A DNA stretch of 31,930 nt from a virus: positions 1-31,930 of the IMG/VR virus record IMGVR_UViG_3300004806_000056; one strand, written 5' to 3'. The number at the start of each line of letters is the position of its first letter. Position 1 is the first letter of the stretch. This document shows positions 1-31,930 of the stretch, one piece after another. A program made the translations under genes and the position numbers. The notes under the pieces are model-generated. The model had not been told where the DNA came from. It saw only the letters and a list, made by a program, of their open reading frames with translations, and ran no database searches.

Positions 1-39
1 CTAATCAAGGTTACCATAATACACTTCACTATAATAATT

Positions 40-114
40 CTGTCCATAGCACAACGGATAGTGCAATTGCCTTCTAAGCAATTGATAGAGGTTCGATTCC
101 TCTTGGACGGACCA
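40..114 (+). tRNA. tRNA-Arg (TCT)
   Basis: Full cloverleaf folded by hand. The acceptor stem is 40-46 with 104-110. The D-arm is 49-64 with GG in its loop. The anticodon stem is 66-70/78-82 with a seven-base loop and anticodon TCT at 73-75. The T-arm is 87-103 with loop TTCGATT. The discriminator is A111 and CCA is encoded at 112-114. It reads AGA/AGG codons, which are frequent in this AT-rich phage and rare in many hosts. T4 also carries an Arg-TCT tRNA. Confidence 0.95.
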
Positions 115-115
115 G

Positions 116-192
116 GGGCCGATAGCTCAGTTGGTTAGAGCAGAGGACTCATAATCCTTTGGTCGAAGGTTCAAATCCTTCTCGGCCCACCA
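116..192 (+). tRNA. tRNA with CAT anticodon (elongator Met or AUA-reading Ile)
   Basis: Perfect seven-pair acceptor stem (116-122/182-188), D-arm with GG in the loop, anticodon CAT at 150-152, T-loop TTCAAAT and encoded CCA (190-192). The G1-C72 pair excludes an initiator. The anticodon-to-T-arm stretch looks more like bacterial tRNA-Ile2 (lysidine-modified CAT, reading AUA) than elongator Met, and T4 encodes such a tRNA-Ile. I therefore lean to Ile2, but the sequence alone does not settle it. It lies one base after the Arg tRNA. Confidence 0.93.
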
Positions 193-195
193 AAT

Positions 196-271
196 GCCCT
201 TATAGCTCAGTTGGTAGAGCACCTCACTTGTAATGAGGATGTCCCGTGTTCGAATCATGGTGAGGGCACCA
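196..271 (+). tRNA. tRNA-Thr (TGT)
   Basis: Acceptor stem 196-202/261-267 (one G-T pair), D-loop with GG, anticodon stem 222-226/234-238 with anticodon TGT at 229-231, T-loop TTCGAAT, discriminator A268 and CCA 269-271. It is the third gene of a compact cluster with 1-3 base gaps, so the cluster is probably processed from one transcript. T4 also encodes Thr-TGT. Confidence 0.95.
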
Positions 272-289
272 AGTATACCAGAATATGTA

Positions 290-318
290 TTGACATTTAA
301 CATACATAAGTATATAAT
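290..318 (+). promoter_or_regulatory. sigma70-type (early) promoter
   Basis: TTGACA at 290-295 and TATAAT at 313-318 are separated by exactly 17 bases, a perfect consensus. Transcription would start near 325 and run through the leader hairpins, the Gly-like RNA at 395 and the small ORFs at 490 and 702. Two other window promoters (3283, 10947) have the same architecture, which supports a real early class read by unmodified host polymerase. Confidence 0.85.
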
Positions 319-323
319 AGTAT

Positions 324-392
324 TTACTGTTGGGAAACAGCAAAACTTCCGGCGCCAGTAAAGTGGTGTCCCTGTAACCGGTAAGCAGGACA
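324..392 (+). ncRNA. structured leader between promoter and tRNA-like gene
   Basis: The segment begins at the predicted transcription start and folds into two hairpins. In the first, 324-329 pairs with 356-361. In the second, 367-374 pairs with 386-392 with one bulged base. The second hairpin ends two bases before the tRNA-like gene at 395. No ORF is present. It may be a 5' leader that guides processing, or a separate stable RNA as in the T4 tRNA cluster. This is folding by eye only. Confidence 0.35.
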
Positions 393-394
393 AT

Positions 395-464
395 GCGGTG
401 TGTAGATAGAACAGTTTAGGATACCCTCTTAAAAAACTTTGTGCAAACCAAAGGCACCGCTCCA
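395..464 (+). tRNA. tRNA-Gly-like RNA 1 (degenerate elbow; CCC triplet)
   Basis: A 70-nt tRNA-like gene. The acceptor stem 395-401/454-460 has seven pairs (last G-T). The T-arm is a perfect five-pair stem, CTTTG with CAAAG, around the loop TGCAAAC. T461 is the discriminator and CCA is encoded at 462-464. G1-C72, C2-G71 and U73 are glycine identity features, and CCC lies at the anticodon position (424-426). The D-arm is rudimentary (two or three pairs) without GG, T-loop position 55 is G instead of T, and the anticodon stem is weak. It is collinear with the copy at 844-913. Whether it is used in translation is doubtful. Confidence 0.6.
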
Positions 465-489
465 AATTTATTGATTAGAGGACTATATT

Positions 490-705
490 ATGGCAACAAA
501 AGGTACGAATCAAAGAACTCGTAAGGCAAATCCAATGTTAACCAAAACTGGCAAGACCCGTTTAGGTCCTTTGAACATCGAACAATTATCAAAACTGTTA
601 GATGGTGCCCGTAAGAAACATATTCCTAAGATTAAGAAAGCTATTGCAAAACGTTTACAGACCCAAAAATTTGGTAAGGATGCAGAGCCAGTAGCTTCAG
701 AATGA
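490..705 (+). CDS. small basic protein, function unknown
   Basis: 71 aa, rich in Lys and Arg, with a Shine-Dalgarno-like AGAGGA a few bases before the ATG. There is no signal peptide or membrane segment. The middle (about residues 27-55) reads as an amphipathic helix with many Lys and could bind nucleic acid. I do not recognise the family. It lies downstream of the promoter at 290 and overlaps the next small ORF by four bases (ATGA), so the two are probably co-translated. Early-expressed small basic proteins are common host-takeover candidates in T4-like phages, but nothing here shows a specific target. Confidence 0.75.
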   Translation: MATKGTNQRTRKANPMLTKTGKTRLGPLNIEQLSKLLDGARKKHIPKIKKAIAKRLQTQKFGKDAEPVASE

Positions 706-839
706 AAAAGAAAAAAGAAGAAGTTGTAACACCAAAAGCAAATACAGTTCCTCAATGGGGTAGAATGTTAACCAAACAGGAATTGTTAGATTTGATGGAT
801 AGAATTTACGCAAAGCAAAAAGATAGAAAAGAAAAGTAA
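702..839 (+). CDS. 45-aa lysine-rich protein, function unknown
   Basis: The ATG overlaps the TGA of the upstream gene (ATGA), which points to translational coupling. The protein starts with Met and four Lys, has a short Pro/Trp-containing centre, then a Lys-rich helix ending in DRKEK. There is no recognisable domain. The stop (TAA 837-839) is five bases before the second tRNA-like gene. The coupling and similar codon use support it as real despite its size. Confidence 0.6.
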   Translation: MKKKKEEVVTPKANTVPQWGRMLTKQELLDLMDRIYAKQKDRKEK

Positions 840-843
840 TAAT

Positions 844-913
844 GCGGTTGGGGTATAGAACCAGAGTAGGTGTCCAATCTACTCACCTAGTGCGAATCTA
901 GGCCACCGCTCCA
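844..913 (+). tRNA. tRNA-Gly-like RNA 2 (degenerate elbow; TCC triplet)
   Basis: 70 nt, collinear with the copy at 395-464. The acceptor is 844-850/903-909 with one T-C mismatch. The T-stem is perfect (886-890/898-902) around loop TGCGAAT, with discriminator T910 and CCA 911-913. The anticodon-arm stem 864-869/879-884 is perfect, with TCC at 873-875. Base 33 is G rather than T, the D-arm has only three pairs and a five-base loop without GG, and T-loop position 55 is G. The two copies keep paired T-stems with different bases (CTTTG/CAAAG against CCTAG/CTAGG), so the structure is conserved by compensation. A normal Gly-TCC tRNA follows seven bases later. Confidence 0.6.
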
Positions 914-920
914 GATTTAT

Positions 921-994
921 GCGGGATTAGTTTAATGGTAAAACTGTAGATTTCCAATCTTCCGTTATCAGTTCGATTCTGATATCCCGCTCCA
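921..994 (+). tRNA. tRNA-Gly (TCC)
   Basis: Acceptor 921-927/984-990 with seven pairs, D-arm 930-944 with GG in the loop, anticodon TCC at 953-955 in loop TTTCCAA, T-arm 967-983 with loop TTCGATT, discriminator T991 and CCA 992-994. One T-T mismatch is in the anticodon stem. It is the canonical counterpart of the neighbouring Gly-like RNA and matches the Gly tRNA of T4 in specificity. Confidence 0.93.
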
Positions 995-1000
995 GTTTGA

Positions 1001-1290
1001 TTGTTGTAGGCAAGGAAAGTAAACGGAGGATGGGCAGACTAGAAACTGGTCAGATACCCCACCGGCCTACATCAGTCATCATTGAGAATGTGAGAGAAAG
1101 ATTAAGCAATCCCAACTGTTAGGGAACATCACCATCCTGATTAACGCAACCCACTAATTGAGGTAGAATCTTATGCTGAGAGGATTCGTAACGCCAACAT
1201 CAGGAGAATCGGTAGCAAGGCTCGAAAGAGATGACCTTAAACGTCTAACTACTACACGGCTCTTAAACACCAAACAGTATTCTCAATAAT
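1001..1290 (+). ncRNA. unclassified structured RNA, about 290 nt
   Basis: No convincing ORF is present, but nested pairings can be drawn. Domain 1: 1005-1011 with 1065-1071 (seven pairs), enclosing 1028-1034 with 1058-1063 (one bulged A) and 1037-1040 with 1048-1051. Domain 2 is closed by ATTGAGAAT (1081-1089) with ATTCTCAAT (1279-1287). It contains 1110-1113/1122-1125, 1135-1141/1199-1205 (seven pairs), 1166-1170/1183-1187 and a CTC-GAAA-GAG tetraloop hairpin at 1221-1230. It lies between tRNA-Gly and a late promoter. T4 also has stable RNAs of unknown function (C and D) in its tRNA cluster. I know of no family that fits. Confidence 0.5.
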
Positions 1291-1296
1291 GACTAG

Positions 1297-1304
1297 TATA
1301 AATA
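1297..1304 (+). promoter_or_regulatory. T4-type late promoter (TATAAATA)
   Basis: An exact TATAAATA octamer, the element read by the gp55 late sigma factor with gp33 and the sliding clamp in T4-like phages, lies about 29 bases before the GroES-like gene. Expected start of transcription is near 1309. Confidence 0.8.
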
Positions 1305-1332
1305 AATTGTATATTTTAATAGAAGGTAAATT

Positions 1333-1572
1333 ATGAAACCCTTGCGTGACAACATTATTGTATCCAGAGTTGCTGGAGAAAAAACTACAGCATCAGGATT
1401 AATTTTAAAAACTGCTGAAGGTCCAGATAGAGCAAGAGTGATTGCTCTTGGACCTAAGGTTGATGAAGTTGCAATTGGTGATGAAGTTCTTTTAAATTGG
1501 AATAAAGCAGTAAAGGTTGAAGATGAAACCTATGTTGTTCCAATTGATGATGTAGTTTTCATTTACGGTTAA
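1333..1572 (+). CDS. GroES-family co-chaperonin (Cpn10)
   Basis: 79 aa. The N-terminus MKPLRDNIIVSRV and the segment with TASGLIL match bacterial GroES; the latter corresponds to the mobile loop whose hydrophobic tripeptide (IVL in GroES, LIL here) contacts GroEL. The following strands (VIALG, GDEVLLNW) and the C-terminal strand (VVPIDDVVFIYG) complete the beta-barrel. It is shorter than GroES (about 97 aa). T4 uses gp31, a remote structural analogue, as its own co-chaperonin to fold the large capsid protein gp23, and this gene probably does that job with host GroEL. Its late promoter at 1297 fits capsid production. The start is the ATG after an AGAAGG ribosome-binding site. Confidence 0.9.
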   Translation: MKPLRDNIIVSRVAGEKTTASGLILKTAEGPDRARVIALGPKVDEVAIGDEVLLNWNKAVKVEDETYVVPIDDVVFIYG

Positions 1573-1579
1573 AAGTTAG

Positions 1580-1654
1580 CGCGGAGTAGCTCAGTAGAAG
1601 AGCGCCGGACTCATAATCCGGATGTCGGTGGTGCGAATCCATCCTCCGCAACCA
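1580..1654 (+). tRNA. initiator-like tRNA (CAT) with altered elbow
   Basis: The acceptor stem 1580-1586/1644-1650 has six pairs and a C1-A72 mismatch, the hallmark of bacterial initiator tRNA. The anticodon stem is 1605-1609/1617-1621 with CAT at 1612-1614, and CCA is encoded at 1652-1654. The three G-C pairs typical of the initiator anticodon stem are only partly present (GGA with TCC). The D-loop is only seven bases (AGTAGAA, no GG) and the T-loop is TGCGAAT instead of TTCAAAT, as in the Gly-like RNA at 844. Phage-encoded initiator tRNA is uncommon; use in initiation is inferred from C1-A72 only. Confidence 0.75.
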
Positions 1655-1667
1655 ATAAGGAGATTTC

Positions 1668-1808
1668 ATGTCGGAAGATAAAAAATTTCGTGAAGAACAA
1701 TTACAAAAAGTTCGTCAACTTAAACAAGTAGGACCTGCTCCTAAAATTAACAAACCAAAATTTGTTCCTAAGCCAACTGTAATGAGGAAAGCCGGCCGAG
1801 GTCGTTAA
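1668..1808 (+). CDS. 46-aa basic protein, function unknown
   Basis: ATG preceded by a strong AAGGAG ribosome-binding site. The protein is charged at the N-terminus (SEDKKFREEQLQKVRQLKQ), then rich in Pro and Lys, and ends in RKAGRGR. There are no membrane segments and no recognised domain. It starts 13 bases after the initiator-like tRNA, so it is probably transcribed with it from the late promoter at 1297. Confidence 0.65.
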   Translation: MSEDKKFREEQLQKVRQLKQVGPAPKINKPKFVPKPTVMRKAGRGR

Positions 1809-1839
1809 GTTTTGTAATTTTTTTGTCACATTAGGATTG

Positions 1840-1847
1840 TATAAATA
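1840..1847 (+). promoter_or_regulatory. T4-type late promoter (TATAAATA)
   Basis: An exact TATAAATA octamer lies 29 bases before the ATG of the glycosyltransferase at 1877, a spacing like that at 1297. It follows a T-rich stretch (about 1810-1824). Confidence 0.8.
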
Positions 1848-1876
1848 AAATTTTAATCCCATAATTTGATATCATC

Positions 1877-2896
1877 ATGTCCAAACTATTATTCATACTG
1901 AAACGCCGAGAAGATTATAGCGCTACTTTACATTCAAATATTGGCCTAAGCACAGGCTTATATAATTCAGCCAAATTTATGAACGACATGATGATTGATT
2001 CCGGATTCGAATCAAAAATGGTTGTTGTTCCCGACAATAATTCAATTGACCGAGAAGTATATCAATATAAACCAACCCATGTAATCATCGAAGCATTATG
2101 GGTTGTTCCTACCAAATTTGCAATTCTTCAAAAATTACATCCAAATGTAAAATGGATTATTCGCCTACATTCCGAAATGCCTTTTATGGCAGGAGAAGGA
2201 ATGGCGATGGATTGGATTGCTGAATATGCACGATTCAAGAATATTATTATTGCTTGTAATGCGCCAAGAATGTTGAGAGAAATTGAATTTTATATTGGTA
2301 AAGAAAAAACAATTTATTTACCAAATTATTATCCTCAAAATTTTGTACATAAACCATTTGATAAAAACAAAGATACGATTGATGTTGCCTGTTTTGGTGC
2401 AATCCGTCCATTGAAAAATCACTTAGTTCAAGTCTTTGGTGCTATGGATTTTGCTGACAGAATTGGTAAAAAATTAAGATTTCATGTTAATGCTGGTCGT
2501 ATTGAAATGAAAGGCGATTCAGTTAAAAATAATCTACGAGGTTTATTTCAACAACTTCCTTTTGAAAAATATCAATTGATAAATCATCAATGGACACCGA
2601 GAGAAGAATTCTTAAAACTTTGTGCATCTATGGATATTGGTATGCAATGTAACTTCTCTGAAACATTTAATATTGTTGGTGCAGATTTGACCAGTCAAGG
2701 TGTGCCGTTGGTTGGAAGTAAAGAAATTCCATGGTCAACCGAATTGTTTAATGCTGATCCGACAGACAGTAAAGATATTAGTGATACATTGTTGAGGACA
2801 TATTATTTCCCGCAAATTAATGCAAAACTAAATCAATATAAATTGAAGATGTATACAAATAATACGAAAAAAATCTGGAATAAATACTTTTTTTAG
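1877..2896 (+). CDS. glycosyltransferase, GT4-like (GT-B fold)
   Basis: 339 aa. The N-terminal half reads as a Rossmann-like domain: a first strand MSKLLFIL, a loop with GLSTGLYNSAKFMNDMM, and WIIRLHSEMPF near the centre. The C-terminal half resembles a nucleotide-sugar-binding domain with IYLPNYYP, DVACFGAIRPLKNH and a late SETFNIVGAD segment of the kind that holds the donor phosphates in GT4 enzymes. The expected role is transfer of a sugar from a nucleotide sugar to an unknown acceptor (virion, DNA or host surface). No clear Shine-Dalgarno is visible. It has its own late promoter and stands apart from the large glycosyltransferase cluster at 12423. Confidence 0.75.
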   Translation: MSKLLFILKRREDYSATLHSNIGLSTGLYNSAKFMNDMMIDSGFESKMVVVPDNNSIDREVYQYKPTHVIIEALWVVPTKFAILQKLHPNVKWIIRLHSEMPFMAGEGMAMDWIAEYARFKNIIIACNAPRMLREIEFYIGKEKTIYLPNYYPQNFVHKPFDKNKDTIDVACFGAIRPLKNHLVQVFGAMDFADRIGKKLRFHVNAGRIEMKGDSVKNNLRGLFQQLPFEKYQLINHQWTPREEFLKLCASMDIGMQCNFSETFNIVGADLTSQGVPLVGSKEIPWSTELFNADPTDSKDISDTLLRTYYFPQINAKLNQYKLKMYTNNTKKIWNKYFF

Positions 2897-2906
2897 GAGA
2901 ATAAGA

Positions 2907-3107
2907 ATGTCGCATCACCACGTAAAACGCCATCGTTGGGTTAACGGAACACTAACCACCTACACCAATTCTTTTGAATCATTGCAAGAAGCTAAAGATT
3001 TTGCTATCTACGCTTCATCGTTTGACAATGATGGAGTCCGTATTTACAATCAAGATGGTGAGTGTGTTCATGAAGAAGTAGCTTCTTCTTTTGACACTTA
3101 CGCTTAA
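2907..3107 (+). CDS. 66-aa protein, function unknown
   Basis: ATG after TAGGAGAATAAG, a good ribosome-binding site, 10 bases after the glycosyltransferase stop. The N-terminus has a His/Arg-rich patch (SHHHVKRHRWVNG), followed by a predicted beta-alpha-beta arrangement (TTYTNSFESLQEAKDFAIYAS and VRIYNQDGECVHEE). The middle resembles small phage proteins with a repeated strand-helix-strand unit, but I cannot assign a family. Confidence 0.7.
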   Translation: MSHHHVKRHRWVNGTLTTYTNSFESLQEAKDFAIYASSFDNDGVRIYNQDGECVHEEVASSFDTYA

Positions 3108-3276
3108 CTACTTAGAAGTGGCTCGATAAGTACCGTCCCAATTATCGGGCTTTCCTTCTTCCAATCTTTCTAACATATTCTCGTAGTAATAGTTTATGTT
3201 CTTCCACCGATGGATATTTCGATACTTCCAACATAAGTTCTTCATTAAGAAAATAATAATGTATACCTACCACCAA
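3108..3276 (-). pseudogene. small minus-strand gene interrupted by a frameshift (candidate)
   Basis: The only gap longer than 200 bases in this part reads on the minus strand as two overlapping frames. Frame 1 (3276 to 3143) gives LVVGIHYYFLNEELMLEVSK then YPSVEEHKLLLREY. Frame 2 (3245 to 3108) gives a C-terminus YYENMLERLEEGKPDNWDG then TYRATSK. Joined by a +1 shift near LREY/ENML they make one natural-looking small protein of about 56 residues. The first frame stops soon after the join, and the second frame's upstream part looks non-native (Cys, Trp, many Tyr). This suggests one extra base in a decayed or sequencing-error gene, or a programmed shift. Frame 2 alone would be a 45-aa ORF. Confidence 0.4.
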
Positions 3277-3282
3277 TAATGA

Positions 3283-3311
3283 TTGACATTAAATGCATTG
3301 TATAGTATAAT
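3283..3311 (+). promoter_or_regulatory. sigma70-type (early) promoter of the replication operon
   Basis: TTGACA at 3283-3288 and TATAAT at 3306-3311 with a 17-base spacer, a perfect consensus. It lies 39 bases before the ATG at 3350 and in front of a run of genes with 1-base gaps or short overlaps up to 10963, which makes it the likely driver of the replication operon. Confidence 0.85.
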
Positions 3312-3349
3312 TGTCAATTGGATTATTATTTTATCAAAGGAAAACTATT

Positions 3350-3661
3350 ATGGAAGTATTAGCACTAAAATTAATTACTGGAGAAGATGTTCTCGGTGAA
3401 ATCGAATCTCAATCGGATACCGAATTTGTATTAATTAATCCCGTTGGTATCGTTACTGTTCGTGGTAAAGATGGCCAACCTTCTGTTGGTTTTTCACCAT
3501 TCCCAATTCATTCTGAACAAAAATCAGGTGCAACTATTGCCTTAGCTAAGAGAAATGTAGTATACTCCTATGTTCCAGCGGAAGATTTTATTACCAACTA
3601 CAACCAAATCTTTGGTTCTGGTATTGTTCTTCCACCAGCAAAACAACTAATCACAGGCTAA
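3350..3661 (+). CDS. small conserved phage protein, Sm-like fold suspected
   Basis: 103 aa from the ATG preceded by AAAGGAA. A longer reading from TTG at 3311 is rejected because it would start inside the -10 box. The sequence MEVLALKLITGEDVLGEIES followed by FVLINPVGIVTV and FSPFPIHSE suggests a five-strand barrel like Sm/LSm proteins, and similar proteins sit beside DNA polymerase in marine T4-like phages (family knowledge). It ends one base before the polymerase start and is the first gene of the replication operon. The function is unknown; RNA or protein binding would be an inference from the fold. Confidence 0.8.
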   Translation: MEVLALKLITGEDVLGEIESQSDTEFVLINPVGIVTVRGKDGQPSVGFSPFPIHSEQKSGATIALAKRNVVYSYVPAEDFITNYNQIFGSGIVLPPAKQLITG

Positions 3662-3662
3662 A

Positions 3663-6200
3663 TTGAGTTTTTTCTACACAAATGTTCAAGTATCAGGTAA
3701 TAACATCCTTTATCGTGGTGTCATTGATGGAAAAAGAGTAAAACAGAGAATTGAATATTCTCCTTCACTTTATGTTCCTTCTAAAAGAATAACACATATC
3801 ACAAGTTTGGATGGTGATTACCTCGACCAAAAAATCTTTGGTGGCATTCGTGAAGCCAGAGATTACATCAAACAATTCGATGGTGTATCTAGTGGTGTTA
3901 AAATCTATGGTAACTCCGCTTTTGAATATGCTTATATCGGTGAGAACCATAAAGGCATGGTTGATTGGGACGAAGAAAAGATTTTAACTGCCGTAGTCGA
4001 TATTGAGGTGGGTTCCGAAAATGGATTTCCTGATCCTTACGAAGCCAATGAACCTATCACCGCAATTTGTATTACCTATTTACATGGACCGACTTATGTG
4101 TTTGGTTGTGGTATTTACGAAAAACAAGGCGAAGAAATCTATGTGAAGTGTAAAGATGAATATACACTTTGCAAGCGATTCATGGAACTTTGGAAGTTAA
4201 AGACACCAGACACCATCACAGGTTGGAATACCAAGTTCTTTGATATACCTTATCTCGTAAATCGTTTTCGTAAAATTCTTGGTGAAGATGAAACCAAGAA
4301 ATTATCTCCATGGAATAATATCTACGAACGTAAGACCACAATTAATGGTCGTGAATTGATTGAGTATAAGATTTCAGGCCTTGCTTCATTAGATTACATA
4401 GAACTATACAAATGGTATGCACCAGGTGGTAAGTCACAAGAATCTTATCGTTTAGATGCTATTGCACAGGTTGAATTGGGTGAAGGTAAAATCTCTTATG
4501 ATGAATATGATAATCTATACTCACTCTATCGTTTGAATTTTCAAAAGTTTATTGAATATAACATCAAAGACGTTCAATTGATTATTCGTTTGGAAGATAA
4601 GTTAAAACTATTAGAGTTGGCTTATACTCTAGCATATGATACCAAAACAAACTATGAAGATGTGTTTGCACAAACTCGTATGTGGGATGCGTTGACATAT
4701 AATCGTTTGTTGGAAGATAATATCATTGTTCCACCTAAAGTTCACAAAGAAAAAGATGGAATGTTTGAAGGTGCCTATGTTAAAGAAGTTCAAGTTGGTA
4801 TGCACCATTATGTCGCCAGCTTTGACCTAAATTCACTTTACCCCCACCTTATGATGCAGTATAACGTTTCTCCAGAAACTCTGATTGAACCCGAAAACTA
4901 TACACCAGAAATGCGTGAGATTATTTCTTCTGGAGTTCATGTTAATAAGATGTTGGCAAAAGAAGTTGATTTGTCCAAACTTCAAAATGCAACACTTACT
5001 CCAAATGGTCAATTCTTCAGAACCGACCATCAAGGTTTCTTACCTAAGATGATGGAAGAAATGTATGAGGATCGTAAGAAGTTTAAGAAGATGATGTTGC
5101 AAGCAAAACAGGAATATGAACATGAAAAGGATGATTCCAAAAAATATGATATCGAAAAACGAATCGCTCGGTATGACAATCTTCAATTGGCTAAAAAGGT
5201 CTCCCTTAACTCAGCATATGGTGCTTTGGGAAGCCAGTATTTTAGGTTTTACGACTTGCGTATGGCTCTTGCTGTTACAACTGCTGGACAATTAAGTATT
5301 CGGTGGATTGAAGCCAAGATTAATGCTTGGATGAATAAGATTCTTGTTTCAGAAAATGTAGATTATGTAATCGCATCAGATACAGATTCAATCTATCTCC
5401 GTATGGGTGAATTGGTTGACAAGTTCATTAAAGATAAATCAGATAAACAAAAAGTCATTTCACTTATGGATAAAATCTGTAAGGAAAAACTTGAACCTTA
5501 TATTGATGTGTCATACAATGAATTGGCCAAATATGTCCACGCATATGACCAGAAGATGCAAATGAAACGAGAAGGTCTTTCGGATAAAGGTATTTGGACT
5601 GCCAAGAAACGATATATTCTGAATGTATATAATAACGAAGGCGTTCAATACAATGAACCCCAAATGAAGGTAATGGGATTGGAGATGATTAAATCTTCCA
5701 CACCATCTGCCATTCGTGAGAAAATGAAAGAAGCCATTAAACTAATGGTGAATGGAACACAGGAAGATATACACACCTTTATTGCAGACTTTAGAGCAGA
5801 GTTCAAAACCTTACCCGTAGAAGAAATCTCCTTCCCCCGTGGCCTAAATGGCCTAAATAATTATTCGGATCCGGTGACCTTGTATAAGAAAGGTACTCCA
5901 ATCCATGTAAAAGGAGCAATTCATTACAATCATAATTTGAAGGTGATGAAACTTACCAAAAAGTATCCATTGATACAAGAAGGTGAGAAAGTCAAGTTCA
6001 CTTATCTAAAGATGCCTAATCCATTTAAGGATACGGTCATATCATATCCATCTCGTTTACCTAAAGAATTTAATCTACAAGAGTATATTGATTACGATAT
6101 GCAGTTTGATAAGGCATTTTTAGAACCTATTAAAGTTATTTTAGATTGTATGAAATGGTCTACCGAAAAAACTAGTTCGATAGAGGATTTCTTCTCATGA
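3663..6200 (+). CDS. 43: DNA polymerase, T4 gp43 family (family B with 3'-5' exonuclease)
   Basis: 845 aa (T4 gp43 is 898). The N-terminus parallels T4 gp43, which supports the TTG start at 3663; the ribosome-binding site is weak (CAGG). Exonuclease motifs: DIEV (D113, E115), NTKFFDIPYLVNR and YNIKDVQLI. Polymerase motifs: A with SFDLNSLYPHLM (about 385-397), B with KKVSLNSAYG (about 510-520) and C with SDTDSIYL (about 570-578). The C-terminus SSIEDFFS resembles the clamp-binding tail of gp43. It replicates the phage genome with UvsX, gp41 and gp61 encoded nearby and with clamp and loader genes outside this window. It overlaps the next gene by four bases. No intron or intein interrupts it. 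Confidence 0.98.
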   Translation: MSFFYTNVQVSGNNILYRGVIDGKRVKQRIEYSPSLYVPSKRITHITSLDGDYLDQKIFGGIREARDYIKQFDGVSSGVKIYGNSAFEYAYIGENHKGMVDWDEEKILTAVVDIEVGSENGFPDPYEANEPITAICITYLHGPTYVFGCGIYEKQGEEIYVKCKDEYTLCKRFMELWKLKTPDTITGWNTKFFDIPYLVNRFRKILGEDETKKLSPWNNIYERKTTINGRELIEYKISGLASLDYIELYKWYAPGGKSQESYRLDAIAQVELGEGKISYDEYDNLYSLYRLNFQKFIEYNIKDVQLIIRLEDKLKLLELAYTLAYDTKTNYEDVFAQTRMWDALTYNRLLEDNIIVPPKVHKEKDGMFEGAYVKEVQVGMHHYVASFDLNSLYPHLMMQYNVSPETLIEPENYTPEMREIISSGVHVNKMLAKEVDLSKLQNATLTPNGQFFRTDHQGFLPKMMEEMYEDRKKFKKMMLQAKQEYEHEKDDSKKYDIEKRIARYDNLQLAKKVSLNSAYGALGSQYFRFYDLRMALAVTTAGQLSIRWIEAKINAWMNKILVSENVDYVIASDTDSIYLRMGELVDKFIKDKSDKQKVISLMDKICKEKLEPYIDVSYNELAKYVHAYDQKMQMKREGLSDKGIWTAKKRYILNVYNNEGVQYNEPQMKVMGLEMIKSSTPSAIREKMKEAIKLMVNGTQEDIHTFIADFRAEFKTLPVEEISFPRGLNGLNNYSDPVTLYKKGTPIHVKGAIHYNHNLKVMKLTKKYPLIQEGEKVKFTYLKMPNPFKDTVISYPSRLPKEFNLQEYIDYDMQFDKAFLEPIKVILDCMKWSTEKTSSIEDFFS

Positions 6201-7123
6201 TGTACTTAACATTTCTAGCAGCATTTCTATTATCGGGAATGGCTGCATACTATTCAGTATTAGGATTAGCATTAATATTTGCAGGTGCTTTTTGGCCTGT
6301 CGTGTTTATGGGTTCTACTTTGGAATTTGCCAAGTTGGTTACTGCCTCTTGGTTATATCGTAATTGGAAAGTTGCACCTAAGTTATTAAAAACATATTTG
6401 GTATTTGCTGTGGTCGTTTTAATGTTACTCACATCAATGGGTATTTTTGGTTTCTTGGCCAAATCACATATTGATTCTACATTAGATTCTGGTGCTAATT
6501 CTGCTGAGTTAAAAGTATTAAACAAACAAGAGAAAAATGCTACTGAAAGATTAGATTACTTGTTGAAACGGGCTGGTAATCCAGAAACGGCATCTGCGAG
6601 TATTGATAGACAAATACAAACGACACAAAAAGAACTTACCACAATAAACAAACAAAGATTGCCTCTATTAAAATCCGAAAATAAATTAAATGCGGATGTT
6701 GGACCAATCAAGTATGTGGCAGATATGTTCTTTGGTACAGGTGATGGTGCATTAGATAAAGCCGTTCGATTGGTAATCTTTACGATTATGCTTGTATTTG
6801 ACCCTCTAGCTGTGTTATTATTGATAGCAGGAAATATTTCTTTAAGGCAAAAAGATGAGAAAGAAGAAGTTTCAATTCCCGTTTCGGTATCTGAACCTGT
6901 TGAGTTGTATAACGAAGCAATTCAAAAAGATGAAAAACGGGAGAGTGATAAGATTGAAATCAAAAAAGAAAACATCACTACAGTCGAGGCGTCAATGCCA
7001 CAGGAAGAAAAGATAACAACACATATAGCCGAAGGTGTTTATCGTGAAGAACCGGTTAAAAAATTAGAACCTAAGTATGATTATGATGCTGAATTGGCAT
7101 TTCGTGAAAAGGGAAATAAATGA
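6197..7123 (+). CDS. multi-pass membrane protein of unknown function
   Basis: 308 aa starting at ATGATG that overlaps the polymerase stop. Hydrophobic segments lie at about residues 3-25, 27-45, 67-92 and 188-212. Between the third and fourth is a long charged, probably coiled-coil region (about 95-160, with KQEKNATERLDYLLKRAG and QIQTTQKELTTINKQR). The C-terminal 90 residues are acidic/Lys-rich and probably disordered. Related proteins occur between gp43 and UvsX in some environmental T4-like phages, but I know of no function. Its place in the replication operon could mean anchoring of replication complexes to the inner membrane; this is inference. It overlaps uvsX by four bases. Confidence 0.8.
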   Translation: MMYLTFLAAFLLSGMAAYYSVLGLALIFAGAFWPVVFMGSTLEFAKLVTASWLYRNWKVAPKLLKTYLVFAVVVLMLLTSMGIFGFLAKSHIDSTLDSGANSAELKVLNKQEKNATERLDYLLKRAGNPETASASIDRQIQTTQKELTTINKQRLPLLKSENKLNADVGPIKYVADMFFGTGDGALDKAVRLVIFTIMLVFDPLAVLLLIAGNISLRQKDEKEEVSIPVSVSEPVELYNEAIQKDEKRESDKIEIKKENITTVEASMPQEEKITTHIAEGVYREEPVKKLEPKYDYDAELAFREKGNK

Positions 7124-8199
7124 GCATTTTAGATAAAATTAAAAAAAATAGTAGTATTAAAGATTCGGCTATTCTGTCGAAATCAAAATTCTTCACAAAC
7201 AAAGATATGATTCCCACCTCGGTGCCCATTATCAATGTGGCATTAAGTGGTCGATTAGATGGTGGTTTAACACCAGGTCTTACAATGTGGGCAGGTCCAT
7301 CCAAACATTTCAAGACAGCATTTTCATTGTTGATGGCCAAATCTTACTTGGACAAATATCCTGATGCAGCGTTACTTTTTTATGATTCGGAGTTTGGCAC
7401 TCCTCAGTCTTATTTTGATTCTTTTGGTATTGATACCTCCAGAGTTTTACATACACCTCTTACTGACATTGAACAATTAAAAATTGATATCATGCAACAG
7501 CTGAATCAAGTTGAACGGGGTGAACACCTCATCATTGTAGTGGATTCAATTGGTAACTTAGCATCCATTAAAGAAGTGAATGATGCACTTGATGGTAAAA
7601 CTGTTGGTGATATGTCGAGAGCCAAAGCAGTCAAATCTTTATTCCGTATGGTAACTCCTCATTTGAATCTTAAAGATATTCCAATGGTTGTAGTAAATCA
7701 CACATACATGGAAATTGGTATGTTTCCTAAAGCAATCGTTGGTGGTGGAACAGGTTCATACTATTCTGCCGATAACATTTTTGTTATTGGGCGCCAGCAA
7801 GAAAAAGAAGGTACTGAAGTTGTTGGATATAACTTTATTATTAATGTGGAGAAGTCCCGATATGTCCGAGAAAAATCTAAAATCCCTGTTACTGTTCGTC
7901 ATGATGGTGGCATTAGCCGTTGGAGTGGGTTACTTGATATTGCAATTGATAGTGGATTTGTTGTTAAACCATCTAATGGTTGGTACTCAAAGGTGGACGA
8001 GGATGGTGTTATAGAAGATAAAAAGTATCGTATTAAAGAAACCGATACTGCTGATTTCTGGATGCCAATTCTTAAAAACAAAAAGTTCCAAGAATCAGTA
8101 CAAAGCAAATACCAAATTGCAGCCGGTGACATTATGCAAGGTGGTTCTGAAAATATTTTTGATGATGTTGTTACTTCAAACGGAGTGGAAGATGATTGA
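7120..8199 (+). CDS. uvsX: UvsX, RecA-family recombinase
   Basis: 359 aa. Walker A is GPSKHFKT (59-66; T4 UvsX has GPSKSFKS). The catalytic-Glu strand is LLFYDSEFG (about 85-93) and Walker B is HLIIVVDSIGNL (about 136-147). The acidic C-terminus (MQGGSENIFDDVV...DD) is like the regulatory tail of RecA-type proteins. In T4-like phages UvsX forms filaments on single-stranded DNA with UvsY and gp32, and drives recombination-dependent replication and repair. It is translationally coupled to the genes on both sides. Confidence 0.97.
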   Translation: MSILDKIKKNSSIKDSAILSKSKFFTNKDMIPTSVPIINVALSGRLDGGLTPGLTMWAGPSKHFKTAFSLLMAKSYLDKYPDAALLFYDSEFGTPQSYFDSFGIDTSRVLHTPLTDIEQLKIDIMQQLNQVERGEHLIIVVDSIGNLASIKEVNDALDGKTVGDMSRAKAVKSLFRMVTPHLNLKDIPMVVVNHTYMEIGMFPKAIVGGGTGSYYSADNIFVIGRQQEKEGTEVVGYNFIINVEKSRYVREKSKIPVTVRHDGGISRWSGLLDIAIDSGFVVKPSNGWYSKVDEDGVIEDKKYRIKETDTADFWMPILKNKKFQESVQSKYQIAAGDIMQGGSENIFDDVVTSNGVEDD

Positions 8200-8515
8200 A
8201 GGCCTTGATTATTGTTACATTTATCCAAAAAATGATCCGGCTGCGGTACACATCCGACTTCTGGATGGGCAATATAAAGATACCATTTTTAAGTATGGTA
8301 AAGTAAAATTTGAGGAAAAGAATGACCTTGTCTATTTACTTTTTGGTTACGATGTGTTAGAATCCACCGTGGCGAAACCAAAGAAGTTGGAAAAGGATGC
8401 AGATTTTAAGAATTATCTTGGTGATTTACTTGTAGAAATTATGAGCTCAAATATGGAGCAGGAAGTTATTGATGAAGCTGGAACAAACGATACTAAAGAA
8501 TCTGATTTACAATGA
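8192..8515 (+). CDS. conserved protein in the T4 gene 40 position
   Basis: 107 aa from the ATG at 8192, preceded by GGAG at 8182-8185 inside the end of uvsX; an upstream in-frame ATG at 8117 lacks such a site. The protein is acidic. Its first 60 residues look like beta strands (DYCYIYPKND, AVHIRLLDGQYKDTIFKYG, LVYLLFGYDVL), followed by a helical, very acidic tail. In T4 the gene between uvsX and 41 is gene 40, a head-vertex assembly factor. Position is the only argument for equivalence here, because I cannot recognise gp40 sequence features. It overlaps the helicase gene by 44 bases. Confidence 0.75.
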   Translation: MIEGLDYCYIYPKNDPAAVHIRLLDGQYKDTIFKYGKVKFEEKNDLVYLLFGYDVLESTVAKPKKLEKDADFKNYLGDLLVEIMSSNMEQEVIDEAGTNDTKESDLQ

Positions 8516-9851
8516 TGATTACTTACGGAAAGTATTACCATTCCTAAAAACAGATTATTTTTCGGATAGTGTTGAGAGAACTTTATATGATGAAATCACC
8601 TCTTTTACCGAAACATATAATAAAACACCCACAATTGAAGCTATCTCTATTGCCGTCAAAGAGAGGCGTAATCTTACGTCTGATGAAGTACAAAGATGTG
8701 AAACTTACCTTGACGAAATTGAGAAGGCTAAATCAGAAGAATCTCAAATACCATGGCTTGTCGATAAAACAGAAAAATTCTGCCAAGAGAAAGCCATTTA
8801 TAACGCTGTATTGGGGTCTATTTCAATTCTGGACGGTAAGGACAAAGCGCATGATAAAGGTCAGATTCCCAAAATACTCTCGGATGCTTTAGCAATTAGT
8901 TTTGATAACTCAGTGGGACACGATTACCTTGATGATTCTGACCAGCGTTATGATTTTTATCATAGAAAAGAAGAACGAATTCCCTTTGACTTGGACTATT
9001 TTAACAAGATTACAAAAGGGGGATTACCGAACAAAACACTCAATATTGCGTTGGCTGGAACGGGTGTTGGTAAGAGTTTGTTTATGTGTCATGTGGCCGC
9101 AAGTGCTATGGTACAAGGTAAGAATGTTCTCTACATCACACTAGAAATGTCGGAAGAAAAGATTGCAGAACGTATTGATGCAAACCTTTTGAATACTGAC
9201 ATTGGTGACTTATCGGAATTACCCAAAGATTTATATGATAAGAAGGTCGCTCGTGTCCGTGAGAAGTGTACCGGCAAACTCATTATCAAAGAATATCCAA
9301 CAGCAGCTGCTTCAGCTATCCATTTCAGGACATTATTAAATGAACTCAATCTCAAAAGGTCTTTCGTGCCTGACATTATCTTTGTGGATTATCTTAATAT
9401 CTGTTGTTCTTCTCGTATCAAGGCTGGGGCGAATATTAACTCTTACACTTACGTTAAGTCCATCGCAGAAGAACTTAGGGGTCTTGCGGTTGAATGTAAT
9501 GTTCCTATTGTATCTGCTACTCAAACTACCAGAAGCGGATTCACATCGTCTGATCCTGGCTTGGAGGATACGAGTGAGAGTTTCGGGTTGCCTGCAACCG
9601 CCGATTTGATGTTTGCTTTGATTTCTTCCGAAGAATTGGAAGAACTTGGCCAGATGATGGTGAAACAATTAAAAAATAGATATAACGACCCAACATTCCA
9701 TAAACGATTTACAATTGGTGTGGATAGAGCCAAGATGAAATTATTTGATGTTGAACAATCAGCACAACAAGGCCTTGCAGATGCTGGCCATGTTGGTTCG
9801 CATAATAAAATTCAACACCCTAAAAAATCATTTGATGGATTCAAAGTATGA
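8472..9851 (+). CDS. 41: replicative DNA helicase, T4 gp41 (DnaB family)
   Basis: 459 aa from the ATG at 8472, with AGGAAG upstream (a TTG one codon earlier is less likely); T4 gp41 is 475 aa. The helical N-terminal domain covers about 1-150. The RecA-like motor has Walker A AGTGVGKS (195-202), the motif YITLEMSEEKIAERI, Walker B PDIIFVDYLNI (about 297-307) and the SATQTTRSG sensor segment. It unwinds ahead of the fork as a hexamer, moves 5'-3' and partners gp61 primase, which is encoded at 28996 instead of nearby. The C-terminus overlaps the next gene by four bases. Confidence 0.97.
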   Translation: MKLEQTILKNLIYNDDYLRKVLPFLKTDYFSDSVERTLYDEITSFTETYNKTPTIEAISIAVKERRNLTSDEVQRCETYLDEIEKAKSEESQIPWLVDKTEKFCQEKAIYNAVLGSISILDGKDKAHDKGQIPKILSDALAISFDNSVGHDYLDDSDQRYDFYHRKEERIPFDLDYFNKITKGGLPNKTLNIALAGTGVGKSLFMCHVAASAMVQGKNVLYITLEMSEEKIAERIDANLLNTDIGDLSELPKDLYDKKVARVREKCTGKLIIKEYPTAAASAIHFRTLLNELNLKRSFVPDIIFVDYLNICCSSRIKAGANINSYTYVKSIAEELRGLAVECNVPIVSATQTTRSGFTSSDPGLEDTSESFGLPATADLMFALISSEELEELGQMMVKQLKNRYNDPTFHKRFTIGVDRAKMKLFDVEQSAQQGLADAGHVGSHNKIQHPKKSFDGFKV

Positions 9852-10963
9852 AATTAGAAAAAGAAGATGCTTTATATTGTGCAAATCTATTGCATGATTA
9901 TTTTAGTAATTTTGACCGCATTGATGAATATATGCGTAGTCAGAAAATGATTCAAATTGATGCGTTGCCAACCACCTTACCCGGTTGTGGCCTTGAGGAA
10001 GATTTATTTTCTGATTTCACCATGCACCCAAAAGATATGGATATTGAATTAATGGAAATGGACAGTTCTCGTTGGGACGATTACATTCGTGTAATCTCCT
10101 CTCACGTTACTCCTTCCTCAATTCCTGGTAGAAGTGTGAAGTTTGCGGTCAATGAAAAGAATTCAAATAAGATTTTGGGATTCATCCGTCTTGGTTCTCC
10201 TGTTATCAATATGAAACCAAGAAATGAATTACTTCAACAAGTATTTTCCCAAACTCCAGGTTTTGCAAAGTCATTCAATAATACCACAATTATGGGGTTC
10301 ACTATTGTACCAGCACAACCGTTTGGTTACAATTATCTTGGTGGTAAACTCTTGGCTGCAATCTGTTGTTCACATACCATCCGTGAAGTATTGAATAAGA
10401 AATACAATATGAATCTATGCCTGTTTGAAACCACCAGTTTATATGGTAGTTCCAAAACGGTATCTCAATATGATGGTATGAAACCTTATATCAGATTCAG
10501 AGGATTGACCGACAGTAACTTCATTCCGATGATGGACGGTGATTCTTATCGTAAGATGAAAGAGTATATCGAATCAAAGACAGGTGAAGATTTGGTTGAT
10601 CCTGAGGGTTCCAGTAAGAAGTTAAAGGCCACAATGAAAACTATCAGTATGGTCAAAATGGCATTAAAAGGAACACCAGAACTGGCAAAGTTCAACGAAA
10701 TGATTGATAATGCCAAGAAGTTAACCGAAAAGAAAAGGTATTATACTTCCAACTATGGTTTTAAGAACTATGTTGATGTGGTTAACGGAAAAGCAGATGT
10801 GTTGATTAAAGATGAAAACTATGATAAGTTTGAGTTTGACAACATTATTGCATGGTGGAAAAACAAAGCGTCCAATCGTTTTGAAACACTCCAAAGAGAA
10901 GGTCGTATTCGTACCGATTTAGAAGTGTGGACAAATGGTGCAAATATTGACATTATCCGGTAA
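9848..10963 (+). CDS. conserved phage protein, DUF4338/DruA-like
   Basis: 371 aa. The segment from KILGFIRLGSPV through TTIMGFTIVPAQPFGYNYLG to KLLAAICCSHTIREVLNKKY and LCLFETTSLYG has the order of features I associate with DUF4338: a conserved G-F/Y strand, a short Pro-bearing strand, 'nyl-gg-kLLa' helix and 'leTts'. DUF4338 includes DruA of the Druantia anti-phage system. The last 120 residues are Lys-rich and helical. It is the last gene of the replication operon, coupled to gp41, which suggests a role in DNA metabolism. Assignment is from memory of the family pattern and needs a profile search. A promoter for the next gene lies inside its last codons. Confidence 0.7.
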   Translation: MKLEKEDALYCANLLHDYFSNFDRIDEYMRSQKMIQIDALPTTLPGCGLEEDLFSDFTMHPKDMDIELMEMDSSRWDDYIRVISSHVTPSSIPGRSVKFAVNEKNSNKILGFIRLGSPVINMKPRNELLQQVFSQTPGFAKSFNNTTIMGFTIVPAQPFGYNYLGGKLLAAICCSHTIREVLNKKYNMNLCLFETTSLYGSSKTVSQYDGMKPYIRFRGLTDSNFIPMMDGDSYRKMKEYIESKTGEDLVDPEGSSKKLKATMKTISMVKMALKGTPELAKFNEMIDNAKKLTEKKRYYTSNYGFKNYVDVVNGKADVLIKDENYDKFEFDNIIAWWKNKASNRFETLQREGRIRTDLEVWTNGANIDIIR

Positions 10964-10974
10964 ATGTGTATAAT
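10947..10974 (+). promoter_or_regulatory. sigma70-type promoter overlapping the end of the replication operon
   Basis: TTGACA at 10947-10952 and TATAAT at 10969-10974 with a 16-base spacer. The next bases (AATAAATA, ending at 10979) also partly resemble a late promoter. It would start transcription about 25 bases before the ATG at 11007. Confidence 0.7.
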
Positions 10975-11006
10975 AAATACTCCAAAAACAACTTATGAGT
11001 ATTTAA

Positions 11007-12107
11007 ATGAAAATTCCAACTAAAGTAAATCAAGCTCCAGTAATGGGTTCCGGTGCAGGTTCGGAGGTAACCGCTCTTGCAGAATGTTTACAAGCTTATG
11101 CCTGTGCGACAAGACAATATTTGGGCACAAGTTTATCAGACATTTCTCAAATAACAGATAAAACAATAGGTGATGCCAATTGTGATAGAAGTTTACCTTC
11201 TTGTTTAAAAAGTTTAGATGACGATTGGTTTCATAGTGTTATCGTTACAGCTAATCAAATATTTCATGATGTTCCAGATAGTTCTTCACAAAAATTTACA
11301 TTTCATCGTGGTGGAAAATTAGTTGGCCAAATATATTCTGAATTTGGTAAATTTAGAAAAGTTAGTGGAATTGTCGGTGATGATAAATGGAATCCCGCAG
11401 ACATTTGGATGGTAAAAAAAGGATTTATTTTTAAATCGGATTGGGATTCATTGCAAGATTACAATGGATACATTTATGATGAATTTGCAAAAACCAATTT
11501 AATCGGAATTTCACTTAAAAAAGTTCCTAAAGGTTCGCCCCATGCAGAAATTTTTAATAATGGAAAACCTCCTAATGCAATATATACTGGAATAAAATTA
11601 GGTCAAAATATGTTTGATTCAAAAGATATATACATTCAATTTAAATCTTCAGGTAAAGATGGTGAAATACAATTAAGAAATTTCTCCAGTAGACCAGTAA
11701 CTAGTTCTTGGCAAGGAGAAATCAAAGGTAAAACTGCTGCTGGTGGAAAAATTGGTGGTGGTAATGTAATGCAATCTGCTATTGATTCAGGAATAACAAG
11801 AGGAAAATTAATGTTTCCTCAAGACTTTCAATCGCAAATTGCAAAACCTTCCGATGCAACATTTAAAAAATTTGCAACGATGTTTAAAGAATTATCTGGA
11901 TCCAGAGCAAAAGTTGAGGATTTAATTATGGAGGCTAAAAAATCTCAAAGAAAAGACCAAGTCTGGTGGATGTCAAAATACATAGGAATAGATTTCTGTT
12001 ATACAATGTTAAAAGAAAAGAAACAATCTGCAATAACAAAATGGTTATTTGGTTATGGTTCTTCGGCAACAAAGAATAGTAGTATTTTTATTAAATATAG
12101 CGCATAG
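11007..12107 (+). CDS. conserved phage protein of unknown function, possible nuclease-like core
   Basis: 366 aa under its own promoter. Near residues 125-180 a segment DDKWNPADIWMVKKG is followed about 40 residues later by LIGISLKKVPKGSPHAE. An Asp at the end of a strand followed by a strand with (D/E/S)xK is the layout of PD-(D/E)xK nucleases, with Ser in place of the second acid. Other recognisable pieces are KLGQNMFDSKDIYIQF and a Gly-rich loop SSWQGEIKGKTAAGGKIGGG (about 230-250). I believe similar proteins occur in marine T4-like phages without known function. Nuclease activity is a structural guess; a structural or DNA-binding role is equally open. Confidence 0.75.
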   Translation: MKIPTKVNQAPVMGSGAGSEVTALAECLQAYACATRQYLGTSLSDISQITDKTIGDANCDRSLPSCLKSLDDDWFHSVIVTANQIFHDVPDSSSQKFTFHRGGKLVGQIYSEFGKFRKVSGIVGDDKWNPADIWMVKKGFIFKSDWDSLQDYNGYIYDEFAKTNLIGISLKKVPKGSPHAEIFNNGKPPNAIYTGIKLGQNMFDSKDIYIQFKSSGKDGEIQLRNFSSRPVTSSWQGEIKGKTAAGGKIGGGNVMQSAIDSGITRGKLMFPQDFQSQIAKPSDATFKKFATMFKELSGSRAKVEDLIMEAKKSQRKDQVWWMSKYIGIDFCYTMLKEKKQSAITKWLFGYGSSATKNSSIFIKYSA

Positions 12108-12114
12108 GTAATTT

Positions 12115-12420
12115 ATGGGATTGATTGATTTTGATAAACTGGCAAAACAATATGCCACACAAGAAGATGACTTTGGATTCTCCGCAGTAAGTGAAGAAGA
12201 TTATAATGCTCGTATTGCCAATGAAGTAAACAAGGTTACCAAACCTGTTGAGAATATGGTTGTAGATTATAAATCAAGATTGGAACAATTGGAAAATATG
12301 ATTGTTCCTTTTCTCACTAAACTACATTCGACCGGAGATAAAGAATACATATATTGGCCAAATCGTAAACCTGCAATAGAAAAACAAATTGAGAAGATAC
12401 TAAAACTGACTAGAGAATAA
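12115..12420 (+). CDS. 101-aa conserved coiled-coil protein, function unknown
   Basis: Starts seven bases after the preceding stop. It is mainly helical and acidic, with a coiled-coil-like stretch VTKPVENMVVDYKSRLEQLE followed by NMIVPFLTKL, then a short aromatic loop (KEYIYWPNRKP) and a closing Lys-rich helix. There is no signal or TM segment. Proteins of this size and pattern are seen in marine T4-like phages, but the function is unknown. It sits between the 366-aa protein and the glycosyltransferase cassette, three bases from the latter. Confidence 0.7.
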   Translation: MGLIDFDKLAKQYATQEDDFGFSAVSEEDYNARIANEVNKVTKPVENMVVDYKSRLEQLENMIVPFLTKLHSTGDKEYIYWPNRKPAIEKQIEKILKLTRE

Positions 12421-12422
12421 TT

Positions 12423-13154
12423 ATGAAACCATTAGTGACTGTGATTACTCCCACCACGGGAGCGCATTACCTCAGGCAAGCAATCCAATCTGTAAAATCC
12501 CAAACATACGAAAATATACAACACCTTGTGGTGGTTGATGGTGTTCATCCTAAAGCTCATGTAATTCTACAAGATTATCCTGGTTTGGATGTTATTGAAT
12601 TACCCTATGCAACAGGAACAGACCGATACAATGGCCACCGAATCTACGGTGCATCCATCTATCTTTGCAAAGGTGAATATGTATGTTTCTTGGATGAAGA
12701 TAACTGGTTAGAACCAGACCATGTTGAATCACTAATGGAAACCATCGAGGCAGGTAATCAATGGGCATTTTCACTACGCAAGATTACCGATAAAGATGGT
12801 AATTATATGTGTAATGATGATTGTGAATCCTTAGGAAAATGGCCTTCTTGCTTGGGTGAACAAGATTATTTTGTCGATGTGGGTTGTTATTTCTTACCTA
12901 AAAACATCGCATTACAATTAACACCAATTTGGTATCGTAAAGCCAGAGAACCAGGTGTACCAGAAGTAGATAGAATGTTGGTTCATGTTCTCCGTCAAAA
13001 TAACTTGACATACGACACCAATTACCTGTATACTCTTAATTATCGTACAGGAAATACCGAGAGGTCAGTACAAAAAGAATTCTTCTTACATAACAATGAA
13101 GTGATGAAACAAAAATATAATGGAACATTACCATGGCAAAAAAAGACCTCATAA
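12423..13154 (+). CDS. glycosyltransferase family 2 (GT-A)
   Basis: 243 aa. The N-terminus VTVITPTTGAHYLRQAIQSV with KSQTYENIQHLVVVDG is the typical GT2 start. The metal/nucleotide site is CFLDEDNWLEPDHV (about 82-95), where DED takes the DxD role. Conserved acceptor-side features continue with GCYFLPKNIA. It transfers a sugar from UDP- or other nucleotide sugars with inversion. It is the first gene of a compact cassette of eight genes (12423-17732) for sugar transfer and methylation; the next gene overlaps it by 22 bases. No signal peptide or TM is seen, so it acts in the cytoplasm. Confidence 0.88.
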   Translation: MKPLVTVITPTTGAHYLRQAIQSVKSQTYENIQHLVVVDGVHPKAHVILQDYPGLDVIELPYATGTDRYNGHRIYGASIYLCKGEYVCFLDEDNWLEPDHVESLMETIEAGNQWAFSLRKITDKDGNYMCNDDCESLGKWPSCLGEQDYFVDVGCYFLPKNIALQLTPIWYRKAREPGVPEVDRMLVHVLRQNNLTYDTNYLYTLNYRTGNTERSVQKEFFLHNNEVMKQKYNGTLPWQKKTS

Positions 13155-13996
13155 TTGGTGCATTTAAGAATTATAATTACAACCAGATAAAACCTTGGAT
13201 TGAATCTATCAACCAATGTGGTTTCAAAGGTGATAAAGTTCTCATTGCTCTTAATGCTACAACCGAAACAGTTAAGAAAATCGAAGATTCTGGTTTTCAA
13301 GTAATACAACCCGGTGGAACAAGTAACATGATGTTTCACATGGAACGATTTCTACATATCTACACATATCTGTTACACAATTACCAAAATTATCGTTATG
13401 TAATCACGACTGATGTTCGTGATGTGGTCTTTCAAGATAATCCAAGTCAATATTTGGAAAATGTTTTGGATATTAATGGTCCGTATATTGTGGCATCTTC
13501 TGAAGCAATCCAAATCAAAAACGAAAAATGGAATCACGACAATATTAAAACTTGTTTTGGCCAATATTTTTTAGACCAAGTTAGTGAAACACCTGTTTAT
13601 AATGTAGGTACACTTGCTGGTTATTCTGAACATATCCGTGATTTGTGTGCTATGTTATATCATATGTCATCTAATCGAGCTGATTGGGTTGCAGACCAAG
13701 CCGCATATAATATACTTTTAAATTTGTTTCCCTATAATGATGGAAAATATACCCATTGGGCTCATCTGGCGGATGGATGGACTTGTAATCTCCATGTAAC
13801 TAATAAACCAGACCAACTGGAACAATTTGGTCCACATCTATTAGAACCAAGACCTGTATTTAAAGATAATGTGGTTGTTACTGGTGCAACAGCTGACCCA
13901 TACTGTATTGTTCACCAATATGACCGTGTTCCCGAAATGAAACAATATTTTGAAAAAAAATATGGTGTTGAAGATTTAATTACCTTTAGAACATAA
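13133..13996 (+). CDS. putative glycosyltransferase (GT-A-like, DVRD motif)
   Basis: 287 aa, from the ATG that overlaps the GT2 gene by 22 bases. The N-terminal strand-helix pattern (KKDLIIGAFKNYNYNQIKPW) and YRYVITTDVRDVVFQDNP (about 85-102) resemble nucleotide-diphospho-sugar transferases in which D-x-R-D/D-V-R-D takes the DxD role. YNVGTLAGYSEHI corresponds to the acceptor-loop region 'fNaGv' of many GT-A enzymes, and WVADQAAYN matches the conserved D-Q motif near the C-terminus. Substrates cannot be inferred. It overlaps the next gene by one base. Confidence 0.8.
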   Translation: MAKKDLIIGAFKNYNYNQIKPWIESINQCGFKGDKVLIALNATTETVKKIEDSGFQVIQPGGTSNMMFHMERFLHIYTYLLHNYQNYRYVITTDVRDVVFQDNPSQYLENVLDINGPYIVASSEAIQIKNEKWNHDNIKTCFGQYFLDQVSETPVYNVGTLAGYSEHIRDLCAMLYHMSSNRADWVADQAAYNILLNLFPYNDGKYTHWAHLADGWTCNLHVTNKPDQLEQFGPHLLEPRPVFKDNVVVTGATADPYCIVHQYDRVPEMKQYFEKKYGVEDLITFRT

Positions 13997-14322
13997 TGGA
14001 TAATATAACTTTTGATTTTGAAATTGATGCATTTGGTGTTCACAATGAACTTGATGGTAAGAAAAATGTTATCTATGAAATTAGAACACTTCTTTGTTGT
14101 ACCTTAACTGAAGGTGATACATCAGGAACAAGAAAACAATTATTTGTTATTCATATTCCGGTTGATAATTTGAATAATTTTGTAGAATATGAAAATGTAA
14201 CAAAAGAACTTGCCACCAGTTGGTTGGAAAAACATCAATCAGACAACTATATCGAAGATTTAAAACGAAGAATGATAAATGATTTATATCCCAAACAACA
14301 ATATCTAAAACCTAATTTTTAA
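13996..14322 (+). CDS. 108-aa protein in the glycosyltransferase cassette, unknown
   Basis: The ATG shares its A with the preceding TAA stop. The protein is acidic with a strand-rich first half (NITFDFEIDAFGVHNELDGK, VIYEIRTLLCCTL) and a helical second half with many charged residues. No family is recognised. Tight coupling within the cassette suggests it is made with the transferases, possibly as a partner; nothing else supports a function. Confidence 0.65.
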   Translation: MDNITFDFEIDAFGVHNELDGKKNVIYEIRTLLCCTLTEGDTSGTRKQLFVIHIPVDNLNNFVEYENVTKELATSWLEKHQSDNYIEDLKRRMINDLYPKQQYLKPNF

Positions 14323-14324
14323 TT

Positions 14325-15056
14325 ATGAAACCTACAATCGGATTTTACGACCACGCCAATACTCATCCTAATGCAACAGAATTTATGATTCGTAGTATTA
14401 GAAAGTTTTATCCTGATGCACCGATTGTTATTTCTACCGACAATGTTTCTGGTTATGAATCGATGACCAAACAATATAATTGCATTTACCAGCCACATAA
14501 TTGGACTTTGGGTCCACAAACGCAACCTTTTGGTTATCGTAAAGATAAAGCAATTGAATGGTTGGATAGATTACACCAAGGTGTCAAAGAAATGAATACT
14601 GATTTCTTTACAATGATGGAAGATGATGTTGTGATATTATCAGATATTCATTTAGAACCTGAATGGGAAATGGTTGGCCATGTATTGCAATATCCAGGTC
14701 AAGTGCCTGCTTTTCCGCAAGCACTAGTAGATATGATTGTTGATTATTCTGGTGTAGTTCCCAAAAAGAATTACTATACAACAGGTGGTGGTTCTTTTTT
14801 TAAGACTTCCACCTTTTTAGAAAACTATGATAGTGTCCGTTCTTGGTTGATTACACACATTGATACGATTCAAGATAACTTTTATCCCACTCTTGGGTGG
14901 ATGGATTCTTATATGACAGTATTTTATCTGTTATGTGGTAAAGATTTAACGGAGAATCCAAGGTTCTATAATATCTGGCCAACAAAGATTCCTTTCGACC
15001 TATCTACTATTCCACCTGAATACAATCTAGTTCACAACTTTAAAAATTATTATTAA
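14325..15056 (+). CDS. putative glycosyltransferase (GT-A-like, EDD motif)
   Basis: 243 aa. It starts with PTIGFYDHANTHPNATEFM and a strand APIVISTDN, then FFTMMEDDVVI (about 94-104), where EDD is the probable metal-binding site. YYTTGGGSFFKTSTFLENY resembles the acceptor-loop motif of GT-A enzymes and GWMDSYMTVFYLL the following acidic motif. There is no membrane segment. It is two bases from its upstream and one base from its downstream neighbour. Confidence 0.75.
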   Translation: MKPTIGFYDHANTHPNATEFMIRSIRKFYPDAPIVISTDNVSGYESMTKQYNCIYQPHNWTLGPQTQPFGYRKDKAIEWLDRLHQGVKEMNTDFFTMMEDDVVILSDIHLEPEWEMVGHVLQYPGQVPAFPQALVDMIVDYSGVVPKKNYYTTGGGSFFKTSTFLENYDSVRSWLITHIDTIQDNFYPTLGWMDSYMTVFYLLCGKDLTENPRFYNIWPTKIPFDLSTIPPEYNLVHNFKNYY

Positions 15057-15057
15057 T

Positions 15058-15855
15058 ATGAATGATATCACTATTGTAACTGCCTTCTTCGACATTGGCC
15101 GTGGAGATTGGACTCCTGATAAAGGATTACCACACTATCTACACCGAACAACTGAAACTTATTTGGAAAGATTTGGCCACATGGCCAAACTCGAAAACAA
15201 GATTGTTGTATTTACCTCTAAAGAGTTAGCTGCTGATATTAAATTTCTAAGACAAGATAGACCAACAGAAATTCTTGTGGTTGATTTTCCTAATTCTTTC
15301 CAAGAACTGAGGGATTCAATCTCTAAAGTACAAAAAGATCCAGAATATTTAAAACAAATAAGTCCATCACAAATTCGTAATCCTGAATATTGGAATGCTG
15401 ATTATGTATTGGTCAATGCACTTAAATCAACCTTTGTAAATAAGGCCATACAATTAGGCCATGTACCAACAGATTTGGTTGCTTGGTTAGATTTTGGTTA
15501 TTGCCGTGAACCTTCTACAACAAACGATGTTACCAAATGGCAATATCCTTTTACCAAAGATAAAATCCATTTTTTCAATGTTCGTGATTATGATGGAAGC
15601 TTCATCTTAGATATTATCGCAAATAATATTGTACATATGCACGGATCTATGATTGTTGCGGGTAAAGAAATGTGGCCAACATTAGAAGCATTAATTCACC
15701 ATAGTGTCAATGAATTATTAAAGAACAATTTAATTGATGATGACCAAACATTGATGTTGATGTCTTATCTACAAAAACCAGAATTGTTTGAATTGCATCC
15801 AATCAAAGAATCAGACCCATTTATTATATTTAAGGAATATCAAAGTGAAAGTTGA
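15058..15855 (+). CDS. HtrL/YibB-type glycosyltransferase-like protein
   Basis: 265 aa. The N-terminus DITIVTAFFDIGRGDW is the signature of the HtrL/YibB (WlaTC) family found in LPS and capsule gene clusters. The later segment DLVAWLDFGYCREP carries the conserved D-F-G-Y stretch, and HMHGSMIVAGKEMW fits the acceptor side. The family is linked to bacterial surface-polysaccharide synthesis, though its chemistry is poorly defined. Its last 11 bases overlap the start of the next gene. It could alter host surface sugars or build a glycan for the virion. Confidence 0.85.
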   Translation: MNDITIVTAFFDIGRGDWTPDKGLPHYLHRTTETYLERFGHMAKLENKIVVFTSKELAADIKFLRQDRPTEILVVDFPNSFQELRDSISKVQKDPEYLKQISPSQIRNPEYWNADYVLVNALKSTFVNKAIQLGHVPTDLVAWLDFGYCREPSTTNDVTKWQYPFTKDKIHFFNVRDYDGSFILDIIANNIVHMHGSMIVAGKEMWPTLEALIHHSVNELLKNNLIDDDQTLMLMSYLQKPELFELHPIKESDPFIIFKEYQSES

Positions 15856-16564
15856 AATTAGACACACCATTAATATTGGAGATTTCCTAAACGCATTTCC
15901 TGTATTATCCGGTTTATCAAAATACACAAATGAAAAAATTGATTTGTTGGTTCGTGGTGAAATGAAACGATTTAATGGATTCAAGGAATTTATTAAATAT
16001 CAAGATTGTATCAATAGTGTTACATTTGATGATGAATACATTATTATGAATTATGAAGGTATTTCATTGAGTTCTATTACCAGAGAAGATAAAGAGAATA
16101 ACAATCGGCCAACAGAAACTTGCCGTTATGAGAATTGGGTTAATGACCATTATCGTATGTTATTTGAAGTGGATGATGATTTTGTATTACAAGTGGAAGA
16201 TTTAGATTTACCTGTAGATGGTGATAAACGATATGTGGGTGATAGATGGGCTGGCCCACTTATTGATGGTAGAAGAGCGTCCGGTTCACTATCACATCTT
16301 GACAATGTACACTTTTTAGATTATAATAGACCTTTGATGGAAAATGCTTACATTATCAAACATTGTAACAAACCATTCATTTCGGCATTTACGGGTACGG
16401 CAGTAATGGCCGATTTGATGAATGTGGATCAATTGGTTTTATGGACAGATGATTTAAGAATGTGGGACAATAAGCCCATCGAAGCATCATTTCAAAAACA
16501 CTTCTATGGAAATAGAAAATCTAAATTATTATATCTTGGCGATTTTGAAGAAAATGGAATATGA
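15845..16564 (+). CDS. cassette protein, possibly glycosyltransferase family 9-like
   Basis: 239 aa from the GTG at 15845, with AAGGA eight bases upstream; the same frame is open earlier but has no such site. The N-terminus MKVEIRHTINIGDFLNAFPVLSGL is reminiscent of GT9 heptosyltransferases ('iGDvllatPvl'), and the C-terminal part with FISAFTGTAVMADLM resembles their donor-site 'thGta.lA..l' segment. GT9 enzymes are usually about 340 aa, so this one would be minimal. It overlaps the methyltransferase gene by four bases. The assignment is tentative. Confidence 0.65.
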   Translation: MKVEIRHTINIGDFLNAFPVLSGLSKYTNEKIDLLVRGEMKRFNGFKEFIKYQDCINSVTFDDEYIIMNYEGISLSSITREDKENNNRPTETCRYENWVNDHYRMLFEVDDDFVLQVEDLDLPVDGDKRYVGDRWAGPLIDGRRASGSLSHLDNVHFLDYNRPLMENAYIIKHCNKPFISAFTGTAVMADLMNVDQLVLWTDDLRMWDNKPIEASFQKHFYGNRKSKLLYLGDFEENGI

Positions 16565-17097
16565 AAACAATTGAATATAAAAATAAAATTTATCCTGCAA
16601 TTCAAGGAGAAGGTAATGCAGCACAATATGCTATTCCTTTTGCAAAGAAATTTTGTCAAGGTGTAGGTTACGATATTGGATGTAATCGTTTAGAATGGGC
16701 ATTTCCTGGTGCTCAAGCAATTGATTTATTGTTTAATGATGGATGGGATGCTTATAATCTTCCTGAAAATCAAGTAGATTATATTTTCTCAAGCCATTGT
16801 TTGGAACATTTACCAAATTGGGTTGATGCTTTAGATTATTGGACTTCAAAATTAAAAATTCCATATCAAACACTCAATAAAGACGGAACAGTTGGAGTTC
16901 ATAATGGGGGAATATTATTTCTTTATTTACCACATTACAGTCAAGAATATTGGAGACCATGGAATAATCGTAAACATCTTCATTCCTTTGTTCCCGAAAC
17001 TATCATTGATTATATGACCGATAGAGGATATAAAAACATATTTTATTCTGAACGAGATTTATTGAATTCATTTATGGTTGTTGGTGAAAAAGCATGA
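16561..17097 (+). CDS. class I SAM-dependent methyltransferase
   Basis: 178 aa. Motif I is reduced to GVGYDIGCN (about 35-43), followed by AIDLLFNDGWDAYNLPENQVD and the motif IV-like IFSSHCLEHLPNWVDAL. A C-terminal strand pair (GGILFLYLPHYS, NSFMVVGEKA) completes the Rossmann-like core. The H-C-L-E-H motif is shared by sugar and small-molecule methyltransferases. Context (sugar cassette) suggests O-methylation of a glycan or of a nucleotide sugar. Substrate unknown. Confidence 0.8.
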   Translation: MKTIEYKNKIYPAIQGEGNAAQYAIPFAKKFCQGVGYDIGCNRLEWAFPGAQAIDLLFNDGWDAYNLPENQVDYIFSSHCLEHLPNWVDALDYWTSKLKIPYQTLNKDGTVGVHNGGILFLYLPHYSQEYWRPWNNRKHLHSFVPETIIDYMTDRGYKNIFYSERDLLNSFMVVGEKA

Positions 17098-17732
17098 TTG
17101 AAGGTTATTCACAGTTAACCGCAGGCCATTGGTTTCAGAGAAATCTTACAGGTCCATCACCTGATTATAGTGCTTCATATTCTCAAAACAGCTACGACAC
17201 CTATGGTACCAATGATGCCATGTCGGAATTAAGATACAATCTTATTCAAAATACAATTGGTGATTTTGATAGTATTTGTGACTATGGTTATGGTAATGGT
17301 GCTTTTATGAAGCATTGTGTCAGTAATGGTAAAGATGTTTATGGTTATGACATATCAGACTATCCTGTACCGTTGGGATCTAAAAGGACAGTCGTTCCAG
17401 ACAGTTTAGAAGTTGATGTAATGACATTCTATGATTGTATTGAACACATACCCCAACGCAATCTGGTCAAGTTTCTAAAGTCCAAACGAGCCAACCATTT
17501 TGTCATTTCGGTACCTTGGTTTCATGAATCTCTCGGTCCAGAGTGGTTTAGAAAATGGAAACATCGTAGAGAAAATGAACATATTCATCATTTCGATTCA
17601 GCTGGACTAATCAATCTACTAATCCAATCTGGATACAAAATAATCTATGTTGGTAACGCAGAGGATAAGGTTCGGAAACCAGTAGATAATTATCCGAACA
17701 TTTTAACGGTTATTGCATCAAAAATCCAATAA
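17094..17732 (+). CDS. class I SAM-dependent methyltransferase-like protein
   Basis: 212 aa, overlapping the previous methyltransferase by four bases. SAM motif ICDYGYGNGAFMKHC (about 62-76) and YGYDISDYPVPLG (second strand), then TFYDCIEHIPQRNLVKFLKS, the post-motif 'D.iEHi' region. HFVISVPWFHESLGPEW resembles the 'isvPn' strand of sugar N/O-methyltransferases and is followed by a His-rich HIHHFDSAGL, as in the 'h...f....l..ll...G' motif. It is the last gene of the cassette. Confidence 0.82.
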   Translation: MIEGYSQLTAGHWFQRNLTGPSPDYSASYSQNSYDTYGTNDAMSELRYNLIQNTIGDFDSICDYGYGNGAFMKHCVSNGKDVYGYDISDYPVPLGSKRTVVPDSLEVDVMTFYDCIEHIPQRNLVKFLKSKRANHFVISVPWFHESLGPEWFRKWKHRRENEHIHHFDSAGLINLLIQSGYKIIYVGNAEDKVRKPVDNYPNILTVIASKIQ

Positions 17733-17793
17733 TTCTGCGACTATGTATCTAACCCAATCTTTCTAATCTTTGTGGTTGAAAAGATGGATGTTG

Positions 17794-17801
17794 TATAAAT
17801 A
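17794..17801 (+). promoter_or_regulatory. T4-type late promoter (TATAAATA)
   Basis: An exact octamer 44 bases before the ATG at 17845, in the 112-base gap that separates the sugar cassette from the virion-associated block. The gap holds nothing else that I can see. Confidence 0.8.
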
Positions 17802-17844
17802 AGCAACTGGCAACCAAAGTGTGTTGCAAATCAAAAGGAAAATC

Positions 17845-19035
17845 ATGTTATCATTTAAGTCATTCCTAACGGAAGAAGCCGAAAAAGGTTCTGAACTTAA
17901 GCATATTCATCATGCAGAAGATAGACCATTAATGCATGGCCATGCAGGATTTGAACACGCACACGCTGCTTTAACTAAAGTTCATGCACATATTACTGGC
18001 GGCCACAACAACACTAATCTAACAACAAAGTATGATGGTTCACCTTCACTAGTTTTTGGCCATCATCCTAAGAATGGTAAATTCTTTGTTGCAACAAAAT
18101 CTGCCTTCAATAAAAATCCAAAGATTAATCATACAGAAAAAGACATTGATAGAAATCATGGTCATGCTCCTGGTTTAGCCGTTGCACTCAAACACGCATT
18201 AAAGCATCTACCTAAAGTGGCACCAAAACATGGTGTTTATCAAGGCGACTTATTACATCATGCTGGTAGTGAAAAATTATCTGAAGGTTACATTGTAGAG
18301 GCAAAAGGTGATGTTTCCTTTACTCCAAATACAATCACTTATACTGCTCATGGTGATGAGGCCAAAAAGGTTAAGCACTCCAAGGTTGGTGTTGCCGTTC
18401 ATACGCAATATAGTGATGATATGAAACATACCACACCTCATGTGGATATGAGTAAATTTAAAGAACATCCGGATGTACACATTCACGGTGCAGAACACGA
18501 TACAAGTAAAGTAAAACATTCCGCTGAGAATGAAAAGACATTTCAGAAGCATATGACTGCTGCCAAAGAAATTCATGACACACATGGCCACAAGATGTAT
18601 GACGCTGTTCATCCAAAACATAGTGGAGAAACTGGTCATTTATCAACATATGTAAATCATACTGTTCGCCACGACCAAGTACCAAGTGTTAAAGGTTTCA
18701 AAGAACACCTACACTCACAACATGAAAAAATGGCTTCAAAGGTTTCTACCGAAAAATCCAAGTCTGAAAAAACTGGTGAAGGTAAGAAACAGATTGCTCA
18801 TGTTGAAAAGAATAAAGAACATTATGGTAACTTATTTTCAATGCACCATCATTTACACCAAGCAAAAAATGCATTGGTTAAATCTTTAGAAACTCATGAA
18901 GGTAGATATGAACACCACATTGCTGGTAAGAAATCTAAACCTGAAGGTTTTGTGGTACACCATGATAATGAACCAACTAAACTTGTCAATCGTGCTGAGT
19001 TTGCTAAACAGAATCTATTAAAAGTCCGTAAATGA
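17845..19035 (+). CDS. His-rich KxDG nucleotidyltransferase-like protein with internal-protein leader
   Basis: 396 aa from ATG with AAAAGGAA upstream. K62-Y-D-G65 followed by SPSLVFG and FVATKSAF matches motif I of covalent nucleotidyltransferases (RNA/DNA ligases, KxDG). Later GVYQGDLLHHAG, EGYIVEAKGD and KPEGFVVHH, followed by TKLVN, could be motifs III, IIIa/IV and V. The predicted reaction is nucleotide transfer or ligation through a lysyl-AMP. The first ten residues MLSFKSFLTE match the capsid-targeting leader of T4 internal proteins, with cleavage expected after E10. About 13% of residues are His (hand count near 53), which is extreme. It overlaps the next gene by four bases and follows a late promoter, so delivery with the virion is plausible. 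The ligase call rests on motifs only. Confidence 0.75.
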   Translation: MLSFKSFLTEEAEKGSELKHIHHAEDRPLMHGHAGFEHAHAALTKVHAHITGGHNNTNLTTKYDGSPSLVFGHHPKNGKFFVATKSAFNKNPKINHTEKDIDRNHGHAPGLAVALKHALKHLPKVAPKHGVYQGDLLHHAGSEKLSEGYIVEAKGDVSFTPNTITYTAHGDEAKKVKHSKVGVAVHTQYSDDMKHTTPHVDMSKFKEHPDVHIHGAEHDTSKVKHSAENEKTFQKHMTAAKEIHDTHGHKMYDAVHPKHSGETGHLSTYVNHTVRHDQVPSVKGFKEHLHSQHEKMASKVSTEKSKSEKTGEGKKQIAHVEKNKEHYGNLFSMHHHLHQAKNALVKSLETHEGRYEHHIAGKKSKPEGFVVHHDNEPTKLVNRAEFAKQNLLKVRK

Positions 19036-20906
19036 AATCATTTTCAGAGTTACTAAGAGAGGAAGCAAAAGCTGAAAAGCATCATGCAATGACTTTTGGT
19101 CGCATGAATCCTCCTACATCCGGTCACTTGAAACTTGTAGATAAAGTTAAAGATGTTGCCGCTAAACATAATGCTTCTCATTCTGTCGTGGTATCACATT
19201 CACAAGATGCCAAGAAGAATCCATTAAGTGGTGAACAAAAAGTAAAACACTTAAAAAGGTATTCACCAGAAACTTCTTTCAAATCTTCCTCCAAAGAACA
19301 TCCATCGGTCTTGCACCATGCTGCTGAATTGCATAAAAAAGGTGTAACTCACCTTCATATGGTTGTCGGTTCTGACCGAGTTAAAGAAATGCATCATATA
19401 TTACACAAATATAATGGTGTAGAATCTTCTCATGGTAAGTATCACTTCAAAAAGATTACTGTACATTCCGCAGGCCATCGTGATCCTGATGCTGAAGGTA
19501 CCGAAGGTATGTCTGGTTCTAAAATGAGGCACCATGCTTCAACGGGTAACTATAAAGAATTTAAGAAAGGTGTTCCTGGCCATGTTCCTGAACACCATGC
19601 AAAAGAACTCTACCATGATGTCCGTAAAGGTATGGGTGTACATGAATCTGTTGACCGTGGTTTGTTCAAAGCAATTTTTGTAACGGGTGGACCTGGTTCG
19701 GGTAAAGATATTGTAATCCGTGAAGCCATTGCTGAATCAAAGGCAGTAGAATTAAATTCCGTGCAGGCCTTTGAGTACCTTGCAGACAAACAGAAACTAT
19801 CAGAAAAGACTAGTGATTTCCGTAGAGAATCTATAAGGAATCGTGGACCACTCATCATCAATGGTCCGGCCGATGACTTTAATCGTATCTCCCATATCAA
19901 AGAAGAACTGGAAGACCTCGGTTATTATACTATGATGGTATTTGTTAATACCACAAACGAAGCCAGTCAAGAAAGAAATACCAAATTATCTAGAATGATG
20001 GTCGAATCCGTCAGATATGATAAGTGGGTACAGGCACAAAAGAGTAAGGAACACTTCTCCGAATCATTTAACAATTTTGTCTATATTGATAATACAGGTA
20101 CGGTTGACGCCATCGAACAAGATATAACTGAAACTTACCTAAATATCAACAGGTTTATAGACAATAAAACTTATAACGAGGTTGCAACCGTTTGGTTAGA
20201 AACCCACAATAAGTTAAATATAAACGATAAAATAGTTTCATTGTTCAAGGAAGAAATAAATGTTGAAAAAGTTAATAAGTTTCTTAAAGTCAAAACCAAC
20301 CCAGCCCTCAAAGCAGACGGTCTCGACAGTATCCCGGCCGACAATCGTGCCGGTGACCCCAACGCAGACAATATCAAGTGGGACGCCCCCAAAAGAAACA
20401 AAACCTACACCTTCCGCACCTACAGCGAAGAAAGCAATCCCAAGTTCCAAATCAAGCCAGTCCCCAAAGAAAGCAACTTCTCCAAGGACAAAGAAAAAGG
20501 CAAAGTAAAAAGGTCATTGAGTGCTTCTCGTATCGGTAATCCACCAGGTGTTGGACCAGAATTCGATACAAGAACCTCAGGACAAGGTTTAACAGGTGGT
20601 GCAGGACTAGGTAATCAGACATATAGTGAGGACCAAGAATATAGTAATGCAAGTCCTAGTAGTACAGCGTTTCCATCTGGTGGGTCACCAAATCCACTAA
20701 GTAATGATTATACAGACAAACCAAAAGATTTTAAGAAGTTTAGAAAACAATTTAAAGAAGCCATTGACGATCCAGGTGCTTGTGACATGGGGGTTGGTGG
20801 TGTATTAGGTGGGGCTAGTAATAAAGAAGGCATGGACACCTATAAGGACCAAAACAGAAACATCGGTATCGAAATAAAAAAGAAAAAGAAAAAGGGAGCA
20901 CAATAA
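19032..20906 (+). CDS. fused nucleotidyltransferase and P-loop kinase with internal-protein leader
   Basis: 624 aa. The leader MKSFSELLRE resembles T4 internal-protein capsid targeting. Residues 19-180 form an adenylyl/cytidylyltransferase fold: TFGRMNPPTSGHLKLVDKV with T-S-G-H (29-32) as the HxGH-type motif, and EGMSGSKMR (158-166) as the 'ISxTxxR' signature. Residues about 210-390 form a P-loop kinase: FVTGGPGSGKDIVI with Walker A 219-226 and IINGPADDFNRIS, in the style of zeta-toxin or polynucleotide-kinase folds. The C-terminal third is low-complexity and probably disordered, and a second ORF (20260-20508) is overprinted there. It overlaps the ligase-like gene by four bases. Together they could make an end-healing and sealing pair, or a nucleotide/NAD enzyme; the substrate is not readable. 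Confidence 0.8.
   Translation: MKSFSELLREEAKAEKHHAMTFGRMNPPTSGHLKLVDKVKDVAAKHNASHSVVVSHSQDAKKNPLSGEQKVKHLKRYSPETSFKSSSKEHPSVLHHAAELHKKGVTHLHMVVGSDRVKEMHHILHKYNGVESSHGKYHFKKITVHSAGHRDPDAEGTEGMSGSKMRHHASTGNYKEFKKGVPGHVPEHHAKELYHDVRKGMGVHESVDRGLFKAIFVTGGPGSGKDIVIREAIAESKAVELNSVQAFEYLADKQKLSEKTSDFRRESIRNRGPLIINGPADDFNRISHIKEELEDLGYYTMMVFVNTTNEASQERNTKLSRMMVESVRYDKWVQAQKSKEHFSESFNNFVYIDNTGTVDAIEQDITETYLNINRFIDNKTYNEVATVWLETHNKLNINDKIVSLFKEEINVEKVNKFLKVKTNPALKADGLDSIPADNRAGDPNADNIKWDAPKRNKTYTFRTYSEESNPKFQIKPVPKESNFSKDKEKGKVKRSLSASRIGNPPGVGPEFDTRTSGQGLTGGAGLGNQTYSEDQEYSNASPSSTAFPSGGSPNPLSNDYTDKPKDFKKFRKQFKEAIDDPGACDMGVGGVLGGASNKEGMDTYKDQNRNIGIEIKKKKKKGAQ
20260..20508 (+). CDS. overprinted basic Ser/Thr/Pro/Lys-rich protein (+1 frame)
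   Basis: 82 aa in the +1 frame of the kinase gene. AAGGAAG lies at ideal distance from the ATG at 20260. The product starts with an amphipathic MLKKLISFLKSKP, then Thr/Pro/Ser-rich linker sequence, and ends KKATSPRTKKKAK. From about 20295 to 20505 the host frame abruptly uses C in third positions (GCC, ACC, GAC, CCC, AAC), unlike the A/T-ending codons before and after. Those C's are second positions in this frame and code its Ser, Thr, Pro and Ala. The composition switch ends with this ORF's stop, strong evidence that it is a real gene. It has no signal peptide or TM; function unknown. Confidence 0.65.
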   Translation: MLKKLISFLKSKPTQPSKQTVSTVSRPTIVPVTPTQTISSGTPPKETKPTPSAPTAKKAIPSSKSSQSPKKATSPRTKKKAK

Positions 20907-22250
20907 ATGTTTGCAAAATCCAAAATCAGCCAGTCAATAATTGATGCAGTTAGTTTAATCATTAGTGAAAAATCTGAAAAAGTCCAACAATTGGACGAAG
21001 CCGGTAATATCAAAATTCCAACACCAACAGGAACCAAAGTCCTTGGTGGTAGTTATGGTAATTCTGCAGCTGCTCACCGTGACCAAACCAAATCATCTGT
21101 TGATTCTTTAAAAGAACCTACTAAAAAAGATATTGAAAAAGATTCTCGTCTTTATGTAAAGGATACTGGTCAAAAAAGAAACTATAAAGTTCACGCTGGA
21201 AGATTTTTCTCTAATATGGATTCTGAACTTCCTACTAAAGGAAAAGAAGAACCTCGTTATAAGAATGAAGAAGTTGAGGCACATGAAAAGAAAATGCACG
21301 GTGAATCATTTGCTGCTCGTTTGATTGAAGGCCTTAAAACAAAACAAAATGAAGCCGCTGAAACCTCTGATGTTACTACTGATACATTAGCTGGTCGTTC
21401 AGAAGGTGGCAAAGATAACGATTTCAAAAAATTCAAAGTCAAACTAAAAGGTGATGGTGTTACACGACCTGCAGCTGCTACTCCAGAATTGACACCTGCA
21501 AGAGCCTCTATTCATGCTGAAGAATTTGAATTGAATGAAGGTGATAATCTTGGCGACATTGCTAAGAAACACGGCATGGAATTCAATAGAACCACTTATG
21601 GCGCTGGAATGAAACACCCAAAACATGGTGAGATTTCTATCAACCGTTATGGTGAATGGCATCACAAAGGAACTAAAGCTCAAGGTGATAGCACAGATAA
21701 ATTTTCTAGTTTAGATAAACACCTTGCTACATTAAAAGAAGAAGTTGAAGGATTGGATGAAGCTGTTTCACGCAAAGACTTTAAGTTGGTTGCGGATTTA
21801 ATCAAAACTCATGATAATGCTGATAAGCGTAAAGAGTTAGCAAACCACCATGCAAGTATTTTTGCACAACAAAATCCTCGTTTTGACCATGCCAAGTTTC
21901 TAAAGGCTGCTGGTGTTAATGAATCTTTTGAAGATGAGCATGGTATTCCTAGTTCACCTAAAAAGAACCAAGACATTGCTGATAAATCACACTTAAAAGA
22001 TTTAGGTAAGAAACCATCTTTGAAAGGTGATATTAAAAACTTTGGTCGTTTCTTAGCAGGTAAAAAAGAAACTAACGAAGCCAAAACACTTTCACCTGGC
22101 CAAGACGATGCACCTTTTGATCCTCCTTATGCAGATGTTCCAAAGAATGTTAAAGACAAATCTGGTGCAGTTCATACACCAATGTCCCGTGCAAAAGATT
22201 TAGCTCGCAATGCTATGAATAAAGTTAAAAAAGATATGTCTGTCAAATAA
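20907..22250 (+). CDS. virion-associated modular protein, probable head-internal
   Basis: 447 aa, directly after the kinase stop. The N-terminus FAKSKISQSIIDAVSLIISE is an amphipathic helix ending in a hydrophobic-x-Glu prohead-protease-like site. The rest is Lys/Glu-rich and modular. A segment of LysM-like start EGDNLGDIAKKHGMEF (about 212-227) runs into GEISINRYGEWHHKG. VSRKDFKLVADLIKTHDNAD followed by RKELANHHASIFAQQNPRF (about 287-325) is a helical module seen in many phage proteins. Other L/I-x-E sites (RLIEGL, FELNEGD, GLDEAV) could be cut by a gp21-type protease. I infer a scaffold/core or internal head protein; the exact role is unknown. Confidence 0.7.
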   Translation: MFAKSKISQSIIDAVSLIISEKSEKVQQLDEAGNIKIPTPTGTKVLGGSYGNSAAAHRDQTKSSVDSLKEPTKKDIEKDSRLYVKDTGQKRNYKVHAGRFFSNMDSELPTKGKEEPRYKNEEVEAHEKKMHGESFAARLIEGLKTKQNEAAETSDVTTDTLAGRSEGGKDNDFKKFKVKLKGDGVTRPAAATPELTPARASIHAEEFELNEGDNLGDIAKKHGMEFNRTTYGAGMKHPKHGEISINRYGEWHHKGTKAQGDSTDKFSSLDKHLATLKEEVEGLDEAVSRKDFKLVADLIKTHDNADKRKELANHHASIFAQQNPRFDHAKFLKAAGVNESFEDEHGIPSSPKKNQDIADKSHLKDLGKKPSLKGDIKNFGRFLAGKKETNEAKTLSPGQDDAPFDPPYADVPKNVKDKSGAVHTPMSRAKDLARNAMNKVKKDMSVK

Positions 22251-22259
22251 GGCAAGAAG

Positions 22260-23819
22260 ATGAACAACATAGTAAAAAAAATTAAATCAATCATTAAGGG
22301 TACTGCACCAGCGTCTACGTATGGTACAAACCCTAATGATCCTTGGTCTGCCAAAGCAGGTATTGCTGAAAGTAGTAATGAATCTATGTTGGATTCCTAT
22401 CTCAATTCAAGAGGTATCAATCCCCGTTTTATTAGTACCGATACAAGAATTTCTCATGCTAAATCTTCTGAATTTATGAAATGGAAGAATGACCATCAAT
22501 TTGAATCTGTACAAGAAGAAACAGATAAAAAAGATACTGTAACAATGGACATTCCTTTACTGATTCGTGTATTAGAATTGGCTCGGGAAGATATTAAATC
22601 GGATATGGACTTACACAAGGTTGTTGAGAAATTAATCAATATCCGTGATAAAGGTATGTTGACCATGGATGATTATGAATATATTGCCAAATTAAAAGAA
22701 GAATATGAATTGCAAGAAGGTCAATTCAAACGGGGAGTAATTGACCGTGAAGAAGATGCTCGTTTGAATAAGATGACTACACTTAAAAAGTTCCGTGCTG
22801 ATGCTGATGCGAGAACGAAGAAACATGATGCCATTGAAAAGAATTCTGGTGGCATGACTTCTGCTATTGACCGATTACAAGCACATATGAATAAAGAAGA
22901 AACTGAATTGGAAAAGAAAGCTGCAAAATACGATTGGTCTAAACGCATGCCAAAACAGAAAAAACCAATTCAACATTATGGTCAAATAGAGTTAAAAAAG
23001 AAACAATTGGCTAAATTGAATAATGAAGATGTTACCAGAACGGCAACAGGACTCATTAATAAGGGAAAATACGGCACATCATACACAGGTGACACCGTTG
23101 AAACTTCCAAACAAAAAGATTCTAAAGATTTAAATTACTTGAATAAAAAACTCACTAAAGACCTTGAAAAGGGAATGGATGTGCATTTTGATAAAGTTAA
23201 AGAAGAAACTGAACAGATTGATGAAATCTCCAGAAAAGCATTAGATACTTATAAAGCAGGTTCATTAGCCAGTTTGAAGAACGCACAAAGTAACAGAGAT
23301 GCAGCTTCACATGGTAAAGATTTTTCTCCTGCTTTTGCTAAATTGCACAAAAAATCGAATGAGATTGCCAAGAAACGCACTCAAGGACTTATTGGTTATA
23401 TGCAGAGAAAAGGTGGCATGAAACCATTTAGTGAAGATATCTTCCAAGATGGCCAAGCACCAACGCAGACTTCATTTGACGGGGCTAATGCACCAGATAA
23501 TACAGAACCAAAAACAAATAGTAGACGGACAGAAATGTCCAAATCAGCTCGTATAATTAAATCTTTATATAAGCATCACAATATGAAGGAAGAGTTATAT
23601 GATTCTGAAAAGGAAGATAAATCTGTAGCATCTTATGGTAAAAAACCGAAGATGAAAACAACGAAACCGGAAGACAGTTTTGGTGATAACCCACCAACAG
23701 CTGCAGCAGTTCTAACTGGTGGTAAGACACTAACTGGCTCAACTAGGGATACTTTGGAAATTGATCCCGAAATGAAAAGACCCACTCGGCCAGATGGTAA
23801 AAAACAAGAAAAGAATTAA
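22260..23819 (+). CDS. virion-associated modular protein, probable head-internal
   Basis: 519 aa, nine bases after the preceding gene and similar in style: Lys/Glu-rich, mostly helical, few Cys or Trp. The N-terminal part (IVKKIKSIIKGTAPASTYGT and DPWSAKAGIAES) precedes a helical acidic domain (about 95-165). The module QIDEISRKALDTYKAGSLAS followed by LKNAQSNRDAAS (about 321-355) is a short helical unit that recurs in phage structural and DNA-associated proteins. Several L/I-x-E sites (YELQEG, QIDEIS) resemble prohead protease sites. The C-terminal 130 residues are low-complexity. An internal head protein or scaffold is inferred. Confidence 0.7.
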   Translation: MNNIVKKIKSIIKGTAPASTYGTNPNDPWSAKAGIAESSNESMLDSYLNSRGINPRFISTDTRISHAKSSEFMKWKNDHQFESVQEETDKKDTVTMDIPLLIRVLELAREDIKSDMDLHKVVEKLINIRDKGMLTMDDYEYIAKLKEEYELQEGQFKRGVIDREEDARLNKMTTLKKFRADADARTKKHDAIEKNSGGMTSAIDRLQAHMNKEETELEKKAAKYDWSKRMPKQKKPIQHYGQIELKKKQLAKLNNEDVTRTATGLINKGKYGTSYTGDTVETSKQKDSKDLNYLNKKLTKDLEKGMDVHFDKVKEETEQIDEISRKALDTYKAGSLASLKNAQSNRDAASHGKDFSPAFAKLHKKSNEIAKKRTQGLIGYMQRKGGMKPFSEDIFQDGQAPTQTSFDGANAPDNTEPKTNSRRTEMSKSARIIKSLYKHHNMKEELYDSEKEDKSVASYGKKPKMKTTKPEDSFGDNPPTAAAVLTGGKTLTGSTRDTLEIDPEMKRPTRPDGKKQEKN

Positions 23820-23826
23820 GATAAAT
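23819..23826 (+). promoter_or_regulatory. possible late promoter variant (GATAAATA)
   Basis: One mismatch to TATAAATA at the boundary of two structural genes, 32 bases before the ATG at 23858, a spacing like the exact copies at 1297 and 1840. The mismatch makes this uncertain. Confidence 0.35.
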
Positions 23827-23857
23827 AACAAGTAACAGACATTCAAAGGAGAAAAAG

Positions 23858-24499
23858 ATGTCATCATGGGGAAATAACGATAATGCAGCCAACGCACCAT
23901 ATTGGGCTGTAAATTCAACAATAGCACCAAACAATCCTACACACGCTGAACCAACAGATGTCAATGTAGCATTGCTTTATGGAAACACCACACCAGATGT
24001 ATATACTACAGATGAAACAATTGGACTATTTGGTATTGATGCCAATGAAGCTCAAGTTGAACATGGTACTGTACATACAGGTTGGGTAATTCGCACAACT
24101 GGATCTGGTGGTCGTGCAGGTCGTGTACAAGAAGAAGTTTTGGTTGCTTTAAGTTCAATAATTGGTGATGGTGATACAGTATATGCAAATACTACTGTTA
24201 CTATTACTGCACAACCAGCAAGTAATTCATCGATTCATGGTGCTGGAAATACTGTAACATTTACTGTTGCAGCTACTTCTGATCCAAGTTTCCCTGTAAC
24301 TTATGTTTGGCAGTTTAATAGTGGATCTGTATGGGCTAATGCTTCTACCGATACAGTAAACTTCCTCTCAGGTTACACAGGAACAACCTTAACAGCTAAC
24401 GCTGTGGCAACTACTGCTAATACTTGGCAAGTTCGTGCTGTCGCTACTGCACTTGACCAAACAGTTACAACTGCTAACGCCGTAATCACGATTCTTTAA
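23858..24499 (+). CDS. virion decoration-type protein with C-terminal Ig-like domain
   Basis: 213 aa with AAAGGAGA before the ATG. Residues 1-108 match a conserved phage virion module: WGNNDNAANAPYWAV, TIGLFGIDANEAQ, HTGWVIRTTGSGGRAGRVQ and EEVLVALSS. Residues about 109-213 form an Ig-like beta sandwich (VTITAQPASNSSIHGAGNTV, VTYVWQFNSG, TWQVRAVATALDQTVTTANA). Ig-like domains on phage capsids and tails (for example T4 Hoc) bind weakly to surfaces or mucus. It is Asn/Thr-rich with no Cys. Exposed capsid or tail location is inferred. Confidence 0.8.
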   Translation: MSSWGNNDNAANAPYWAVNSTIAPNNPTHAEPTDVNVALLYGNTTPDVYTTDETIGLFGIDANEAQVEHGTVHTGWVIRTTGSGGRAGRVQEEVLVALSSIIGDGDTVYANTTVTITAQPASNSSIHGAGNTVTFTVAATSDPSFPVTYVWQFNSGSVWANASTDTVNFLSGYTGTTLTANAVATTANTWQVRAVATALDQTVTTANAVITIL

Positions 24500-24502
24500 T
24501 AG

Positions 24503-24985
24503 ATGTTAAATTTTCGTGAATATGTCACCGAAGGTGGAGATGACGGCATTGCTGTCATTTCCATTTCCAAAGAACATATTGATTGTTCGTTAAGTGAAAC
24601 TCTTGATGAAATTAATGATGATTTGGAAGATGGACTTGAAGGTCAAAATTATTTAAGTCCATATGGCGGCTGGGTAAGAGCTTCTAAAGTATTGTCATTA
24701 TACGGCATAATTCTCCCAAATGTCATATTCAAAGATATAAACGATGGTGAAGAAGTTGTTGCAATTCAGCAGTTAGGTCATAAAGTTGGTGCCAACCTAG
24801 ATGGCACCATAAATATGCAACCAGATGTTTCAGAATACTATTTCTTTTACAGTTATGGTCGTGGCGAGGATGGTTATTACGACACATTCGCCGCCGTTGT
24901 AAATGAGGGTGATTTAGATTACTATGTTTCAGATGATACAGAACATTTAAATCCAGAAGGCGAAGAACAACCACCACAAGAATAG
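24503..24985 (+). CDS. acidic protein with internal-protein-like leader, unknown
   Basis: 160 aa, three bases after the preceding stop. The first ten residues MLNFREYVTE fit the internal-protein leader (aromatic at 4, Y-V-x-E), so cleavage after E10 would leave an N-terminal Gly-Gly. The mature part is acidic and beta-rich (VISISKEHIDCSLSETLDE, YFFYSYGRGEDGYYDTFAA) and ends with a Glu/Pro tail. No family is recognised. Expected packaging in the head rests on the leader only; the acidic, DNA-mimic-like charge is compatible with T4 internal proteins that inhibit host nucleases, but this is speculation. Confidence 0.65.
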   Translation: MLNFREYVTEGGDDGIAVISISKEHIDCSLSETLDEINDDLEDGLEGQNYLSPYGGWVRASKVLSLYGIILPNVIFKDINDGEEVVAIQQLGHKVGANLDGTINMQPDVSEYYFFYSYGRGEDGYYDTFAAVVNEGDLDYYVSDDTEHLNPEGEEQPPQE

Positions 24986-24991
24986 TATAAT

Positions 24992-25378
24992 ATGTTTGAT
25001 GATTTGAATGATGAGAATTTTTTAATTTATGCGATGAAGCAGTATAATTCACCGCATTGTATTGTATCCGAATTTGCGAGCGACATTAAACGTACCAAGT
25101 ATCTCCAACGATTGTTTCGTAGATATAAGGTTACAAAATCCCTCAAAGAAAGATTAATACTAAACCACATTATTTTATTGAATAATGTTTTTGGCTACGA
25201 TGCAACGGCCAGAATACTATTCTATAAGATAGACGAAAGAGATTATGATATATTGAAAACTTTTTTGTCCTATTTGAATATTATGCCAGATACAGTTTAC
25301 GGAATTAATGGTAAAAATGTATCAGTCGCTGAAATTCCATTAGACGCTAATGTTGTTGAAATATTAAGAAAAATATAG
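24992..25378 (+). CDS. conserved T4-like phage protein, unknown
   Basis: 128 aa, helical. Basic in the centre (KRTKYLQRLFRRYKVTKSLK), with ERLILNHIILLNNVFGYDAT then ARILFYKI as a hydrophobic core. I recall similar proteins next to structural genes in marine T4-like phages, without known function. It ends 17 bases before the tail-fibre-like gene. Confidence 0.7.
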   Translation: MFDDLNDENFLIYAMKQYNSPHCIVSEFASDIKRTKYLQRLFRRYKVTKSLKERLILNHIILLNNVFGYDATARILFYKIDERDYDILKTFLSYLNIMPDTVYGINGKNVSVAEIPLDANVVEILRKI

Positions 25379-25395
25379 GAATAGGGAGATTTATC

Positions 25396-26535
25396 TTGGG
25401 AAGTTCAATTTATAGAATTTACGCCGAACATTTAGGCAATAGTAACGTGGCATCGTTTATTGGAAGAACAGGAGAAATCTTTTATGATCCATTGAATGGA
25501 GCATTAAGTATTTCTGATGGAGAAACTGTTGGTGGCAATCCGATTTCCATACATACAGGTAATTTGGTTTATGACCATGATATTATTCCAATTGCGGATA
25601 ATACCTACTCTCTAGGTTCTGAACTATTACGATGGAAATCGGTTCACATTGGTCCAGGAACTTTATTCATTCAGGATCGAAACGATGCAGGACTAAATGC
25701 AGAATTAACCGTTATTGATGGTGTGTTACAAATTAACGGCGCAGACCAACTTCAAATTGGACAGTTAAAGTTTGTTAATAATAATATTGAATCATCTTCA
25801 GGTGCTACTGATATTGAGATTGGTTCAACAAGTTCATCTGCCAATCTTGTATTTAATCGTAATACATCAATGGCTACAGGTAAAACCATTAGTTGGGGTA
25901 CATTAACTGGTGACTACGAAACTGAAAAATTCTTTAGTATTGGATTAGATGCTAGTGGTGGTATAGAATCGGCAGGACCAAGTTCTTATCTCAAAACTGA
26001 GGGTCAACTTGATTTTAACATTGATGTGAATGGTAATCAATGGTTCTTTAAAAACGATGGCACTTTTATACTTCCTGGTGGAATCAAACCAGCAGATGGA
26101 ACCACAGATATAGTATTAGGAACCGATGATGGTTCTGATACGGGAAACATCAGCGCATATAGAACATATCAACTTCGTGATGGTAATGATAATGTTCTAA
26201 TGCAAATTCAAAATGAAGATGGGGTTGGTAAATTAAAATTTGATGGTGGTAGTAATGGTATTTGGTATGATGGTGGTGTAGTAATTAAAGGAGTTGGATA
26301 TCAGGCTGATAATACTTCTATTCAACCAATGTCATTTAATAGTGCTACTGGAGCAGTAACTTATGGGCAACTAAATTATAATCATTTCGTTGGATTCCCA
26401 AGATTACCAAACTATGCCAATGATGCCGCCGCCAATACTGCCGCCGGAACTCCATTAAAAGGTATGCAATATTATAATACAACAACCGATAAAGCAATGG
26501 TCTACACCGCTTCCGGTTGGCAGGCAATGAATTAA
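25396..26535 (+). CDS. tail-fibre-like structural protein
   Basis: 379 aa from a TTG start with GGGAGA upstream; no ATG is nearby in frame. The N-terminal section (YRIYAEHLGNSNVASFIGRT, GEIFYDPLNGALSISDGE) and NTYSLGSELLRWKSVHIGPG with LFIQD are typical of repeated beta-strand fibre proteins of marine T4-like phages. The middle is rich in Gly/Asn/Thr with short strands (beta-helix-like). The C-terminal KGMQYYNTTTDKAMVYTASGW resembles the ends of fibre-associated proteins. Probably a short tail fibre or accessory virion protein; host-range contribution is inferred. Confidence 0.75.
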   Translation: MGSSIYRIYAEHLGNSNVASFIGRTGEIFYDPLNGALSISDGETVGGNPISIHTGNLVYDHDIIPIADNTYSLGSELLRWKSVHIGPGTLFIQDRNDAGLNAELTVIDGVLQINGADQLQIGQLKFVNNNIESSSGATDIEIGSTSSSANLVFNRNTSMATGKTISWGTLTGDYETEKFFSIGLDASGGIESAGPSSYLKTEGQLDFNIDVNGNQWFFKNDGTFILPGGIKPADGTTDIVLGTDDGSDTGNISAYRTYQLRDGNDNVLMQIQNEDGVGKLKFDGGSNGIWYDGGVVIKGVGYQADNTSIQPMSFNSATGAVTYGQLNYNHFVGFPRLPNYANDAAANTAAGTPLKGMQYYNTTTDKAMVYTASGWQAMN

Positions 26536-26553
26536 TCCAGATTAAGGCACAAC

Positions 26554-26865
26554 ATGAAAACATTTAAACAATTCGTAAATGAACACATCATCAAAACGGG
26601 TGATGAATATAAATTGGTGTCTAAGAAATCAGGTAAGAACCTTGGCACAGCAAACAGTCTTTCTGGTATTAAGAAACGTGAAAGAGAAGTTGAATACTTC
26701 AAACACATGAAAGAAGATGGTGAAGGTGGTGGAAATTCTGTAGCAGGTATTGCCGGCACAGGTGATACAAGATTGGCTACTGACCAGCGTGAACCTGGTG
26801 TTTCAAAAAAGAAGAAATCACCAATTATATCACCAATGGGTAAAAGAAACCCACCGCAGATATAA
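26554..26865 (+). CDS. small protein with internal-protein-like leader, unknown
   Basis: 103 aa. The leader MKTFKQFVNE is the closest in the window to the T4 internal-protein start MKTYQEFIAE; cleavage would follow E10. The rest is Lys-rich and Gly-rich (KKSGKNLGTANSLSGIKKRE, GEGGGNSVAGIAGTGD) and ends PMGKRNPPQI. The mature part looks largely disordered and basic, like a DNA-bound internal protein. It is just upstream of the lysis cassette (one base gap). Confidence 0.7.
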   Translation: MKTFKQFVNEHIIKTGDEYKLVSKKSGKNLGTANSLSGIKKREREVEYFKHMKEDGEGGGNSVAGIAGTGDTRLATDQREPGVSKKKKSPIISPMGKRNPPQI

Positions 26866-26866
26866 A

Positions 26867-27484
26867 ATGGATTTCATTCTTAATTCTGTAAAACTCCAAC
26901 AATGTGTTCCCACAAATAGAAATCATTTAGAGTTGTTTAGAGTATTAAATGATGTTCTACCCAAATATGAAATCAATACTGTAAGTAGAGTTGCAGGATT
27001 TCTAGCTCAATGTGGCCACGAAAGTGGTGATTTTAATAAACTTGAGGAAAATTTAAATTATTCCGCAGAAGGTTTATTGACCACATTTAAAAAGTATTTC
27101 AAAACTTTAGATGAAGCAAACCATTATGCAAGGCAACCAGAAAAGATTGCTAATCATGTTTATAGCAATCGTTTAGGTAATGGTGATGAATCTAGTGGTG
27201 ATGGATGGTTATACCGAGGCCGTGGTGCAATACAACTAACGGGATATAGTAACTATAAACTGTTTTCGTTGTATGTTGGAAAGACTATTCCAGACACAGT
27301 TGAATATTGTAAAACTATTGAAGGTGCGATTGAGGCATCTTGTTGGTTTTGGAATATAAATGGTTTAAATAGAACTTGTGATAATGACGATATTGTTACC
27401 ATGACAAAGATTATAAATGGTGGCACTAATGGTATAGACGATAGAAGATATCGTTACGAAAGAAATAAGAGGATACTACCATGA
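26867..27484 (+). CDS. endolysin, glycoside hydrolase family 19 (chitinase-like)
   Basis: 205 aa from the ATG at 26867 (longer upstream reading rejected: it overlaps the previous gene). Conserved GH19 features: VAGFLAQCGHESGDF with the catalytic Glu, a second Glu in NKLEENLNYSAEGLL, and YRGRGAIQLTGYSNY. No signal peptide or TM segment is seen, so it needs a holin to reach the wall. It cuts the glycan strands of peptidoglycan (muramidase-type activity as in other phage GH19 enzymes). First gene of the lysis block, overlapping the spanin gene by four bases. Confidence 0.92.
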   Translation: MDFILNSVKLQQCVPTNRNHLELFRVLNDVLPKYEINTVSRVAGFLAQCGHESGDFNKLEENLNYSAEGLLTTFKKYFKTLDEANHYARQPEKIANHVYSNRLGNGDESSGDGWLYRGRGAIQLTGYSNYKLFSLYVGKTIPDTVEYCKTIEGAIEASCWFWNINGLNRTCDNDDIVTMTKIINGGTNGIDDRRYRYERNKRILP

Positions 27485-28077
27485 TGTGGTTATTAAGTAT
27501 ATTACCTGATGCCGTTTTTTACATAGCTGCCGTTGTTGGCCTGCTTGGGTTTATTGCCGCTTTGTTATTTGGACAAATACCATTCATTGGTTCGTATAGC
27601 TTGCCTATCAACATTATTTCTGTTATACTAATAGCCTTTGGTTTTTATTTCAGCGGTGGTATTAGTGTTAAAGATGCACAAGAGAAAAAGGTTGCCGAAT
27701 TACAACACCGAATTGATGTAGCGGAAAAACAATCATCCGATTTGAATACTCAATTAGTAGAACTAGTTGAAAAGAACAAAAAACTTGCGAAGGAAAAAAA
27801 TGATGCTAACACTCAAAGACTTAGAGATTCTGCTAAAAAAGACGATGCTAATTGCACCTTTTCTAATGCTACAATCATGCTCTACAACAGTACCAGTCAA
27901 AATGGAATTCCCCCAAGTGCCAGCGAGTTACCTGGAGGAGCCTCCGATGTTAAAGCAAGTGAACTCCTCGGTAACGTTGCCGAAAACTACGGCACCTACT
28001 ACCAAGTAACCGAAAAATTAAAAAATTGGCAAGATTGGTATAAAGGACAAAAACAGATTTTTGAAAGTGTAAAGTAA
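27481..28077 (+). CDS. inner-membrane spanin (Rz-like)
   Basis: 198 aa. Two hydrophobic segments (about 8-29 and 38-60) are followed by a long coiled coil (about 65-115, KDAQEKKVAELQHRIDVAEK ... LVELVEKNKKLAKEKND) and a C-terminal helical part (about 150-198). Known i-spanins usually have one N-terminal TM; two segments would place the N-terminus in the periplasm or make one of them peripheral. It overlaps the endolysin stop (ATGA) and fully contains the outer-membrane spanin in another frame. With that partner it fuses inner and outer membranes as the last step of lysis. Confidence 0.82.
   Translation: MMWLLSILPDAVFYIAAVVGLLGFIAALLFGQIPFIGSYSLPINIISVILIAFGFYFSGGISVKDAQEKKVAELQHRIDVAEKQSSDLNTQLVELVEKNKKLAKEKNDANTQRLRDSAKKDDANCTFSNATIMLYNSTSQNGIPPSASELPGGASDVKASELLGNVAENYGTYYQVTEKLKNWQDWYKGQKQIFESVK
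27800..28009 (+). CDS. outer-membrane spanin lipoprotein (Rz1-like), embedded in Rz-like gene
   Basis: 69 aa in the +1 frame of the i-spanin gene. AAGGAAAA precedes ATGATG at 27800. The N-terminus has Lys residues (EILLKKT), a short hydrophobic stretch MLIAPFLML and a lipobox LQSC followed by Ser, so signal peptidase II would leave a lipid-modified Cys. An internal ATG just before the hydrophobic stretch is an alternative start. The mature part is short and Pro-containing (VPVKMEFPQVPASYLEEPP), typical of o-spanins, whose genes are often embedded in Rz. It anchors in the outer membrane and pairs with the i-spanin. Confidence 0.88.
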   Translation: MMLTLKDLEILLKKTMLIAPFLMLQSCSTTVPVKMEFPQVPASYLEEPPMLKQVNSSVTLPKTTAPTTK

Positions 28078-28491
28078 ATGAATTTTCCTTTACTTACACG
28101 AATACTTGATAGTAATTTTACATCAGATGATTTTATGTCGGTACTTTTGATTTTTTTATTATTAGTTTTTGGATATATTATATTACGCTGGTTATGGAAA
28201 CTCAATAGGGATAAAAATAGTACAATTGAGTTTGTTGACCTAATTACCGTTGGTGGTAGATTAAATGAACGCAAAGTAAGCCGTTTTGGTGCATGGATTA
28301 TCAGTACATGGGGATTCATGTATCTAATACTTAATGGCCAATTATCCGAATGGTACTTTGTGGGTTACATGGGTGCATGGGTAGCTAATGCACTAATCGG
28401 TAAAGCAATTAAAGACCCAAATGGTGAAGAATTCCTAACACTAAAAAACAATAATAACGATGGTGAAATCGATTCACCAAACGATAAATAA
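28078..28491 (+). CDS. membrane protein, candidate holin
   Basis: 137 aa starting directly after the spanin stop. A strong TM segment lies at about 20-43 (MSVLLIFLLLVFGYIILRWL), and two more at about 75-90 and 93-110 (GAWIISTWGFMYLILNG, WYFVGYMGAWVANALIG). The C-terminus is acidic/Asn-rich. Three TM segments, short length and position in the lysis block fit a class I holin that opens the inner membrane for the endolysin. No T4 gene t features (one TM, large periplasmic domain) are visible. Confidence 0.65.
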   Translation: MNFPLLTRILDSNFTSDDFMSVLLIFLLLVFGYIILRWLWKLNRDKNSTIEFVDLITVGGRLNERKVSRFGAWIISTWGFMYLILNGQLSEWYFVGYMGAWVANALIGKAIKDPNGEEFLTLKNNNNDGEIDSPNDK

Positions 28492-28517
28492 AGTATTAAG
28501 AATAATTAAGAAATAAG

Positions 28518-28958
28518 ATGACACCTGATAATAACCATGTTCCTGCATCCTTTGTGGATTTAACTAAAACAAAAGTGGATATTGGTATTTTGCAGGCTCA
28601 AGTAAGCACCCTTACCATGCTTTGTAGTAAGATGGATAACGTGATTGAGAAGTTGGTGGATCAACACGATAGACATCTTGCAAAGGTATATACAGACATG
28701 GAAAAGCGTAGGATAGAAAACGATGCTGATGTTAAAGACATCCATGACCGAATTGACGTGGTACTAGATAAAGTATCTGCAACTGAACTAAGGTTACTGG
28801 ATGAAATAAAAGCATTAAGAACCGAAATGCAAAGCCATAATAAAAATGAAAAAGAAACTTTGGATAAACTCCTAGAGTGGAAGTGGATGATTGTTGGTGG
28901 TATACTTGTCATGACATGGTTGTTTTCTCGCATAAATCTTGATACAATAGCACATTAG
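28518..28958 (+). CDS. XhlA-like coiled-coil protein with C-terminal membrane anchor
   Basis: 146 aa. A long coiled coil (about 15-120; LQAQVSTLTMLCSKMDNVIE, DIHDRIDVVLDKVSATELRL and further heptads) is followed by a single TM (about 122-138, WKWMIVGGILVMTWLF). This layout resembles hemolysin XhlA/holin-associated proteins of other phages. In the lysis block it is a candidate holin partner or second holin. Cytoplasmic coiled coil and C-terminal anchor are inferred. Confidence 0.7.
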   Translation: MTPDNNHVPASFVDLTKTKVDIGILQAQVSTLTMLCSKMDNVIEKLVDQHDRHLAKVYTDMEKRRIENDADVKDIHDRIDVVLDKVSATELRLLDEIKALRTEMQSHNKNEKETLDKLLEWKWMIVGGILVMTWLFSRINLDTIAH

Positions 28959-28995
28959 TTATAAATTAAATTTTACCATTTTGAATTGATATATT

Positions 28996-30009
28996 ATGAG
29001 TGTTTTTGTTGATAGGCAGTTCCTGCTTCGGATTTCTCCGAAGCTTCAAAGATTCGCACAGAAAAAGGAAGACCTGTATAATTTCAGGTGCCCTCTTTGT
29101 GGTGATTCACAAAAAAATAAAACCAAATCACGTGGTTATGTTTACCGCAAAAAGAATGACTATTTTTTCATGTGTCATAATTGTGGTGCCTCAACCTCCT
29201 TTTATAACTTCCTAGATAGGGTTGATCCTACACTCGTTAAAGAGTATGCATTAGAGAGATATAAAAATGGAGACACAAACAACAGCAACTATCCCAAACC
29301 GGAATTACAGGAAATCAAGCAAGAAACGCCCAAGTTTAAAAAAGCACTTGAACTTCCTACAATTGACTCTTTACCAGAGATCCATTTTGCTAGATCATAT
29401 GTTGTTCAGCGACAGATTCCAAAGGCCTTTCAATCGCAATTATACTATGCGGAAGATTTCAAGCAATTCTGTGAGAGTTTGGGGATTGAAAAAGATGGGT
29501 TACACGAAAAGGATAAGCGCCTCGTTATCCCGTTCTATGATAAAGAGAAAAACCTTATTGCCATTCAGGGTAGGTCGTTAGGGGAGTCTAAGTTACGATA
29601 CATCACTATCAAACTACATGATGATAACCCAAAGGTCTTTGGAATGGACAGGATAGACGAGGAGAAGCTGATATACGTGGTGGAAGGTCCTATTGACAGT
29701 ATGTTCCTCGACAATGCGGTGGCTACAGCAGATTCAAACTTGGAATCCATCACCAAGTTGTATGATAAGTCTAAAGTTGTATTGGTATTTGATAATGAAC
29801 CTCGTAACAAAGAAATAGTTATGAAAATTGATGAAGCTATAGAAAAACATTATAATGTAGTGATTTGGCCCGAAATGATTGAATCTAAAGACATTAATGA
29901 TATGGTGCTTGAAGGGTTCTCACCTGACGAAATCCAAGACATTATAAGTAAAAATACCTTTGTAAATTTGAGAGCGAAAGCTGAATTTATCAATTGGAAA
30001 AAGATTTAG
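28996..30009 (+). CDS. 61: DNA primase, T4 gp61 family
   Basis: 337 aa (T4 gp61 is 342). The N-terminal zinc finger has C32-P-L-C35 and C60-H-N-C63 with the typical GDS. The TOPRIM core is at about 228-275: YVVEGPIDSMFLDNAVATAD with the catalytic Glu, and KVVLVFDNEPRNKE with the acidic metal site. It makes RNA primers for lagging-strand synthesis on gp41 helicase. It lies apart from the main replication operon, after the lysis block and before the ribonucleotide reductase. Confidence 0.96.
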   Translation: MSVFVDRQFLLRISPKLQRFAQKKEDLYNFRCPLCGDSQKNKTKSRGYVYRKKNDYFFMCHNCGASTSFYNFLDRVDPTLVKEYALERYKNGDTNNSNYPKPELQEIKQETPKFKKALELPTIDSLPEIHFARSYVVQRQIPKAFQSQLYYAEDFKQFCESLGIEKDGLHEKDKRLVIPFYDKEKNLIAIQGRSLGESKLRYITIKLHDDNPKVFGMDRIDEEKLIYVVEGPIDSMFLDNAVATADSNLESITKLYDKSKVVLVFDNEPRNKEIVMKIDEAIEKHYNVVIWPEMIESKDINDMVLEGFSPDEIQDIISKNTFVNLRAKAEFINWKKI

Positions 30010-30055
30010 AATATCATTGTAGTACCTCAACAATAATAATAGAAAGAACACTAAC

Positions 30056-31930
30056 ATGAGCGTAGTTAATAGTAACATGGACATAACCCAATCAATTTTA
30101 TCAGATATCACAGTTTACAATAAATACGCAAAATATATTCCCGAATTAAAACGCAGAGAGACCTGGGAAGAAATCGTTGAACGCAATTTAGCAATGCACA
30201 TTAAGAAGTTTCCAGCATTAAAATCCGAAATACAAGCAGTATACAAAGAATTCGTATTCACCAAAAAAGTTTTGCCTTCAATGAGGTCAATGCAGTTTGG
30301 TGGAACCCCTATTGAAATCTCCAATACTAGAATTTTCAATTGTTCATTTTTACCTATTGATGATATTGATGCATTTTCCGAAGTAATGTTTTTGTTGTTG
30401 TCTGGTACAGGTGTGGGTTATTCTGTTCAGAAACATCATATTGATAAGATGCCTATCGTACAAGGTCCTACAACCAAAGGTCGTAGATTTTTAATTGGTG
30501 ATTCTATTGAAGGTTGGGCTGATGCAATTAAAGTGTTGGTCAAAGCTCACTTCAAAGGTAAATCGGATCCTATTTTTGATTATCGTGATATTCGTCCTAA
30601 AGGTGCTCGATTAATTACCTCCGGTGGTAAAGCACCAGGTCCTGATCCATTGCGTATTTGTATTGATAAAATTCAAGCAGTATTAAATGGTGCTCGTGGG
30701 CGCCATCTATCAACACTAGAAGCACACGACATTAATTGCCATATTGCTGATGCCGTTCTTTCTGGTGGTATTCGTAGAGCTGCTATGATTGCATTATTCA
30801 GTTTTGATGATTTAGATATGTTATCATGCAAAGCTGGTCCATGGTGGGAATTAAGTCCTCAACGGGGTCGTGCCAATAACTCTGTGGTACTCCATCGTGA
30901 ATATACCACAAGAGAACAGTTTGATGCTGTATGGAAGAAGGTCGAAGAGTCTGGTGCAGGTGAACCAGGAGTTTACTGGACAAACGATTACGATTGGGGC
31001 ACAAATCCCTGCGTTGAAATTGGATTACGCCCCTTCCAGTTCTGTAATCTCACGGAGGTCAATGTATCAGACTTAGCCGACCAAGACGATTTAAATGCTC
31101 GGGCAAAAGCGGGTGCTTTCATTGGAACACTTCAAGCCAGTTATACCGATTTCCATTATCTCCGTTCTATTTGGAAAGAAACCACCGAATTGGATGCTCT
31201 GATTGGTGTATCAATGACTGGTATTGGTTCAGATAAAGTAACACACTTGAATATGACACAAGCCGCTAAAATTGTATTGGAAGAAAATGCTAGAGTTGCT
31301 GAATTGATTGGTATCAATAGAGCAGCTAGAACAACCGCAGTTAAACCTGCCGGTACAACATCATTAGTGTTGGGTACATCATCGGGTATTCATGCATGGC
31401 ACAATGACTTCTATGTTCGCCGTATGCGTGTTGGTAAAAATGAAGCCCTCTATCGTTACATGAGTGAAAATCTTCCTGCATTGATTGAAGATTGTAATTT
31501 CAAACCACACATTGAAGCGGTCATGTCCTTTCCACAGAAAGCACCAGAAGGATCCATTCTCAGAACAGAATCGTTTATGCACCTTTTAAAGAGAGTAAAC
31601 AAATTCAGTAAAGAGTGGATTGCACCAGGTCACCGTGATGGATTGAATAATCATAATGTATCTTGCACAATCTCATTAAAAGCCAATGAATGGGAAAAGT
31701 GTGGTAATTGGATGTGGGAAAACCGTGAAAGTTATAACGGAATTGCCGTATTACCATATGATGGTGGAACATACATTCAGGCACCATTTGAAGATATTAC
31801 AGAAGAAAAGTTTAATGAAATGGTACCACTACTACATAGTGTTGACCTATCTAGTGTAATCGAAGAAGATGACAATACAGCACTTACCGACCAAGCAGCT
31901 TGTGGTGGCGGTGCGTGTGAAATAAAATAA
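30056..31930 (+). CDS. class II (AdoCbl-dependent) ribonucleoside-triphosphate reductase
   Basis: 624 aa, complete; the TAA is the last codon of the window. PSMRSMQFGGTPIEI and FNCSFLP, then LLSGTGVGYSVQK, identify a monomeric RTPR-type enzyme. C96 and C330 would form the redox pair, and N317-P-C319-V-E321 is the radical site (Cys to thiyl). C330 lies 11 residues after C319, as C419 after C408 in Lactobacillus leichmannii RTPR. The C-terminus CGGGACEIK (C616, C621) matches its CxxxxC shuttle pair. It reduces NTPs to dNTPs using adenosylcobalamin from the host, without NrdB or oxygen. It is shorter than L. leichmannii RTPR (739 aa). T4 itself uses class I NrdA/NrdB. Confidence 0.95.
   Translation: MSVVNSNMDITQSILSDITVYNKYAKYIPELKRRETWEEIVERNLAMHIKKFPALKSEIQAVYKEFVFTKKVLPSMRSMQFGGTPIEISNTRIFNCSFLPIDDIDAFSEVMFLLLSGTGVGYSVQKHHIDKMPIVQGPTTKGRRFLIGDSIEGWADAIKVLVKAHFKGKSDPIFDYRDIRPKGARLITSGGKAPGPDPLRICIDKIQAVLNGARGRHLSTLEAHDINCHIADAVLSGGIRRAAMIALFSFDDLDMLSCKAGPWWELSPQRGRANNSVVLHREYTTREQFDAVWKKVEESGAGEPGVYWTNDYDWGTNPCVEIGLRPFQFCNLTEVNVSDLADQDDLNARAKAGAFIGTLQASYTDFHYLRSIWKETTELDALIGVSMTGIGSDKVTHLNMTQAAKIVLEENARVAELIGINRAARTTAVKPAGTTSLVLGTSSGIHAWHNDFYVRRMRVGKNEALYRYMSENLPALIEDCNFKPHIEAVMSFPQKAPEGSILRTESFMHLLKRVNKFSKEWIAPGHRDGLNNHNVSCTISLKANEWEKCGNWMWENRESYNGIAVLPYDGGTYIQAPFEDITEEKFNEMVPLLHSVDLSSVIEEDDNTALTDQAACGGGACEIK

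Follow-up and report, generated by a model that had tools for sequence, protein, structure and literature searches.

A cassette between the helicase and primase genes of a T4-like aquatic phage probably encodes phage-head cargo with T4-type leaders

The internal proteins of phage T4 are small and inhibit GmrSD restriction enzymes (PMC12373910). T4 Alt, an injected ADP-ribosyltransferase, is packaged in the head and processed by the protease gp21, and mutational work in T4 names leader positions 4, 7, 8 and 10 as determinants (PMC9026906). In cyanophages, proteomics has repeatedly placed metabolic enzymes in virions but could not separate cargo from contaminants or explain how the enzymes arrive. 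Two cyanophage papers already proposed a virion-carried cytidylyltransferase/NMNAT, kinase and SAM hydrolase; the available parts of both mention neither a leader nor a sorting mechanism (PMC9602691, PMC10665884), and our literature search found no publication tying virion-carried enzymes to a T4-type leader. The first-pass annotation of the DNA analyzed here had presented enzymes as internal proteins as a step beyond T4. This was mistaken, because T4 Alt and the cyanophage proposals precede it; packaged enzymes as such are not new.

The window comprises 31,930 nucleotides (positions 1 to 31,930 of IMG/VR virus record IMGVR_UViG_3300004806_000056) and is a ~32-kb fragment of a T4-like aquatic phage; all features given below lie on the + strand. 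A nucleotide search of named phages with this sequence found nothing. Translation reproduced exactly the four N-termini to which the first-pass annotation had assigned a T4 internal-protein-type leader: MLSFKSFLTE (gene 17845, leader at 17845..17874), MKSFSELLRE (gene 19032, leader at 19032..19061), MLNFREYVTE (gene 24503) and MKTFKQFVNE (gene 26554). As in T4 IPI, IPII and IPIII, the leader has ten residues, with an aromatic residue at position 4, a hydrophobic residue at 8 and Glu at 10, and precedes mutually unrelated bodies. That nothing else in the four window proteins is alike was borne out by translation and by domain and profile searches.

A strict pattern, M..[FY]..[FYLIVM][ILVFMAT].E, was defined, the positions of which coincide with those that direct targeting (4 and 7) and cleavage (8 and 10) in T4. 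The pattern matched 4 of 36 N-termini in the window versus 0 of 207 internal Met. Shuffling the residues of the window N-termini gave a mean of 0.03 matches and a maximum of 1, and four were never reached. With the rate taken from internal Met pooled over 15 sequences, the window and 14 other T4-like genomes (11/11459, ~0.1%), the binomial P for the window was 5e-8, the residue classes at positions 7 and 8 having been chosen after the four window proteins were known. When the search was extended to the ORFs of relatives, as the first-pass annotation had suggested, 34 of 2672 N-termini in the 14 other genomes matched, against the same internal-Met background. In the T4 control the pattern recovered IPII, IPIII and gp61.1. 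Leu at position 4 was excluded because it admits UvsX (MNFLQDVAKE) and MKSLYEVFDEFE proteins, which are not expected in virions. By location, 23 of 257 genes in the gp41-gp61 interval matched and 4 of 2127 elsewhere (12 genomes), two of these four being T4 IPII and IPIII. The clustering test did not include S-CREM2 because the stretch from helicase to primase has been rearranged there (about 100 kb).

The first cassette gene (17845..19035) encodes a 396-residue DUF6267 protein (PF19782; 9e-96, 321.9 bits vs a cut-off of 27). The ORF tool placed its start at GTG 17821; we take ATG 17845 as the conserved start because all 34 aligned orthologs have M1. Among the 42 distinct DUF6267 orthologs of the window clade, M1, F4 and E10 are invariant (42/42), position 7 is always F/Y and position 8 always L/I, with neighbouring positions free to vary and the residues after the leader drifting. 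Synonymous codons vary at the fixed leader residues, F4 and E10 included, indicating that the leader is under protein-level constraint. The same invariance of key positions argues against the idea that domain shuffling spread the leader from one ancestral protein and that it is now functionless in some members. The degenerate leaders of HTVC008M, the orthologs of which retain the remnants MYNDLLVED and MKTLKELLRK, would suit such an origin, which we nevertheless regard as highly improbable. The DUF6267 protein is a plausible candidate for a ligase-like covalent nucleotidyltransferase, with the motifs K62-Y-D-G, E367-G-x-V and K379-x-V; K62, D64, G65, E367, G368 and V370 are invariant in the ortholog alignment. 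The top Foldseek match to its model was a DNA ligase (E=0.05, not significant).

Gene 19032 (19032..20906) encodes 624 residues comprising a cytidylyltransferase-like domain (about 17-205), a P-loop kinase domain (about 210-400) and a disordered tail (400-624) with a Lys-rich end. Profile and fold matches covered both domains, the HxGH cytidylyltransferase-like and the P-loop kinase, in accord with the nucleotidyltransferase-kinase fusion described in the first pass: PF01467 was barely over its cut-off, phrog_3041 matched at 3e-65, and the fold matches were ATP sulfurylase and adenylate and polynucleotide kinases (E about 1e-5). PDB sequence searches with two protein alignments gave nothing useful. 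E10 is absent from 10 of 50 distinct orthologs, and position 7, Leu in the window protein, is often Lys. The NTase domain starts near residue 17 in the window protein, 30 in S-CREM2 and 105 in S-SCSM1, and the leader stays N-terminal regardless of the downstream sequence. In the models of the 17845 and 19032 proteins, the leader is a short low-confidence helix outside the folded domains.

An exact match to the T4-type late promoter, TATAAATA, lies at 17794..17801, 44 nt upstream of the first leader gene. The sequence was found 3 times in the window vs 4 expected, so that its conserved position, not its count, is the evidence: of 47 distinct orthologous regions upstream of the DUF6267 gene, 40 contain it (0.94 expected), mostly 42-47 nt from the start. 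A second, late-promoter-like match, GATAAATA (23820..23827), precedes gene 23858, and NATAAATA lies upstream of 23858-type genes in 28 of 28 orthologous regions. Two Lys/Glu-rich cassette proteins (20907..22250 and 22260..23819) have no strict leader by translation. The product of 23858..24499 shows weak similarity (E 7e-4) to S-SCSM1 ORF95, which is flagged as a virion protein. Gene 24503 (24503..24985) places its leader on a small, strongly acidic protein with 32 D+E vs 6 K+R beyond the leader; a protein search against named phages gave no match. A Melnitz leader gene ahead of DUF7207 was considered as its ortholog and set aside, being a positional counterpart that is not alignable. In the window, a profile-matched DUF7207 protein without leader follows (24992..25378). 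Elsewhere in the window, 11007..12107 encodes a leaderless homolog (E 3e-24) of S-SCSM1 ORF90, also flagged as a virion protein (phrog_1462).

The last leader gene (26554..26865) encodes a small, basic protein with a mobile middle domain, a capsid-arm-like motif and a KKKK stretch, and is the positional counterpart of T4 gp61.1. The two share a position ahead of the primase gene, the leader (MKTFKEFIKE in T4) and a Lys-rich tail, whereas the window protein has the mobile domain as an insertion and its gene sits a few genes before primase. Members of the gp61.1 family in T4, S-CREM2, S-SCSM1, Syn9, S-SM1 and G008 copy the N-terminal arm of their own capsid protein; the motif in the window protein is weaker than that of T4 gp61.1, and the capsid gene is absent from the window fragment.

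The first-pass annotation had also proposed checking for gp21. This protease (PF03420) was found in 15 of 18 records (relatives plus T4), including every record of at least 121 kb, and is absent from the 32-kb window. Where the cut is expected, the relatives' capsid proteins carry hydrophobic-x-Glu (LLTE, ILTE, FLSE, QLNE), which makes the gp21 rule plausible; for the leader, cleavage is predicted after E10.

Virion mass spectrometry has been published for several relatives. In S-CREM2, four of the 202 proteins match the strict pattern (SAM lyase, kinase, cytidylyltransferase and one unknown), and all four are among the 52 detected virion proteins (P=0.004); the near misses ORF13 and ORF15 are likewise virion proteins. 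The Cas9-like ORF12 was not counted (..RFASFMAE, about 17 residues inside the annotated start). The S-CREM2 cassette alone (ORF154-160) has 4 of 7 virion proteins, an enrichment that is not significant (P=0.06). The equivalent cassette of S-SCSM1 has 9 products, 7 of them flagged as virion proteins (P=8e-5). ORF91 (MKSFLQFLKE) of this phage is a virion protein; ORF30, one of two strict matches in that genome, is not flagged. S-SM1 T4-GC190 (MKKFSAFLNE) was detected in virions and the S-CRM01 kinase (MISFDQFLSE) reported in them. These mass-spectrometry sets are small. The leader is not the sole route to the virion, because the leaderless cassette proteins ORF90 and ORF97 of S-SCSM1 also reach it.

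The likeness of the N-termini could also reflect chance or a 5'-end constraint such as translation initiation, with the virion detections due to contamination by abundant late proteins. The tag spans only ten residues, and the S-CREM2 authors themselves raised the possibility that CsCl preparations carry contaminants. The window statistics and the fixed F4 and E10 noted above speak against this, as does the presence of all strict S-CREM2 matches in virions. Moreover, leaderless DUF6267 homologs (S-CREM2 gp87, S-SCSM1 ORF257) are not among the detected or flagged virion proteins, and polymerase, RecA-type recombinase and primase, core replication proteins, are missing from the list of virion proteins of S-CREM2. 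We consider this explanation very unlikely.

Packaging into the virion through a T4-type leader is well supported, by leader conservation, late promoters, the gp21 gene of relatives and the published virion spectra of leader-bearing homologs. Of the head packaging and early action claimed in the first pass, this part stands; the detections concern leader-bearing 19032 homologs in S-SM1, S-SCSM1 and S-CREM2 and place them in the virion, not specifically in the head. None of the virion proteins reported is a leader-bearing DUF6267 protein or belongs to the 24503 type or the window-clade 26554 type, and virion presence of the 17845, 24503 and 26554 proteins is predicted. The cassette between gp41 and gp61 would be transcribed late from the promoter at 17794. 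Leader residues 4 and 7 would dock the four products to the prohead core, hydrophobic-x-Glu at 8-10 would be the gp21 cut site, and the bodies (DUF6267 enzyme, cytidylyltransferase-kinase fusion, acidic protein and gp61.1-type capsid-arm mimic) would be shut in before the DNA is packaged and most likely pass into the next cell together with it, like T4 internal proteins and Alt.

The leader might instead serve to dock scaffold or assembly factors to the prohead core; these would act in the prohead and then be degraded or leave, undelivered. In T4, the core proteins are cut by gp21 and for the most part exit the head, the cassette contains low-complexity Lys/Glu-rich proteins, and the capsid-arm copy of the gp61.1 family suggests an assembly role. 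However, NTase, kinase and SAM lyase homologs persist in purified virions, and a role aimed at the host suits their catalytic folds better than a scaffolding one; we consider this alternative unlikely. We therefore favor, with good confidence, the reading that the gp41-gp61 cassette encodes head cargo with T4-type leaders that most likely enters the next cell with the DNA, given the observed leader, its conservation, the conserved late-promoter sequence and cassette synteny, the gp21 gene of relatives and the detection of leader-bearing 19032 homologs in virions. With four head-loading tags, and tag-bearing enzymes in related cyanophage virions, the phage probably delivers ready-made enzymes.

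For virion enzymes, the leader offers a mechanism and a sequence-only test. It predicts residues to mutate and, in abundant aquatic phages, injected effectors: anti-restriction SAM lyase, kinases, NAD/CTP-type nucleotidyltransferases and DUF6267. On balance, we lean toward the T4 leader being a general address code, common to T4-like phages infecting enterobacteria, cyanobacteria and further aquatic bacteria, that would list injected enzymes (NTases, kinases, SAM lyases, DUF6267) from sequence alone; one and the same protein family would be packaged or not depending on whether the tag is present.

The proposed window cargo differs from the T4 internal proteins in containing enzyme-like proteins of 396 and 624 residues and an acidic protein, and in being encoded at gp41-gp61, not at the T4 ip loci. 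IPI-III are small and basic; the 17845 and 19032 proteins are large and that of 24503 is acidic, with only that of 26554 resembling them, and by these properties the first three are not internal proteins in the narrow sense. Large size does not exclude packaging, because T4 Alt is not small either. Alt also resembles the proposed cargo as an enzyme carried in the head, shown for Alt and proposed for the window, and differs in having its own 7-residue propeptide. Further counterparts are the virion-associated cyanophage cytidylyltransferase/NMNAT, kinase and SAM hydrolase (S-SM1 T4-GC190, S-SCSM1 ORF91, S-CREM2 ORF154/14/6), where a homologous NTase domain bears the same leader and was located in virions by mass spectrometry; the locus of 19032 is the same in S-SM1 and S-SCSM1, and the window protein differs from these cyanophage virion NTases by its additional kinase domain.

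The 31,930-base window comprises the entire viral record, a T4-like phage fragment with the gene order gp43, UvsX, gp41, primase and ribonucleotide reductase (names based on the sequences and on synteny to HTVC008M and Melnitz). These two phages, both filed under Kyanoviridae, are the closest cultured complete relatives by the protein encoded at 19032. The first-pass annotation had described a ten-residue T4-type leader on four proteins, and translation returned the same N-termini: MLSFKSFLTE (gene starting at 17845), MKSFSELLRE (19032), MLNFREYVTE (24503) and MKTFKQFVNE (26554). The 17845 product is DUF6267, and the 19032 product is a fusion of cytidylyltransferase-like and P-loop kinase domains. 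The 24503-24985 gene places the leader on a very acidic body (32 D+E, 6 K+R), in contrast to the basic T4 internal proteins. All four genes lie in a cassette between helicase gp41 and primase gp61. Elsewhere, five tRNA genes, an S21-like gene and a GroES-like gene occupy 40-1654, and a glycosyltransferase-like and methyltransferase-like gene run (12423-17732), not present at the corresponding place in HTVC008M and Melnitz, separates the 11007 gene from the cassette (protein names by eye in both regions). The 11007-12107 gene encodes a leaderless homolog of the S-SCSM1 virion protein ORF90, and the late-promoter-like AATAAATA sits 28 nt upstream of it.

With letter classes chosen when the four proteins were already in view, the strict pattern M..[FY]..[FYLIVM][ILVFMAT].E matched 4 of the window's 36 N-termini compared with 0 of 207 internal Met, and shuffling residues 2-15 of the window N-termini gave at most one match per trial (1000 trials). 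The pattern occurred at 34/2672 N-termini in 14 other genomes, and at 11/11459 internal Met in all 15 sequences. As a control, T4 returned IPII, IPIII and gp61.1 and nothing else. Suppressor mutagenesis in T4 assigned leader positions 4 and 7 to targeting and 8 and 10 to processing (PMC9026906); although our letter classes were post hoc, the key positions of the pattern are those same positions.

In cyanophage S-CREM2, for which 52 detected virion proteins were reported (PMC10665884), the pattern was carried by 4 of 202 called proteins, namely a SAM lyase (PF23780), a kinase, a cytidylyltransferase and ORF136, and all four were on the detected-virion list (P=0.004). Two more detected proteins adjoining the kinase were near misses. 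The SAM lyase and the kinase, together with a Cas9-like nuclease and two small proteins, belong to a second cluster of leader-bearing virion proteins located far from the gp41-gp61 locus (OR473000, 3837-13331). An NMNAT-like protein found in S-SCSM1 virions begins MKSFLQFLKE, and 7 of 9 products of the equivalent cassette carry a virion-protein flag in the S-SCSM1 record (P=8e-5). T4-GC190 was reported in S-SM1 virions (PMC3037559), and the S-SM1 record assigns it to a gene whose product starts MKKFSAFLNE; the S-CRM01 kinase, also reported from virions (PMC10665884), begins MISFDQFLSE. The SAM lyase homologs of marine virus AG-345-L05 and of P-TIM68 begin MKTFKEFLEE and, from an inner Met, MKTYKEFIQD. 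Conversely, the DUF6267 homologs of S-CREM2 and S-SCSM1, encoded outside the cassette, are leaderless and absent from the lists of detected or flagged virion proteins.

The 42 distinct DUF6267 N-termini compared were identical at positions 1, 4 and 10 and had F/Y at 7 and L/I at 8, with strong variation over residues 11-30. In 50 distinct 19032 orthologs, M1 and F4 were invariant and E10 was present in 40. The fixed residues showed synonymous codon variation, indicating that the constraint acts on the protein. The leader kept its N-terminal place while the gap to the catalytic domain ranged from a few to about 95 residues, and the structure models showed it as a short helix apart from the folded domains (low confidence for DUF6267).

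Across 12 T4-like genomes, the strict pattern was found in 23/257 genes of the gp41-gp61 interval versus 4/2127 elsewhere, two of the latter being T4 IPII and IPIII. The T4-type late promoter sequence TATAAATA lies 44 nt upstream of 17845, and 40 of the 47 orthologous loci have it 42-56 nt upstream, against an expectation of 0.94. A second late-type site is found ahead of each of the 28 orthologs of another cassette gene, 23858. Late expression would fit head assembly. A gp21-family protease was found in 15 of the 18 searched records, and the remaining three are possibly incomplete contigs of 87-115 kb.

Near primase lies the gene for a small protein that resembles the N-terminal arm of the same phage's major capsid protein in the region of the gp21 site. 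The match ranked first proteome-wide for T4 gp61.1 (z 8.9; FLTEAEIGGDHGYNATNIAAGQTSGAVTQIGP vs FIKEDMVAGDSGGNPENISIGTTSGAVVNKGP of the mature arm), S-CREM2 ORF160 (9.3), S-SCSM1 ORF97 (9.0) and Syn9 gp190 (9.1), and, with lower scores, for one protein each of S-SM1 (5.4) and the compared phage G008 (5.2); it was weak or absent in several other phages compared. ORF160 and ORF97 were both found in virions. By position, leader and motif, 26554-26865 is the predicted window counterpart. The T4 homolog is labelled 'major capsid protein' in some records. Window 26580-26715 encodes a small mobile domain (HIIKTGDEYKLVSKKSGKNLGT..KREREVEYFKH) fused to many unrelated phage proteins.

T4-type sorting is the simplest reading of the leader proteins. 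They would be made late, docked by the leader to the prohead core and cut by gp21 after Glu10, as in T4, and the cargo would be enclosed in the head and, by the same analogy, delivered together with the DNA. As infection begins, host nucleotides or nucleic-acid ends could then be targets of an NAD/CTP-type nucleotidyltransferase-kinase and of the possible ligase-like DUF6267 enzyme, and the acidic 24503 protein could, speculatively, be a DNA mimic.

The T4 internal proteins, their leader and Alt have long been known. T4 IP1-3 are GmrSD inhibitors (PMC12373910), packaging of enzymes in cyanophage virions has been proposed (PMC9602691, PMC10665884), and Black's review suggested that T4-like phages use the leader as a route for packaging in general (PMC9026906). 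In the open-licence papers searched, 'capsid targeting sequence' and cyanophage occurred together only in that review, and earlier notice elsewhere is possible. What the present analysis adds is the linking of the leader to packaged enzymes, together with a test of this link on published data.
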